DNA of 59,994 nucleotides, taken from the NCBI GenBank assembly GCA_945870505.1, contig CAMBSN010000006.1, positions 1 through 59,994 of the forward strand, read 5' to 3'. Shown piece after piece: positions 1-59,994 of the stretch; the first letter of the stretch is position 1; each line of letters begins with the position of its first letter. The stretch is from Candidatus Kuenenia stuttgartensis (GTDB lineage Bacteria > Planctomycetota > Planctomycetia > Pirellulales > UBA1268). The notes beneath the pieces were generated by a model, which did not search any database, was not told the origin of the DNA, and saw only the letters and a list, made by a program, of their open reading frames with translations. The position numbers were made by a program, and so were the translations under genes.

Positions 1-65
1 AGGTCCGACACGCTCTGGACGTCGTCGGGCGGGCTACGGTGGTCTGTCGCGACGCGGGTGGCCAT
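1..65 (-). CDS. possible N-terminus of a gene running off the left edge
   Basis: On the minus strand an ATG at base 65 opens a frame that stays open to the window edge (about 21 codons, beginning MATRVATDHRSPPDD). It would be divergent from the MFS gene. No convincing Shine-Dalgarno precedes it and the fragment is too short to assign a family, so it may be chance. Confidence 0.25.
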   Translation of the reverse strand, partial: MATRVATDHRSPPDDVQSVSD

Positions 66-125
66 CGATGGCCAGTGTAGCAGTCGCCGGCGATGGACCC
101 GGCCCGGCGGAGGCGTGGAGCGAGC

Positions 126-1454
126 ATGTCAGCAGCCCGAGTCGAGACCGGAGCCCCGCGCCCCGACGAGGCGGCCTCCCGGGCCGCGCTGCTCGTCGTG
201 TTCCTCACGGTCTTCATCGACCTGCTCGGATTCGGCATCGTCCTGCCCGTGATGCCGCGGCAGGCCGAGCCTTTCCTGAACGCTCTCGGGCTCTCGCCGG
301 CCGCCCAGGGGGCGGCCATCGGCGTGCTCTTCTCCAGCTTCTCGCTGATGCAGTTTCTCTTCAGCCCGTTCTGGGGCCGCCTCTCCGACCGGATCGGCCG
401 GCGGCCGATGCTGCTTCTGAGCCTTGCGGGATCGGTCGTCTTCTACGCCGTCTACGCCGTCGCGGTCTTGGTGCCGTCCGATCCCGCGCCCTCACGGGAG
501 CGGGCCGCGCTGGCCCTCGGCCTGATGCTTCTGTCGCGGATCGGCGCCGGCATCGCCGGCGCGAGCGTGGGCACGGCCGCGGCCGTGATCGCCGACTGCA
601 CGACGCCGGAGAACCGGGCCCGCGGCATGGCGCTCATCGGCATCGCGTTTGGTGGCGGCTTCACGCTGGGTCCGCTGATCGCCTATTTCGGCCTGGCGCT
701 CTTCCGTCAGCAACCCTGGGGCGTGGGGGCGATCGCATCGGTGCTGTCGCTGGTGGCCTTCCTGATCGCGGCCACCGTGTTTCGCGAGACGCGACCTGCG
801 CAGGGAGTTCCCGAGCGGCAGCGGTCGGGGCTCGGCCGCATGGCCGCGGTGCTCTCGACGCCGGGTGTCGGTGCGCTCGTGCTCGTCTACTTCCTGGCGA
901 TCGTCTCCTTCGCCGGGTTCGAATCGACGATCGCCCGTCTCACGCGGTCGGCCTTCGGCATGTCCGATCATGACAACTTCCTCGTCTTCGCTTTCATCGG
1001 CGTGATGCTTCTCCTTGCAGGCGGGGGCTACCGGCCGCTGGCGAAGCGGTTTTCCGAGCAACGCCTGCTCGCGGCCGGGGTCCTGCTCGTGCTCGTCGGA
1101 ATCGGCCTGCTCGGTGGCGTGGCCTGGTGGGTCTATCGCGATCCTTCGGCCGGTCAGGGCGTGGCGGCGAAGACCCTCTTCTACGCGGCGGCCGCGGTTG
1201 CCGTGGCGGGGTTCGCGGCGGTGAATCCGTCGGTGTCAGCCTTGATCTCGAAGCAGGCTGATCCGGCGCGGCAGGGTGAGGTGCTCGGCGTCAACCAATC
1301 GTTCGCTTCGCTGGGGCGGATCGTCGGGCCGTTCCTGGGCTCGTTTCTGTTCGGTGTGCATCCCTCGCATGCCCTGCCGTTCGCGGTGTCTGTGATGCTG
1401 CTCTTCGGCGTGCTCGCCCTGCTGCCGCGGATCGCCGGTGGAGCGCCGCGATGA
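126..1454 (+). CDS. MFS transporter (TetA/drug-efflux type)
   Basis: Major facilitator superfamily permease of about 442 residues with roughly twelve hydrophobic segments. The cytoplasmic loop 2-3 motif GRLSDRIGRRP lies near residues 84-94 and is typical of TetA-like proton-coupled exporters; a glycine-rich helix follows near residues 150-185. The ATG at 126 is preferred over an in-frame ATG at 93 because GGAG lies just upstream of it and the first 11 codons of the longer form are arginine-rich and unlike a membrane N-terminus. The stop overlaps the next start by 4 bases (ATGA), so it is translationally coupled to the CbiX-like gene. The substrate cannot be read from sequence. Confidence 0.85.
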   Translation: MSAARVETGAPRPDEAASRAALLVVFLTVFIDLLGFGIVLPVMPRQAEPFLNALGLSPAAQGAAIGVLFSSFSLMQFLFSPFWGRLSDRIGRRPMLLLSLAGSVVFYAVYAVAVLVPSDPAPSRERAALALGLMLLSRIGAGIAGASVGTAAAVIADCTTPENRARGMALIGIAFGGGFTLGPLIAYFGLALFRQQPWGVGAIASVLSLVAFLIAATVFRETRPAQGVPERQRSGLGRMAAVLSTPGVGALVLVYFLAIVSFAGFESTIARLTRSAFGMSDHDNFLVFAFIGVMLLLAGGGYRPLAKRFSEQRLLAAGVLLVLVGIGLLGGVAWWVYRDPSAGQGVAAKTLFYAAAAVAVAGFAAVNPSVSALISKQADPARQGEVLGVNQSFASLGRIVGPFLGSFLFGVHPSHALPFAVSVMLLFGVLALLPRIAGGAPR

Positions 1455-2260
1455 CGCTTCGGCCCGGTGTGCTCGTGATCGGCCACGGCACGGCGGATCC
1501 GGTCGGCGCGGCGGAGACCCGGCAGGTCGCAGCGACCGTCGCCAGCCTCATGCCCGACGTGCCGGTCGAACTCGGCTTCCTGGAAGTGATCGCCCCGACG
1601 ATCGGCGATGCGGTGAAGCGGCTGGCCGCCCGTGGCTGCCGCTCGATCGTGGCCGCGCCGCTGCTGCTGTTTGCCGCCGGCCACGCCAAGCGCGATGTGC
1701 CCGAGGCGGTCGCGATGGCGGCCACGGCGCACGGGATGAGCGTGCGGCAGACGGACGCGTTTGGCGAGATTCACGAGATCGTGGAACTCTCGCGGATCAG
1801 ACGGCACGAGGCCATCGCGGCCCGCAGCCAAATCGCGGCTCCGGAGACCGTGCTCCTGATGATCGGCCGGGGGTCGAGTGATCCCGAGGCGGCCGCCCAG
1901 CTTCGCTCGTTCACGGAGGCGACGCTCGGCGACGAGGGGGCCGCCCGGCCTCGCCGGGTCGAACTGGGGTTTGTGGCGGCCGCTCGACCACGGCTCGACG
2001 AGGCGATCGCCATCGCCTGCGACCCTTCGGACGCCGAGGTGCGTAGGATCATCGTGCAGCCGCACCTGCTGTTTCGTGGCCACGTGGAGGATCAGGTGAC
2101 CGACGCAGTGGCCAGCGGCCGGGAGCGGAGGCCTGGCGTCGAGTGGATTCAGGTGCCCCGGCTGGGTGCCGATCCCCTTGTCGCCAGGGCACTTGCCCGC
2201 CGCGTAACGCAGATTGCCGACGCGGAAAATGCGACGGAAAGCCTGTCTCGCCAAGGCTGA
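1451..2260 (+). CDS. CbiX/SirB-family chelatase with two CbiX domains
   Basis: Sirohydrochlorin cobalt/iron chelatase-like protein of 269 residues built from two tandem CbiX domains. Domain one has the metal-site histidines at H12 (GHGT) and H78 (AGHAKRDVP). Domain two begins near residue 133 and has GRGSSDP and a histidine at H211 (LFRGH). The family inserts Co(II) or Fe(II) into sirohydrochlorin for cobalamin or sirohaem. It is coupled to the upstream MFS gene by an ATGA overlap, so that transporter may move a metal or tetrapyrrole precursor (inference). The window also encodes the adenosylcobalamin enzyme EutBC about 50 kb away, but no other cobalamin biosynthesis gene is visible. Confidence 0.82.
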   Translation: MTLRPGVLVIGHGTADPVGAAETRQVAATVASLMPDVPVELGFLEVIAPTIGDAVKRLAARGCRSIVAAPLLLFAAGHAKRDVPEAVAMAATAHGMSVRQTDAFGEIHEIVELSRIRRHEAIAARSQIAAPETVLLMIGRGSSDPEAAAQLRSFTEATLGDEGAARPRRVELGFVAAARPRLDEAIAIACDPSDAEVRRIIVQPHLLFRGHVEDQVTDAVASGRERRPGVEWIQVPRLGADPLVARALARRVTQIADAENATESLSRQG

Positions 2261-2330
2261 CGCGAGACGTCACAATGAGTGGTTCCGCGGCCGGTCTCGC
2301 ACATCAGGTTCGGGGTTCGGTACGCATGTC

Positions 2331-4583
2331 ATGACACGGAGGATTCACCGCGTGGACGCAACGACACGGACGGGGCGGTCGATCGGCATGGTGGGCATGT
2401 TTGGCATGCTGTCCATGGTGGCCATGCAGTTCATGGCGGCCGCCGCCGAGGCGCAGGTGCCACAGCAGCCACCTGCGGTGGTGGCGCCAGCTCCCGTCGA
2501 TCGGCCGGTGATCCAGGCCCCTGCGGCCGCTCCTGCGGCCGCAGGGGCAGTGGCTCCCGGGCAGGCCAATGCGCCGCCGGCGGCGGTGAAGGCCGGGACC
2601 AACGACCGCTACATCGCGGTGGCGGTCCGCCGCCAACTCGAGAACGAGCACTTTCTCCGCAAGCCGATCGACGATGAGATCGCCCGGCGGTGGTTCTCGT
2701 CGTTTCTCGAGGCGCTCGACCCCATGAAGGTCTACTTTTTGCAGAGCGACGTCGACGCATTCATGCAGAAGCGAGAGTCGCTCGACGACCTTGTGAAGAA
2801 GGGCGACGTCACCTTCGCGTACGACGTGCTGACGAGGTTCCTGCAGCGGGTGGACCAGCGGCTGCCGCTGGTCGAGCGGCTCATCCAGGGAGCCCAAGAC
2901 TTCACCAAGGACGAAACGATCGTTATCGACCGCGACGAGACGAAGTGGGCGAAGAACGAGGCCGAGGCCGAAGACATCTGGCGGCGGCGGATCAAGTACG
3001 ACCTGCTCGTCCAGAAGATGGAAAAGACGCCTTCCGAGGAGGCGAAGGACAAGCTGCTTCGCCGCTATCGCAGCCTCGCCAAGCGGTGGCATCAGATGAC
3101 GGCCGATGAACTGCTCGAGACGTACCTTTCGTCGCTCACGAGCAGTTTCGATCCGCACACCAGCTACATGTCGCCTGGCACCCTGGAGAACTTCGAGATC
3201 GGGATGCGGCTGCAGCTCGATGGCATCGGCGCCCAACTCAAGGGCGAGGATGGCTACACCACGATCGTGGAGCTCACTCCGGGCGGCGCGGCCGACAAAG
3301 ACGGCCGGCTCAAGTCCAAGGACCGCGTGGTCGGTGTGGGCCAGGGTACGGAAGGCGAGATCGTCGATGTCGTCGACATGAACCTCAACGAGGTCGTCAA
3401 GCTGATCCGGGGCAAGCGGGGCACGACCGTCCGCCTCAAGGTGATCCCCGTCGGCGAGAATGTGCCCAAGGTCTACGACATCACCCGGGCAAAGATCGAG
3501 CTCAAGGACGCTGAGGCCCGCGGCGAGGTGATCGAGCACGGAAAGAAAACCGATGGCACGCCCTACAAGGTGGGCGTGATCAACCTGCCGAGCTTCTATC
3601 TCGACATGGCCGGCGCCCAGCAGGGCCAGGCGGAGTTCAAGAGCAGCACCCGCGACTGCAAGCGGCTCCTCGAAGACTTCCGCAAGCAGGGTGTCGACTG
3701 CGTGGTGCTTGACCTGCGGAGCAACGGCGGCGGTTCGCTGCCGGAGGCGATCAAGCTGACCGGGCTGTTCATCGACAAGGGACCGGTGGTGCAGATCAAG
3801 GATTCCGACAAGCAGGTCCGTCCCTACGACGACGTCGATCCGGGCGTCGTCTGGGACGGCCCGCTGGTCGTGCTCACGAGCAAGTTTAGCGCCAGCGCCA
3901 GTGAAATCCTCGCCGGCGCGATCCAGGACTACCACCGTGGCTTGATCGTGGGCGACAAGTCGACCCACGGGAAGGGAACCGTGCAGACGCTCCTCGACGT
4001 CGGCCGCCAGCTCTTCCCCCGGTTCGACAGCTCACCGCAGTTGGGGGCCATCAAGGTGACGATCCAGCAGTTCTACCGGCCGTCCGGCGACAGCACCCAA
4101 CTCGAGGGCGTGTTGAGCGACGTTGAGCTCCCAAGCATCACCAGTCACCTCCCGATCGGGGAGTCGGACCTCGACCACGCGCTGACGTTCGATCGCGTGC
4201 CGCGGGCCGATTTCGCCGGTTCCGGGAAAGTGACCGACGGCATGGTGGCCATGCTCCGCGACGCGTCGGCCAAGCGGGTGCAGACCAACAAGGATTTCGA
4301 GAAGCTGGCCGGCGATATCGCCCGCTACGAGAAGCGGAAGGACGAGAAGACGATCTCGCTCGTGGAGAGCGAGTTCGAGCGGCAGTGGAACGAGGGCAAG
4401 GCCGCCGAGGACGAAGAAGAGAAGAAACTCGAAGAGATGGAGTCGCAGAAGAAGCCGGTGGTCCGCCGGGACTACTACTTCGACGAGGCTCTCAATGTCA
4501 CGATCGACTACCTCAAGGCACTCGCCGGAGCGACCGGGCTTGCCGATACCGCGAAGGTGCTTGAGCAGGCGCCGGCGCCATGA
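2331..4583 (+). CDS. prc: tail-specific protease, Prc/CtpA family (S41A)
   Basis: Periplasmic carboxy-terminal processing protease of about 750 residues. Order of parts: signal peptide (basic start, methionine-rich hydrophobic stretch, AEAQ cleavage region), an alanine/proline-rich linker, an N-terminal helical domain, a PDZ domain (around GIGAQLKGEDGYTTI), the S41 catalytic domain with the SASASE serine motif near residues 520-526 and the lysine of THGKGTVQ, then the charged C-terminal DUF3340-type region. Length and architecture match E. coli Prc rather than the short CtpA form. The ATG at 2331 gives a clean signal peptide; an upstream in-frame ATG at 2214 would overlap the previous gene and add 39 basic residues. 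Confidence 0.9.
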   Translation: MTRRIHRVDATTRTGRSIGMVGMFGMLSMVAMQFMAAAAEAQVPQQPPAVVAPAPVDRPVIQAPAAAPAAAGAVAPGQANAPPAAVKAGTNDRYIAVAVRRQLENEHFLRKPIDDEIARRWFSSFLEALDPMKVYFLQSDVDAFMQKRESLDDLVKKGDVTFAYDVLTRFLQRVDQRLPLVERLIQGAQDFTKDETIVIDRDETKWAKNEAEAEDIWRRRIKYDLLVQKMEKTPSEEAKDKLLRRYRSLAKRWHQMTADELLETYLSSLTSSFDPHTSYMSPGTLENFEIGMRLQLDGIGAQLKGEDGYTTIVELTPGGAADKDGRLKSKDRVVGVGQGTEGEIVDVVDMNLNEVVKLIRGKRGTTVRLKVIPVGENVPKVYDITRAKIELKDAEARGEVIEHGKKTDGTPYKVGVINLPSFYLDMAGAQQGQAEFKSSTRDCKRLLEDFRKQGVDCVVLDLRSNGGGSLPEAIKLTGLFIDKGPVVQIKDSDKQVRPYDDVDPGVVWDGPLVVLTSKFSASASEILAGAIQDYHRGLIVGDKSTHGKGTVQTLLDVGRQLFPRFDSSPQLGAIKVTIQQFYRPSGDSTQLEGVLSDVELPSITSHLPIGESDLDHALTFDRVPRADFAGSGKVTDGMVAMLRDASAKRVQTNKDFEKLAGDIARYEKRKDEKTISLVESEFERQWNEGKAAEDEEEKKLEEMESQKKPVVRRDYYFDEALNVTIDYLKALAGATGLADTAKVLEQAPAP

Positions 4584-4650
4584 CCGGTTGCGGATCAGGA
4601 AGCCCAATCGCGTGAGCGATGGGGACATGCAGGCTACGTCGCGCTTGCTC

Positions 4651-4780
4651 GGGGCTGCCCGTGCCCGTCGCCGGACGTTCACGTCGGCCTTCCAGGCCTC
4701 CGTTCACTGCGTGTCCGCTGCGCTCCGCCATCGTGGCTCCGCTTGCTCCCACAGCCCGGCTCTCGGGCACGGGCAGCCCC
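4651..4780 (+). repeat. 130-bp terminal-inverted-repeat element, copy E1
   Basis: Begins GGGGCTGCCCGTGCCCG and ends with its exact reverse complement. Inside, GGCCT and AGGCC (4686-4698) form a hairpin around a TCC loop, and GCCA/TGGC around TCG form a second. It belongs to the E1/E3 subfamily. It lies between the converging prc and SDR genes, next to two short palindromes. It has no coding capacity; open frames through it repeat in other copies and are artefacts. Confidence 0.8.
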
Positions 4781-4806
4781 TCGCTGAGTTCGTGTTCCGC
4801 TCGTAG

Positions 4807-4873
4807 GTGCAGGTTGTCAACCTGCACATGAAGTGTGATTGGCGATGATTCACCGCAGGATGCCATCCTGCGG
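4807..4873. repeat. pair of short intergenic palindromes
   Basis: Two palindromes 46 bases apart start to start. The first, 4807-4827, is GTGCAGGTT/AACCTGCAC around GTC. The second, 4853-4873, is CCGCAGGAT/ATCCTGCGG around GCC; in other copies this stem has TT/AA where this one has AT/AT, a compensated change. The same pair at the same 46-base spacing recurs at 24145. They lie at a convergent junction and could act as a bidirectional terminator (inference). Confidence 0.8.
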
Positions 4874-4887
4874 CTACGTGGGCGGGT

Positions 4888-5847
4888 TCAGGAACTGGTT
4901 TCCACGAGGTCCGCGAGAGCTGCGAGCGGATTGGGGTGAGCCGGGCGGAAGCCGAGATCGTCAAACAGCAGCGTCGGGTTGATCCGTTTGTCGGCGCCGC
5001 GCGGCCGTGGGGCCGCCGTATCCCAGCGGGGCTCGGGGCTGTCGGTGAGCTTTGCCAGCGTGCCGTACCAGTCGCGACGGCGGACGGGGTGCCCGTCGGC
5101 CACGACGTAGAGCCCGCGGGGCGAGGCGGCATCCGCCACCGTGCAGACGACCGCCGCGGCGTCGTCGATGTGGATGAGATTGAGCCACGAGTCGGGATCA
5201 GCGGCGATCGGCAGGCCCCCCTTGAGGTCGGCCACCCGCGGCAGCCGGCCGGGGCCGTAGAGCCCCGCGAACCGCAGGGCCGTGCCGGAGCCGGCCGGAT
5301 GGGTCGCAAGCAGTGTCTCGGCCTCGACGAGCACCCGACCCGCTTCGCGGGAAGGATTCGGTGGCGTGGATTCATCGACGATACCGCCCCCTTCGTCCCC
5401 CCACACGCCAGTCGAGCTGGAGAGGATTACCCGCGGCGTCGAACCTGCGGGTCCTACTGCCGCGAGTGCGTCAAGCAACCGCCGCAGTCCGTCAACGTGG
5501 ACATCGCGGTGCGTTACACCGGCTGTGCGATCGAAGCCCACGCCCCAGAAGACCGTCTCGGGAACTCCAACGCTGGCGAAGAGCTTTGCCCAGCCTGGCT
5601 CTGCCGCGGTGACGTCGACCACCGCGGGAGTGATGCCACGCTCCCGCAACTCCGCCGCCCGCGTCTCCCGCCGCGTGGTTGCGATCACACGCGAACCGGC
5701 CTCTCTCCACCGCCGCGCGACCCGCTCGCCGAGATAACCGCAGCCGACGATCAGCCGAAGACGCTGGGTGAGGCCGCGGGGATCAGCGGCTGCTCGTGGA
5801 GCCTCGGAAACCGATGCCGGCAGGTTGGAAGCATGGGAAGAGGTCAT
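4888..5847 (-). CDS. NAD(P)-dependent sugar-epimerase-like SDR (YeeZ type)
   Basis: Extended short-chain dehydrogenase/epimerase family, 319 residues. The Rossmann glycine motif is VGCGYLG near residues 34-40, shorter than the classical GxxGxxG and typical of the YeeZ/nucleoside-diphosphate-sugar epimerase group. A serine-rich strand (VILSSSTGVWG) precedes the substrate region and HIDDAA matches the usual C-terminal core. The first 30 residues look like an unconserved extension, so translation may start later. It is the last gene of the long minus-strand run and follows RuvX by about 55 bases. Substrate unknown. Confidence 0.75.
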   Translation of the reverse strand: MTSSHASNLPASVSEAPRAAADPRGLTQRLRLIVGCGYLGERVARRWREAGSRVIATTRRETRAAELRERGITPAVVDVTAAEPGWAKLFASVGVPETVFWGVGFDRTAGVTHRDVHVDGLRRLLDALAAVGPAGSTPRVILSSSTGVWGDEGGGIVDESTPPNPSREAGRVLVEAETLLATHPAGSGTALRFAGLYGPGRLPRVADLKGGLPIAADPDSWLNLIHIDDAAAVVCTVADAASPRGLYVVADGHPVRRRDWYGTLAKLTDSPEPRWDTAAPRPRGADKRINPTLLFDDLGFRPAHPNPLAALADLVETSS

Positions 5848-5902
5848 GGAGGTGTTCGTCGCAAGGAGACAGGTGCCGGCTCGGCAGCCGGCGAGCAGCG
5901 GG

Positions 5903-6367
5903 CTAGCCGTCGAGGGCCCTCGGCCGCTCGCCGCGGGACTGCGATTCGAGCCACGACTGCAGCACCACGAGCGCGGCGACGGCGTCGGTCCGCGCTTTCT
6001 TCCGGCCCCGCGTCAGCCCGACGCCCGCGAGCATGCCGTCCGCCTCTCGGGAGCTGTACCGCTCGTCGTGGAAGACGACCGGCCGGCCGGTGATCCGGCC
6101 CAGCCACGCGCCGAACCGCTCCACCTCTGCCGACATCGCGCTCGTGCTGCCGTCGGCGTGGACCGGCAGCCCGACGACAAAGCCTGCGACCGTCTCATCG
6201 GCGACAAGCCGCTGAAAGAATAAGGTGTCGATCGCGCGGTCACCGGTCGTCTGGTGCACACACAGCGGGCTGCAGATGATCCGTTCGGCGTCGCAGATCG
6301 CCACACCGATCCGCCGCCGACCGTAGTCGACGCCGGCCAGCCGTCCCGCGGGGAAGCCGTCGCTCAT
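5903..6367 (-). CDS. ruvX: Holliday junction resolvase-like RuvX (YqgF)
   Basis: YqgF/RuvX RNase H-fold nuclease of 154 residues, close to the family length. It shows VDYGRRRIGVA at residues 13-23 (catalytic Asp), the central VVGLPVHADGS, and the C-terminal RTDAVAA carrying the last acidic residue. The family processes the 5' end of pre-16S rRNA and may act on Holliday junctions. The ATG at 6367 overlaps the stop of the upstream hydrolase gene (ATGA), so a longer frame reaching 6640 is rejected because it lies inside that gene. Confidence 0.87.
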   Translation of the reverse strand: MSDGFPAGRLAGVDYGRRRIGVAICDAERIICSPLCVHQTTGDRAIDTLFFQRLVADETVAGFVVGLPVHADGSTSAMSAEVERFGAWLGRITGRPVVFHDERYSSREADGMLAGVGLTRGRKKARTDAVAALVVLQSWLESQSRGERPRALDG

Positions 6368-7326
6368 CGGCCAACCTCGTCGTGGTCGGCCGCGAAGCGG
6401 CCAGTTTTCAGAAAGGACTCGGTGGCCCGTTTGACCCGCTGGTCGCGGATCATGGCGGCATGGTGGACGGGCACGAGCAGGAAGTCGCCGGCACCCTCGA
6501 GCCTGGTCTCGTCGACGCGAACCACGGCGTCGTCGTCGCCGTCGAGCAACGGGCTGAAGCCCGAGCCATCGCCCCGGCCGCCGGCCACGATGCCAAACTC
6601 GCACGGGGGCACGGCGAGGAGGGGCTCGACCTGATGCCAATCGACGACGAGGTCGCGGGCAGCCCCTTCTGCGAATGCCGCGAGGACGCCCACGCCGCCG
6701 ACCTGCCGGGCAAGGTCTGAGCCGCGGTTGGGAGGGCCAAGCATCACCACGCGATCGACGCGGGCGACGTCACCCGCGTCCGCGAGCGACATCCAGCGGC
6801 GGACCACGAGGTTGCCGAGGCTATGGCCGACGAAGCTGATGCGCGCCGTGGCGGGGAGGCCATCGACGACGGCGTCGAGCGATCGGCCATGGGCCTCGAT
6901 CGGTGCGGCGGTGCTGGCGTAGCCGACGAGGAGCACGGTCGCGTCGAGTGTTTTTCGGAGGTGGTCGGCGATCGGTCGCATCGACGCCCGCCCCTCGCCG
7001 AGGCCGTGGAGCACGATCACGGTGGGGCCAGCCATCGGCGGAATCGTGCCGTCGGCGTCGAGTGCGGCGAACGCCGCGTGGCACTCTTCAACCGAGCCTT
7101 GGCAGAGAACAGCTTCGCGGGGATCGAGGATGCGGCAGCGTCCGTCGCGGGGACGCTCCTGGACCCGCCAGTCGTGACGGACGGCAACGTCGCTCCATTC
7201 GACCGCCTCCTGCGATCTGCGGAGCTTGGTGAGCCAGGTGGCCTCCCGCTCCGGCACTTCGTCGGCCGCGCCGCTGCGGACGAGCGTGACGAGCAGGATG
7301 GCCGCGATCAGAGGTACTCGGTCCAT
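6364..7326 (-). CDS. secreted alpha/beta hydrolase, lipase-like
   Basis: 320 residues with an N-terminal signal-like segment (LIAAILLVTLVRSGAADE). The alpha/beta-hydrolase fold is shown by LHGLGEG (oxyanion loop, residues 106-112), the nucleophile elbow GHSLGN with Ser169, LGPPNRGSD (a loop common to triacylglycerol-lipase-like and PGAP1-like hydrolases) and a candidate catalytic His in VPVHHAAM near residue 296. Likely an esterase or lipase in the periplasm. Its 5' end overlaps the mannose-1-phosphate guanylyltransferase stop by 19 bases and its stop overlaps the ruvX start, so it is part of a tight operon. Substrate unknown. Confidence 0.8.
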   Translation of the reverse strand: MDRVPLIAAILLVTLVRSGAADEVPEREATWLTKLRRSQEAVEWSDVAVRHDWRVQERPRDGRCRILDPREAVLCQGSVEECHAAFAALDADGTIPPMAGPTVIVLHGLGEGRASMRPIADHLRKTLDATVLLVGYASTAAPIEAHGRSLDAVVDGLPATARISFVGHSLGNLVVRRWMSLADAGDVARVDRVVMLGPPNRGSDLARQVGGVGVLAAFAEGAARDLVVDWHQVEPLLAVPPCEFGIVAGGRGDGSGFSPLLDGDDDAVVRVDETRLEGAGDFLLVPVHHAAMIRDQRVKRATESFLKTGRFAADHDEVGR

Positions 7327-8390
7327 CCGCGTTTCTCGAGTTCGGCGACCACCTTGCGGACGCCCTCCTCGTGGCCGCGGTCGGCCACGAGCGTGGCATC
7401 GGGGGTGTGTACCACAAGGATATCCTTCAGCCCGAGCGTGACGACGAGATGGTCGTCTCCCGCGTGGACGATCGTGCCAGCCGACTCGATGCCAAGGTGG
7501 CGGCCGACGGAGGTGTTGCCCGCCTCGTCCTGCGGCCGCTGGCGGGCCACGGCTGACCAGCCGCCGAGGTCGTCCCAGCCGAAGGGGGCCTCGATCACGG
7601 CCACGTCGGTGGCGTGCTCCAGAACGGCGTAATCGATGGAAATTCCCTTGATCGCCGCGAACTGCTCGGCGAATACCCGGTCGCGGTCCGGGCCGTCCCA
7701 GGCGTCTGCGATCCGCCGCAGGTGTGCCATCGTCTCCGGCTGGCGGGTGTCGAGCGCGGCGATGATCGTAGACGCCTTCCAGACGAAGATGCCGGCGTTC
7801 CAGAGGTAGGTGCCGGCGGCGACGTACTCAGCCGCCACGCTGGCCGGTGGCTTTTCCTTGAACCTGGCCACCGCATGGGCTGGCGGTTCGCCCGGGGCGG
7901 CGGCGAGCGGTGCGCCCTGCTGGATGTAGCCAAAACTCTCGGCCGGATAGGTGGGCCGCACGCCGAAGGTGACCAGCCGGCCCGGAGCCTTATCCACCAT
8001 GGCGGCCGCCTGCTGGATCGCGCGGCGGAAGTCGGCCACCGGACGGATGACGTGGTCGGAGGGCATCACCGCCATCGTCGCGTCGGGATCGCGGCGGGCG
8101 ACGAGCAGCGCCGCCAAGCCGATGCAGGGGGCCGTGTCGCGCTTGCAGGGCTCGCCGACGAGGGCCGACTCCGGCAGGCCCGGCGTCTGCGCCCTGGCAG
8201 CGTCGAGCAGCCGCGCCGAAGTCACGATCATCGTCCGGTCAGGGGGCACGAGTCCTTCGAGACGCTCGACGGTGTCCTGCAGGAGCGTCTTCGTGCCCGC
8301 GAGCGGCAGGAGCTGCTTCGGGAGACCTGCCCGGCTCGCGGGCCAGAACCTCGTTCCCGATCCGCCGGCCATCACGACTGCATGCAGCAT
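7308..8390 (-). CDS. manC: mannose-1-phosphate guanylyltransferase
   Basis: Sugar-phosphate nucleotidyltransferase of 360 residues making GDP-mannose from GTP and mannose-1-phosphate for surface polysaccharides. The signature GGSGTRFWPASR is near residues 9-20, followed by PKQLLPL, the EPCKRDTAPCIGLAA segment and MPSDHVI. FKEKP and the FGWDDLGGW block near the C-terminus identify the GMP (ManC) branch. It lacks the phosphomannose-isomerase domain of bifunctional AlgA/ManC proteins. AGGAG lies 9 bases before the ATG. It sits in a run with Kdo transferase, consistent with envelope glycan synthesis. Confidence 0.9.
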   Translation of the reverse strand: MLHAVVMAGGSGTRFWPASRAGLPKQLLPLAGTKTLLQDTVERLEGLVPPDRTMIVTSARLLDAARAQTPGLPESALVGEPCKRDTAPCIGLAALLVARRDPDATMAVMPSDHVIRPVADFRRAIQQAAAMVDKAPGRLVTFGVRPTYPAESFGYIQQGAPLAAAPGEPPAHAVARFKEKPPASVAAEYVAAGTYLWNAGIFVWKASTIIAALDTRQPETMAHLRRIADAWDGPDRDRVFAEQFAAIKGISIDYAVLEHATDVAVIEAPFGWDDLGGWSAVARQRPQDEAGNTSVGRHLGIESAGTIVHAGDDHLVVTLGLKDILVVHTPDATLVADRGHEEGVRKVVAELEKRGWTEYL

Positions 8391-8442
8391 GGGTGGGCTC
8401 TCCTGGAGTTCGCCCGTGGTGCAGTGGGGCGGCTGTGATGGG

Positions 8443-8553
8443 TCAATGGCCGCGGACCCAGTTCCACAGCAGGAAGCAGAGGATGGGGAAGCCGCCGAAG
8501 ATCACCCCGTAGGTGAACAGCGTCGTCCAGAGTTGTCGGGGCCAGCGTGCCAT
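8443..8553 (-). CDS. 36-residue single-span membrane peptide
   Basis: A short frame in the gap between manC and the upstream membrane-protein gene, on the same strand. It reads MARWPRQLWTT, then a hydrophobic tryptophan/phenylalanine-rich segment from about residue 11 to 31, then VRGH and TGA. It fits the gap almost exactly (8 bases after the upstream stop, 52 before manC). A basic N-terminus followed by one membrane helix is what a real small membrane protein looks like, but there is no homology evidence and no strong Shine-Dalgarno. Confidence 0.5.
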   Translation of the reverse strand: MARWPRQLWTTLFTYGVIFGGFPILCFLLWNWVRGH

Positions 8554-8561
8554 ATTCTAGT

Positions 8562-9506
8562 CTACCTGGACGATCCTTCCCTGGATGACTTCGCCACGAG
8601 GTCGACGGGAATCTCGAGCGGCTCCTCCGCCGGCTCGCTCAGGCGACACTCGATCCGCACGCCCCACGGCAGCACCTCGGCCGCGGTGACGACAGCCTCC
8701 ACGCCGTCGTACTCGGTCGAGACCTGAACGAGCGGCGTCGCGGCGAACGCGGGGCAGAATCCGACATGGGCGTGGGTCGCCTTGCCACCCGCCGGGATCG
8801 ACAGCCGCACGTGGCCGGAGATGCAGTCGGTGCCTTCGACCGACTCATATCGCTCCAGCCGCTGCTGCAGCCGACCTGGCGGTTCCGGTGATCCATCCGG
8901 GGCATGGGAAGCCGGTGAAGGCGGTGTCACTGGCGGCTGCTCTTCCCGACGCGTGGGCGATGGCGTGCCATGGTCGGTCGGCACCCTCGACGGCTGGCCC
9001 TTGAGCTCGGGATTGCCCCGGGGATTGATCTGGGGCTCGGCTGCGGGGGGCCGCCGTCGGCCGCCTTCCACCCCGCTCCGCATGCGTGGGGGAGGCAGTA
9101 CACCCACCGCGGCGGCCAGCGCGAGCGCCAGGACCGAGACCCAGTCACCGGATTTCGGCGGCAGCGCCACCGCCGCCACGCCGATCACGAGCCCGATCCG
9201 CGCCGCAATCGAACTGGCAAGATGAGTCCCGGCGCGACGGCCGGCGTCGGTGATGCCGAGGAGGACAAGGCCCCCGCCCAGCGTGATCCAGACGAGCCCC
9301 GGCTCAGCCGCAGTGAACCCACCTGCGAGACGCCGCGCCGCAAGCACGAGGCCACTCGTGGCGGCCGCTGCCGCCGCGAGGGCGGATGCCGACCGCACGA
9401 GTGGGGCTGTCATTGGCCCGGCTGGCGACCGACGAGTGACCGATCCCGGCAGCATGCCACCGGGCAGCGGAGTCAGTCGTCGGCCACCTGCCGGTAGGGT
9501 TGCCAT
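8562..9506 (-). CDS. membrane protein of unknown function with C-terminal soluble domain
   Basis: 314 residues from the ATG at 9506, which lies 2 bases after the metK stop; an upstream in-frame start would overlap metK. About four hydrophobic segments occupy roughly residues 35-130, followed by a proline/arginine-rich linker (about 130-205) and a C-terminal soluble domain beginning near LQQRLERYES. That domain carries paired cysteines (CISGHVRL and GFCPAF). I do not recognise the family. Position between metK and manC on the same strand suggests co-transcription, not function. Confidence 0.6.
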   Translation of the reverse strand: MATLPAGGRRLTPLPGGMLPGSVTRRSPAGPMTAPLVRSASALAAAAAATSGLVLAARRLAGGFTAAEPGLVWITLGGGLVLLGITDAGRRAGTHLASSIAARIGLVIGVAAVALPPKSGDWVSVLALALAAAVGVLPPPRMRSGVEGGRRRPPAAEPQINPRGNPELKGQPSRVPTDHGTPSPTRREEQPPVTPPSPASHAPDGSPEPPGRLQQRLERYESVEGTDCISGHVRLSIPAGGKATHAHVGFCPAFAATPLVQVSTEYDGVEAVVTAAEVLPWGVRIECRLSEPAEEPLEIPVDLVAKSSREGSSR

Positions 9507-9508
9507 TG

Positions 9509-10687
9509 TCAGCCGACAGCGGCGCCGGCCTTGGCGGCCTGGGCGAGTTTGGCGGCCTTGTCGGTGTTCTCCCACGAGAAGCCATCGCGGCCGAAGTGGC
9601 CGCCTGCGGCAGTCTTGCGGAAGATCGGCTTACGGAGTTCGAGGTACTCGATGATTCCCCGCGGCGTGAGCGGGAAGAACTCCCGCACCACCTCGCAGAG
9701 CCGCTCGTCGTCGACCTTGCCGGTGCCCTCGGTGTCCACGTTCACGCTCACCGGTTCGCTCACGCCGATGGCGTAGGCAAGCTGCACCTCGCAGCGGTCG
9801 GCCAAGCCGGCCGCGACGATGTTCTTGGCCACGTGGCGGGCCATGTAGGCAGCGCTGCGGTCGACCTTCGTCGGGTCCTTGCCGGAGAACGCACCGCCGC
9901 CGTGCCGGCCCCAACCGCCGTAGGTGTCGACGATGATCTTGCGGCCCGTGAGGCCACAGTCACCGTGAGGACCACCCACCACGAACCGCCCCGTGGGGTT
10001 GATGTGGTAGGTGATGTTCGAGGTATCGAGGTTCTTGGGCAGGAGTGGCTTGATGATCTTCTCGACGACGAACTTCCGGATGTCTTCGTTCGACACGTGC
10101 GGCGCGTGCTGCGTGGACACCACGATCGTGTCGAGGCGGACCGGCTTGTCGTCTTCGTACTCGACTGTCACCTGGCTCTTGGAGTCGGGCCGCAGCCAGT
10201 CCACCTCGCCCTTCTGTCGGGCCTCGGTGAGCCGGTTCAGGATCCGGTGCGAGAGGGCGATCGGCAGCGGCATGAGTTCCGGGGTCTCGTTGCAGGCGTA
10301 GCCGAACATCAAGCCCTGGTCGCCGGCACCGATGTCCTTTCCCGTCGTCTCGTCCTCGTTGACGCCCATGGCGATGTCGCCCGACTGCTTGCCGACCGCC
10401 ACGAGGACGGAGCAGGTGTCGGCCGCGATCCCCATCTCATCATCGGTGTAGCCCACCTCGCGGATCACGTCGCGGACCACCTTCTGGTAGTCGATCGTGC
10501 CCTTCGAGGTGATCTCGCCGGCGATCACGGCGAGGCCCGTGGTCACCATGGTCTCGCAGGCGACGCGGCTCTTCGGGTCGAGTGCGAGATAGGCGTCGAG
10601 GACGCCGTCGGAGATTTGGTCGGCCAACTTGTCCGGATGGCCCATGCTGACCGATTCACTCGTGAACAGATACTTGCCTCGTGCCAC
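9509..10687 (-). CDS. metK: S-adenosylmethionine synthase
   Basis: Methionine adenosyltransferase, 392 residues, the usual bacterial length. It makes AdoMet from ATP and methionine in the cytoplasm. Visible signatures: [20 protein letters not shown] at the N-terminus (ATP and Mg site), [12 protein letters not shown], the phosphate-binding [20 protein letters not shown], and [19 protein letters not shown]. All three domains are complete. The upstream gap to the Kdo transferase gene is about 110 bases. Confidence 0.97.
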
Positions 10688-10799
10688 GGCGGAAGCCTCG
10701 TGCTGAAGGGTGGGGGACGTTGAGAGCTGGCCGGCGGGGCCGGTCGCCTCGGTGCAGCATTATCGGGAATGCTGCACGCTCGGCAACCCGCGAGTCGTG

Positions 10800-12116
10800 T
10801 CATGCGGTTTCCTGGCGGGGTTGGCCGCGAACGGGCAGTCGGTCGAGGATCATCCGGGCGGTCGCGGCGACGGCCCCTCGCTGGGAGGCCACGAACCGAC
10901 TGGCGTTGCCGCCGAGCCTGGCGGCCCAGACCGGGTCCTCGAGGCATCTGACGACGAAGGCGGTCAGCGCGGAGCCGTCAGCCACCACCACCGCCGCGTC
11001 GGCGTCGAGCAACCGGCGGACCTCGTCGCGGAAGTTGCGGGTGTTGGGCCCGAACGATACGGCCGCCCCGTAGGCCGCGGGTTCGAGCATGTTCTGCCCG
11101 CCGCGTTTGCCGTCGAGGCTGCCGCCCACGAAGGCGATGGCCGCGGTACCCCACCAGCAGCCGAGTTCGCCTGTGGTATCCACGAGGAGCGCGTGGCCTG
11201 CGGGCAGAGGCGTGGCATCCGTCAACTGGCTTCGGGCCGACCAGCCGACGTTGAGCCCGTCGAGCATCGCGGCAATGTCGGCCGTACGCTCGACGTGCCG
11301 TGGCACGATCACGAGTCGCAGTCGAGGATGCCGATCACGGAGGGCGAGGAACGTCTCGGTCGCGAGCCGCTCTTCGGGGTCCTGAGTGCTGCCGGCGAGG
11401 AACACCAGGTCGTCTGCCGCGAATCCCGCAAGCCGTCGCAGCTGCTCGACCTCAGGGGCGTGCCGGTCGCCCTTCACGCCGTCGAACTTCATCGATCCGG
11501 TGACGGTCACGTGGGGAGCGCCGAGGGCCGTGAACCGATCGGCATCGGCCTGCGATCGGGCGACCACGAGCGAGATCGACTCCAGCGTCCGCCGCACGAG
11601 CAGGCTGATCCTGGCGTAGCCCGCTGCGCTCCGCTCGCTCATTCGGCCGTTGGCGACGATGATCGGGATGCCGCGACGGCGGACGCGGGCCACGAGGTTG
11701 GGCCAGAGTTCGAGTTCGCCGAGCACGACGACATTGGGGCGGACGCGGTCGAGTACCCGGTCGATCGCCCAGGTGAAGTCGAGCGGGCAGGGAAAGGCGT
11801 GGTCGGCACCGAACCGTTTCGCCGCCACTTCGAGGCCGGTCGTCGTCGAACTCGAGATCATGCAGTCGAGCGGCGTTTCAGCCGCCGCCGCCTGCCGCCG
11901 TAGTTCCTCGGCCAGCACGGCGAGCAGCTGCGCCTCGCCGACGCTCACGCCATGGAGCCAGATCCGCGCGGCCCCGGCAGGCTTGGCGGCGACATCGATC
12001 GCGCCGGTGAATCGCACCCACGGAGCCGCCACCGGTCGCCCGCCGGAGAATCTCCGCCACACAACCCAAGGGAGGGCCAGCGTGGCGGCGAGGAGGTAGA
12101 GAATGTCCAGCAGCAC
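10800..12116 (-). CDS. waaA: 3-deoxy-D-manno-octulosonic-acid transferase (Kdo transferase)
   Basis: GT30-family WaaA/KdtA, about 438 residues. It moves Kdo from CMP-Kdo to lipid A precursor at the inner membrane, so the cell probably makes an LPS-like molecule. N-terminal membrane anchor (LLDILYLLAATLALPW), then WLHGVSVGEAQLL with the catalytic-region Glu, LGELELWPNL, MKFDG, AGSTQDPEE and the C-terminal nucleotide-binding VGGSLDGKRGGQNMLEPA. GTG at 12116 is chosen because the anchor begins there and GGAG lies 7 bases upstream; an in-frame ATG at 12215 would add 33 unconserved residues. Confidence 0.9.
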   Translation of the reverse strand: MLLDILYLLAATLALPWVVWRRFSGGRPVAAPWVRFTGAIDVAAKPAGAARIWLHGVSVGEAQLLAVLAEELRRQAAAAETPLDCMISSSTTTGLEVAAKRFGADHAFPCPLDFTWAIDRVLDRVRPNVVVLGELELWPNLVARVRRRGIPIIVANGRMSERSAAGYARISLLVRRTLESISLVVARSQADADRFTALGAPHVTVTGSMKFDGVKGDRHAPEVEQLRRLAGFAADDLVFLAGSTQDPEERLATETFLALRDRHPRLRLVIVPRHVERTADIAAMLDGLNVGWSARSQLTDATPLPAGHALLVDTTGELGCWWGTAAIAFVGGSLDGKRGGQNMLEPAAYGAAVSFGPNTRNFRDEVRRLLDADAAVVVADGSALTAFVVRCLEDPVWAARLGGNASRFVASQRGAVAATARMILDRLPVRGQPRQETA

Positions 12117-12224
12117 AATGCGGCTCCGGTGCGGGGGGGCCGCAGGACACGGAGGATAAAGGAGCGGGCCGTGCGTGAGGAGTGTTTCCTGGGCAGGCGA
12201 CGGCGGCATGCCCACGATCGAGCG

Positions 12225-13649
12225 CTACAGGCTGTAGAACTCCGCCCATTCCTTGCGCGGTGGGACTCCGGCCAGCAGATCGTTGGCCACCTCGTGGTTG
12301 GTGATCCGCCGCGTGGCAGGATCAAATGCGAGCTTCGCATTCACCCGCTGGGCGATTACCCCGAGGGCCATCGTCTGGCAGAGTGGCCCGGCCACGGCGA
12401 ACGGCGACCGGCACTTTTCTTCACCCTTGCAGGCAAGGAGAAAGTTCGCGAAGTGGTTGGACGGGCTCTTCGGCACCTCGGGCAGTGTGGCGGCGACCTC
12501 ACGGGCTTTCGACTCGGGGACGATGCGGAGCGTTTTGCCGTGCGAGCCCCCGACGAACGTGAGCCCCTCTCCGTAGATCACCTTGCCGGGCTGGAGCCGT
12601 CTCTCGCTTCGTGGTCCCGATGCGGCTGACGAGGCTTCGTCTCCAGGCTCGCCCGCTTCGTCGGGGAGCGGCGGCAGGTTGTCCGTGCCGTCGTACCAGG
12701 TGAGTTCCACTGGCGGCTTGGCTCCCCGGGCCGGGAAGCGAAACGCAAGCGTCGATGCCTGTGGGAAGATAAACGGGTTGTGCCCCTCGAGCTTCACTGC
12801 CTCCACCTCGGTTGGCAGGCCGAGATCGAGGAACTCGTGCGCCGTGTCGATCAGGTGCGCCCCCCAGTCGCCGAGGGCACCGTTGCCGAAGTCGAACCAC
12901 GACCGCCAGTCCCCGTTGACGTAGCCCTTGTTGTAGTCGTGGAAGGCGGCCGTCGAGAGCCAGGCGTCCCAGTCGAGCGTCTCGGGAACGGGCTGCTTCG
13001 GGAGATAGCCCGAGACCTCCATGCCGTGCCAGCGGCGGGGGCTGTTCATGTGGGCCGTGATGCGGGTGACGTTCTTGATCACGCCGGCATCGACCCACTC
13101 CTTGAACTGGAAGTAGTTGGCCTCCGAGTGCCCCTGGTTGCCCATCTGCGTGGCGACCTTGTATTTCTCCGCCGCAGCCATCATCAGTTCAACCTGGCGG
13201 AAGCTGTGGGCCATCGGCTTCTCGCAGTAGACGTGCTTGCCCAGCGACATCGCCAGCATGGCGATGGGGAAGTGCGAGAAGTCGGGAACGGCCACGCTCA
13301 CGGCGTCGATGTCGTTGCCAATGGCGTCGAACATGGCGCGGAAGTCGCGGAACTGCGGGACGTCAGGGAAGAGCTTGAGCACATCCTGCGTGTGAGTGGC
13401 CCCCATGTCGGTGTCGCAGAGGGCCACGACGGTCGCGAGGCCCGTGTCATGCAGGGCCTTCACGTCCTCCTTTCCGCGGTGGCCGATGCCACAGCACGCC
13501 AGCCGGACCTTGTCGCCGGAGCCGGCGGCCCGCGCGGCGCGGAGCGGGCCGAGCGTGCTCGAGCCGGCCGCGAGGCCAGCAACGGCTCCGGACAGAAACG
13601 AGCGGCGGCCGATCGACTCAGCCGTGGGTCCGCGACGGATGGATGCCAT
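12225..13649 (-). CDS. Tat-exported Gfo/Idh/MocA-family oxidoreductase
   Basis: 474 residues. The N-terminus has a twin-arginine signal (GRRSFLSGAVAGLAAGSS), so a folded, cofactor-loaded enzyme is probably exported. The Rossmann region has CCGIGHRGKE and the family motif EKPMAHS (Lys-Pro after CEKP), followed by the QMGNQGHS and DWGAHLIDTA blocks of the planctomycete sugar-oxidoreductase group. Likely NAD(P)-dependent oxidation of a sugar or cyclitol. The ATG at 13649 has CGGAG about 7 bases upstream and is preferred over an in-frame ATG 24 bases earlier. Such genes are highly duplicated in planctomycetes. Confidence 0.85.
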   Translation of the reverse strand: MASIRRGPTAESIGRRSFLSGAVAGLAAGSSTLGPLRAARAAGSGDKVRLACCGIGHRGKEDVKALHDTGLATVVALCDTDMGATHTQDVLKLFPDVPQFRDFRAMFDAIGNDIDAVSVAVPDFSHFPIAMLAMSLGKHVYCEKPMAHSFRQVELMMAAAEKYKVATQMGNQGHSEANYFQFKEWVDAGVIKNVTRITAHMNSPRRWHGMEVSGYLPKQPVPETLDWDAWLSTAAFHDYNKGYVNGDWRSWFDFGNGALGDWGAHLIDTAHEFLDLGLPTEVEAVKLEGHNPFIFPQASTLAFRFPARGAKPPVELTWYDGTDNLPPLPDEAGEPGDEASSAASGPRSERRLQPGKVIYGEGLTFVGGSHGKTLRIVPESKAREVAATLPEVPKSPSNHFANFLLACKGEEKCRSPFAVAGPLCQTMALGVIAQRVNAKLAFDPATRRITNHEVANDLLAGVPPRKEWAEFYSL

Positions 13650-13714
13650 GCTGTGCTCCGGGGCGAATGCCAAGGGCTTTTGGGCGAGGTTCGAACGATG
13701 TGAGCCGGCCCGCG

Positions 13715-17245
<3,531 letters not shown>

Positions 17246-17399
17246 AGATGAGGAGTCGTGTGGGCCGGGGGCTGGTCCGGCCGGGGCGGGGCACGGGCCG
17301 GCGGCGGTGGGCCACCGGGATCCGAAAAACGCGGGCAACCCACGATTCTCGCGGGGAAGCCACTCAGTGGTCAAGGCGACCGGCTACGGCCCCAGTCAC

Positions 17400-18719
17400 T
17401 CACTCGACGGGGTGCCCGCGATCGGGCCCAAGATCGACGGCCGCCGAACGTGGCGGCAGGAACCAGCCCAGGGGCGTGCGTCTGACGCGGGCTTCGCCGC
17501 GGGAGAATCGTTCCCACGCCTCGGCATAACTGAGGTCCTCGCGTTTGGCGAGCCTCAGGCCGGAGTAGCCGGCAAACGACGCCAGCAGGACACGAAAGGG
17601 AGTCATGGCCTGCGAGAGGTCGACCGTCATCGCGATCCGACGCAGTGCGTCGGTTTCCCGTCCCCAGGTGGACGCGTAGGCAGACAATCCGGCATCCAGC
17701 GCATCGCGATGGTCATGGAGGCACCGGGCCAGCACCGTCGCACCCTCCATGGCCGCATTCACTCCCTGTCCGACAGGAGGCACCGGTGCGCCGGCATCCC
17801 CGAGGAGCGCCACCCGGCCGGAGACGAGCGAAGAGCAGCGTTTGGTTTTGCCGGTCGGCAGACACTGGCGGTGGCTGAAGTCCTCGACCATGGCCTGTGA
17901 AGCGAAATGCCGCAGCAGCGGATGCGCCTGGTCAAGAAAACGACGGGCATCCTCGCTTGAGCCAAATCGCATGGGTCCGTTGAATCCGATCTGGCAGAAC
18001 CACCGGGGGTCGGCGGGGCCGGCCGGGCCGTTGATCGCCCCAGCCACGGCCATCACGGGCTGCACCGCCAGCACGTAGAGATACTGCGGATCCAGCTCAT
18101 CAAGATGCTGATCCAGGTGCAGCATGAGGGAGTGGTTGCCCAGATCGGCACCCTCGACCGAAAAGCCGCTCGAGTGATCGGCGATGGCCCGCCGCACGCC
18201 GCTGCCACCGCCGTCACACCCCACGACCAGATCAAACCGCCGCAGTTCGCCAGGGGCGTCGCTCCGTGAAGCGATGCGGAGCCCTGGCTGGCCCGCATCG
18301 ACGAGGGTCGCCTCCGCGCCGAAATGCAGGGTGACGGAACTCGCATGCCTCTCCCGCAGGTGGGCCTGCAGGCAGCGGCAGATGTCACCGCGGCTCCCCG
18401 TCCAACCCCTGCCGTGGTAACGCTCCTCAGCGTAGCCAGCCCCAAGTCGACGGAGCAAGGGATGAGGGGCAATCTTCAGCCCCTTGAAGTGAATGAGCTC
18501 GGCATCAAAACGGTCGGTGATGTCGATATGCCGTGCCGCACGGAGGCCGTGGCCGGTGATGTCGATCGTGTAGCTACGGTCGGGGTTGTAGGTTTCAACG
18601 CTGAAGTGGTCTTCCGCGCGATCGAAAACTGAGACCTCGAACCCACCCTGCTGGGCCAAGGCCGCAGCGAACGTCAAGCCAGCAGGCCCGGCACCAACGA
18701 CACCTACCGAAATTGTCAT
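17400..18719 (-). CDS. FAD-dependent monooxygenase, kynurenine-3-monooxygenase-like
   Basis: Class A flavoprotein hydroxylase of 439 residues. N-terminal FAD-binding GAGPAGLTFAAALA, the RGDICRCL helix that contacts FAD, DLVVGCDGGGSGVRRA (DG motif), and GRVALLGDAGAPVPPVGQG (GD motif) are all present and in order. The sequence around YNPDRSYTIDITGHGL resembles kynurenine 3-monooxygenase, but no other kynurenine-pathway gene is nearby, so the substrate is open. ATG at 18719 has GGAG 8 bases upstream; a longer frame to 18851 is not needed. It diverges from the alcohol dehydrogenase gene. Confidence 0.82.
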   Translation of the reverse strand: MTISVGVVGAGPAGLTFAAALAQQGGFEVSVFDRAEDHFSVETYNPDRSYTIDITGHGLRAARHIDITDRFDAELIHFKGLKIAPHPLLRRLGAGYAEERYHGRGWTGSRGDICRCLQAHLRERHASSVTLHFGAEATLVDAGQPGLRIASRSDAPGELRRFDLVVGCDGGGSGVRRAIADHSSGFSVEGADLGNHSLMLHLDQHLDELDPQYLYVLAVQPVMAVAGAINGPAGPADPRWFCQIGFNGPMRFGSSEDARRFLDQAHPLLRHFASQAMVEDFSHRQCLPTGKTKRCSSLVSGRVALLGDAGAPVPPVGQGVNAAMEGATVLARCLHDHRDALDAGLSAYASTWGRETDALRRIAMTVDLSQAMTPFRVLLASFAGYSGLRLAKREDLSYAEAWERFSRGEARVRRTPLGWFLPPRSAAVDLGPDRGHPVE

Positions 18720-18885
18720 GCCATGTCTCCGTTGAGGTGCCCAGCGGGCGGATCGTATCGTGCCACGTTCGCGCCGGCCAGTTGTGGAAGTTCCGTGACA
18801 CGCCATATCCTTGTCTCCTGCAGCCGCAAGGATTGAAACCGCGGCCTGCACGCGTGTCTCCGCACTCCTCCGCAGGTGTCACCCC

Positions 18886-19929
18886 ATGATTACTTCGAAG
18901 GCCTACGCCGCCTTTTCAGCCACCAAGCCACTTCGGCCCTTTCGCCTTGAGCGACGCGACCCTCGGCCGGACGACATCGTCATCGAGATCGCCTATTGCG
19001 GCATCTGCCACTCCGATATCCATACCGCCCGAGGTGAATGGGGGCCAACCGCCTACCCGTGCGTGCCGGGGCATGAGATCGTCGGCACGGTCGTCGCTGC
19101 AGGCAAAAAGGTCCGCGGCTTCAAACTCGGAGACCTTGCTGGCGTCGGCTGCCTGGTGGATTCCTGCGGCACGTGCAAGCCGTGCCGGGCCAGCGAGGAG
19201 CAGTTCTGCCAGAAGCACATTTCGTTCACGTACAACAGCACCGAGCAGGACGGCACGACGCCCACTCAAGGCGGCTACTCCACCCACATCGTCGTCAGGG
19301 AGAAGTACGCCTTTCGGATCAAGAAAGGCGTCCCCTTGGCCCGTGTCGCGCCGCTCTTATGCGCCGGCATCACCACCTATTCGCCGCTCAAGCGGCACAA
19401 GATCGCCAAGGGGCACCGCGTCGGCGTGGTTGGGCTCGGCGGTCTCGGCCATATGGCGGTGAAGCTCGCGCGGGCGATGGGGGCACACGTCACGGTGTTC
19501 AGCACGTCTCCCGGCAAAGAGCGAGACGCCAAGAAGCTCGGTGCCAACGACTTCGTGCTCAGCACGAAACCCGAGAGTTTTGGGCCGCTGACGGGCACCC
19601 TCGATTTCATCATCGACACCGTGTCGGCGAAGCACGACTTCACTCCGTATCTCATGGCCCTCAAGAATGACGCCACCATGGTCCTCGTTGGTGCCTCGCC
19701 TGATGCGAGCGAAGTGGTTGCTTCCGCGCTCATCATGGGCCGCAAACGGCTCGCTGGATCTCTGATCGGTGGAGTGCGGGAGACGCAGGAGATGCTCGAT
19801 TTCTGCTTCCGCAAGAAGATCTATTGCGACATCGAGCTGATCCCGGCGTCAAAGATCAACGAGGCCTACGAGCGAACGATCAAGGGCGACGTAAAGTATC
19901 GTTTCGTGATCGACGCCGCGACGTTCTAA
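18886..19929 (+). CDS. zinc-dependent NADP alcohol dehydrogenase (YahK/cinnamyl type)
   Basis: Medium-chain dehydrogenase of 347 residues. Catalytic zinc ligands: C38 in CGICH, H63/E64 in GHE and a downstream Cys. Structural zinc ligands: C94, C97, C100 and C108 (CGTCKPCRASEEQFC). The cofactor loop is VGLGGLGHMA. The pattern fits the YahK/AdhC aldehyde reductases that prefer NADPH. The start at 18886 gives the usual N-terminus; the upstream extension is arginine-rich and unlikely. Monocistronic by appearance, 54 bases before the PhnP-like gene. Confidence 0.9.
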   Translation: MITSKAYAAFSATKPLRPFRLERRDPRPDDIVIEIAYCGICHSDIHTARGEWGPTAYPCVPGHEIVGTVVAAGKKVRGFKLGDLAGVGCLVDSCGTCKPCRASEEQFCQKHISFTYNSTEQDGTTPTQGGYSTHIVVREKYAFRIKKGVPLARVAPLLCAGITTYSPLKRHKIAKGHRVGVVGLGGLGHMAVKLARAMGAHVTVFSTSPGKERDAKKLGANDFVLSTKPESFGPLTGTLDFIIDTVSAKHDFTPYLMALKNDATMVLVGASPDASEVVASALIMGRKRLAGSLIGGVRETQEMLDFCFRKKIYCDIELIPASKINEAYERTIKGDVKYRFVIDAATF

Positions 19930-19983
19930 TCCAGGTCAGCCGCGAAGCCCCAGCCTCGGCCGCCGCCCCCGATAACCCGCCTC

Positions 19984-20820
19984 ATGTCGTCCACCGAAAT
20001 CCAGCATTCCGAGTCCACCCGGCCGCCACTCGGTGTTGGTCGCGATGTGACCGGTCGGCTCGTTTTCCTTGGCACCGGCACGAGCACCGGGGTGCCGCTC
20101 GTCGGCTGCGGCTGCGAGACGTGCACCAGCGGCGATTCACGGGACGTGCGGACCCGGACGAGCGTCCTCCTCGGTCTTCCGGGCGGGCATCTGCTGATCG
20201 ACACCACGCCCGACCTCCGGAACCAGTTGCTTCGCGAACGGATCGGTCGGGTTGATGCCGTCCTCTACACGCACGATCACGTGGACCACGTCTACGGCCT
20301 TGATGACCTCCGGCCGCTCTGTTTTGCGACCGGTCGGTCGATTCCGCTGTATTGCGAGGAGCGGGTCGAGAACCGGATCCGCAAGGCCTTCGACTATGCC
20401 TTCGCGGCTGGCCCGCCCCTCGGCGGCGGCGTGCCCAAGGTGACCTTCGAAAGGATCTCGGCGACTCCGTTCGAAGTCTTGGGCAGCCGCATCACTCCGC
20501 TGCGGCTGCGGCACGGAGTGTTTGACGTGCTCGGCTTCCGGGTCGGAAACGTCGCCTACTGCACCGACACAAACGGTATTCCGGACGAAACCTGGCCGCT
20601 GCTGGAGGGGCTCGACGTCCTCGTGCTCGACTGCCTACGGGCCAATCGGCATCCGACGCACTTCAGCATCGATGAGGCATTGGCGGCTGCGGCCCAGGTG
20701 GGAGCGCGGCGGACGCTCTTTGTCCACATGGCCCACGACATCCGGCACGCTGAGATCGCAGCGACACTCCCGCCGGGCGTGGAACTGGCGGTCGACGGGC
20801 TGGAAGTGCCGCTCGCGTAA
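19984..20820 (+). CDS. PhnP-like metallo-beta-lactamase-fold phosphodiesterase
   Basis: 278 residues. GTGTSTGVPLVGCGCETC near residues 30-47 carries the cysteines typical of PhnP-like and lipoate-associated MBL hydrolases, and THDHVDHVYGLDDLRP (residues 96-111) is the HxHxDH dinuclear metal site. Later histidines lie in RHGVFDVLGF, NRHPTHFS and VHMAHD. PhnP hydrolyses cyclic ribose phosphates in phosphonate metabolism; no other phn gene is visible, so the substrate is uncertain. An unconserved stretch of about 24 residues precedes the domain. The 3' end is followed by a repeat cluster. Confidence 0.82.
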   Translation: MSSTEIQHSESTRPPLGVGRDVTGRLVFLGTGTSTGVPLVGCGCETCTSGDSRDVRTRTSVLLGLPGGHLLIDTTPDLRNQLLRERIGRVDAVLYTHDHVDHVYGLDDLRPLCFATGRSIPLYCEERVENRIRKAFDYAFAAGPPLGGGVPKVTFERISATPFEVLGSRITPLRLRHGVFDVLGFRVGNVAYCTDTNGIPDETWPLLEGLDVLVLDCLRANRHPTHFSIDEALAAAAQVGARRTLFVHMAHDIRHAEIAATLPPGVELAVDGLEVPLA

Positions 20821-20857
20821 GAGCGGTCACACGTGATCCCGCGGCTCTCCCCCGTAG

Positions 20858-20876
20858 CACAGGTTTTCAACCTGTG
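20858..20876. repeat. short palindrome, CACAGG family
   Basis: CACAGGTTTTCAACCTGTG, preceded by GTAG, in the convergent junction between the PhnP-like and hydrolase genes. It lies 25 bases left of the E2 element; a matching palindrome lies 17 bases to its right. Confidence 0.85.
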
Positions 20877-20901
20877 TGTCTTCACGTTTCGCAGTGGGCT
20901 C

Positions 20902-21031
20902 GGGGCTGCCCATGCCCATCGCCGGATGCTCACTCCGGGCATCCTGCCCTCCGTTCGCTCGATGCTTTCTCCGCTTCGCCATCGTGGCTCCGCGGAGAAA
21001 GCAACGCCGGCTCCCGGGCACGGGCAGCCCC
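20902..21031 (+). repeat. 130-bp terminal-inverted-repeat element, copy E2
   Basis: Ends are GGGGCTGCCC and its reverse complement, as in E1. The inner hairpin is GGGCA/TGCCC around TCC (20937-20949), different bases from E1 but still paired. A second, long stem pairs 20963-20974 with 20992-21003 (12 bp, no mismatch) and encloses GCCA/TGGC. The copy is bracketed by CACAGG-type palindromes on both sides, so the two repeat families form a compound unit here. Confidence 0.82.
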
Positions 21032-21048
21032 TCGCTGCTGCCCCGTAG

Positions 21049-21067
21049 CACAGGTTGTCAACCTGTG
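21049..21067. repeat. short palindrome, CACAGG family
   Basis: CACAGGTTGTCAACCTGTG preceded by GTAG, right-hand partner of the palindrome at 20858 around element E2, and 20 bases from the 3' end of the hydrolase gene. Confidence 0.85.
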
Positions 21068-21086
21068 TGCTTTCCACGAGCGGCGG

Positions 21087-21893
21087 TCACTCTGCGCCAG
21101 CTTTGGCGCGGTCGATCAGGAAGTCGACGAGTTCCTGGCATCGAAAAAAACCTTCCCACATCGAGTGCCCCTGGCCTTCGGCGACGACAAGCGTGACAAG
21201 GTTGCCCCGGCCGGCCGCCTCGTAGCGGTGCTTGAGCCTTGCTGAGTTGGGCTCGAGCGGCACGACCTTGTCGTCGTCGCCGTGGATAATCCAGAACGGC
21301 ACGCCGGCCTTCGCGGCCACGTCGATCCGCTCGATCGGACAGAGTGCGTCAGCCTGGGCCGCGAGATCCTCCGGCGAGAGTCCGTAGGCCGGCGCCGCCT
21401 TGTCGATCCCGGGGTAGGTTCGCCAGTCGTACACGGGATAGATGCAGCCTACGCCCGCGGTGAGTTCTGGATGGGCGATTGCCCACGAACTGGCCCACAG
21501 GCCGCCGCGGCTGCGGCCCAGAAACGCCGGCTTGGTCGCGTAGCCGCGGCGGACCATCTCGGCGTGGAGCGCCTCCATCGCCTTCATGCCCACGGGGCTG
21601 CCGTACGACTCGCCGGTGTCGATGCCCGCGACCGCGACCCCTGCCGCCGTGAACCGCTCGTGCATCCACTTCTCCGCGTCGTCGGGATACGCGGGCAGCG
21701 TCGGGCCATAGAGGATCCAGGGCTTCGGCCCGTTCGGCACGGCATCAGCGGCCGGCGTGAACACGAAGGCAGCCTTCCCTTCGACCGCAAACACCTCGCC
21801 TGGCACGACGAGTGTCTTCGTCGACTCCGCGGCGACGAGTGTCGCGGTCCAGAAGGAGGCGAGCAGCAGGGCCGGAATCAGTGGAAGACACAT
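21087..21893 (-). CDS. secreted alpha/beta hydrolase, prolyl-oligopeptidase-like
   Basis: 268 residues with a signal peptide (LIPALLLASFWTATLVAAES). The catalytic triad can be placed: Ser in GRSRGG, Asp in HGDDDKVVP, and His in GQGHSMWEG near the C-terminus. The GxSxGG elbow and the D/H spacing are those of the prolyl oligopeptidase/dienelactone hydrolase-like superfamily. It probably acts as an esterase or deacetylase outside the cytoplasm; planctomycetes have many such enzymes for polysaccharide deacylation, but no glycan genes adjoin it here. Confidence 0.78.
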   Translation of the reverse strand: MCLPLIPALLLASFWTATLVAAESTKTLVVPGEVFAVEGKAAFVFTPAADAVPNGPKPWILYGPTLPAYPDDAEKWMHERFTAAGVAVAGIDTGESYGSPVGMKAMEALHAEMVRRGYATKPAFLGRSRGGLWASSWAIAHPELTAGVGCIYPVYDWRTYPGIDKAAPAYGLSPEDLAAQADALCPIERIDVAAKAGVPFWIIHGDDDKVVPLEPNSARLKHRYEAAGRGNLVTLVVAEGQGHSMWEGFFRCQELVDFLIDRAKAGAE

Positions 21894-21947
21894 CGAAAGG
21901 CTCCTGGGCAGGTGGGCGGCGGGACGGGACGGCCGCCCGTGACGTCG

Positions 21948-23042
21948 TCATTCGGCAGGTTCATGAGACAGCGCGGCGAATCGCTCGAGCAGCGTCGCGG
22001 CCGCACGGCTGTCGATGGCGTGCTCGGCGAGGCCGCGGGCTGCGGGCTTGTCGGGGGCCCGGCCAGCGGCCCAGAGGACGGCCGCCGCGTTGAGCACCAC
22101 GACATCGCGGCGCGGCCCCCGGCCACCGCCGAGGACGTCGCGGATCGCCGCTGCGCTCTCCTCTGGGCCCGACACCTCCAGATCGGCCAGCGCCCGCGGC
22201 GTCGCCGTGGCCATTCCGAAGTCTTCCGGCGTCCATCGCGCGTGGGTTGTGGTGGCCGACGTCACGTCGATCACGTCGGTGGGCCCGAAGAGGCTCACCT
22301 CGTCGAATGCCCTTCCTGCTGCGTCATCGTCGTCCACATGGCCGGAGACGACGATCGCCCGCGCGGCGCCGAGGAGCCGGGCCGCCTCCGCCATCGGCTC
22401 GCGGGCCGCGGGCCGACCCACGCCGATCACCTGCACCGATGCACCCGCGGGATTGCAGAGGGGGCCTACGAGGTTGAAGACGGTGGGCCGTCCGAGCGAG
22501 CGGCGGAGCGGGCCAACGCGGGCCATCGCTGGATGATGCACAGGCGCCATGCAGAAGCAAAGCCCGACGTCGGTGAGGCAGCGGCCGCTCACCTCGGGCG
22601 GCGCATCGACCTTCACACCGAGCCGCTCGAGCACGTCGGCGGAACCGGTGCGGCTGGAGACGGCGCGGTTGCCGTGCTTGGCGACGGGCTGGCCAGCGGC
22701 AGCGACCACGATGCCGGCCGCGGTCGAGATGTTGAACGAGCCCGACCCGTCGCCGCCAGTGCCGCAGGTGTCGGCCACAAGGCCGCCGCGCCGCGGCACG
22801 GAAAGCATTCGCTCCCGGAGGGCCGAGGCGACGCCGGCGATCTCACCGGCCGATTCGCCGAGGTCGGCCAGTGCCAGCAGCCAGCCGCCAAAGGCGTCGA
22901 GATCGACCGTATCCGCGAGCACCGCATCAACCAATTCGCGAACGTCGCCCGGCGGTCGGCGGCTGCTCCGGCGGAGTTCCTCGGTCCAGCCCGCGACGTC
23001 GATGCGGCGCGAGCCGGACGGTGTGGCTGCTGGATCGCTCAT
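21948..23042 (-). CDS. trpD: anthranilate phosphoribosyltransferase
   Basis: Second step of tryptophan synthesis, joining anthranilate and PRPP. 364 residues; the start at 23042 is chosen because it gives normal length and the upstream extension reads into the neighbouring promoter region. Signature CGTGGDGSGSFNIST near residues 93-107 binds PRPP; KHGNRAVSSRTGSADVLE follows, then NLVGPLCNPA and a DE-type Mg site region. It stands alone, without other trp genes, as is common in planctomycetes. It diverges from the nucleoside hydrolase gene. Confidence 0.93.
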   Translation of the reverse strand: MSDPAATPSGSRRIDVAGWTEELRRSSRRPPGDVRELVDAVLADTVDLDAFGGWLLALADLGESAGEIAGVASALRERMLSVPRRGGLVADTCGTGGDGSGSFNISTAAGIVVAAAGQPVAKHGNRAVSSRTGSADVLERLGVKVDAPPEVSGRCLTDVGLCFCMAPVHHPAMARVGPLRRSLGRPTVFNLVGPLCNPAGASVQVIGVGRPAAREPMAEAARLLGAARAIVVSGHVDDDDAAGRAFDEVSLFGPTDVIDVTSATTTHARWTPEDFGMATATPRALADLEVSGPEESAAAIRDVLGGGRGPRRDVVVLNAAAVLWAAGRAPDKPAARGLAEHAIDSRAAATLLERFAALSHEPAE

Positions 23043-23193
23043 GGGAAACCGAGGCCGGCCGACCTCGTGGAACGCAGTTTGGGTACGATTGTCGCCAGAC
23101 CGCCCCACGGCGGCCGATGAACACGCCACAGCCTACCCGACGCCCCGACTCCCCGACGCACCAACTCCCCCACGCCCAAGGAGCACCGCTGCA

Positions 23194-24144
23194 GTGCCGC
23201 CGACCACGCCCCGCAAGGTCATCATTGACTGCGATCCCGGGATCGACGACGCCGCGGCGCTCGCGATGGCACTGTTCGACCCCCGGCTGGAGGTGGTGGC
23301 TGTCACGGCGGTGGGCGGGAGCGTGGGGCCCGAGCAGGCGACGTCCAACGTCCAGTCGGTGGTGTCATTTCTCGATCCGCCGCGGCTGCCCCGCCTCGGC
23401 GTCGCCCCCAGTGACACGGCGACCTTCGAGACGCCCCACGGCTTGCACGGGGCCGACGGGCTCGGTGGGGCCGAACTCCCCCGGGTGCAACTCCACGGTG
23501 GGCATCAGTCGGAGAAGGTGATCTGGGAGTGCATCAAGGCCCATCCTCGCGAGATCACGATTCTCGCTCTCGGTCCGCTCAGCAACGTGGCGCGGGTGTT
23601 CAAGCGGGATCCGTCGATCGTCGAACTCGTGGCTGGCCTCGTGATTTCCGGGGGTACGGCGCACGCCTCGGGCAATGCGTCGGCCGTGTCTGATTTCAAC
23701 TTCCTCGCCGACCCGCAGGCGGCGCGGCTCGTGATCCGCGAGCCGGTGAAGAAGACGCTCGTGCCGCTGGAGACGACGTCGCAGGTGCTGCTTGGCTTCG
23801 AGTTCCTCGACCAGCTACCCCGCGAGGTCTTCCGGGCGGGCCAACTGCTGCGGCGGATGCTCCCGCACGCCTTCCGCGCCCATCGCCAACTCCTCGGCAG
23901 CGAGGGGATCTGGCTGCACGACGTCGTCAGCCTCGTGGCCCTCACCAACCCCGAGCTCTTCGAGCGGACGACCGTGGCCGCCGACGTGGAGACCGCGGGC
24001 GATCTCACCGCCGGCATGCTCGTGGTCGATCGTCGTCAGACCAGTCCGTCGCGGCCGAACTGCGACCTACTCGTCGGCTGCGACGCGGCGGCCATTACCG
24101 ACTGCATCCTCCGCAGCTTCGCCTCCGCCGCCGCCGCCACGTAG
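23194..24144 (+). CDS. inosine/uridine-preferring nucleoside hydrolase family protein
   Basis: 316 residues from GTG 23194, chosen because AAGGAG lies 10 bases upstream and the calcium-site motif DCDPGIDDA then falls at residues 12-20, as in the family. The central ALGPLSNVA and the C-terminal HDVVSLVAL with its metal Asp are present. The enzymes cleave the N-glycosidic bond of nucleosides for base salvage. The stop codon TAG is part of the GTAG that begins the palindrome at 24145, so the repeat defines the last codon. Confidence 0.88.
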   Translation: MPPTTPRKVIIDCDPGIDDAAALAMALFDPRLEVVAVTAVGGSVGPEQATSNVQSVVSFLDPPRLPRLGVAPSDTATFETPHGLHGADGLGGAELPRVQLHGGHQSEKVIWECIKAHPREITILALGPLSNVARVFKRDPSIVELVAGLVISGGTAHASGNASAVSDFNFLADPQAARLVIREPVKKTLVPLETTSQVLLGFEFLDQLPREVFRAGQLLRRMLPHAFRAHRQLLGSEGIWLHDVVSLVALTNPELFERTTVAADVETAGDLTAGMLVVDRRQTSPSRPNCDLLVGCDAAAITDCILRSFASAAAAT

Positions 24145-24211
24145 GTGCAGGTTGTCAACCTGCACATGCCGCGCACGGGGGGCTGCTTCACCGCAGGTTA
24201 CCAACCTGCGG
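24145..24211. repeat. pair of short intergenic palindromes
   Basis: GTGCAGGTT/AACCTGCAC at 24145-24165 and CCGCAGGTT/AACCTGCGG at 24191-24211, spaced 46 bases start to start exactly as at 4807-4873. They fill the convergent junction between the nucleoside hydrolase and HtrA genes. Confidence 0.85.
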
Positions 24212-24232
24212 CTACGGTGACGGGCGCGGCCT

Positions 24233-25405
24233 TCACTCGAAGTCTTTTCGGCTCGCCACCTTCATTCGGATCGGCAGCCGTTCGCGGTTGCGGAAGATGG
24301 TTAGTTCTACAACGCTGTCGAGCGGCGTCATGCCCACCATGCTCATGAGGTGGTCGTCATCCTCGACCGGACGCCCCTCGTATTCCAGGATCACGTCGTC
24401 GGGGTGGATGCCCGCCACGTCTGCCGGCGCGCCCCGGGTGATCGTCTCCACGCGGGTGCCAACCGGACGCACCATGCCGAGGCGGTCGGCCTCGTGCTGC
24501 TCGAATTTCTTGTCGAGAGCCACGCCGAGATAGGCCCGTGGAACGGTGCCGTGCTCGATGAGTTGCTGGGCCACGAACATCACCATGGGGATGGGAATGG
24601 CGAACCCGATCCCCTCACTGCCGCCAGAGTTGCTGGCGATGCAGGTGTTGAGCCCCACCACCTCGCCGCGAAGGTTGACCAGCGGCCCGCCGCTGTTGCC
24701 GGGGTTGATCGCCGCGTCGGTCTGGATGAAGTCCTGAAACTTCACGTTGCCCTCGCCGAGTTCGAGGTCGCGGCGGCCCTTGGCCGACACGATGCCGAGC
24801 GTGACGGAATGCGAGAGGCCGAAAGGGCTGCCGATGGCGAGCACGGTGTCGCCGATCCGAATGGTGTCACCCTCCGCCAGCCGCGCCGGCTGGAGATCGT
24901 CTGCCTCGATGTCGAGTACGGCGATGTCGGTGCCCGGATCCGACCAGAGCCGAGTGGGGGTTAGTTCGCGGCCGTCATCGAGCCGGATCGTGATGTCTTC
25001 GAGCGTGGACCGATTGACGACGTGTCGGTTGGTGATGACCACCGTCAACCCGGCCATCTGGGCAATCACGCCGGAGCCGGCCTCGTTCTCGGTCGTCTTG
25101 CCGCTGCGCGGCCGCGCGAGGGGCTTGGTGGCGTCGATGTGCACAACGGCCGGCCGAAGCAGTTCGGTAAGCCGTCGCAGCTGCCGTCCCTGCGTCTCGA
25201 GCACCTCGGCGTCGCGGGCGGCCTGCTCGTAGAGCCGCTCCCGCTCGGCGGCCGGCATCCGGGGTGAACGCATTGGGTCGACCCGGCCGTCGCCGCGGAC
25301 GACGGCCGGCCCGACCGGGGTCAGCGGGGGCTCGTCGCCCACCGCGACGGGGGGCAGCAGCAGCGCGGCGGCAGGCAGGAGAACGAGTGAACAGCGTAGG
25401 ATCAT
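24233..25405 (-). CDS. HtrA/Deg-family serine protease with one PDZ domain
   Basis: 390 residues with a signal peptide (LVLLPAAALLLPPVAVGDE). The trypsin-like domain has His128 (TNRHVV), Asp160 (GTDIAVL) and Ser238 (NPGNSGGP); one PDZ domain follows from about residue 290 and contains AGIHPDDVILEYEGRPV. A single PDZ makes it DegS-like in layout. A predicted coiled segment of about 40 residues lies between signal and protease. Likely a periplasmic quality-control or signalling protease. Confidence 0.9.
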   Translation of the reverse strand: MILRCSLVLLPAAALLLPPVAVGDEPPLTPVGPAVVRGDGRVDPMRSPRMPAAERERLYEQAARDAEVLETQGRQLRRLTELLRPAVVHIDATKPLARPRSGKTTENEAGSGVIAQMAGLTVVITNRHVVNRSTLEDITIRLDDGRELTPTRLWSDPGTDIAVLDIEADDLQPARLAEGDTIRIGDTVLAIGSPFGLSHSVTLGIVSAKGRRDLELGEGNVKFQDFIQTDAAINPGNSGGPLVNLRGEVVGLNTCIASNSGGSEGIGFAIPIPMVMFVAQQLIEHGTVPRAYLGVALDKKFEQHEADRLGMVRPVGTRVETITRGAPADVAGIHPDDVILEYEGRPVEDDDHLMSMVGMTPLDSVVELTIFRNRERLPIRMKVASRKDFE

Positions 25406-25463
25406 GAAACCACCGCATAAGGCAGGAGGCCCGTGGGCTTCCGCAGCATATCCCGGTTTGGTT

Positions 25464-25901
25464 TCAGTTTTCCAGTTCGCTGCTCATCGTCTCCTCGCCG
25501 GCCTCCTCCTCACCGAAGCCGCGGTGGAAGGACGCCGACTCGCCCGACCGCTCGAGCTCCCGCTGGCAGTCGATGCACATCGTCGCATATGGTAGCGCAT
25601 GGAGGCGTGCCATCGGGATCCGGCCGCCGCACACCTCGCACTGGCCATACTTGCCGATCTTCAATCGTTCGAGCGCGTTCTCGATATTGGCGAGTTCGCG
25701 GCTCTCGACCTCGGCAAGCTGCGAACTGATCTCGTCCTGCGCCGAATCGTAGGCCGCGTCGATCACGTCGCCCGGCGATTCGCTGCGGAGTTCCTTGAGC
25801 AGCGTGAGGTCACCGGCCAGCGCACTCCGCAACGCATCCCGCCGCTTGACGAGGATTGCCCGCAGATTGAGAAGCGAATCTTTGCGTGCCATGGTTGCCA
25901 T
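25464..25901 (-). CDS. DksA/TraR-type zinc-finger protein
   Basis: 145 residues. A helical coiled-coil-like N-terminal half is followed by the four-cysteine zinc finger C88-x2-C91 and C109-x2-C112, with the family's ERLKIGKYGQCEVCG lead-in. DksA-like proteins bind the RNA polymerase secondary channel and alter promoter choice with ppGpp. The N-terminus lacks the full E. coli DksA sequence and the tip aspartates are not certain, so the role as a true DksA is inference. The upstream gap of about 160 bases to the SOUL gene shows no gene. Confidence 0.82.
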   Translation of the reverse strand: MATMARKDSLLNLRAILVKRRDALRSALAGDLTLLKELRSESPGDVIDAAYDSAQDEISSQLAEVESRELANIENALERLKIGKYGQCEVCGGRIPMARLHALPYATMCIDCQRELERSGESASFHRGFGEEEAGEETMSSELEN

Positions 25902-26064
25902 TCCTTGCCCCGGAGGGGCGTTGCCGAACCGGCCGGATTCCCCCGGCCGCAGCCAATACTACGGGGCTTGGGGAAGGATAGTTCACGCTGGGGAAATCGG
26001 CACGACTGGGAGGGTAAATACAGCGAAACGCGGTTTTGACGCTCGGCGGAAGCGGGGGAAAGTT

Positions 26065-26694
26065 TTACGGCTGCTTCACTGGGGTCGCCGGTGTGATCGG
26101 AAGCTGGACCTCGGCATATTGAAAGACTCCCGGCACGAAGGGGCTGTTGTAGGCCAGCGTCCGCGGCGGGCCGGCGGCGGCCCACTCGGGGTGCGCGCCG
26201 AGCCAGGTCTCGAGTTTTGCCGTGAATTCGGCGAGCCGCTCCTCGCGGTAGGAACCGCGGACGCCGAGCGAGATGACGGTGGTCTCGGGAACGTCCTCCA
26301 CGACCACGTTCGGGTCGTCCGGATCGGGGCCAGGTGTGCCGGTGGCGGCGGACCCGTAGAGGAAGGCCATCGACTCGGTCCGTGGGGCTGCCCGACCGCC
26401 ATCGGCCACGGCCATTTCCATCTCCACGGGTGCCGTCATCGCGATCTCATTCCGCTTGATGTGGCGGAAGAGCTTCATGAACGAGCCGTCGTTGCCGGGG
26501 CCGCCGGAGCGGACGCGGGCCAGGCGGTGGGCGGGATAGGTCTTGGTGATCACCTCGCCGACGGGGCCGGGGCCCGGAAAGCCCTCGGGGAGTTTGGCCT
26601 CAGAGATCATCATCGGCGTGCGCACGGCGTCCTCCGCGAAGGCGGTCAAAGAGAGGGCGAGGGTGACAGCGGCGAGCGGCAACACGAATCGCAT
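26065..26694 (-). CDS. SOUL-family haem-binding protein, exported
   Basis: 209 residues with a signal peptide (LPLAAVTLALSLTAFAED). The SOUL/HBP fold is indicated by YPAHRLARV, FMKLFRHIKRNEIAMTAPV (the conserved hydrophobic helix and MTAPV), and the C-terminal WLGAHPEW and YNSPFVPG. The family binds tetrapyrroles, though bacterial roles are poorly known. ATG 26694 has a strong GGAGGAG 8 bases upstream and fits the signal peptide; a longer frame to 26766 runs into the palindrome. Confidence 0.85.
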   Translation of the reverse strand: MRFVLPLAAVTLALSLTAFAEDAVRTPMMISEAKLPEGFPGPGPVGEVITKTYPAHRLARVRSGGPGNDGSFMKLFRHIKRNEIAMTAPVEMEMAVADGGRAAPRTESMAFLYGSAATGTPGPDPDDPNVVVEDVPETTVISLGVRGSYREERLAEFTAKLETWLGAHPEWAAAGPPRTLAYNSPFVPGVFQYAEVQLPITPATPVKQP

Positions 26695-26765
26695 GGAAAG
26701 GCTCCTCCGAGGGGAATCATAGAACGGGCCGCCGGGGGTTGCCCAGAAAGCCCGACGCCGGTGCA

Positions 26766-26786
26766 CCGCAGGTTACCAACCTGCGG
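26766..26786. repeat. short palindrome, CCGCAGG family
   Basis: CCGCAGGTT/AACCTGCGG around ACC, followed by CTAC. The CTA is the reverse complement of the decarboxylase stop codon, so that minus-strand gene terminates inside the repeat. Confidence 0.85.
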
Positions 26787-28232
26787 CTACGTGGAGAGAT
26801 GCGTTACCTGCCGCCAGGTGGCCAGGACGTCGCCGCGGGTCGTCATCGCCCCGCCGATCGCGAGGCGGATGGCGAGACGGCCTCCGATGCGGGCATGCGT
26901 CAGGAACACCTGCCCTGTGGCGTTGACGCGGTCGAGCAGGGACCGCGTGGCGTCGTCGCCGGCCCGGAGCGCGAAGCAGACGAGCGAGAGGTTCGGCGGG
27001 AGGAGGAGGTCGAACCGGGGATCGGCCGCAACCAGGTTTGCAAACTCGCCCGCCCAGGCGACGTGGCGACGGATGTGGTCGCGGAGGGCCTCGGCGCCGA
27101 GCATCCGCAGCGTCATCCAGAGTTTGAGGCCGCGGAACCGGCGGCCGAGCGGTACCTGCCAGTCGCAGTAGTCAATCACGCTGCCGGTGTCGCTCGCCCG
27201 GTTTCGGAGGTAGTCGGGCTTCATGGAAAGGGCGGCGATGAGGGCCGCCCGGTCGGCCACCCAGAGCGCGTGGCAGTCAAAGTTTACGAGCAGCCACTTG
27301 TGCGGGTTGAAGCCCCAGCTGTCGGCTGATTCGGCACCGGCCACGAGCGGCCCGCGAAACTCGGGGCAGATCGCCGCCGCACCCGCCCACGCGGCATCGA
27401 CGTGCAACCACGCGGCATGCCTCGCGGCGACCGCCGCGATGTCGTCCACCGGGTCGATGGCGCCTGAGGCCGTCGTACCCACCGTCGCGGCCACGAAGAA
27501 CGGGCGCCGGCCCGCGGCGGCGTCGGCAGCCATCGCGGAGGTGAGCGCGGCGACGTCCATCCGCCCGGTGGCATCGACGGGAATCCTTCGCAGCCAGTCA
27601 CGGCCGATACCGACGATCCCGGCCGCCTTCTCCACGCTCGAATGGGCATCGACACTCGCGTAGGCCACGAGCGGGCGGTCGTGCTGCGCGAGGCCCGCGC
27701 GATTGGTGGCGAGCGCCGTCGCCCGCTCGCGGGCCGCGACCAGAGCCACGAGCACGCCGCTCGACGCGGAATCCTGGAGCACGCCGCCGCCCGTGCCGCT
27801 GCTCGCGAACCGCTCGGGCAGGCCGAGCAGGTCACGGAGCCAGTCGAGGACGTGCGTCTCCAGTTCCGTGCAGGCGGGCGACGTAGCCCAGAGCATGCCC
27901 TGCACGCCGAGCCCGGCGGAGAGCAGCTCGCCGAGGATCGACGGCCCGCTGGAGCTGGCGGGGAAGTAGCCGAAGAAGGCGGGATGCTGCCAGTGCAGGA
28001 GCCCCGGCGCGATCACCCGGTCGAGGTCATGAAGCACATCGGCGAGCGACTCGGCCGCTTCGGGCGGCCGCGGTGGCAGGTGCGATCGCACGTCGCCCGG
28101 CGACACGGCAGGCGAGACCGGCCGCGATGCGAGCGACGCCCAGTAGTCGGCGATCCAGTCGACGACCGCGCGGCCTTCCTCGCGAAATCTCTCGGGATCG
28201 AAAACGGGCTGTTGTTCAGGCATGGGTGGCAT
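26787..28232 (-). CDS. PLP-dependent aromatic-L-amino-acid-type decarboxylase
   Basis: Group II decarboxylase of 481 residues. The PLP lysine is K312 in NPHKWLL; H197 (DAHSSVEKA) is the ring-stacking histidine and D279 in HVDAAWAG pairs with the pyridine nitrogen. HPAFFGYFPASSS and the GLLHWQHP lead-in are typical of aromatic amino acid/tyrosine decarboxylases. Likely substrate an aromatic amino acid (inference). Two ATGs (28232, 28223) are equally good starts. The stop TAG lies in the palindrome's GTAG; another palindrome lies 9 bases before the start. Confidence 0.88.
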   Translation of the reverse strand: MPPMPEQQPVFDPERFREEGRAVVDWIADYWASLASRPVSPAVSPGDVRSHLPPRPPEAAESLADVLHDLDRVIAPGLLHWQHPAFFGYFPASSSGPSILGELLSAGLGVQGMLWATSPACTELETHVLDWLRDLLGLPERFASSGTGGGVLQDSASSGVLVALVAARERATALATNRAGLAQHDRPLVAYASVDAHSSVEKAAGIVGIGRDWLRRIPVDATGRMDVAALTSAMAADAAAGRRPFFVAATVGTTASGAIDPVDDIAAVAARHAAWLHVDAAWAGAAAICPEFRGPLVAGAESADSWGFNPHKWLLVNFDCHALWVADRAALIAALSMKPDYLRNRASDTGSVIDYCDWQVPLGRRFRGLKLWMTLRMLGAEALRDHIRRHVAWAGEFANLVAADPRFDLLLPPNLSLVCFALRAGDDATRSLLDRVNATGQVFLTHARIGGRLAIRLAIGGAMTTRGDVLATWRQVTHLST

Positions 28233-28240
28233 TTAATGGT

Positions 28241-28323
28241 GTGCAGGTTGCCAACCTGTACCTACGGATGTGGTCATGCGACCTCAGGTTTTTAGACTGC
28301 GGTGCACGGGTTGCAAACCTGTG
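28241..28323. repeat. two degenerate palindromes between decarboxylase and YjbQ genes
   Basis: 28241-28261 (GTGCAGGTT/AACCTGTAC, one arm mutated) and 28305-28323 (CACGGGTTGCAAACCTGTG, imperfect). The CTAC after the second supplies the YjbQ stop codon on the minus strand. The degenerate arms suggest older copies than those elsewhere. Confidence 0.7.
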
Positions 28324-28746
28324 CTACAAGTCGCCGTGGGCGGTGATCACGAGCCGCCTTGGGCCGCCGCGGTCACGGTGCTCGCAGAGATAGATGCCCT
28401 GCCAGGTGCCCAGCCGCAGCTGGCCAGCGGCGATCGGGATCGTCAGCGAACTGCCGATCATCGAGCACTTCACATGCGCCGGCATGTCATCGGGACCTTC
28501 GCAGGTGTGTACGTAGGGGAGGTGCTCGGGGGCGATCGTATCAAACGCCATCTCCAGGTCGCGGGGCACGTCGGGGTCGGCGTTCTCGTTGATCGAGAGG
28601 CTGGCCGAGGCGTGCTGGATGAAGACGTGGAGCAGGCCGACGCGAAACGCCGGCATCTCGCGGAAGGCAGCCTCGACCTCGGGCGTGATCAGGTGGAAGC
28701 CGCGGCGTCGCGGGGCGAGCCGCAGATCGATCTGGAACCAGGGCAT
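28324..28746 (-). CDS. UPF0047/YjbQ-family protein
   Basis: 140 residues from ATG 28746, which overlaps the stop of the upstream propeller gene (TGATG). The family signature is visible: GLLHVFIQHASASLSINENADPDV split by the conserved HxSA-like core, then HVKCSMIGSS and LGTWQGIYLCEHRDR. YjbQ proteins are small trimeric proteins with a conserved His/Asp/Glu pocket; some have weak thiamine-phosphate-synthase activity, but the in vivo role is unsettled. It is the last gene of the ALDH/Fe-ADH operon. Confidence 0.88.
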   Translation of the reverse strand: MPWFQIDLRLAPRRRGFHLITPEVEAAFREMPAFRVGLLHVFIQHASASLSINENADPDVPRDLEMAFDTIAPEHLPYVHTCEGPDDMPAHVKCSMIGSSLTIPIAAGQLRLGTWQGIYLCEHRDRGGPRRLVITAHGDL

Positions 28747-29939
28747 CAGTCGCCGCTCCGGAAGCACCAGAGGATGCCGTCGTCGGACGCGAGCACCATG
28801 CGACCCGCGGCCACGGCAGCGCCGGCACCAAACCCGCCGCCGGCGTCAAACTCCCATGCTGGCTCGCCGCTGGCAGCATCGAGGGCCGCGATCCTGCCTG
28901 CCGCATCGGCGATCATCGCGACGGATCGGGCCGGTGCCCCATTCGGGCCTGTGGCCACGATCACCGCAGGAGAAGCCTCGACACGGCCCCGCATCGGCCG
29001 CCGCCAGGCCCGCGAGCCATCGGCCGCGGCAAACGCCTCGACCGCCTTGCCACGGAAGCCGACGATCGCGAGCCCGTCGGCGATCGCCGCGCTCGAGCGA
29101 TAGGACTGGCCTGCCGCGGCCGCCGCCGCCCGCCAGACTTCCTTGCTTGCCACCACGTCGATGGCGAAGAACACGCCCCCTTCCGTGCCGAAGAACACGC
29201 GGTCGCCAAGCACCGCCGGTGTTGTACCGGTCGGCCCGTCGATCGGCACCGCTGCCTGCTCAGCCCCAGTGAGGGCGTCGAGCACGTGCAACGTGCCGTC
29301 GCAGCCGGCGAGCAACACCCGGTCCCCCGCGGAGGTTCTGGCGACGGTCGGTGAGCAGCGGATCTGGTCGGCGATCGCATGCTTCCAGAGCAGCGTTCCA
29401 TCGGCGAGCGCCAGGCACGAGAGCGACGCGTCCTGCGAGCCGACGAGCACGCGGGGGCCGTCGGCCGCTTCGAGGATCGTTGGTCCGCCCGAAATCTCTC
29501 CATTCGTTTCGTGCGTCCAGCGGAGATCACCGGTGGCGGCGTCAAAGGCCCGTACGAGGCCGCCGTCGTCGCCGACCACCACGAGCCGGGCGTCCCCGGC
29601 CGCGCCGATTGCCGCCGCCGACGTGAACCCTGCGTCCTTGGCCGCGAACGACCAGCGGTCGGTGCCGTCGGCAAGCGACACGGCCCGAAACGTGCCGTCG
29701 AGATCGCCGAGGTAGACCACGCCGTCGGCGACGACGGGCACCGCGCCAAATGCCGTGCCGTCGAACTCACGATGCCACGCCTCGACGAGCGGCAGCGCAA
29801 ACGTGGCTGCCGACCGGCCGGTTCCCCCGAGGCAGCCCCGGGCCATTGGCCAGGCCTCGGCAGGGGCGACGTTGGGATCATTCCCGAGGGCGACGGTCGC
29901 GAAGACGATGGCGAGCAGGGCGGTGCCGACGGTGGTCAT
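28746..29939 (-). CDS. exported PQQ-type beta-propeller protein
   Basis: 397 residues with a signal peptide (VGTALLAIVFATVALGND). Repeated blades carry the pattern VYLGDLDGTFRAVSLADGTDRW, FDAATGDLRWTHE, LLAGCDGTLHVLDALTG and similar, six or seven times, as in PQQ_2/BamB-like eight-bladed propellers. No PQQ-ligand set of true quinoprotein dehydrogenases is evident, so it is probably a binding or scaffold protein. Coupled at both ends: ATGA overlap with the iron alcohol dehydrogenase and TGATG with YjbQ. Confidence 0.8.
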   Translation of the reverse strand: MTTVGTALLAIVFATVALGNDPNVAPAEAWPMARGCLGGTGRSAATFALPLVEAWHREFDGTAFGAVPVVADGVVYLGDLDGTFRAVSLADGTDRWSFAAKDAGFTSAAAIGAAGDARLVVVGDDGGLVRAFDAATGDLRWTHETNGEISGGPTILEAADGPRVLVGSQDASLSCLALADGTLLWKHAIADQIRCSPTVARTSAGDRVLLAGCDGTLHVLDALTGAEQAAVPIDGPTGTTPAVLGDRVFFGTEGGVFFAIDVVASKEVWRAAAAAAGQSYRSSAAIADGLAIVGFRGKAVEAFAAADGSRAWRRPMRGRVEASPAVIVATGPNGAPARSVAMIADAAGRIAALDAASGEPAWEFDAGGGFGAGAAVAAGRMVLASDDGILWCFRSGD

Positions 29940-31105
29940 CGCGCCGCCTCGTAGAGCGCTGCCAGGTCGGTGGCCGCGACCGGCCGCGGATTGAAGCCAC
30001 CGGTCCACTGGGAGGCAGCGGCAGCGGCGAGGGCGGAGACGTCCGGGGCGTCGATGCCGCATCCATGAAGCGAGGTCTGCAGCCGCGCCGTGGCGAGGAG
30101 CCCGGTCAGCCAGTCGGCGAGCGTGGTGCCAGCCTCGCTGGCGGTGGCCGCGATTCCTACGTCGGCGAGCAGGTTGGCATAGGCTGATCCGCAGGCCGCG
30201 GCGTTGAATCGCACGACGTGCGGCAGCATCACCCCCACGGCCTGCCCGTGGACCACGTGGTGGGCCGCGGTGAGCGGGTTGGCGAGCGCGTGGGCCGCGC
30301 CGAGCATGGCGTTCTCGATGGCGAAGCCGGCCAGCGCCGCGCCAAACTGCACCGCCGATCGAGCATCGATGCTGCCGCCGCCGCTGACCACGTGTGGCAG
30401 GTTGGCGGCGAGCAGCCGCCAGGCCTCGCGGGAGAATGTCCGCGAGGCGGGAGTAGCCGCGGTGCTGACGTGGCTTTCAACGGCGTGGGCGAGGGCATCG
30501 ACACCGGTGAGCGCAGCGAGCGAGAGTGGCTGCGTGAGCGTGAGGTTGACGTCGAGGATCGCGACCCGAAAGGCGGCACGCGGGTCGCCGCAGGCCATCT
30601 TCATGCCCGTCTCATCGTCGGTGATCAGCGCAAACGACTGGGTCTCGCTTCCGGTACCGGCGGTTGTCGGCACCGCGATCGAGGGCAGCATCGGCCCGGT
30701 CGCCGTGCCGCGGCCGCGGTAGTCGCGCATCCGGCCGCCGCAGGAATGCAGGAAGTTGATCCCCTTGGCGCAGTCCATGGAACTGCCGCCGCCGAGGCCG
30801 ACGAGCAGGTCGGGCCGGAACGCCCGCGCCAGCGCCGTGCCCGCCTCGACCTCCGATGACGATGGATTCTCGGTGAATGCCGAGAACACCTCGGTGGCGA
30901 GGCCTGCGTCGCAGAGCGACTCGATTCCGGCCGCGGTGTGCCCGCACTCCACGATACCGCGGTCGCTTGTGACCAGCGCCCGCGTCGCGCCGAGGTCACG
31001 GGCGATCTCGCCGAGTCGGCGGATCGCGCCCGGGCCGACCACGAGCCGCGTGGCCGCCGTGAAGCTGAACGTCAGGGGGTCGGGGGAAGACACGCGGACG
31101 CTCAC
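29936..31105 (-). CDS. iron-containing alcohol dehydrogenase
   Basis: Group III alcohol dehydrogenase of 389 residues. NAD(P)-binding LGGGSSMDCAKGINFL, then PTTAGTGSE, and iron ligands in ILDVNLT (Asp), ALAHAVESH (His) and the AAHHVVHGQAVGVMLPH block. It interconverts an alcohol and an aldehyde. GTG at 31105 overlaps the ALDH stop (GTGA), so it is translated directly after ALDH; a longer frame upstream lies inside ALDH in another phase and is rejected. Pairing with ALDH suggests aldehyde made by one enzyme is passed to the other. Confidence 0.9.
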   Translation of the reverse strand: MSVRVSSPDPLTFSFTAATRLVVGPGAIRRLGEIARDLGATRALVTSDRGIVECGHTAAGIESLCDAGLATEVFSAFTENPSSSEVEAGTALARAFRPDLLVGLGGGSSMDCAKGINFLHSCGGRMRDYRGRGTATGPMLPSIAVPTTAGTGSETQSFALITDDETGMKMACGDPRAAFRVAILDVNLTLTQPLSLAALTGVDALAHAVESHVSTAATPASRTFSREAWRLLAANLPHVVSGGGSIDARSAVQFGAALAGFAIENAMLGAAHALANPLTAAHHVVHGQAVGVMLPHVVRFNAAACGSAYANLLADVGIAATASEAGTTLADWLTGLLATARLQTSLHGCGIDAPDVSALAAAAASQWTGGFNPRPVAATDLAALYEAAR

Positions 31106-32526
31106 CCCGCCGCCGCCGGCATCTGCAGGGCCCGCGACCGATAGAGGAAGTCGATGATGTTGCCCTCGTGCGGCTGCAGCCAGTCGAGCTTCGTGGTCGG
31201 GATGGCACCGAAGTTGAGCCGATCGATGTGCGTGCACTCCATGAGCCGGGAGCGGAAGGCCGCGTCGTTCGTAAGCGCCGAGCAGACGAGTGTGGGGCCG
31301 ATTGACTCGAGCATCCGCTCCTGTGGGCACTCGACCACGCTCACGAACGGAAACATGTATTCCGCCTTCGCGATCTCGGGCTCCGGAGTTGCGCAGTGGA
31401 CGACGGTGGGTCGGAGCCAGCCGCAGCGTTCGCCCTCCACGAACCGGTCGCCATAGTCGCCGGTGGCGTGGGTGACGCCGGGGGCCTTCAGCCCGGCCTC
31501 GATCTGGCCCCAGATTGCCTTGGCGGCACCGGGAATCGTGAAGGCGGCGAGCTTCGCGTCGGGATCGTCCGGCAACTTTACCTCTGTCGGGCCGAGCCGC
31601 TCCGAGAGGGCCGCCGCGATGGCCCGGGTGTGCCGGCTGGCGTAGATCGCCGAGGCGTTGATGCAGCCGCGGCCACTGTTGATCGCCACGCTTTCGCACA
31701 TCATGTCGAGATGGGCCGCCCAGTCGTCCACGCAATCGTCGCCGAGGATGATCTTCGAGAACCCGGGGCCGTGGACCTGCACGTCGGGATTGCTGCGATA
31801 CTGCTCGACGGTCTTGGCGCTGCCGAAGATCATGCTGCGACGGCAGCCGGTGAGGACACCGGCGCCGACGTCGGTGGCCCCCGGATAGAGACCGATCGCC
31901 TCGGCGGGGATGCCGGCCTCGACCATCGCGGCGGCCATGCGATAGGGCGTCCAGGGTTCCTGGCTGCCCGGCTTCATCACGAGCCCCACGCCCAACGCGA
32001 TCACCGGCAGCCAGAGCGTGTGCACGCCGGGCGAGTTGGAGGGGAGCACGAGGCCGAGCACGGGCGACTGTGCCTGATAGCTCACCGTCACGCCGCGATG
32101 CTCGGTGCCGTGGCCGCTCCAGAGAATCCGCGTGTCGAGGCCGCGGGAGAGGGCGTCGAGGATGCGGTCCATATTCGAGAGCACGAACATGTTCTTCTGC
32201 ATGTTAGCGCGGCAGAGGCTCTCGGGCAGGCCCGTCGTCGCCGACTGCTGCTTCACAAAGTCGTCAGGCGACTGCTTCGTGTCGCCGACGGTGACGGTCC
32301 CGTTGGCGTAGAGATTACCCGCCGTCTGCAGTCGCTCGACGATCTCCTCGGGATCGATCGCCAGCAGGGCCTTGCGGGCCTGCGCCGCCTTCTGCAGGTC
32401 GCGGCCCACGATGGCGCCGCCCACCTGGCTCACCTCGGCGACGGGCTGGCCGGTGAGAAAGTGGACGAGCGTCTCGCGCTCGATCGACTCGTAGGGTTTG
32501 CCGAAACGCCAGGCTGGGAGATGCAT
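31102..32526 (-). CDS. ALDH-superfamily acyl reductase-like protein (LuxC-like role)
   Basis: 474 residues from ATG 32526. Aldehyde dehydrogenase fold: LVLPSNSPGVHTLWLP (cofactor Asn region), FGSAKTVEQY (Rossmann loop) and the catalytic Cys in NSGRGCINAS. The general-base Glu of hydrolytic ALDHs (ELGGK position) is replaced by VHGPGFSKIIL, with no acid. Loss of that Glu is typical of CoA-acylating and LuxC-type acyl reductases, so reduction of an activated acyl group to aldehyde is more likely than aldehyde oxidation (inference). An extended frame to 32679 reads into repeat element E3 and is not real. Confidence 0.82.
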   Translation of the reverse strand: MHLPAWRFGKPYESIERETLVHFLTGQPVAEVSQVGGAIVGRDLQKAAQARKALLAIDPEEIVERLQTAGNLYANGTVTVGDTKQSPDDFVKQQSATTGLPESLCRANMQKNMFVLSNMDRILDALSRGLDTRILWSGHGTEHRGVTVSYQAQSPVLGLVLPSNSPGVHTLWLPVIALGVGLVMKPGSQEPWTPYRMAAAMVEAGIPAEAIGLYPGATDVGAGVLTGCRRSMIFGSAKTVEQYRSNPDVQVHGPGFSKIILGDDCVDDWAAHLDMMCESVAINSGRGCINASAIYASRHTRAIAAALSERLGPTEVKLPDDPDAKLAAFTIPGAAKAIWGQIEAGLKAPGVTHATGDYGDRFVEGERCGWLRPTVVHCATPEPEIAKAEYMFPFVSVVECPQERMLESIGPTLVCSALTNDAAFRSRLMECTHIDRLNFGAIPTTKLDWLQPHEGNIIDFLYRSRALQMPAAAG

Positions 32527-32598
32527 GGGTGTGGACCTTGGCTGGGAGAGCACGTGGTTTGTCGTTGAGATTCTAGCCGATTCGCCCAACCCGGCTTC

Positions 32599-32729
32599 GG
32601 GGCTGCCCGTGCCGCTCGCCGGACGTTCGCGTCGGCCCTCCAGGCCTCCGCTCTCTGCATGTCCGCTTCGCTTCGCCATCCATGGCTTTGCTCGCTCCCA
32701 TAGCCCGGCTCCACGGCACGGGCAGCCCC
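32599..32729 (+). repeat. 131-bp terminal-inverted-repeat element, copy E3
   Basis: GGGGCTGCCCGTGCC and GGCACGGGCAGCCCC ends. The inner hairpin GGCC/GGCC (32634-32646) belongs to the E1 subfamily. The left border reads on into CAACCCGGCTTC, which recurs inverted beyond the right border of E4, so E3 and E4 are arranged head-to-head. Confidence 0.78.
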
Positions 32730-32770
32730 GAGCCTTGCCTCTAGAGAGCTATAGAACCGATTGCGGCGAG

Positions 32771-32910
32771 GCTTCGGGCTATCCGTTTTCCGAGAGCCGG
32801 CGTTGCTGACCAGCGCAGCCATGGATGGCGAAGCGCAGTCAGCATCGAGAGAGCGGAGCCCAGGATGGGCGCAGCGAACGTCCGGCGACGGGGAACGAGT
32901 AGCCCGAAGC
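32771..32910 (-). repeat. 140-bp terminal-inverted-repeat element, copy E4 (inverted, diverged)
   Basis: Perfect 10-bp ends GCTTCGGGCT/AGCCCGAAGC. In the minus orientation it aligns with E2 and E5. Its inner hairpin is GCCCA/TGGGC around GGA (32858-32870), a third base combination that still pairs. A second stem pairs GCTGAC (32805) with GTCAGC (32838), GCGC with GCGC, and GCCAT with ATGGC. The remaining bases to 32998 hold no gene; a GC-rich tail repeats pieces of the element border. Confidence 0.75.
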
Positions 32911-32998
32911 CGGGTTGCGCGAACGCCCGGCGAACCTCGGCTTCGCCCACGCCGGGCTCCAGCGAAGCAAGGCAGGATGCCGAAGGCTTCGCGTGAAC

Positions 32999-34132
32999 TC
33001 AGTACACGCCAACCGTCGTCGTGGCCGCGAGTTTCCGGAACGGGCGGACGCCGCTGATGCCGTCCCAGGGATACTTCGCGTAGGGCCGCTCGCGCTCGCC
33101 CTCGTCCCGCTCCAGGAAGCCGGGAATAAAGGTTTCCTTGGTGAGCGTTGTGAGGCGGACGCGGCCCGTGCCGCCGTAGGGGACGACGCGATCCGGGTCG
33201 TCGAAATCCACGACTTCGATCACGGCCCGCGGCTGCGGGGCGTAGTAGGCGATCGTGTAGCCGTCGGCGGGCGTCACGGGCCGCGATGCGGCCAGGCCCA
33301 TCAGCGTGTTGCCGTAGGTGGGCGTCATGAAAGCGCCGTCGAGCAGTTCCTCAACCGCGAACCGCGTCCACTGCGGCGTGAACTCGGTGCCTCCCGAGAA
33401 GATGCCGGTGATCCCCACCTTGCCGAGCGTGGTGCCCTTCTTCTCGAGCGCCAGGGCGAGAGACTCGAGGAGTTTTGGCGTGGTGAACATGCAGCGGATC
33501 TCGTGACCCGCCTCAAGAACCGTGATCGCCTGATCGATGCAGTGCTGCTTGTAGGCCTCGAGGTGCTCCATCCAGCCCTTCTGGATCAGCTTGATCACCC
33601 AGCGGGGGTCGAGGTCGACGCAGAAGCAGATGCCGCCACGGTGCTGGGCGAGATGCTCGATCGAGAGCCGCAGCCGTCGCGGGCCCGAGGGGCCAAGCAT
33701 CAGCCAGTTGGCGCCCCGCGGGAAATACTTCTCGGGAAGCGTGTCGCTGAACATCTCGTAGTCGGTGCGGAAGTCGCGAGAGTTGACCCGTGACTTCGGC
33801 ACGCCCGTCGTGCCTCCCGTCTCAAAGACATAGATCGGCTGGTCGGCGAGCCCCTTCGGCACCCAGCGGCGAACCGGGCCTCCGCGGAGCCACTCGTCCT
33901 CGAAGGGTGGAAACTTCTTGAGGTCGTCGAAGCACTTCACGTCGGTGAGCGGATTGAACGGCAGGCTCTTCGCATACTCGAGCCAGAACGGGCAGCCGGT
34001 CGATTCGTGGAAGTGCCAGGCCATCATCTCGACGGTCTGGGCGTCGAGATTCGCACGGGCCTGCTTCACCGCCTCGTCGCTCGCGACTTCGAAGACCGGG
34101 GGCTTTTCCTGTGCGGATGCGGCACCTGGCAT
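32999..34132 (-). CDS. LuxE/PaaK-like acyl-activating enzyme (ANL superfamily)
   Basis: 377 residues. ANL adenylating motif YVFETGGTTGVPKSR near residues 105-119, then MLGPSGPRRLRLSIEH, FTTPKLLESL, GITGIFSGGTEFTPQ, TYGNTLMG and the YGGTGRVRLT block, all as in LuxE acyl-protein synthetases and phenylacetate-CoA ligases. It would form an acyl-AMP and pass the acyl group on. LuxE carries its acyl on a Cys near the C-terminus; here no Cys lies in the last 100 or so residues, so the acceptor may be CoA or a partner protein (inference). AGGA lies about 8 bases before ATG 34132. Same strand as ALDH/Fe-ADH, separated by E3 and E4. Confidence 0.82.
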   Translation of the reverse strand: MPGAASAQEKPPVFEVASDEAVKQARANLDAQTVEMMAWHFHESTGCPFWLEYAKSLPFNPLTDVKCFDDLKKFPPFEDEWLRGGPVRRWVPKGLADQPIYVFETGGTTGVPKSRVNSRDFRTDYEMFSDTLPEKYFPRGANWLMLGPSGPRRLRLSIEHLAQHRGGICFCVDLDPRWVIKLIQKGWMEHLEAYKQHCIDQAITVLEAGHEIRCMFTTPKLLESLALALEKKGTTLGKVGITGIFSGGTEFTPQWTRFAVEELLDGAFMTPTYGNTLMGLAASRPVTPADGYTIAYYAPQPRAVIEVVDFDDPDRVVPYGGTGRVRLTTLTKETFIPGFLERDEGERERPYAKYPWDGISGVRPFRKLAATTTVGVY

Positions 34133-34191
34133 GGGCGGATTCCTGGAGGGGGGAGGGCGCCGCGACGGAGGGTGCGGCAGGTCGTAGACGA

Positions 34192-34662
34192 TCAGCCGTC
34201 CGCAGGCGTTTCGGGCTGCGGCAGCGGTGTGCCGAGTTGTGCAAAGAGTTGGAGCACGCCATTGAAGTGGGCGAGGCGAGGGCCGTAGCGATCGATGAAC
34301 TCCCCAAGGGCGTACTCGCTGTCGGAGAAGTCGTCGGCGTTGTCGGCGGCCTCCTGGGCGAGGCTCGACAGGAACTCGGTGTGCACCTTGGAGAGCGACT
34401 CCGCGGCATGGCGGCATGCCTTGGCGAGTTGTGGATTGGCCTCTTTCCAGGCCTTCAGTTCCGCCATTCGCTGTCGCTGCTGCTGCGACACCTGGTTGAC
34501 CAGTTCGACGAGCAACTCGTTCGACCTGTGCTGCGACAGCACGAGGTCACGGAGCAATCGGTTCGTCTCGGCCAGATCACCGCTGACAGCCTGACGATTT
34601 CCCGCGGCGACCGTGCCGGCCGAGATGTCGAACTGGCTGAAGATCGGCGGAACGTCGCTCAT
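34192..34662 (-). CDS. helical hypothetical protein
   Basis: 156 residues, rich in Gln/Glu/Leu and probably a coiled coil from about residue 25 to 105 (ETNRLLRDLVLSQHRSNELL and following). No signal peptide or membrane segment. I do not recognise the family. It lies 59 bases upstream of the LuxE-like gene on the same strand and may be the first gene of that operon. Confidence 0.65.
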   Translation of the reverse strand: MSDVPPIFSQFDISAGTVAAGNRQAVSGDLAETNRLLRDLVLSQHRSNELLVELVNQVSQQQRQRMAELKAWKEANPQLAKACRHAAESLSKVHTEFLSSLAQEAADNADDFSDSEYALGEFIDRYGPRLAHFNGVLQLFAQLGTPLPQPETPADG

Positions 34663-34939
34663 GAATGTCCCATCCTGAGGGGATGCGGGGTCGTACGCTT
34701 CCGCACCAGACTCTTATCGTAGACGCACGAGGGCCTGTTTTCCACGGCTCGACCGCCGTCGCCGGCACCATCGGCAGGGTTTGCCCAGATTGGCAGCCGC
34801 TTCCGAGCCCTTGAATCAGCGGGTCGTCGGCCCGTTGGACTGCGGCTGTTCAAGTGGACGGCGGGGACGCCCGATGCATGGGAAGCCTCGCGCGGCGCCA
34901 GGGAAGGCGGTCGCGGCGGGGCGAGGGGGCGAGGCGGGC
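34663..34939. other. gap without recognisable gene
   Basis: Divergent region between the helical hypothetical protein and the gene before the SNF2 ATPase, so it should hold promoters for both. No copy of either repeat family and no clear promoter consensus. The open frame of the right-hand gene extends to 34781 through this stretch, but the added residues are low-complexity. Confidence 0.4.
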
Positions 34940-35452
34940 ATGCAGCAGCAGGCGGAGCCAGGCGGCGACGGCGCGGTATTCGGGTTCCTCACGGCGGTCG
35001 ATTCGCCGCTGCACGGACTGTTCGGCGGCTACCTCGTGGTCGACGCGGTCGGCCGGCCGCTGGAGTTTCACTGCACCGCACCGGTGAAGGTGAGCCGGGC
35101 GCAGCAGATCCTCTACGGCTCCACGCTCCACAGCCACCTTCACGGCCAGCAGATTGGCGGCGCGCTCCTCGCGGAGAGCAAGGCCTCGCCCACGATCGTG
35201 CTCACCGACCACGACGCGATGCTCCACGTCCGCCCGCACACGAAACTGCCGGTGGCGCTCGTCCGGCCGCTCGACGGCGAGTCGTTCGCGGCAGGGTTTG
35301 CGGTGGGCGAGTCGCACGTCACGACGCACGCTGGCGATCCCACCAACGAGGCCGCGATCCGCGATTGGCTCGCTACCTTGGCCCAGGCCGTCGATCTTCG
35401 TGAGCCCTTCGAGCGGATCCGCGCCGCGATCGAGGAGGCACAGCGGCACTGA
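34940..35452 (+). CDS. conserved-looking protein of unknown function upstream of SNF2 ATPase
   Basis: 170 residues from ATG 34940 (earlier in-frame starts at 34874 and 34781 add Arg/Gly-rich sequence). The core begins FGFLTAVDSPLHGLFGGYL, then RPLEFHCTAPVKVSRAQQIL and YGSTLHSHLHGQQIGGALL; the C-terminal part has a helical segment ending EPFERIRAAIEEAQ. No catalytic motif I can name, although conserved-looking His and Cys residues (FHC, HSHLHG, HVTTH) could bind metal. The SNF2 gene starts 44 bases downstream on the same strand, which suggests joint expression. Confidence 0.62.
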   Translation: MQQQAEPGGDGAVFGFLTAVDSPLHGLFGGYLVVDAVGRPLEFHCTAPVKVSRAQQILYGSTLHSHLHGQQIGGALLAESKASPTIVLTDHDAMLHVRPHTKLPVALVRPLDGESFAAGFAVGESHVTTHAGDPTNEAAIRDWLATLAQAVDLREPFERIRAAIEEAQRH

Positions 35453-35496
35453 CGTTCTCAGCCGCTCTTCGGTGGCATGGAACGAACAGGCATGGC

Positions 35497-37254
35497 ATGA
35501 ACGACAAGCCCGTGAACGCGGTGCGATCGATTCGCGGTGCCGATCTGGCGATCGGGCCGTGCCGCGTCCTGCCGTGGGGTGATCTGCGGATTCCTCGGCC
35601 GCCTGCGTTGCGGCTGCCGGTCGCCGGAGCGCTGCCGGCGGTCATTCGCGTCGATCTCGGCTTCACGCGGCCGAAGGTGACGAGCTACCGGTTCGCGCCA
35701 CCCGCCCAGGTGGCGGCACCGGCCGCGCCGCCTCGCGTGCTGCGGCCGGCTGAGCCCGCCGAGGTGGCCACGGTCGATGCCGCGCCACAGTCGGCGGCCG
35801 TGCGGCGGACGCGGATCGCGCCGCCGCGAGACGTGGTGAAGCTCTCCGAAAAGTTCTTCTACCTGCTCCAGCCCGACCTCGAGACGATGCTGCATGCGGG
35901 GAAGCTGGAGTTTCCGCGACAGCCGTTCCCGTTTCAGTTCGACGGCATGGCCTTTCTCATGCCGCGGCACTCCGCCGTGCTGGCTGATGAGATGGGTCTC
36001 GGCAAGTCGATGCAGGCGATCTCGTCGATCCGGCTGCTCGTGCGGAGTGGTGAGGCCCGTCGCGTGCTCGTCGTCTGCCCGAAGGGGCTCGTCTCCAACT
36101 GGGCCCGCGAGCTCGCCGACTGGGCGCCGGAACTCGTCGTGGCTGTGATCGAGGGTGACCAGCCGCGGCGGCGGTGGCAGTGGAGCCTGCCGGACGTGCC
36201 CGTCAAGCTCGCCAACTACGAGGTGCTCGTCCGCGACCGCGACCTTGTGGCCGAACTCGGCCTATCGTTTGACCTCGTGGTGCTCGACGAGGCCCAGCGG
36301 ATCAAGAACCGCGCCAGCCAGACGAACCAATCAGTCCGCTCGCTCGACCGCCGCCGCTCGTGGGCGCTGACTGGCACGCCGATTGAGAATAGCGCCGACG
36401 ACCTCGTCGGCCTGTTCGAGTTCGTGGCCCCCGGGCAGATCAGCGAGCGGATGACGCCGAAAGCGATGGGCACGGCGGTCTCCGACCACATCCTCCGGCG
36501 GACGAAAGACAAGGTGCTCAAGGACATGCCGCCGCGGCTCAACCGCGACGAGCGGATCGAGCTCACAGCCGAGCAGCGGGAAACCTACCGCCGGGCCGAG
36601 GAGGAGGGCGTGCTGCGGCTGGCCGACATGGGCCGCGAGGCCACGATCCAGCACGTCTTCGAACTCGTGCTTCGGCTCAAGCAGATCTGCAACTTCGATA
36701 CCGCTACGGGCGAGAGTGCGAAGCTCGAATGCCTCCAGGCGGAACTGGAAGAGGTGCAGGCCAGCGGCCGCAAGGCCCTCGTCTTTAGCCAGTGGGTCGA
36801 GACACTCGGCCGGCTCGAGGGAAGCCTGAAACGGTTTGGGGCGCTGCAGTACCACGGCGGGATGTCAACGGTGGCCCGCGACCAGACGATTCAGCGGTTC
36901 AAGAACGAGAAGAAGCACTCGGTGCTGCTGCTGTCGTATGGGGCAGGGGCCGTGGGCCTGAACCTGCAGTTCTCGCAGTACGTGTTTCTCTTCGACCGCT
37001 GGTGGAATCCGGCCGTCGAGGACCAGGCGATCAACCGGGCTCACCGCATCGGCGCCGCCGGCGCGGTGACCGTCACACGGTTCCTCTCCGTGGACACGAT
37101 CGAGGAGCGGATCGACGAGGTGCTCCGTCGCAAGCGGGATCTCTCCGAGACGATCCTCTCGCAGGCCGGCGAGCCCGCGTCGGCGGGGCTGACGGCGGAC
37201 GACCTCTTCGCGCTCTTCAAGCTCGCGCCGCCCCGGCAACGGGCGGCGGCGTAA
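35497..37254 (+). CDS. SNF2-family ATPase (SWI2/SNF2 helicase-like)
   Basis: 585 residues. Residues 1-110 are a proline/alanine-rich unknown N-terminus. The SNF2 motor follows: Walker A DEMGLGK with K170, motif Ia VVCPKGLVSNW, Walker B DEAQ at 264-267, motif III TGTPIENS, and the C-terminal helicase lobe with VFSQWVETL, GAGAVGLNLQ, DRWWNPAVEDQAINRAHRIG. It is a DNA-translocating ATPase acting on protein-DNA complexes or stalled polymerase. It lacks the N-terminal SWIM or HARP-type domains I can recognise. No methylase or nuclease adjoins it, so there is no support for a restriction role. Confidence 0.9.
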   Translation: MNDKPVNAVRSIRGADLAIGPCRVLPWGDLRIPRPPALRLPVAGALPAVIRVDLGFTRPKVTSYRFAPPAQVAAPAAPPRVLRPAEPAEVATVDAAPQSAAVRRTRIAPPRDVVKLSEKFFYLLQPDLETMLHAGKLEFPRQPFPFQFDGMAFLMPRHSAVLADEMGLGKSMQAISSIRLLVRSGEARRVLVVCPKGLVSNWARELADWAPELVVAVIEGDQPRRRWQWSLPDVPVKLANYEVLVRDRDLVAELGLSFDLVVLDEAQRIKNRASQTNQSVRSLDRRRSWALTGTPIENSADDLVGLFEFVAPGQISERMTPKAMGTAVSDHILRRTKDKVLKDMPPRLNRDERIELTAEQRETYRRAEEEGVLRLADMGREATIQHVFELVLRLKQICNFDTATGESAKLECLQAELEEVQASGRKALVFSQWVETLGRLEGSLKRFGALQYHGGMSTVARDQTIQRFKNEKKHSVLLLSYGAGAVGLNLQFSQYVFLFDRWWNPAVEDQAINRAHRIGAAGAVTVTRFLSVDTIEERIDEVLRRKRDLSETILSQAGEPASAGLTADDLFALFKLAPPRQRAAA

Positions 37255-37288
37255 CGATGCTGGACGGGCTCCCGCCTCCCGCTCGTCG

Positions 37289-37344
37289 CACAGGTTGTCA
37301 ACCTGTGTCTGTGTCTTGGCTGTAGCACAGGTTGTCAACCTGTG
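37289..37344. repeat. two CACAGG-family palindromes
   Basis: Identical 19-bp CACAGGTTGTCAACCTGTG at 37289-37307 and 37326-37344, 37 bases apart, right after the SNF2 stop and left of element E5. They belong to the convergent junction between the SNF2 and nuclease genes. Confidence 0.87.
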
Positions 37345-37369
37345 TGCCTTCCTGGGCTACCTCCCGCTC

Positions 37370-37499
37370 GGGACTGCCCATGCCCGTCGCCGGACGTTCG
37401 CCTCGGGCATCCTGCCCTCAGCTCACTCGATGCCGCTCTCGCTTCGCCATCCTGGCTGCGCTCGACCAGCAACGCCGGCTCTCGGGCACGGGCAGCCCC
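37370..37499 (+). repeat. 130-bp terminal-inverted-repeat element, copy E5
   Basis: Left end GGGACTGCCC (one mismatch to the family), right end GGGCAGCCCC. The inner hairpin GGGCA/TGCCC around TCC (37405-37417) places it with E2. Bracketed by CACAGG palindromes at 37326 and 37516. Confidence 0.82.
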
Positions 37500-37515
37500 T
37501 CGCTGCCTCTCGTAG

Positions 37516-37578
37516 CACAGGTTGTCAACCTGTGTGCCTCCCTGGGCTACCTCCCGCGCGGGGCTGCCCATGCCCGCA
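37516..37578. repeat. palindrome plus truncated element end
   Basis: CACAGGTTGTCAACCTGTG at 37516-37534 is followed by the same 25-base spacer as after 37344 and then by GGGGCTGCCCATGCCCG (37559 on), where the element stops. The block thus repeats 37321-37387 at a 190-base offset, a partial tandem duplication that lost the rest of the element. Confidence 0.75.
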
Positions 37579-37601
37579 CAAACCCCCGACAGCTGATTCG
37601 G

Positions 37602-38492
37602 TCAGGGCGCAGGTGCCTCGATCCGCAGCATGCCCTTCAGTTCGCGGAACTTCGCCGGCCCGATGCCCTCTACGTCGAGGAGATCGACAACGCGGCGGTA
37701 GGGCCGCCGCTCCATGATTCGGTTCGCGAGCGCCTCGCCCACGCCGGGGAGTCGCATGAGCTCGTTTCGTGAGGCAGTGTTGGGATCGAGCACGAAGTCC
37801 GCGGGTGGCGGCCCGGTGCCGTCGATCGCGTTGCGGAGTTCCCGCTCCTCCATGCGTTCGATCCGCCGCTCCGCAGGCATTTTTTCCCAGTCGGTGTGCG
37901 CCCAGATGCCGAGTCGTCGCGATGCGGCCTGGAGTTCCAGATCGGCGAGCCGTTCGCGATACTCGTCGCCGGAATCGCCCTTCGGCGTGCTCCGCGCCAC
38001 GCCGAAGGCCCGGGCCAGGCCCTTCGAGACGAGCTGCTCGGCGAGGTCGCGGTCCTGCGCGTCGGTCACGAAGCCGTAGATCCGTTTGAAGCGGGCGTCG
38101 CCGCGGCCGTCCGCGAAGCTCGTGTGCAGCGTGAAGGGCTCGGCGAGTAGGCGCCGGGTCTCGGCCGTCGCCTCCGCCCCGAGTCGTTTCGCGAACTCGA
38201 TCGACGCGGCGGTGTCGGATCCTGCTTCGGCGATCCCGAAATAGCGGCGCTGGCTCCGCAGCCGGCGGGCGTCGGTCTCGTCGTTCACGTGGTGTTCCAG
38301 GCAGTCGGCGCCGTAGAGACGCACGGTGTGCTCCTCGCCGGCCGGGGTGCAGACGCGAAAACTGTCGCCGTCGGCCCACTCCGCAGGCACCAGCGTGCAG
38401 CCCTCGATCACAACGATCGCGTCGGCGGCGGCCGCGGCGACAAGGATCGCGGCGCAGGCGACCGCGGGTCGCAGGTCTCTGGGGATCGTCAC
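37602..38492 (-). CDS. exported thermonuclease-like protein with helix-hairpin-helix domain
   Basis: 296 residues from GTG 38492, whose GTGA overlaps the stop of the upstream peptidase gene; the open frame continues further upstream inside that gene and is rejected. Signal peptide (AVACAAILVAAAAADA). The SNase-like domain has DGDSFRV, VRLYGADCLE (catalytic Arg and Glu) and FKRIYGFV (second Arg). The C-terminal ComEA-type HhH has NTASRNELMRLPGVGEALA and GIGPAKFRELKG. Likely an extracytoplasmic DNA- or RNA-degrading enzyme. Confidence 0.83.
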   Translation of the reverse strand: MTIPRDLRPAVACAAILVAAAAADAIVVIEGCTLVPAEWADGDSFRVCTPAGEEHTVRLYGADCLEHHVNDETDARRLRSQRRYFGIAEAGSDTAASIEFAKRLGAEATAETRRLLAEPFTLHTSFADGRGDARFKRIYGFVTDAQDRDLAEQLVSKGLARAFGVARSTPKGDSGDEYRERLADLELQAASRRLGIWAHTDWEKMPAERRIERMEERELRNAIDGTGPPPADFVLDPNTASRNELMRLPGVGEALANRIMERRPYRRVVDLLDVEGIGPAKFRELKGMLRIEAPAP

Positions 38493-39910
38493 GGCGACTC
38501 CATCTTCAACTGGCTGTCCGGGAACAGTGGCTCCGAGTAGGGGTTGGCATCCATCACGGGAAAGTCCCGCCAGCCGGGTGCGTCGAAGTGCCACCACTCC
38601 GTGGCCAGCGGTAGAAAGCCCTCAGACCGCATCGCCTTCTGGAGCGTCTCGCGGTTGGCGAGCAGGTCACCATCCGTATCCATGAAGGCGAGGTGTGACC
38701 GCTCGCTGAACTCATCGAAAGCCGACGGCATGGGTCGTTCGCGGCCTGCTGCGTCAACGAGCGTGACATCCACGGCCGAGCCGCGGTTGTGCCGGGAGCC
38801 CTGCGCCGGGTCGGCCACGTATCGCGGGTCGGGCTTCACCTTCCAGAGGGCTTTTTGGATGGCGAGCGGCCGGTAGCCGTCGAATACCTTCAGGCCGAGT
38901 CCTTGCCCGCGAAGCGAGGCCTGCACGCGTGCGAGCCGTTCCGCGGCCGACCGCTCCAAGTAGATGGTGTTGGCGGGATAGAGCCGGATGCCGGTGACGT
39001 TGTCGGTGGTGGCATAGCGGTTGTCGATCACGAACGACGGGTCGATGTCGGCGAGATCGACGAGTTCGCAGCCCGGTGGCGGGGCCGCGGCTGTTCGTGA
39101 GCCACGGTGCGGAGGCCGCTCGGCGATCGCCGCCGCAAGGTCGCGGAGCATTGCAACCTGCTCGGTGCGGTGGCCGTGCTCCGCCTCGACGTTCACGTAG
39201 GGGATCTGCATCCGTCCGCACCAGACCGAGAGCGACCCGTCGTCGTTCACGGTGACCTCGTTCTGGAGGATGACGGAATGGCCGCGAGCGGCGAGGGCGT
39301 CGAAGAGCCCTGGGTCGGTGACGAAGAAGAAGTCGTCGGCGTCGCCGCCGGGTCGGAGGTTGACCCTGGCGGCGTCGGCTGCGAGTGAACCGCCTGGGGC
39401 GTAGTTCGCCGCCGTGTAGCGGTCGGGCGTGTTGTTGTGGAGGGCCACGATCACGTCGACGTCGTCGATCGCGAGCGTCGAGAGCAGTTCGTCGGTGAAC
39501 GCGGCCACGACGTCGTCGGCGGGCTGCGACCAGGTGGAAAGAGCCGCGAGCGTCGCCCGGCGACCGGCAGGCGTGAAAATGCGGTTGGGATCAATGCGAT
39601 GCTCCGTGCTGCCGAGCCGGAATGCCACCTCGCGGTCGCCCGTGTGCCGCAGTTCGACGAGGCGTCCGCCAAGGTCGCGGAGCACATCGCCGGCGGCCTC
39701 AACCGCGGTCTCTTCGTCGTCGTGCACGCTCACGAAGGCCACCTTCAATGGCTCGGTGGTCGCCGGAAAAACGGTGGCGACAACGTCGATCCGCGCGTCA
39801 CCGACGGCGAACGTGCGGGTGGTGGTGGCGTTGTCGGCAGTCGCCGATGGCATCAGCAGCATCAGTGCGGCCATTACCACGGGCACGGAAAGACTTTGTG
39901 AGGATGTCAT
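38489..39910 (-). CDS. two-domain peptidase: M14-like N-terminus fused to VanX-like M15D
   Basis: 473 residues with a signal peptide (VVMAALMLLMPSATADN). The C-terminal domain is D-Ala-D-Ala dipeptidase-like: H374-x6-D381 (SRHNRGSAVDV) and E438-x2-H441 (EWWHF), complete zinc and catalytic residues. The N-terminal half has H63-x2-E66 in SVHDDE, H158 in ALHNN and E242/E244 in NVEAEHGH, the spacing of an M14/AstE-like zinc carboxypeptidase. Both domains could act on peptidoglycan peptides in the periplasm (inference). Coupled to the nuclease gene downstream by GTGA. Confidence 0.78.
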   Translation of the reverse strand: MTSSQSLSVPVVMAALMLLMPSATADNATTTRTFAVGDARIDVVATVFPATTEPLKVAFVSVHDDEETAVEAAGDVLRDLGGRLVELRHTGDREVAFRLGSTEHRIDPNRIFTPAGRRATLAALSTWSQPADDVVAAFTDELLSTLAIDDVDVIVALHNNTPDRYTAANYAPGGSLAADAARVNLRPGGDADDFFFVTDPGLFDALAARGHSVILQNEVTVNDDGSLSVWCGRMQIPYVNVEAEHGHRTEQVAMLRDLAAAIAERPPHRGSRTAAAPPPGCELVDLADIDPSFVIDNRYATTDNVTGIRLYPANTIYLERSAAERLARVQASLRGQGLGLKVFDGYRPLAIQKALWKVKPDPRYVADPAQGSRHNRGSAVDVTLVDAAGRERPMPSAFDEFSERSHLAFMDTDGDLLANRETLQKAMRSEGFLPLATEWWHFDAPGWRDFPVMDANPYSEPLFPDSQLKMESP

Positions 39911-39956
39911 AGTCCACTCATGGTATCGCCGCGCCGCCGCTCGCGGTCACCGGTAG

Positions 39957-39975
39957 CACAGGTTTTCAACCTGTG
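39957..39975. repeat. CACAGG-family palindrome in a divergent gap
   Basis: CACAGGTTTTCAACCTGTG preceded by GTAG, between the peptidase gene (minus) and mnmG (plus). It is the only copy in this window that lies between two divergent gene starts, so it cannot be a terminator there. Confidence 0.85.
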
Positions 39976-40076
39976 TGTCTCCCCGGTTCGCATTGGGCCT
40001 GCGGCCTTACGGCCGGTCGGCTTCCTGAACCGCAGGCAACGTCCGATGCGCTTCACCCCGTTGCTACACTCGCTTC

Positions 40077-41915
40077 ATGGGCTGCAGCTATGAATATGAC
40101 GTGCTCGTGATCGGGGCCGGCCATGCCGGGGTGGAGGCGGCCTGCGCGGCGGCCCGGCTCGGCGCGCGGACGGCCCTGCTGACGACCAACTGCGACACCG
40201 TTGGTCAGATGAGCTGCAATCCGGCGATCGGCGGCGTCGGCAAGGCACAGCTCGTCCGCGAGGTCGACGCCCTCGGCGGCGTGATGGCCCGGGCTATCGA
40301 TGCCACCGGCATCCAGTATCGCGTGCTCAACCGCTCGAAGGGGCCGGCGATGCACGGGCCGCGGGCTCAGGCTGACAAGAAGCTCTATCAGATGGAGGCG
40401 AAGCGACTCGTTGAGGAGACGCCGAATCTCGACCTGCGGCAGGAGACCGTCGAAGAACTCCTCGTGGAGCCGCTCGGGGGCGACGGCGTGACCGCTCCCG
40501 CGTGGCGGGTGACGGGCGTGCGGGTTCGCGGCGACGCCGAGTATCGCGCAGCGGCGGTCGTGCTCACCACCGGCACGTTCCTTCAGGCGGTGATGCATAC
40601 CGGCGAGGCGCAGACGACCGGCGGCAGGGCAGGGGAGGGCACCACGTCGGGGATCTCGGCGGCCCTCCATCGGCTCGGCGTCGTGGTCGACCGCTTCAAG
40701 ACGGGCACGCCCTGTCGGCTGTCGGCGACGAGCATCGACTTTTCGCAGCTCGACGAGCAGCCGGGTGATCCCGAGCCGCAGCCGTTCTCGTTCCTGACCG
40801 ACACGATCGACCGTGAGCAGATGGTCTGCTGGATCACGCGAACCACGCCCGAGATCCACGACCTCATCCGGGCCAATCTCCATCGCGCGCCGATGTTCAC
40901 CGGCCAGATCGAGTCGCGGGGGCCGCGGTACTGCCCGAGCATCGAAGACAAGGTCGTTCGCTTCGCCGACAAGGAGAGTCACCAGCTCTTTCTCGAGCCC
41001 GAAGGGCGGCACACGCGGGAGATCTACGTCAACGGGATCTCCACGAGCCTGCCCCGCGATGTTCAGGACGCGATGGTGCGGATGGTGCCCGGCCTCGAGC
41101 GGGCCGTGATCATGCGGTATGGCTACGCCGTCGAATATGACTACTGCCCGCCTGATCAGCTCCTGGCCACGCTCGAGAGCAAGCGGTCCAGGGGCCTCTT
41201 TTTCGCGGGCCAGATCAACGGCACGACGGGCTATGAGGAGGCTGCGGCCCAGGGGCTCGTGGCGGGGGCCAACGCGGCGCTCGCGGCCGCCGGCCGCGAG
41301 CCGCTCGTGCTCGAACGCGAGGATTCCTACATCGGCGTTTTGATCGACGACCTCGTGACTCGCGGCGTGGATGAGCCCTACCGGATGTTCACCAGCCGCG
41401 CGGAGCATCGGCTGGCACTCCGGCACGACAACGCCGACCGCCGGCTCACGCCACGCGCCGCGCGGCACGGGCTCGCCGAGCCGCACCGCGTCGAGCGATT
41501 GGCCGCCAAGACGGCCGAGATCGAAGCCACCCTCGCGGCGCTCGCGGCCACCCGAGTGCAGGGCACGTCGCTCGCCGACCTGCTCAAGCGGCCGGAGTTC
41601 ACCTGGACCCACGCGGTCGAGGCGGCGCCGACGCTGGCTGCCGTGTCGCGGGAGGCGGCGGTGCAGATCGAGAACGATATCCGCTACGCCGGCTATGTGG
41701 CCCTCGACCGGGAGCGGATCGAGCGGCAGCGAAAGCACTCCCAGCGGATGATTCCCGAGGGCTTCGACTACGGGAACGTGCGGCACCTCCGCGCCGAGGC
41801 CCGCGAGCAGTTGGCCCGCATCCGGCCACGGACGTTCGGCCAGGCGGGCCGCGTGAGCGGGATCACGCCGGCCGACCTCGCGCTCGTGCTCGTCCACCTC
41901 GAAGGCCGCCCGTAG
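40077..41915 (+). CDS. mnmG: tRNA uridine-5-carboxymethylaminomethyl modification enzyme MnmG
   Basis: 612 residues, normal length. With MnmE it installs the cmnm5 group on U34 of tRNAs using FAD and methylene-THF. FAD-binding [12 protein letters not shown] near residues 11-22, then [57 protein letters not shown] and the C-terminal helical domain with [10 protein letters not shown]. The TAG stop is the GTAG of the following palindrome. No mnmE or rsmG is adjacent. Confidence 0.97.
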
Positions 41916-42000
41916 CACAGGTTTTCAACCTGTGCCGTATTTCACCGCAGGTTGCCAACCTGCGGCTACGGGAGTGAGTAGCACAGGTTTTCAACCTGTG
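41916..42000. repeat. three palindromes between mnmG and glycosyltransferase
   Basis: 41916-41934 and 41982-42000 are CACAGGTTTTCAACCTGTG; 41945-41965 is CCGCAGGTT/AACCTGCGG, preceded by TTCAC and followed by CTACG. Order is A-B-A. The first overlaps the mnmG stop. They lie between two plus-strand genes. Confidence 0.87.
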
Positions 42001-42036
42001 CCGTGTCTCGCCGCGGCCGTAGAGCCTGTGGCTACC

Positions 42037-43347
42037 ATGTCAGGAATGAAAATCGTCCACATCACCGCCGGGGCCGGGGGCCGCATCTGCGGCACATGCC
42101 TGCACGACAACGCCCTCATCCGGTCGCTCCGTGGCCGCGGCTGCGATGCGATCCTCGTGCCGGCATTCGTGCCCACGACCACCGATGAGGAGAACGTCGC
42201 CGAGCAGACGGTCGTGATGGGGGGCGTGAACGTCTGGCTGCAGGAGAACGTGCCGCTGTTTCGGCACACGCCCACGTTCCTCGACGCCCCGCTCGATTCG
42301 CGGGCCCTGCTCGAATGGCTGTCGTCTCGCACCGGCGGCGCCCGGGCGACTGATCTTGGGCCGCTCACCGTCTCGACCCTCGAAGGGGAGCACGGCCGGC
42401 AGCGGAAGGAAGTCGCAAAGCTCGCCCGTTGGCTCGCCGGCGAGGCGCGGCCCGATGTCGTCCATCTCTCCAACGTTCTGCTCCTCGGTCTCGCACGGTC
42501 GATTCGCGATGCGACCGGGGCGCGGATCGTCTGCAGCCTCTCGGGCGAAGACGTGTTCATCGACGCGATTCCTGAGCCGCACCGTGCGCGGATCGGCGAC
42601 CTGCTCCGCGAGCGGGCGGCCGACGTCGATCGGTTCGTGGCCTTCAATCGTTTCAACGCGGAGTTCATGGGCGGGCGGCTCGCGGTGCCGCTCGAACGCG
42701 TGGCGGTGATTCCCCACGGCGTTGATCTCGCCGCTTTTCCCGCCGAGCCGCCCGACCTCGCCGCCCGGCGGCGGGTCCGCGGTAGCAGGCTCGTCATTGG
42801 CTTCGTCGCCCGCGGCTGTCCGGAAAAGGGCCTCGACCAGCTCGTGCGGGCGCTGCCGCTCGTGGTGGCGCGGCACGATGTGGAGGTGATCGCGGCTGGC
42901 GCGACGATCGACACCGAACGCGATTACCTCGCCACGTGCCAGAAGCTTGCCCTCGACCTCGGCGTGGCCGACCGGTTTCGCTGGCTCGGCCAGATTGATC
43001 GGGCTGCGAAGCTCGACCTCCTCGCCTCGATCGACGTCTTCGCCCTGCCGACGCCCCGCGCCGAGGCGAAGGGCCTTTCCGCGATCGAGGCGCTGGCGGC
43101 CGGTGTGCCGGTCGTGGCCTCGAGCCACGGAGCATTTCCAGAGCTTCTCGCCGGCGAGCAGGCGGGCCTCCTGCACGCCCCGGGCGATCCCGCCGATCTC
43201 GCGCGGGCGATCACCGCGGTCCTCGACGACGACACGCTTGCCAGCCGCCTTGGTCGCCACGGCCATGCCCTCGCCCGCTCGCGGCATTCCGCCGACTCGA
43301 TGGCGGCCGCCCACGAGTCGATGTACGCTTCGCTGGCACGCCCATGA
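42037..43347 (+). CDS. glycosyltransferase, GT4-like (GT-B fold)
   Basis: About 436 residues from ATG 42037 (or 433 from 42046). The frame continues upstream through the palindromes, but those residues are a translation of the repeat and not protein. N-terminal acceptor lobe with GAGGRICGTCLHDNAL; donor lobe with VIPHGVDLAAFP, IGFVARGCPEKGLDQL and the GT4 signature PRAEAKGLSAIEALAAGVPVV containing the conserved E-x7-E. Likely a sugar transfer step for an envelope glycan. Its stop overlaps the GHKL ATPase start by 4 bases (ATGA). Confidence 0.82.
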   Translation: MSGMKIVHITAGAGGRICGTCLHDNALIRSLRGRGCDAILVPAFVPTTTDEENVAEQTVVMGGVNVWLQENVPLFRHTPTFLDAPLDSRALLEWLSSRTGGARATDLGPLTVSTLEGEHGRQRKEVAKLARWLAGEARPDVVHLSNVLLLGLARSIRDATGARIVCSLSGEDVFIDAIPEPHRARIGDLLRERAADVDRFVAFNRFNAEFMGGRLAVPLERVAVIPHGVDLAAFPAEPPDLAARRRVRGSRLVIGFVARGCPEKGLDQLVRALPLVVARHDVEVIAAGATIDTERDYLATCQKLALDLGVADRFRWLGQIDRAAKLDLLASIDVFALPTPRAEAKGLSAIEALAAGVPVVASSHGAFPELLAGEQAGLLHAPGDPADLARAITAVLDDDTLASRLGRHGHALARSRHSADSMAAAHESMYASLARP

Positions 43348-45116
43348 AAACGTCTACCTCCACCACCGGCACGCTGCGAATCGGCGACCAGTGGAACGCG
43401 ATCACGATCATCGCCCACTCGCAGACGCATCCGCTCAAGGCGATCTGCGAGTTCACGGAGAACGCGATCGATGCGGGTGCCATGCACGTGCGGATCTCCC
43501 GCCGCCGCTCGCAGGGCAAGACCTACCTGGAGGTCACCGATGATGGCCGTGGTGTGGCGTCTGACGAATCCGGCGAGCCCGACTTCGAGCGAATCGCCAC
43601 GCACCTCTGTGACTCGATGAAGCGGCACCTCGACGCCGCCCAGCGGCGGGGCGTGCACGGCGAGTTTGGCATCGGACTGCTCTCCTTCTGGAGTCTCGGC
43701 GAGGAACTGCGGATGGTGTCGGGTGGCTCTGCCGGGCTTCGCGAACTGCGGCTCGTCCGCGGCGAGCGACGATACGAGATTCGTCCCGTCAAGAGTCGCC
43801 TGGTGACCGGCGGCACGCGCGTGATCGTCGGCCCGCTGCTCGAGGCGACGAAGAACCTCGTCACCGGTGAGAAGGTCGCCCGCTACCTCTCCGCCGAACT
43901 CCGCGACCGTATTCGTCGGTCAGGCGCCACGATCGAGGTGATCGACAGCGTCTCCCGCAAGCAACTCCCGGTGGTGCCCCGGGAGTTCGATGGTGACCGC
44001 CTGGAGATCCCGCGCCGCTATCCGACGCCGCTGGGCGACATCAACGTCGAGGTTTACGTCCGCGGCGAGCAGGCCACGGGCGAGCCCGGCATCGCCGTGT
44101 GCAAGGACGGCACCCGCGTTCTCAAGGACGTCACCGAACTGCTCCCCTTCCAGCACTCCCCCTGGACCGATCGGCGGCTGGAGGGACTCGTCGACTTCGA
44201 GCCGCTCACGCTTGCGCCCGGCACCCGCTCGGGCATCGTGCCGGATGCCGCGCTCGACGCGCTCGTTGAGGCCGCGGCCGCGATCGAGGAAGACATCCGC
44301 GAGGCGATGGCGTCTCGCGAGCAGGCCGAGGCCGAGCGGGCGAGCCGGCAGTTGCTCAAGCAGGTTCACAAGGCGTTTGCCTCGGCGCTGGCTGACCTTC
44401 CGGCGGAGGAGTATCTGTTTTTCGACATCCCGAAAGCGGCCCCGGCGCTGCAGGGCCGGCCCGGAGTGGCGGGCGACCTGCCGGCGGAGGGCGAGGGCCG
44501 TTCGCGAAAGGCCGGGAGTTCGAACCCGCGGCCGCTGCTCGCGGCCGACCCCGGGCCGCTTGCCGCGGTGCGGATCTCCCCGCGGACGCCGCGGCGGCAG
44601 CCGGGCGACTCCTGCCTCTTCTCGGCGACGGCCCGCGATGCCATGGACATTCCGCTCGCCGGGGGCGTGTTGTTCACGTGGCGGATCGTCGCGGGCTCGG
44701 CGGCGATCGCGACCAACGGCTCGTCGTGCCGCGTGGCCTCGTCATCGGCCGGCGTGGTGACCGTGGGCGTGATCGCGCGGCAGGGGGAGATCGAGGTCAC
44801 CGATCAGGTCGAGCTGAAGTTCGTGGACGATCCGCTGGCCGACGCGGCCGGTGGCCGGGGCCTGCCCGGGTATCGGCTCGAGGCGGAGCACGGCCAGCCC
44901 TGGCGGAGCCGCTACGACACCGCGCGGAACGAGATCGTGATCAACTCGGCCCACCGCGACTTTCTCGCGAGCCGCACCGCGGCGGCGAGGCACCGCCGCT
45001 ACATCGGCAAGCTCTACGCGAAGGAGGTCGTGCTCACGAACTTCCCGCACGAGTCGCCGGCCGAGGTGATGGAGCGGCTGATCGAGGTCACGCTCCGCAC
45101 CGAAGACGCGCTCTGA
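43344..45116 (+). CDS. GHKL-type ATPase with an internal Ig-like domain
   Basis: 590 residues. Residues 30-120 hold the GHKL (Hsp90/MutL/MORC) ATP site: N40 in ENAIDAGA, D66-D67-G68 in TDDGRGV and GEFGIG at 106-111. Residues 120-360 look like the MutL/Hsp90 transducer region. Residues about 405-495 form an Ig-like/BIG2-like beta-sandwich (PGDSCLFSATA, FTWRIVAGSAAI, VVTVGVIA), and a C-terminal helical region (505-590) follows. No signal peptide, so an Ig-like fold in a cytosolic ATPase is unusual. Coupled to the glycosyltransferase by ATGA. I cannot assign a function. Confidence 0.75.
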   Translation: MKTSTSTTGTLRIGDQWNAITIIAHSQTHPLKAICEFTENAIDAGAMHVRISRRRSQGKTYLEVTDDGRGVASDESGEPDFERIATHLCDSMKRHLDAAQRRGVHGEFGIGLLSFWSLGEELRMVSGGSAGLRELRLVRGERRYEIRPVKSRLVTGGTRVIVGPLLEATKNLVTGEKVARYLSAELRDRIRRSGATIEVIDSVSRKQLPVVPREFDGDRLEIPRRYPTPLGDINVEVYVRGEQATGEPGIAVCKDGTRVLKDVTELLPFQHSPWTDRRLEGLVDFEPLTLAPGTRSGIVPDAALDALVEAAAAIEEDIREAMASREQAEAERASRQLLKQVHKAFASALADLPAEEYLFFDIPKAAPALQGRPGVAGDLPAEGEGRSRKAGSSNPRPLLAADPGPLAAVRISPRTPRRQPGDSCLFSATARDAMDIPLAGGVLFTWRIVAGSAAIATNGSSCRVASSSAGVVTVGVIARQGEIEVTDQVELKFVDDPLADAAGGRGLPGYRLEAEHGQPWRSRYDTARNEIVINSAHRDFLASRTAAARHRRYIGKLYAKEVVLTNFPHESPAEVMERLIEVTLRTEDAL

Positions 45117-45140
45117 TCGACGGAGTTCGGCGCTCGGCGG

Positions 45141-45300
45141 CACAGATTGCCAACCTGTGCTACGACAGGCAATCGCCGCAGCAACACGTAGCCGCAGGTT
45201 GGCAACCTGCGGGAACTGAGGCACAGGTTGCCAACCTGTGCTACGACGTAGCCGCAGGTTGGCAACCTACGGAAAACAAGCCACAGGTTGAAAACCTGTG
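45141..45300. repeat. array of five alternating palindromes
   Basis: Palindromes at 45141-45159 (A), 45192-45212 (B), 45222-45240 (A), 45252-45272 (B, one arm mutated) and 45282-45300 (A), where A is CACAGG-type and B CCGCAGG-type. The last four starts are exactly 30 bases apart, and adjacent units are joined by CTAC/GTAG. It lies at the convergent junction of the GHKL and TerC genes. Not CRISPR: spacers are about 9-11 bases and two repeat types alternate. Confidence 0.87.
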
Positions 45301-45311
45301 CTCCGGGTGCG

Positions 45312-46373
45312 CTACGAGTGGCCAGGCTTTGAGCCGTCGCCGGCGATCTCGGTGCCGTCTCGGCGCTCGGGGAAGGCGAGCGATGCCGCCACGCTGGCAC
45401 CGATCAGGCCCACGATGATCAAGAGCGACACCGCCGGATGCACGAGATGCCCCTTGGCATGGGCATCCCAGCCCCCCTGGGTCGCGAGCCACTCGTTGTG
45501 GCGGGCCGCCTCGGCGATCATCTTGCAGCCCACGAACACGAGCACCGCCGAGAGGCCGTAGTTGAGGAATCGGAAGAGGTCCATCACGCCGGCCAGCAGG
45601 AAGTAGAGGGCCCGCAGGCCGAGGATTGCGAAGACGTTCGACGTGAAGGCGATGAACCGCATGTAGTGGGTGCCCGGCGAGACCACGCCGAGGATCGCCG
45701 GCACGCTGTCGACCGCGAATAAGACGTCGGTGCTCTCAACGACCAGCAGCACGAGAAACAGCGGCGTGGCCAGGAGTTTGCCGTTTTCGCGGACGAAGAA
45801 CCGGTCGCCCGCCTGTTCCTTGGAAACGGGGATGAACCGGCGGAAGAAGCGGATCAACGCGTTCTCGCCCGGCTCGTGATCGCCGCCCCCGAAGGCGAGC
45901 TTGATGCCCGTGTAGACGAGGAAACCGCCGAACAGCCACATCACCCACTTGTAGCGCTCGACCAACTCGGCCCCGAGGAGCACGAACGTGAGCCGCATGA
46001 TCACGGCGCCGAGGATGCCCCAGAAGAGCACGCGATACTGGTACTTCAGCGGCACGCCGAAGTATGCGAACACCACCGCGAACACGAAGACGTTGTCCAT
46101 CGACAACGACCACTCGACGAGGTAGCCGGTCAGAAACTCGATCGCCGGCTTGCCGCCGAGCCACCACCAGACGAGGCCGTTGAAGGCGAGGGCCAGGGCC
46201 GACCAGAAGATCGTCCAAAAGGCGCTCTCGCGGAGTGACGGCTCGTGCGACTTCTTGTGGAAGACGGTCAGGTCGAGCACCAGCATCACCGTCACGAAGA
46301 TCGCGAAGGCGATCCAGTGATTGATCGTGATCTGGCCCGCAGGGGCGGAAGTGGCGTCGGCGAGCAGGAACAC
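45312..46373 (-). CDS. TerC-family integral membrane protein
   Basis: About 353 residues from GTG 46373 (tentative; the longer ATG frame to 46475 adds basic sequence). Around nine membrane helices. Two acidic family motifs are present: EWSLSMDNVFVFAVVF and VVESTDVLFAVDSVPAI. TerC/Alx proteins export manganese or calcium and help metal loading of secreted proteins. The stop TAG falls in a CTAC beside the palindrome array. I looked in the 315-base upstream gap for a yybP-ykoY manganese riboswitch and could not support one. Confidence 0.88.
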   Translation of the reverse strand: MFLLADATSAPAGQITINHWIAFAIFVTVMLVLDLTVFHKKSHEPSLRESAFWTIFWSALALAFNGLVWWWLGGKPAIEFLTGYLVEWSLSMDNVFVFAVVFAYFGVPLKYQYRVLFWGILGAVIMRLTFVLLGAELVERYKWVMWLFGGFLVYTGIKLAFGGGDHEPGENALIRFFRRFIPVSKEQAGDRFFVRENGKLLATPLFLVLLVVESTDVLFAVDSVPAILGVVSPGTHYMRFIAFTSNVFAILGLRALYFLLAGVMDLFRFLNYGLSAVLVFVGCKMIAEAARHNEWLATQGGWDAHAKGHLVHPAVSLLIIVGLIGASVAASLAFPERRDGTEIAGDGSKPGHS

Positions 46374-46688
46374 GGGAGCGTCCGGGAGGGAAGGGGGCGG
46401 CCGGGCGGGAACGGCCCGGCGTCGGACGGAATAGTAGCAATTTGCACGCCTTGCGGCCCCCCCAATCCACCCCACCCTCCCGGTTCACACGTCGGACACG
46501 CAATTTTTTACGCGAAGTCGTCCGGCACGCCGCGTGCAACGTACGGTCTTCTGCCGCGGGTGGTGGACCCGCGGTCGGCCCGGCTGGGTCGCGGACCTTA
46601 GGCATGCGTCGCTCGGGTGTGGCGACATTCGCCCCGGACCATCTCCGGGGCACGGCCGTCTTTCCGCGACCCACCGGCATGGCCGGGC
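46374..46688. other. gap without recognisable gene
   Basis: About 315 bases between two minus-strand genes. It contains several short GC-rich hairpins (for example around 46555 and 46635) and one AT-rich patch near 46503, but no gene, no repeat-family copy and no riboswitch I can defend. It may carry the terCfamily promoter. Confidence 0.4.
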
Positions 46689-47141
46689 TCAGTCGTCGCC
46701 GTCATCCGGCTTCGCGGCGCCGGCCGCGGCGACGAAGCTCGTCGTCATTGCGGCGAACACCAGCGCGATCTCGTCCCACTCGCGGTCCTCGGCTTGGCAG
46801 ATGATCAGGTAGATCGCGTCGGGCGTCTCGAGCGTCCGCACCTGCGCCGTGTTGGTGAGGTCGAGGCAGTAGAAGTTGATGTCGAAGCCGGGAAGCGTTT
46901 GGCCGCCTACGCCGTCGCTGGCCTCTTCGCTGTCGAGGTCCTGGTACTCCCGCTTCATCTGGACGACCACTGCGGCGGAGAGCTCCCGCGGATCACCGCC
47001 CGGGGCGTGGCCGCTCACCGACCAGAAGCCGCCGCCGGGCGCGTAGACCGTCACGGTCGCATAGCGGTCGGCGGAGTCGTCGGTGTCGACCGACCAGTTG
47101 TCGGGATAGTCGAAGGCGAGGCCGAAGCGGTCGAAGTGCAT
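46689..47141 (-). CDS. small hypothetical protein
   Basis: 150 residues from ATG 47141. The sequence FGLAFDYPDNWSVDTDD and the alternating hydrophobic pattern resemble the PsbP/Mog1-like (DUF1795) fold of small beta-sheet proteins. A short Ala-rich, acidic C-terminus (AKPDDGDD) ends it. No signal peptide. Divergent from flhA; no functional link is visible. Confidence 0.6.
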   Translation of the reverse strand: MHFDRFGLAFDYPDNWSVDTDDSADRYATVTVYAPGGGFWSVSGHAPGGDPRELSAAVVVQMKREYQDLDSEEASDGVGGQTLPGFDINFYCLDLTNTAQVRTLETPDAIYLIICQAEDREWDEIALVFAAMTTSFVAAAGAAKPDDGDD

Positions 47142-47348
47142 GATCAAGGATGTTCCGTGATGGGCGTCCTCGCGCCGATCCCGACTGGTCCGAGAGGGAT
47201 GTGGTCGAGGCAAGATCGAATTGTAGCCAGATAGGAGCCAGATGCGGCGATTGTGAGCGGTCTGGACTCGCGGCGGCGGCCACCGCTACCGTCCCGCCTT
47301 CCGTCGGGCCGGTGCCCGGCGGGGTCACCCCCGGTGTTTTTGCAGCGC

Positions 47349-49451
47349 ATGGCACAGTCATCCGGTGCGGCGGCGGCCCTCCGTCGGCCCCTCGCCGCCC
47401 ACATCATGGACTTCGCGATCCCCGCGGCCATTCTCCTGGCCGTGTTGGTCGTGCTCGCGCCCGTGCCGGCGCCGCTGGTGGACGTCCTGCTGGCGATCAA
47501 CCTCACCGTGTCGGTGCTGGCCCTGCTCGGGGCGCTTGCGGCTCGCACGCCCCTCGACATGAGCGTGTTTCCCACGTTCCTGCTCGGGATCACGCTCGTC
47601 CGACTCGTGCTCAATATTGCCACGACCAGGCTGGTTCTCTCGCGGGCCGCCCTCGACGGCACCGCCGCGGCCGGCGAGGTGGTGGAGGCCTTCGGCCAGT
47701 TCGTCGCCGCCAACAACCTCGTGGTCGGCGGCGTGATCTTCGCGATCATCTCCATCGTGCAGTTCATCGTGATCACGGCCGGTTCCACCCGGACGAGTGA
47801 GGTGGCCGCCCGGTTCGCGCTCGACGGCCTGCCAGGCCGACAGATGGCGATCGACACCGAGGTCAACGCCGGCACCGTCACCCGCGAGCAGGCGCGGCGG
47901 ATGCGGCTCGACCTCCAGCGGCAGGCCGACTTCTTCGCTGCCATGGACGGAGCCAGCCGGTTCGTCCGCGGCGAGGCGGTGGCGAGCGTGATCATCACCG
48001 CGATCAACATCCTCGGCGGCCTGGCGATCGGCGTCGTGGAGCACGGCATGCCGGTCGACAAGGCCCTTAACGTCTACTCACTCCTGACGATCGGCGACGG
48101 CCTGTCGGCGTCGATCCCCGCGCTCTTCGTCTCGGTCGCCACCGGTGTGTTGGTTTCGCGGTCGAGCCAGTCGGTAGACCTCTCGCGGGAGTTCAGTCGG
48201 CAGTTCACCGCCAAGCCCCACGTGCTGGCGATCACCGGCGTGTTCCTGGCACTGCTTTCGCTCAGCGGCCTACCCTTCCTGCCGCTGGCGGGCATGGCGG
48301 CGGTCACGCTGACAGGGGCCGTGGTGCTGGGGCGTCGTGCCGCGGTGCAGGCCGAAGCCGACGACGAACCCGATCGCGATCTTCCTGCCTTCCGTCCGAC
48401 CAAGACCGCCACGCAAAAGTCCACGCCCGCCGCCGACGTCCTGACTGATGACCGCGTCGTGGTCGAGGTGGGCCGTGGGCTCGTCAGCCTCGTGGCGGGA
48501 ACCGGCCCGTTGCTCACTCGTGCGTCCACGCTGCGGACCACGCTGGCCGCCGATCTGGGGCTCGTGCTTCCGCAGGTGGCGTTCCGCGACGACCTGACAC
48601 TCCCCGATCGCGGCTATCGGATCTCGGTGGCCGGCGACGCCGTGGTCGACGACGAGATCCCGGCAGGGCGATTGCTGGCGGTGCTCCCGCCAGGGACATC
48701 GTCGCCAGTTGATGGCGACGCCGCGATCGATCCGCTCTCGGGCCGCACCGGCACGTGGGTCGGGCATGCTCAAGCCGAGACCTGCCGGCTCCGCGGTGCG
48801 ACCGTGCTCGACGACGCGGGCATCGTGGCGCGGTCGCTGGAGTCGGCCGTCCGGCGGCGGGCTGACCGGCTGCTGACCCGCGACGCCGCCAACCGGCTCG
48901 TGGAGTCGCTGCGGGCGGCGCAGCCGGCGGTGGTGGAACAGATCGTGCCGGGCGTGCTCACCGTGGCCCGGATTCAGCGGACGCTCCAGTGCCTGCTCCG
49001 CGAGGGCGTGCCGATCCGGCCGCTCGCCGAACTCCTTGAACTCATGTCGGACCACGCCGCCGAAGCGGCCGAACCGTGGCAGCTCGCCGAGATCGTGCGG
49101 CGCCGGCTGGCAGGCACGATCTGCCGCCGGGCGCGCGATCCACAGGGCAGGCTCACTGCGGTGCGGCTCGCCGGCGCCGCGGTCGACGCGATCGCGAAGT
49201 CGGCCCGCGGCACGCCGCCGCGGGTCTCTGCGAAGCTCGTCGCCGAGGTGCGGCGGGCGGTGCGGACGGCCGTGGAACGCGGCGGGCAGCCCGCGCTGCT
49301 CGTCCCGGCGGCGGCGCGGCGGCTCGTGCGGGAGGCGGTCGGCCGCCACCTGCCCGACGTCGTGGTGCTCGCCGACGAGGAGACGCTCGACGAGCCGCGG
49401 CTCGAGGTGTTTGCGACGGTGGGCTCCGCGGAGGTGGCACGGGCTGCCTGA
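47349..49451 (+). CDS. flhA: flagellar export gate protein FlhA
   Basis: FlhA/SctV-family component of the type III export apparatus, about 700 residues. The N-terminal half has about eight helices and the family blocks RTPLDMSVFPTFLLGITLVRLVLN (read as two parts), TRTSEVAARFALDGLPGRQMAID and LLTIGDGLSASIPAL. The C-terminal half (from about residue 360) is the cytoplasmic FlhA-C domain. The neighbouring FliA and FlgM-like genes favour flagellar FlhA over an injectisome homologue. ATG 47349 is chosen; an upstream in-frame ATG at 47253 adds unconserved residues. No flhB or fliPQR is in view. Confidence 0.9.
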   Translation: MAQSSGAAAALRRPLAAHIMDFAIPAAILLAVLVVLAPVPAPLVDVLLAINLTVSVLALLGALAARTPLDMSVFPTFLLGITLVRLVLNIATTRLVLSRAALDGTAAAGEVVEAFGQFVAANNLVVGGVIFAIISIVQFIVITAGSTRTSEVAARFALDGLPGRQMAIDTEVNAGTVTREQARRMRLDLQRQADFFAAMDGASRFVRGEAVASVIITAINILGGLAIGVVEHGMPVDKALNVYSLLTIGDGLSASIPALFVSVATGVLVSRSSQSVDLSREFSRQFTAKPHVLAITGVFLALLSLSGLPFLPLAGMAAVTLTGAVVLGRRAAVQAEADDEPDRDLPAFRPTKTATQKSTPAADVLTDDRVVVEVGRGLVSLVAGTGPLLTRASTLRTTLAADLGLVLPQVAFRDDLTLPDRGYRISVAGDAVVDDEIPAGRLLAVLPPGTSSPVDGDAAIDPLSGRTGTWVGHAQAETCRLRGATVLDDAGIVARSLESAVRRRADRLLTRDAANRLVESLRAAQPAVVEQIVPGVLTVARIQRTLQCLLREGVPIRPLAELLELMSDHAAEAAEPWQLAEIVRRRLAGTICRRARDPQGRLTAVRLAGAAVDAIAKSARGTPPRVSAKLVAEVRRAVRTAVERGGQPALLVPAAARRLVREAVGRHLPDVVVLADEETLDEPRLEVFATVGSAEVARAA

Positions 49452-49726
49452 CGGTCCCGGTGCGCGACCCGCACCGACGGATCACGCAAACAAAAACGAT
49501 TTGGGAATAACGACGTGGAAGTTTGGAGAAACAGCGAAGGGTGCCGGGGCGCCCGAGATTTGATTCAAGAGATCACCGTGTAGCTGCCGATGAGATGAAG
49601 TTTGGACGGTGCAGCGGCAGCGACGGTGATGGGCGGCCTGCCCTCGGGGTGGGCCACGGTGTGGAGGCGGGCGGCGGAGCCGCGGCCTCACGCAGATGAG
49701 ATCGAGAACCTGTCAAGGAGGATGAC
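49452..49726. other. gap before fliA
   Basis: 275 bases, no gene or repeat-family copy. Fragments such as GCCGATGA (near 49591) and GAAGTTT (near 49606) resemble sigma-28 elements but are in the wrong order to form a promoter, so none is called. Confidence 0.35.
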
Positions 49727-50518
49727 GTGGCATATCACGCGACCCAGCTGTCGGCCGAAGAATCCCTGGAACTCTGGAAGCGGTTTAAGGCCGACCAGTC
49801 CGACGAGGATCTCCGTAACCGTCTGATCGAGCAGTACCTGCCGCTTGTGAAGTACAACGGCGAACGCATCTGGTCTCGGCTCCCCGACGGCGTGGAACTC
49901 GACGACCTCGTCTCGGCCGGCACGTTTGGCCTGATGGATGCGATCGACGCCTTCGACATGTCGCGGGGCGTGAAGTTTGAGACCTACTGCGTGCCGCGAA
50001 TTCGCGGTGCGATGCTCGATGAGCTTCGCACCATGGACTGGGTGCCTCGGCTCGTGCGGAGTAAGGCCAGCAAGCTCAACGAGGCACTCAAGCAGCTCGA
50101 GGCGAAGTTCGGCCGCGCACCGGCCGACGCCGAGGTCGCCGAGCACATGGGGCTCTCCCGCGAGGAGTTTGAAAAGCTCCTCATCGAGGCCAACGCCGTG
50201 AGCCTGGTGAGCCTCAACAAGAAGTGGTGCGAGACCGACAGCTCGAAGGAGGTCCACGAGATCGACATTCTCGAGGACAAGAAGGGGGAAGACCCCACGC
50301 GGCGGATCCAAAAATCGGACCTGATGCGGCTGGTCACCAAGGGCCTCAACCGCAACGAGCGTCTGATCATCATCCTCTACTACTACGAGGAACTGACGAT
50401 GAAGGAGATCGGGGCCACCCTCGACCTCTCGGAGAGCCGCGTCAGCCAGATGCACAGCGCCATCGTCGAGCGGCTGCAGGGCCAACTCGGCCGCCGGAAG
50501 CCCGAGTTCGCGATGTAG
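49727..50518 (+). CDS. fliA: RNA polymerase sigma factor FliA/WhiG family (sigma-28)
   Basis: 263 residues. GTG start with AAGGAGG 5 bases upstream. Region 2 is YLPLVKYNGERI and GTFGLMDAIDAFDMSRGVKFETYCVPRIRGAMLDELR split over residues 37-100; region 3 is LEAKFGRAPADAEVAEHMGLS; region 4 ends with the helix-turn-helix LTMKEIGATLDLSESRVSQMHS. It directs transcription of late flagellar genes. An FlgM-like antagonist gene lies 333 bases downstream. Confidence 0.93.
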   Translation: MAYHATQLSAEESLELWKRFKADQSDEDLRNRLIEQYLPLVKYNGERIWSRLPDGVELDDLVSAGTFGLMDAIDAFDMSRGVKFETYCVPRIRGAMLDELRTMDWVPRLVRSKASKLNEALKQLEAKFGRAPADAEVAEHMGLSREEFEKLLIEANAVSLVSLNKKWCETDSSKEVHEIDILEDKKGEDPTRRIQKSDLMRLVTKGLNRNERLIIILYYYEELTMKEIGATLDLSESRVSQMHSAIVERLQGQLGRRKPEFAM

Positions 50519-50605
50519 GCGGGCCGGGAAGAATGGGCGGTCCGGGTAACTGCCGGGGCCGCGTGGATCGGTAAGACGGGAAAAATTGGCAAGAAAAATT
50601 TCCAG

Positions 50606-50633
50606 TGAAGTTTTTGGTGTGATCGGTCGATGA
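50606..50633 (+). promoter_or_regulatory. candidate sigma-28 promoter
   Basis: TGAAGTTT (50606-50613), 12 bases, then GTCGATGA (50626-50633), against the consensus TAAAGTTT-N11-GCCGATAA. The gap is one base longer than consensus and each half has one or two mismatches. It lies about 220 bases upstream of the FlgM-like gene and on its strand, where FliA control would be expected. The rest of the 333-base gap shows nothing else I can name. Confidence 0.4.
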
Positions 50634-50851
50634 AGAAAAGTTGGTCGCGGCGACCGGGTCGGCAACACGACCGGCCGCTGTCCGACGACTGGAGTCGCCG
50701 GAACGCGGAAGCGCGGCAACAATGACGGTAGGAAAGGTCGCAGGTCCGGAATCGCGAACGACTCGATGAACTCTCCGCCGGTGTGCCGCGTAGAAGCGGC
50801 CGTGTGGGGATCACGGGGGTTCAGAACGACGGCTTGCCAAGGAGTGACATC

Positions 50852-51136
50852 ATGAACATCTTCGGTGTGTTTTCGACGCAGGGTTCGCAGGGTCTCGGTG
50901 CCGTGAAGGGCGTCGAGGCGGCGCAGTCCTCGCAGGCCGCCGCCCGCCACGAAGGCGTGGGCGAGGTGCATGACGCGGTGACGCTGTCGGTTGACGCCGT
51001 GAAGGCCGCCGGTGCGACGAGCGACATCCGCTTCGACCGCGTCGCCGCGATCAAGGCGGCGATTGCCGACGGCTCCTACGAGATGCCTGACAAGCTCGAC
51101 GTGGCCCTCGACCGTCTGCTCGACCGGCTCGGCTGA
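50852..51136 (+). CDS. FlgM-like anti-sigma-28 factor
   Basis: 94 residues from ATG 50852, with AAGGAG 7 bases upstream; an earlier in-frame ATG at 50783 lacks a ribosome site. The C-terminal half matches the FlgM sigma-binding region: DAVTLSVDAVKAAG, then DIRFDRVAAIKAAIADGSYEM and a final LDVALDRLLDRL helix. FlgM binds FliA until the hook-basal body is finished and is then exported. The N-terminus is Gln/Ala-rich and divergent, as usual. Confidence 0.82.
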   Translation: MNIFGVFSTQGSQGLGAVKGVEAAQSSQAAARHEGVGEVHDAVTLSVDAVKAAGATSDIRFDRVAAIKAAIADGSYEMPDKLDVALDRLLDRLG

Positions 51137-51273
51137 GCCTCCGGGCCGTCGGGTGGTGAGCGAAATCTGACGTGACCGCATATGCAGCGGCCAGACCGGC
51201 AACGGTCTGGCCGTTCGCATTTCATGGCGGGCATCGGCCGATTGCGGGCTACAATGCTCGCGGAGGTGTGCGA

Positions 51274-51780
51274 ATGGCAGTCGGATCTGATTTCTCGCTC
51301 GGCAGTGTCGATACGGCGCTCACGCCTGCCGAGCGGTTCGCCGAGTTCCTTCAGACCAGAGGCAAGCGGATCACGCGGCAGCGTCGGGTGATCGTTGACT
51401 ACGTCGCCAGCCGCCACGAGCACTTCGACGCCGAGCAGCTGCTGGCCGACCTGCGGAAGACCCGCGAGGGGGCGACGGCCAGCCGTCCGACGGTGTACCG
51501 CACGCTCGCCGAGATGGTAGACGCCGGCCTCCTCAACAAGATGGTGCTCGACGGCCGGGCCGTCTACGAACACGACTACGGCTACCCGCAGCACGACCAC
51601 CTCTACTGCACCGGCTGCCGGAAGCTGATCGAGTTTTCGAGCGACGAGGTGGCGAAGATCCGCGACGCCGTGGCGGCCCGGCACCAGTTCCGCGCGCAGT
51701 CGCACCGGCTGCTCGTCAGCGGCTTGTGCGCCGACTGCCGGTCGAGCAAGAGCCGCACGCGGCATCAGGACCGGATCTGA
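51274..51780 (+). CDS. Fur-family transcriptional regulator
   Basis: 168 residues from ATG 51274, with GGAGG 8 bases upstream. Winged-helix domain with TPAERFAEFLQTRGKRITRQR and RPTVYRTLAEMVDAGLLNK, then the metal-sensing dimer domain with HDHLYCTGC and LCADC providing the CxxC pairs of the structural zinc site. It could be Fur, Zur or PerR; the sensing ligands do not settle which. No operon partner; the flagellar cluster precedes it. Confidence 0.9.
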   Translation: MAVGSDFSLGSVDTALTPAERFAEFLQTRGKRITRQRRVIVDYVASRHEHFDAEQLLADLRKTREGATASRPTVYRTLAEMVDAGLLNKMVLDGRAVYEHDYGYPQHDHLYCTGCRKLIEFSSDEVAKIRDAVAARHQFRAQSHRLLVSGLCADCRSSKSRTRHQDRI

Positions 51781-51908
51781 ACCGGCACCGAACGCACGCG
51801 TCGGGCCGTAGATGCTACCATAGACGAGTTGTGGCATGATAATCCCCCAAGCCTTCCGCAGACCCGACCGCCTTATGGCTCGTCGGCCCCTCCTTGAGAC
51901 GCAGCCTT

Positions 51909-52883
51909 ATGCAGACCGTTCCAGGTGCATCTGCTCCCGTTGACCGTCCGTCGCGAATCGCCTTCACGCTCGTAGAGCTGCTCGTCGTGATCGCGATCAT
52001 CGCCACGCTCATCGGCCTGCTCCTGCCGGCGGTACAGACCGCCCGCGAAGCGGCCCGGCGAACGGCCTGTCGCAACGGCATGCGGCAGGTTGGGCTCGCG
52101 CTTCACGCGACCAATGATGCCAAGAAGTTTTTGCCCCCGATGGCCGCCCCCTCGTCGTCGTCGCCGCTCACGGTGCCGGGGCCCTATAGGGGAGCGGTGG
52201 GGTTCACCGTCTTCACGTGGTTGCTGCCGTTTCTCGAGGAGGATGGGCTCTTCCAGCAGGCGAACCGCGACGTGAATACCAGCGTCAGCGGGGCTCCCGG
52301 TGCCGGCCGCGTGTACTCGGTGCCAGTGGCCACGTTTCGGTGCTCGTCCGATAGCACGAATGCCGCCGGCCTCTCCCTCACGCCCAATGGCGGCGCCGAC
52401 TCATGGGCGGTCGGGAACTATGCCGCCAACTACAACGTGTTTGGCAACCCGATGGCGGCCACGCCCACCGCCCGCAGCGAGGGCCGGCCGCGGCTGCCGC
52501 AGACGTTTGCCGACGGCACGTCGAAGATGGTGATGCTCGCCGAACGCTACGGCACCTGCGGCAAGGAGGGCTCCCTGGAGGATAAGAGCACGGCCGGCAG
52601 CCTGTGGTCGGATTCCAACAGCCGGTGGCGGCCGGTGTTCTGCGTGAACGAGTTTGAGCAGACTCCATCGGCGACCGGCTACACGGACTGCGCGATGTTC
52701 CAAGTGGCCCCCAACTGGCTCACTGGCTGCGACACCGCGCGGGCGCAGACCGCCCACGTTGGGGGCATGAGCGTAACGATGGGCGACGGGAGCGTTCGCG
52801 GCGTCACCGAGTCGATGGCCGAGGAGACATGGGCGAGCCTGTGCGACCCGCGGGATGGACGCGCGATCGCCGGCGAGTGGTGA
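51909..52883 (+). CDS. DUF1559 protein with prepilin-type N-terminus
   Basis: 324 residues from ATG 51909 (a TTG at 51894 is possible). Prepilin cleavage/methylation motif [25 protein letters not shown] near residues 19-43 is read in two parts, followed by [20 protein letters not shown], the family mark. The DUF1559 domain follows, ending with [21 protein letters not shown]. Such proteins are present in dozens of copies in planctomycetes and are probably surface-exposed; function unknown. Confidence 0.9.
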
Positions 52884-53015
52884 GATATTCGCCAGCACGC
52901 ACGCGCACGACGCGATCCCAAGTCGACACGCCACCTCTCCGCGACGGTTTACCACCCACGCGATTGCGTCAGCTGTGAAGCGGCACCGCGCCCGGCGGCT
53001 GAAAGCAGTCGCCCG

Positions 53016-53810
53016 TTAGGTGGGGATGACCGGGGGCGCAGCAACCTGCGGCACGAGTCGCTCCTTGATGGCCGGTCCGCTGGTGGAGCAGCGCATCATG
53101 TCCGCAGCCAGCGCCACGATCCGCTCGGCGGCCCGGGCGGGGGGCGTCCCCGCGGCGTGGATGTTGGAGACGACATTCCGCTGGGCGTCGGTCTGGCCCG
53201 GCGCTGGCTGGAACGCCAGATAGGCCGAAAGGCTCTCCGCCGTCTGCAGTCCCGGGCGTTCGCCGATGAGCAGCACCGCCACCCGCGGCCCGAGGATCTC
53301 GCCGATCGCATTGAGGATGCCCACTCGGCAGTGGCGCACGAAGATCAGCCGGCCCAGCGACCACCCACGGGTCCGCGCCGATTCCGCCAGCAGTGGCAGC
53401 AGCGCGGGCACCTGCAGCACCGCAGCGTTGGCTGACAGGCCATCTCCAATCACGATCTGCAGATCGGCGCCGGCGCGGCAGCCAGCAGCCACGTCGGCCG
53501 CTGCGGCCGCGGAAAGCACTCGGCCCAGATCGGGTCGGCGGATGTACTCCTCTTTCGTGGCCGCGGCGGATGATGTTTCCAGCACGCCCCACTGCGAGCA
53601 GAACGCCGCGCCCCAATCGGCCTGGGGCACCACGTCGCGCCACACCGCATCCATCGCCGCGGCATGATCCTGCCGGAGCCCCACCTGCACCCGCGTGGTG
53701 AACGAGCCTCCCAGCCGGGCGAGCATGAGTCGTGCCGGCGTGCGGGCCCGGATCGCTGCGAGGAGGGGATGGTCAGCCGGCGCCGCCGCGAGAGGCTGTG
53801 GCTCGGTCAT
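53016..53810 (-). CDS. eutC: ethanolamine ammonia-lyase small subunit
   Basis: 264 residues, family length. EutC forms the adenosylcobalamin-dependent lyase with EutB, cleaving ethanolamine to acetaldehyde and ammonia. Recognisable blocks: PARLMLARLGGSFTT, LRQDHAAAMDA, LQIVIGDGLSANAA, GEILGPRVAVLLIGERPGLQTAESLSAYLAF (two parts) and RNVVSNIHAAGTPPARAA. ATG 53810 overlaps the permease stop (ATGA), so it is translated after the permease, not after eutB. Confidence 0.93.
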   Translation of the reverse strand: MTEPQPLAAAPADHPLLAAIRARTPARLMLARLGGSFTTRVQVGLRQDHAAAMDAVWRDVVPQADWGAAFCSQWGVLETSSAAATKEEYIRRPDLGRVLSAAAAADVAAGCRAGADLQIVIGDGLSANAAVLQVPALLPLLAESARTRGWSLGRLIFVRHCRVGILNAIGEILGPRVAVLLIGERPGLQTAESLSAYLAFQPAPGQTDAQRNVVSNIHAAGTPPARAAERIVALAADMMRCSTSGPAIKERLVPQVAAPPVIPT

Positions 53811-55297
53811 GGTGCGGTGGCCTCCGCGAGGCTGGCGACGGGAGGGCCGGGAAACCGCGTCCGCATGCCGGCGAACCAGGCCACACACAACAGCAGCCCC
53901 ATCCCCGCCACCACCGGTAGCGACGCCTCGTTGGGTGGCTGCATGCCGACCAGGATCAGGACCGAACAGCCAAGCAGGCTCGCCACGGCCAAGGGTCGGA
54001 ACCAGATCCCGACATGCCAGGGGCCAAAACGCTTCCAGGAGCCGCCGTGGGCCAGCAGTCCTGCGGCGATCGGCAGCACGTAGGAGATGTAGAGAAAGAT
54101 CGTGCAGACCACGGTGATCGTCGAATAGACCGGTGTGCTGAGTGTGAACAGCACCGCCGCGACGGCCACTGCCCAGATCGCGGCGACCGGCGTCTGCCAC
54201 CGCATGCTGACGCGCCGGAGCACGTGCGACCAGGGCAGGCCGCCATCGCGTGCGAAGGCGTAGGTCATGCGCGAGGCCGAGGTGACGGTGGCCAGGCCGC
54301 AGAGATACTGCGCCGCCAGGATTCCCACAAACATCAACTCGGCCAGCCACCCCGGCAGGACCGAGTTCATGATCCAGGGCACAACCAGCGGCCCCTGCCG
54401 CGCCCCTTCGGCGGGGTCAGGCATCGCGAGCACGAGTACGCAGAGCAGCAGCCAGCCCATCAACCCCGACACCAGCACGCTGCGGACGATCCCGCGAGGC
54501 ACGTTGTGGGCGGCTGAGAGCGTTTCCTCCGCCACGTGCGCCGAGGCGTCGAAGCCGGTGATCGTGTAGGCAGGCAGGAGGAGGCCGAGCAGAAACAGGA
54601 TCGGGAGTGACGCTCCCACCGGCCAGACCGGCGCCTCGGCGGGGAGGCCGCTGTGATCCGTGAACGTGACCAGCCGCTCCAGTTGCCATGGCCCAGAGTA
54701 GAGCGCCAGTGCCGCGGGTAAGGCCACCGCCACCGCCAGGATCAGAAACCCGCTGCAATCCGTGAGACGACTGGTGAGCCGGATGCCGAGATGGTTGATC
54801 GCCGCCTGCGATGCGGTGATGCACACGACGGCGAGTATTTCCACCGCCTGATCATCGAGCCACTCTGGCCTCCAGATGGCGGCCAGAAACCGAAACGTGC
54901 CGACATTGATCGCCGCCAGGACGGTGACCAGGCCCGCCAGATTGAACCAGGCGGTGGCCCAGCCGCAGCCGCGGCCGCCGAGGATCGCACCCCAGTGGTA
55001 GAGGCCGCCCGCCGTGGGAAAAGCGGAAGCGATCTGAGCCATCGAGAGGGCCACCGCCAGCGAGAACAGGCAGACCAATGGCCAGCCGAGGCCGATGGCC
55101 GCTCCGCCCACCGCGCAGTAGCCGATGTGGAACGATGTGATGCCGCCGGCGAGGATGCAGATGATCGACAGCGAGATCGCGAAATTGGAGAAGGCAGTGA
55201 GCGTGCGGGAGAGTTCCTGCGCATACCCCAATCGCTCCAGCAGCGACGCATCGTCGGCCGAAGCGTCGTGGGCGGAAGGGCGTTTTATTGCAGGCAT
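53807..55297 (-). CDS. APC-family permease, probably for ethanolamine or amines
   Basis: About 496 residues from ATG 55297 (an ATG at 55306 is also possible), with about twelve membrane segments. LGYAQELSRTLTAFSNFAIS and IGLGWPLVCLFSLAVALSMAQIASAFPTAGGLYHWG mark the amino-acid/choline transporter branch of the APC superfamily. Located between eutB and eutC, coupled to eutC, so ethanolamine import is likely (inference). It is not the EutH type. Confidence 0.85.
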   Translation of the reverse strand: MPAIKRPSAHDASADDASLLERLGYAQELSRTLTAFSNFAISLSIICILAGGITSFHIGYCAVGGAAIGLGWPLVCLFSLAVALSMAQIASAFPTAGGLYHWGAILGGRGCGWATAWFNLAGLVTVLAAINVGTFRFLAAIWRPEWLDDQAVEILAVVCITASQAAINHLGIRLTSRLTDCSGFLILAVAVALPAALALYSGPWQLERLVTFTDHSGLPAEAPVWPVGASLPILFLLGLLLPAYTITGFDASAHVAEETLSAAHNVPRGIVRSVLVSGLMGWLLLCVLVLAMPDPAEGARQGPLVVPWIMNSVLPGWLAELMFVGILAAQYLCGLATVTSASRMTYAFARDGGLPWSHVLRRVSMRWQTPVAAIWAVAVAAVLFTLSTPVYSTITVVCTIFLYISYVLPIAAGLLAHGGSWKRFGPWHVGIWFRPLAVASLLGCSVLILVGMQPPNEASLPVVAGMGLLLCVAWFAGMRTRFPGPPVASLAEATAP

Positions 55298-55338
55298 TCG
55301 ACACACTCCCGGGGGGAACCGACCGCCGCCATCCGCAC

Positions 55339-56730
55339 CTATTCGGTCACGTGAGCCAGCAGTCGGCCGCTGGTGGCGCCGGGGGGCAGCAGCACCCCCT
55401 CGTGCATGATCTGCTGCGTCTCCAGCCAGTGTTCGAACTCCGGGGCCGGCCGCAGGGCGAACAGCGACCGCATGGCGATGGCGTCGTGGTAGCTCGTGGT
55501 CTGGTAGTTGAGCATCACGTCATCTCCCCCGGGTACGCCCATGAAGAAGTTGCAACCGGCAGCCGAGAGGAGCATGAGCAGGTTTTCGGCGGAGTTCTGG
55601 TCAGCCGCGACGTGGTTTGTGTAGCAGACATCGCACCCCATCGGCAGCCCCAGGAGCTTGCCCACGAAGTGGTCCTCCAGCCCAGCCCGTACGATCTGCC
55701 GCTCGTCGAACAGGTATTCCGGCCCGATGAAGCCGACCACGCTGTTGACCAGGAATGGGTCGAACGCGCGGGCGAGGCCGTGGGCTCGGGCCTCGAGCGT
55801 GAGCTGGTCGATGCCGCAGTGGGCCTCGGCCGACAGGCTGCTCCCCTGCCCGGTCTCGAAATACATCACCTGCCGGCCGGCGCTGACGCCATCGCGTTTC
55901 CGATGGTTCTCCAGCACCCGCTCCCGGCCCTCCTGGAGCATCCCCAGCGACACGCCGAAGCTCTCGTTGGTCAGCTGCGTGCCGCCGATCGACTGGAAGA
56001 GCAGATCGATCGGCACGCCCCGGTCGAGGCAAGCCAGTTGCGTGGTGATGTGAGCGAGGCAGCAATGCTGCGTGGGGATCTGAAACCTGGTGATGAGCCG
56101 GTCGAGCCCGTGGAGAATGGCCCCCACGGTGTCGAGCGATTCGATCGCGGGATTGACGCCGATCACGGCATCGCCGCAGCCATGCAGCAGCCCTTCCACG
56201 GCAGCCAGCAGGATGGCCGGCACGTCGTCGCCCGGGTGGTTGGGCTGGATGCGAATGCCGAGCACGCCGCGGGCCCCGAGCGTTGAGCGGCAGCGAGACA
56301 GGTTCCTGATCCGGCTGGCCGCCATCACCAGATCCTTGTTGCTCATCAGCTTGGCGACGGCGGCCACCATCTCGGGCAGCAGCCCCCGCTGGAGCCGGGA
56401 GATGTCGGCGGCAGACGCTGTGTCGGAGAGCAGGTGGTCGCGGAGTTCGCCGACCGTCCAGGAGGCAATCGTCGCGAATGCGACCCGGTCGTGATCATCG
56501 AGCAGCACCTGGCTGACGCTGTCGTCATCGGGGCAGAGCAGCGGCGTGTCGAGGAAGGCGGCCAGCGGCACATCCATCAGCGCCGTCTTGGCCGCGGCTC
56601 GCTGGCGGTGTGAGGTGGCGGCGATCCCAGCCAGCGAGTCGCCCGATTTCTCCTCGTTGGCCTTGGCCAGCAGGTCGCGGAGATCGGGGAACGAATATCG
56701 CTGGCCCCGGATCGTCGTGGTGAATGGCAT
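55339..56730 (-). CDS. eutB: ethanolamine ammonia-lyase large subunit
   Basis: 463 residues; ATG 56730 has GGAGG 8 bases upstream. TIM-barrel catalytic subunit holding adenosylcobalamin and substrate. Family blocks: RYSFPDLRDLLAKANEEKSGD, VMAASRIRNLSRC, IQPNHPGDD, LLHGCGDAVIGVNPA, YFETGQGSSLSAEAH and GCNFFMGVPGGDDVMLNYQT. First gene of eutB-permease-eutC; the permease begins 41 bases after its stop. No EutA reactivase, microcompartment shell protein or aldehyde dehydrogenase is adjacent. Confidence 0.95.
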   Translation of the reverse strand: MPFTTTIRGQRYSFPDLRDLLAKANEEKSGDSLAGIAATSHRQRAAAKTALMDVPLAAFLDTPLLCPDDDSVSQVLLDDHDRVAFATIASWTVGELRDHLLSDTASAADISRLQRGLLPEMVAAVAKLMSNKDLVMAASRIRNLSRCRSTLGARGVLGIRIQPNHPGDDVPAILLAAVEGLLHGCGDAVIGVNPAIESLDTVGAILHGLDRLITRFQIPTQHCCLAHITTQLACLDRGVPIDLLFQSIGGTQLTNESFGVSLGMLQEGRERVLENHRKRDGVSAGRQVMYFETGQGSSLSAEAHCGIDQLTLEARAHGLARAFDPFLVNSVVGFIGPEYLFDERQIVRAGLEDHFVGKLLGLPMGCDVCYTNHVAADQNSAENLLMLLSAAGCNFFMGVPGGDDVMLNYQTTSYHDAIAMRSLFALRPAPEFEHWLETQQIMHEGVLLPPGATSGRLLAHVTE

Positions 56731-56818
56731 CGAACAAGCCTCCGGAGATGTCCGACCCCAAACTCCAACGAGACTGCCGCCGGTATCGCGGCAGCACGTG
56801 GCTGGTGGCCATGGATCG

Positions 56819-58261
56819 TCACACCTTGAGCGCCGACTCCGGGCCGCGGGCGGGGCAGGTCGCCAGCGCCACCTCCACCGCCTCCGCCACGAAGTCTTCC
56901 ACCTGCTGCGCCGCGCGGCCGGCGAGGTTGTCGGCCCGCATCGCCGCTGCGATGTCGACGTCCTGGAAGAGCGGGTCGGCTGCGAGCCGCTGCGCCAGGT
57001 CGTTCGGGTGGCCCTCGCGGATCCGCAAGGTGGCGGCGTGGCTGTGGGTGCGGAGCGCCTCGTGGAGCGTCTGCCGGTCACCGCCCGCCGTCGTCGCCGC
57101 CATCAGGATCTTTTCGCTGGCGAGGAAGGGGAGATGGGCCTCGAGGTTCCGGCGGATGCCACCGGGAAGCACCACGAGCCCGCCGGCGATGTTGGCGTAG
57201 ATCACGAGCTGCGCGTCGGTGGCCAAAAACGCCTGCGGCAGCACGAGCCGACGGGGTGCCGAGTCGTCGAGCGTCCGCTCCAGCCACTGCGTGGCCGCCG
57301 TCTGGCCGGCCGTCGCCGCCAGGCCCATCACAAATCTCGCCAGGCCGCACATCCGCTCGGCTCGCATCGGGTTGCGCTTGTAGGGCATCGCGGAGGAGCC
57401 CACCTGCTCCGTCTCAAACGGCTCCTCGAGTTCGCCCCAGGCCGCCGCGAGGCGGAGGTCGTTGCCGGTCTTGTGCGTCGACTCCGACACGCCCGCCAGC
57501 GCCGCGCAGACCTGCGAATCGACCTTCCGCGTGTAGGTCTGGCCGGTCACCTCGTACGACGAGTGGAAGCCGAGCTTCTGGGCCACCAGCTCGTCGAGCC
57601 GGCGGACCTTCGCGTGGTCGCCGGCGAAGAGCTCCAGGAAGCTCGCCTGCGTGCCGGTGGTGCCCTTCACGCCGCGGGCCCGCAAGAGCTTCCGACGGTG
57701 GGTGACCTCCTCGAGATCCAGGATCAGGTCGTGGATCCAGAGGCAGAGCCGCTTGCCGATGGTGGTGGGCTGCGCCGGCTGGAGGTGCGTGCGTCCGAGG
57801 CAGACGATGTCCTTCGTCTCGACGGCCTTGGCGGCCAGCCGTTCGATCACCGTGGCCAGGCGGGCCGCGACGAGGTCGAGCGACTCCCGCATCAGGATCA
57901 GATCCACGTTGTCGGTCACGTAGGCGCTCGTGGCGCCGAGGTGGATGATCGGCCGGGCCGACGGACAGTCGTCGGCGAAGGCGTGGAGGTGCGCGAAGAC
58001 ATCGTGCCGCATCTTCCGCTCGTACTCGGCCGCCTTGGCGAAGTCGATCGGCGACAGATGCGCCCGCATCTCCGCGAGCTGGCCCTGCGAGATCGGCAGG
58101 CCGAGCTCCGCCTCAGCTTCGGCGAGCGCCAGCCAGGTCTTCCGCCAGAGCATGTAGCGGTGGTTGTCGCTCCAGAGCCGCGTCATCTCGGCCGACGCGT
58201 ATCGCGAGGCGAGCGGGTTATCCCAGAGGTCGCGAGGATCGGGATGGCGGTCGGTGTTCAC
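56819..58261 (-). CDS. purB: adenylosuccinate lyase
   Basis: 480 residues. It removes fumarate from SAICAR and adenylosuccinate in purine synthesis. Signature [10 protein letters not shown], plus [24 protein letters not shown] and GTTGTQASF. The start is GTG 58261, overlapping the holA stop (GTGA). The length and insert pattern match the longer eukaryote-like PurB form. eutB lies 88 bases downstream. Confidence 0.95.
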
Positions 58262-59382
58262 ATGCGGGCTCCGGACGAACGCGAGGCCGGGGGCGACCCG
58301 CGGCCGGCGGACTCGCCTCCGCGTGCCATCTTGCAGAACAGCCGTTCGAGTGCCAGCCTCGAGCGCAGGCCTCGGGAAGCCTCCCCCTTGAGCGCGAGAT
58401 CGAGGTCAAGGAGCCAGACCGGCAGCCGCCGGGCCCGCCTGGGCCCGAGCTGCTGGAGCGATTCTTTCGCCTGGGACATCGCCTTGGGCCAGGCCGCCAC
58501 GCCCGCCTCGCGGAGCGCCTGCTCGACGCCCGCAGGACGACCGCCGCCGGCCGGCAGCGCCAGCAGCCGCGCCGCCGTGGAGAGGCGGCGGAGGACCGAG
58601 GCGATCTGGGCGGCGATGCCGATCGGATTCTCGCCGGCGTCGAGCAGGTCGGCGAGTTCCGCCAACGCGCGGCGCGTGTCGCCTCCTGCGGCCGCATCGA
58701 CCATCCCCCAGGCCGTCCGCTCCTGGGGCGAGCCGGCGAAGTCGTCGATCGCTTCCGGTGGGATCGCCTTTTTCTTCTCCTGCGGGTCGGTCGCGGCGGC
58801 CAGCCGCGCGAGCGCCTGGTCGATCTGGCCGAGGTTGCCGCCGAGCCGCTCGATCAGCCGCTGCGCCGTGGCGGCCGCGAGGGTGATGCCGTGTCGCGAT
58901 GTCGCCCACTTCCGGATCCAGCCACCGAGGTCGGCCTTCGCCGGGAGCGAGGTGTCGATCGCGAGGCCCTGCTTTGCCACCGCCTTCGCGAGCCGGGTGT
59001 TTGAGGGAAAGCTCTTCACCTCCAGGATCACGAGGCCGCGGCGGCCGCGGTCGGCGGTGGCGATCGTCTCCAGGCGGTCGCGGGCGGCGGTCACGAAGGC
59101 GTCGGCCCCACGCACGACCGCCGCGCGGGTCGCCGTGGCAAACATCGGGATCGTCGCCGCCTCGTCGAACACGTCGCGGGGATCGAGTTCCTCGGCGCCA
59201 TCAAACTCCCGCCAGGCCCAGGCCCGGTCGTCCTCGTCGGGGCAGAGCCTCGCGCGGAGGAGATCGAGCATGTGGAGCACGAAAAACGGCTCGTCGCCGT
59301 GCAGCACGACCAGCGACGGTTCGCCGAGGTGCCAGTCGTCGGGAGCGGCGAGGATGTCGAGCGCGGATGCGGTGCCGGCCAC
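58258..59382 (-). CDS. holA: DNA polymerase III delta subunit
   Basis: 374 residues, GTG start at 59382. Clamp-loader delta: it opens the beta clamp. [21 protein letters not shown] at the N-terminus is the degenerate AAA+ region, [19 protein letters not shown] and [21 protein letters not shown] follow, and the C-terminal helical collar has [18 protein letters not shown]. No intact Walker A, as expected. A serine/arginine-rich tail is extra. Its stop overlaps purB. Confidence 0.85.
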
Positions 59383-59475
59383 GGGCGCCTCGCGGATGTG
59401 CGGAAGGAGGTTCCGCCATCGCGCGGAACACCGCGAGTGTAGTGACCGGCGACTTGCTGCGTCAGCCGCCGCGGC

Positions 59476-59994
59476 TCAGGGGGCGGTGGGGAGCGGCCGG
59501 AGGCCACCGAGCTTACCGCCGAACCGCGGTGCCGCGACCGAGATCTCGTCGGGAGACGTGGCCGCTCCGACGTTGCCCGCGAGGTCGCTCGCCTCGGCGC
59601 GGATGTGGACTTTCGCGGGTACGGTCTTGTCGGGAGTCCAGCGGTGCTCGCCCTGGTTCTCGATGCCATCGGTGATCGTGGCCCAGGGGCCGTCGGCGTT
59701 GGGCGAGTAGAGCAGGCGGACCGCCCGCGGCGCGATCAGCGGGTCACGGACGACATAGCGGATCACGAGCACCCCCGATGGCGTCGCTTCATCGCGGCTG
59801 ATCGCCACCAGTTCCACCTGCGGCGGTTCCTCATCGACGCCTACCCAGGCGTCGGGCGCCGCGCCCGAGCGGGGGCCGCCCCCGTCATCGGCCGCGTCAG
59901 ACACCATCTCCAGCCGCACGCCGTAGAGGCCCGATGCCGGGAGCGTGACGTCGATCGGGCTGCGGCCGTCGTTATCAACCGACGACCGCTGCCA
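59476..59994 (-). CDS. C-terminal part of a secreted Ig/Fn3-like protein, cut by the window edge
   Basis: The frame is open to the right edge, so the gene starts beyond the window; about 172 residues are seen. It contains beta-sheet-like sequence (GLYGVRLEM, QVELVAISRDEATPSGVLVIRYVVRD, VRLLYSPNADGPWATI, KVHIRAEASDLAGNVG) of the fibronectin/Ig-like type found in many planctomycete exported proteins. The 93-base gap to holA holds nothing. Confidence 0.7.
   Translation of the reverse strand, partial: WQRSSVDNDGRSPIDVTLPASGLYGVRLEMVSDAADDGGGPRSGAAPDAWVGVDEEPPQVELVAISRDEATPSGVLVIRYVVRDPLIAPRAVRLLYSPNADGPWATITDGIENQGEHRWTPDKTVPAKVHIRAEASDLAGNVGAATSPDEISVAAPRFGGKLGGLRPLPTAP

Follow-up and report, generated by a model that had tools for sequence, protein, structure and literature searches.

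The window, a 59,994-nucleotide stretch of DNA that constitutes contig 6 of a 3.35-Mb draft Planctomycetes genome (G000, 87% complete), carries at positions 20902-21031 a 130-bp element with inverted ends and an internal hairpin. This locus raises the question of whether the element represents decayed transposon ends or is maintained as a folded nucleic acid, and, in the latter case, which molecule folds and what recognizes it. From the letters of five copies alone, an initial annotation had read the paired changes in the hairpin as a sign that a folded form, either RNA or single-stranded DNA, is under selection.

Copies in the window and the architecture of the fold

All five copies claimed in the initial annotation were recovered by both blastn and a covariance model (E-values of 6e-19 to 3e-26). 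With the 130-bp copy as the query, blastn placed E1 at 4651-4780 (+), E2 at 20902-21031 (+), E3 at 32599-32729 (+), E5 at 37370-37499 (+), and a partial, inverted E4 at 32790-32892. The corresponding matches of covariance model R1 were located at 4645-4785 (E1, E 3.4e-21), 20896-21036 (E2, E 4.4e-25), 32592-32734 (E3, E 6.2e-19), and 37364-37504 (E5, E 8.0e-24), all with the folded strand on the (-) strand, and at 32770-32912 (E4, E 2.6e-26), where the folded strand is (+), inverted relative to the other four, and the basal stem is re-paired.

The family alignment comprised 249 unique copies of 120-155 nt out of 263 full-length matches, of which 92 came from the own genome, 47 from the genomes of relatives, and 110 from named records. 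The family model has 142 positions and 49 pairs with one branch point and two arms, namely a three-way junction. Not the strand read initially but its complement folds, with GGA triloops and with internal loops of the GNA/GNA and tandem GA types. The fixed TCC loop described by the initial annotation is thus present on the strand that was read, but the folded strand has GGA in its place, and each copy carries two hairpins with such tips rather than the single one claimed, the second tip of E2 being TCG. Likewise, the inverted ends do exist, but not as a separate feature, since they form the basal stem of the single fold, which consists of 18 pairs and is extended by two further pairs outwards across a tandem GA.

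In E2, the basal stem is formed by GGGGCTGCCCATGCCC at 20902-20917 and its partner GGGCACGGGCAGCCCC at 21016-21031, and the inner stem of the junction, 5 bp situated between the basal stem and the two arms, by GCCGG at 20921-20925 and CCGGC at 21007-21011. Arm B is built in the order of 2 pairs, tandem GA, 2 pairs, GNA/GNA, 5 pairs, and GGA triloop, and spans 20928-20958 (-) in E2, including hairpin H1, its GNA/GNA internal loop, and the tandem GA below. Arm A, at 20960-21006 (-), is composed of H2 with approximately 6-12 pairs, 2 pairs, GNA/GNA, H3 with 4 pairs, and GGA triloop, H2 and H3 of E2 being located at 20963-20974/20992-21003 and 20978-20981/20985-20988, respectively. Both arms share a common tip design, GC-GNA-stem-GGA-stem-GNA-GC, i.e., 2 bp, GNA/GNA, 4-5 bp, and GGA triloop. 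The H1 stems had been quoted correctly as GGCCT/AGGCC in E1, GGGCA/TGCCC in E2 and E5 (GGGCA-TCC-TGCCC on the + strand and GGGCA-GGA-TGCCC on the folded strand of E2), GCCCA/TGGGC in E4, and, with 4 of 5 pairs, GGCCC/AGGCC in E3, and the second stem of E2 was indeed perfect over 12 bp (TGCTTTCTCCGC/GCGGAGAAAGCA). E1 and E3 represent a subtype in which much of this long second stem (H2) is unpaired; together with other copies, this subtype has T-C at columns 70/105 in 22 of the 249 rows.

The folded strand of E2 gave -52.4 kcal/mol as DNA (z -8.0 versus dinucleotide shuffles) and -98.6 kcal/mol as RNA (z -10.5), and the minimum-energy folds under both models contained the stems and arms derived from covariation. 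The folded strand (+) of E4 gave a z of -7.4 as DNA. The loop and linker columns were mostly near-invariant across the 249 copies, i.e., conserved beyond what pairing alone preserves, which lent further weight to the claim that the fold is under selection. All four bases were present at the N columns of the GNA loops (40, 56, 81, and 95), and a single base occupied at least 97% of the flanking columns 80, 82, 94, and 96 and at least 89% of columns 39, 41, 55, and 57. The G and A of the internal loops may form sheared pairs; sheared G·A pairs are motifs known from both RNA and DNA. A possible further pairing, between linker columns 31-34 and 108-110, was rejected, since column 108 hardly varies and the pairing consequently has no covariation support. 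Eight full-length matches measured 154-157 nt, and in the four inspected (G000:C12:22406-22573, G000:C125:4536-4703, G000:C4 about 74941, and G015:C32 about 15266) another palindrome, GGGCACCGATCCGCCGCAGGCGGATTGGTCG, replaced the H3 tip.

Covariation and the folding strand

Among 61 diverse copies, standard pairs occupied 94.7% of 2959 cells, and both sides had changed in 37 of the 49 pairs as compared with a shuffled mean of 20.7. Double-change cells numbered 349 versus 95.5 after shuffling, and the covariation score was 0.352 as against 0.129 for shuffled pairs and 0.026-0.064 when the columns were slid by one to three. RNAalifold, run with no input structure, predicted 41 pairs, every one of which was among the 49 proposed.

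A tree of the 249 copies, on which parsimony placed 2368 changes, was further used to score column pairs with our own script, a home-made analogue of R-scape, against two tree-based nulls of 60 alignments each, in which the changes were moved either to other columns or to other branches. Seven column pairs had E < 0.05 under both nulls. Six of them lay within H1, H2, and H3, namely 44-52 in H1 of arm B, with a score of 422 versus null maxima of 181 and 212, and 68-107, 71-104, 72-103, 73-102, and 84-92 in arm A; the seventh, 34-62, was absent from the first proposed structure and is located at the base of arm B. In the same 249 copies, no pair of the basal stem (helix 1) reached E 0.05 in both tree nulls, the best being 21-121 with E 0.05 and 0.1, and both-side changes were seen in 19 of its 20 pairs among the 61 copies. 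The inner stem (helix 2) was near-invariant, with 1197 of 1232 cells Watson-Crick and no pair with both-side changes among the 61 copies, and hence derives no support from covariation. On a smaller scale, the copies of four genomes of one genus (G119, G225, G137, and G198) share an almost uniform backbone and vary at the third H1 pair, which is G-C, C-G, or A-T with few mismatches, and also at the N sites. With seven pairs beating both tree nulls and the controls of the 61-copy set exceeded, these results supported the proposal that the paired changes reflect selection for a fold of RNA or of single-stranded DNA; the outcome that would have spoken against it, a lack of significant covariation among many copies, was not seen in the 249 copies by the home-made tree-null test. 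It appears that the fold itself, in single-stranded DNA or in RNA, is the conserved object while its letters change.

As for which strand folds, the mismatches in the basal stem comprised 318 A·C cells on the strand read initially, which correspond to U·G or T·G on the complement, versus 42 G·T cells. The inferred events over all stems led from Watson-Crick pairs to A·C, a wobble on the folded strand, 261 times and to G·T 65 times, and the wobble events in the basal stem alone numbered 181 versus 37. Plain mutational bias does not account for this asymmetry, since basal-stem letters off the column majority were G to A in 291 cells and C to T in a similar number (248), and unmatched C to T was rare. 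The unpaired columns (G to A in 144 of 1742 cells and C to T in 105 of 4391, or 39 and 98 events) are no clean control of mutation, as most of the G columns among them are free N sites. RNAalifold gave -45.4 kcal/mol for the folded strand versus -15.0 kcal/mol for the other, and the GGA strand folded better in all five window copies, under DNA and RNA models alike. The wobble asymmetry in combination with the G·A internal loops thus identified the GGA strand as the folding strand, and the constraint falls on the fold of one strand, as in IS200/IS605-type elements.

Distribution, orientation and turnover

The covariance model found at least 150 matches in the own 3.35-Mb Planctomycetes genome and at least 147 in the relative G015 (147 of 150 candidates scored). 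A degenerate core pattern with up to 2 mismatches matched the genome 134 times and its reversed-pattern control never, and thus the element is not a product of chance. By BLAST, the other 21 same-genus genomes searched were all positive, as was 1 of 18 outside the genus. The order-wide search with the covariance model under stricter filters was positive in 44 of 246 genomes, all 44 belonging to the family of the window; at least six genomes of this family, G022, G023, G191, G205, G229, and G243, had no match under these filters, and the other families among the 246 genomes gave no match. The core pattern was also found in at least 112 stretches of named records; among the matches listed (80 of the 112), the titles name Planctomycetes metagenome-assembled genomes, the exceptions being one "bacterium", several titles with lake names, and some whose species labels are doubtful. 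Plasmids and phages searched by blastn and viral contigs searched with the exact pattern contained no match to the element. The initial annotation had known of no named family that matches it; in line with this, Rfam at the gathering score over the window gave no match to the element, Rfam at E up to 10 over five loci (L001, L002, L003, L005, and L016) gave nothing over it, and no paper on the family turned up in searches of mainly open-access literature.

Based on genes predicted with our own hexamer script, 223 of 292 copies could be classed by gap type (the others comprised 51 at the end of a stretch and 18 within a predicted gene). Convergent, tandem, and divergent gaps held 105, 108, and 10 of them, respectively; the same stretches contained 115, 177, and 78 intergenic gaps of these types with a length of 150-1500 bp. 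Within the tandem class, the GGA strand and the genes pointed the same way in 57 cases and opposite ways in 51, and the intactness of pairing was 0.955 versus 0.950 in the two orientations relative to genes (p 0.61).

Pairs of copies separated by 5 kb or more on one contig had the same orientation in 67 of 103 cases in the own genome (expected 52.1, p 0.0036) and in 70 of 95 in G015 (expected 48.9, p 0.0006). Among 164 copies in whose neighborhood both strands carry genes, the folded strand lay on the strand that is C-rich at third codon positions in 100, and the three sets pointed in the same direction each (G-rich/C-rich, 22/36, 7/16, and 35/48). The correlation of orientation with skew was -0.21 over 291 copies, and none of 5000 permutations was as strong. 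In 20 larger contigs, which were picked for many copies and some of them for like-oriented copies, with the skew not known when they were picked, the folded strand was on the C-rich strand for 63 of 88 copies, the contig-level correlation being -0.58 (permutation p 0.0076) and the clear exceptions being G015 C137 and G000 C16, the latter with a skew near zero. On these contigs the folded strand coincided with the majority-coding strand for 51 copies and not for the other 37, which leaves room for a weak link between orientation and genes.

The coding strand of the S10 regions was G-rich in 11 of 11 genomes and the rpoB strand had a positive total skew in 8 of 9, both within one genus, and the C-rich strand is therefore most likely the leading-strand template, provided that the S10 and rpoB operons lie on the leading strand as assumed. 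According to PMC6006769, IS200/IS605 elements act on the lagging-strand template. Since the folded strand is mostly on the C-rich strand, the orientation bias goes with replication, and its sign is opposite to that of IS200/IS605; in other words, taking the folded strand as the active one and S10 as leading, the active strand is not the one on the lagging-strand template. The opposite sign could reflect either a different mechanism or the weeding out of strong hairpins on the exposed lagging template.

Gaps bounded by the same genes differed in their content between genomes. Both neighbors of region A, which is bounded by genes that end at 20820 and 21087, were found in five genomes. The own genome has one copy there, G015 has two others of a different subtype, and G004, G021, and G009, in which the gaps measure only about 19-50 bp, have no copy. 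The gap between the genes at 35497-37254 and 37602-38492 holds a copy in the own genome, G005, and G021 and none in G014, and E5 differs from the same-site copy in G005 at 2 of 128 sites. When both flanks of 21 own copies were found together in G015, the element was there in 17 and absent in 4. Twenty same-place comparisons (17 with G015 and 3 with G005) included 10 with a like-oriented copy and a similarity of at least 90%, 2 with only an opposite-orientation copy, and 8 at 72-86%; the last two groups, which may be independent insertions or conversions, were left out of the site counts.

The site counts were made on the pairs at least 90% alike and 5 further cross-genome pairs, with one pair per site and 13 sites in all; out of another set of 24 pairs, 6 further cross-genome ones were considered and one of these was dropped at 88%, and most of the others were copies of one genome in larger composite repeats. 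Across the 13 sites, N positions had changed in 15 of 78 cases versus 69 of 1712 for all else (Fisher p 1.4e-6), where the N category was defined after the family alignment had been seen and the 90% rule lowers the overall rate, by itself with no favor to N sites. By class, the other changes comprised 46 of 1209 in stems, 1 of 78 in GGA loops, 5 of 217 at other unpaired positions, and 17 of 208 at G·A-mismatch positions. The counts were 17 of 90 versus 78 of 1974 with all 15 pairs of at least 90%, and 8 of 54 versus 29 of 1187 (p 1.1e-4) for 9 sites at a 95% threshold. At one shared site, the element was identical at 126 of 129 positions, and the 60-nt flanks matched only at 31 of 55 and 33 of 54. 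As non-N sites change more slowly than N sites and the element at one site differs far less than its flanks, settled copies appear to be under constraint, a part of which could be mimicked by gene conversion between copies.

Nature of the element and its relation to known systems

In our assessment, the element belongs with the dispersed structured repeats that occupy the intergenic DNA of bacteria, and its fold is unusually elaborate and well supported. Dispersed bacterial palindromes have usually been filed as small hairpins; the present element is larger and has one defined junction, and covariation of the kind used to recognize structured RNAs is here found in a dispersed repeat. It makes testable what recognizes folded single strands between genes, and when, and it offers a tangible molecular trait for study in a Planctomycetes family that was represented here by metagenome-assembled genomes alone.

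The reading we favor, to which we give about an even chance, is that of a non-autonomous REP/MITE-like repeat whose folded single-stranded DNA is recognized by a putative protein. The GGA strand of the intergenic repeat of approximately 140-150 nt would fold as a three-way junction with two like arms, the selected form being single-stranded DNA exposed at replication. A putative protein, acting in trans, would recognize the folded single strand, would spread copies in a REP/IS200-like or MITE-like manner, and probably still binds the settled copies. This reading rests on the observations that one strand folds, that replication skew rather than genes orients the copies, and that same-site copies differ between species. 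We infer from them a DNA molecule, recognition by a protein, protein-driven movement, and movement as single-stranded DNA; regarding DNA rather than RNA, it is the orientation data that make us lean in this direction. Several points weigh against it. The sign of the replication bias is opposite to the lagging-template rule of IS200/IS605, selection against strong lagging-template hairpins would yield the same sign, a purely selfish element is not expected to keep settled copies conserved, and the GGA tips are similar to the binding sites of CsrA, which lie in RNA. The genome stretches inspected contained no convincing autonomous longer copy or copy split around a gene, their one split pair having halves that overlap by 10 bases, and the empty gaps in relatives were too divergent to place an insertion junction, so that no target-site duplication was resolved. 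Alternatively, and in our view unlikely, the approximately 150 strand-polarized junctions could be kept by the host as single-stranded DNA binding sites read at replication, possibly by a CsrA-like or another reader of GGA-tip pairs; such a host-kept set would be a new class of chromosomal nucleic-acid address, not a mobile parasite.

The main rival is a transcribed RNA in which the two GGA hairpins bind a CsrA-type dimer, with the dispersed copies serving as a sponge or as 3'-UTR sites, a possibility that we take seriously while considering it less than probable. The motif CAGGATG, including the longer form CATGGATG with its extra base dropped, is found at the tip of H3 in 202 and of H1 in 137 of the 249 copies of the trimmed alignment, four CsrA matches in the own genome (G000:C14, C55, and C50) exceed the Pfam cut-off, and the wobble tolerance of the folded strand fits RNA. 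In the untrimmed copies, CA(N)GGANG occurs twice in 125, once in 109, and not at all in 15, and CAGGA(T/A/C)G twice in 88, once in 87, and not at all in 74 of the 249, and the copies that lack the motifs count against such a function. According to PMC7652899, the number of repeated CAGGA(U/A/C)G sequences in CsrB is about that of the CsrA subunits it binds (~18), the repeats being placed in the loops of hairpins or in further single-stranded stretches, and the dimeric CsrA is able to connect a pair of sites. Most selected CsrA ligands had up to 4 contiguous pairs (PMC7652899), in comparison with which the basal and H2 stems are long. Moreover, the element shows no orientation bias to genes in tandem gaps (57 versus 51) with pairing equal both ways, its orientation follows replication skew instead, and promoter-like together with terminator-like sites in 20001-40000 were no commoner than in shuffles. 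Indirect as it is, the missing link with the direction of transcription is the main argument against a CsrA-binding RNA. The CAGGA(U)G hairpin tips, mostly one or two per unit, and the CsrA genes in the genome are points of likeness to CsrB/RsmZ-type RNAs, from which the element differs in being a compact junction in at least 150 dispersed copies rather than one sRNA gene and in not being oriented to transcription. The TwoAYGGAY RNA motif of Rfam also has two hairpins with GGA tips, and resembles the element in this respect. This motif is reported from the human gut, gamma-Proteobacteria, and Clostridiales, and the five loci gave no Rfam match at E up to 10.

Template switching at quasi-palindromes, combined with gene conversion between copies and with no selection on the fold, would account for the seven changes in columns 39-58 at the G000 C30/G015 C32 site, by which an imperfect H1 arm became a longer perfect one, and conversion would account for the same-site variation falling on positions that are also variable across the family. 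These processes alone keep no unpaired letters, yet the loop and linker columns are mostly near-invariant in the 249 copies and the GGA-loop and other unpaired sites changed at 6 of 295 versus 15 of 78 N sites; since the wobble asymmetry between the strands is also left unexplained, we consider this mutational account quite unlikely. Ordinary MITEs of DDE transposases, in which function resides solely in the terminal inverted repeats and internal hairpins are passengers, resemble the element in being short, geneless, and present in many copies, with perfect or near-perfect inverted ends and sites that differ between species, and the rarity of copies in divergent gaps (10 of the 223 classed) would fit as well. 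The internal arms of the element are nevertheless conserved as structure no less strongly than the ends, with the strongest covariation inside them, the strand-specific wobble of the ends (181 versus 37) is unexpected for double-stranded transposase sites, and neither a target-site duplication nor a partner transposase was seen in the material analyzed, which makes a DDE-type MITE highly improbable. The 105 of 223 classed copies in convergent gaps, with only 10 in divergent ones, would be expected of a bidirectional terminator or mRNA 3'-end protector between convergent genes. This function is scarcely probable, as sites with a hairpin and T-run in 20001-40000 numbered 7 versus 8.1 in shuffles, a terminator stem has no need of a conserved three-way junction or of an internal fold specific to one strand, and some relatives have no element in the same gap.

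Returning to the favored folded-DNA repeat, among the closest relatives in kind are REP, BIME, and REPIN sequences, with which the element shares a high copy number, intergenic location, palindromic nature, and subfamilies with complementary stem changes. PMC3733652 describes REPs as hairpins of 20-40 bp, one end of which carries GTAG or CGTC as an unpaired tag, those of the GTAG type being thought to be moved by Y1 transposases, and reports them in the PVC group including Planctomycetes. In contrast to a single hairpin of 20-40 bp, the element is a 140-nt three-way junction with two GGA arms, and it has no unpaired GTAG or CGTC at the stem foot, where the majority consensus is GCGAG/CGAGC; by inspection, no CGTC is present in the consensus outside the inner junction. 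Like the non-autonomous elements derived from them, IS200/IS605 elements resemble it in strand-specific secondary structure and replication-correlated orientation. These known elements have subterminal hairpins with guide tetranucleotides (PMC6006769), whereas in the present element a single fold spans the whole unit and the orientation sign is opposite.

Two Y1_Tnp matches were found in the own genome, which is 87% complete, and both loci were rejected as partners because, by inspection, neither has the ends of the element. Locus L031 (G000:C13:26592-29936) encodes at 1180-1878 a Y1 (RAYT-like) transposase of 232 aa with inverted ends of the AAAAAGGTGCCAGCCACCAAATCTGGG type, unrelated to the element, and L032 (G000:C19:1-2554) contains, amid repeats of GCCCGAGGCCTTACGGCCTTCGGCTT, a Y1 transposase match too weak to reach the family cut-off.

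Other repeats are found in the vicinity. GTAG-tagged palindromes of the REP type, GTAGCACAGGTTNTCAACCTGTG(TG), occur in the window at 20845-21081, 37276-37548, 39944-39989, and 41903-42035 and often flank the element; those on either side of E2 lie at 20854-20876 (+) and 21045-21067 (+) and belong to repeat families D3/D4. Such a palindrome was located within 120 nt of the element in 78 of 108 own copies examined, and a regular expression matched 202 of them in 645 kb of element-holding stretches of the own genome. Another repeat, CCGGCTTCAGGAAGCCCAATCGCGTGAGCGATGGGG, adjoins element copies at about 4600-4640 of the window, where it is partial, and in L267 (region A of G015). Finally, two 60-nt palindromic units, arranged head-to-tail, 85% alike, and containing CGTAGCCGCAGGTTGGCAACCTGCGG, are located at 45186-45305 of the window.
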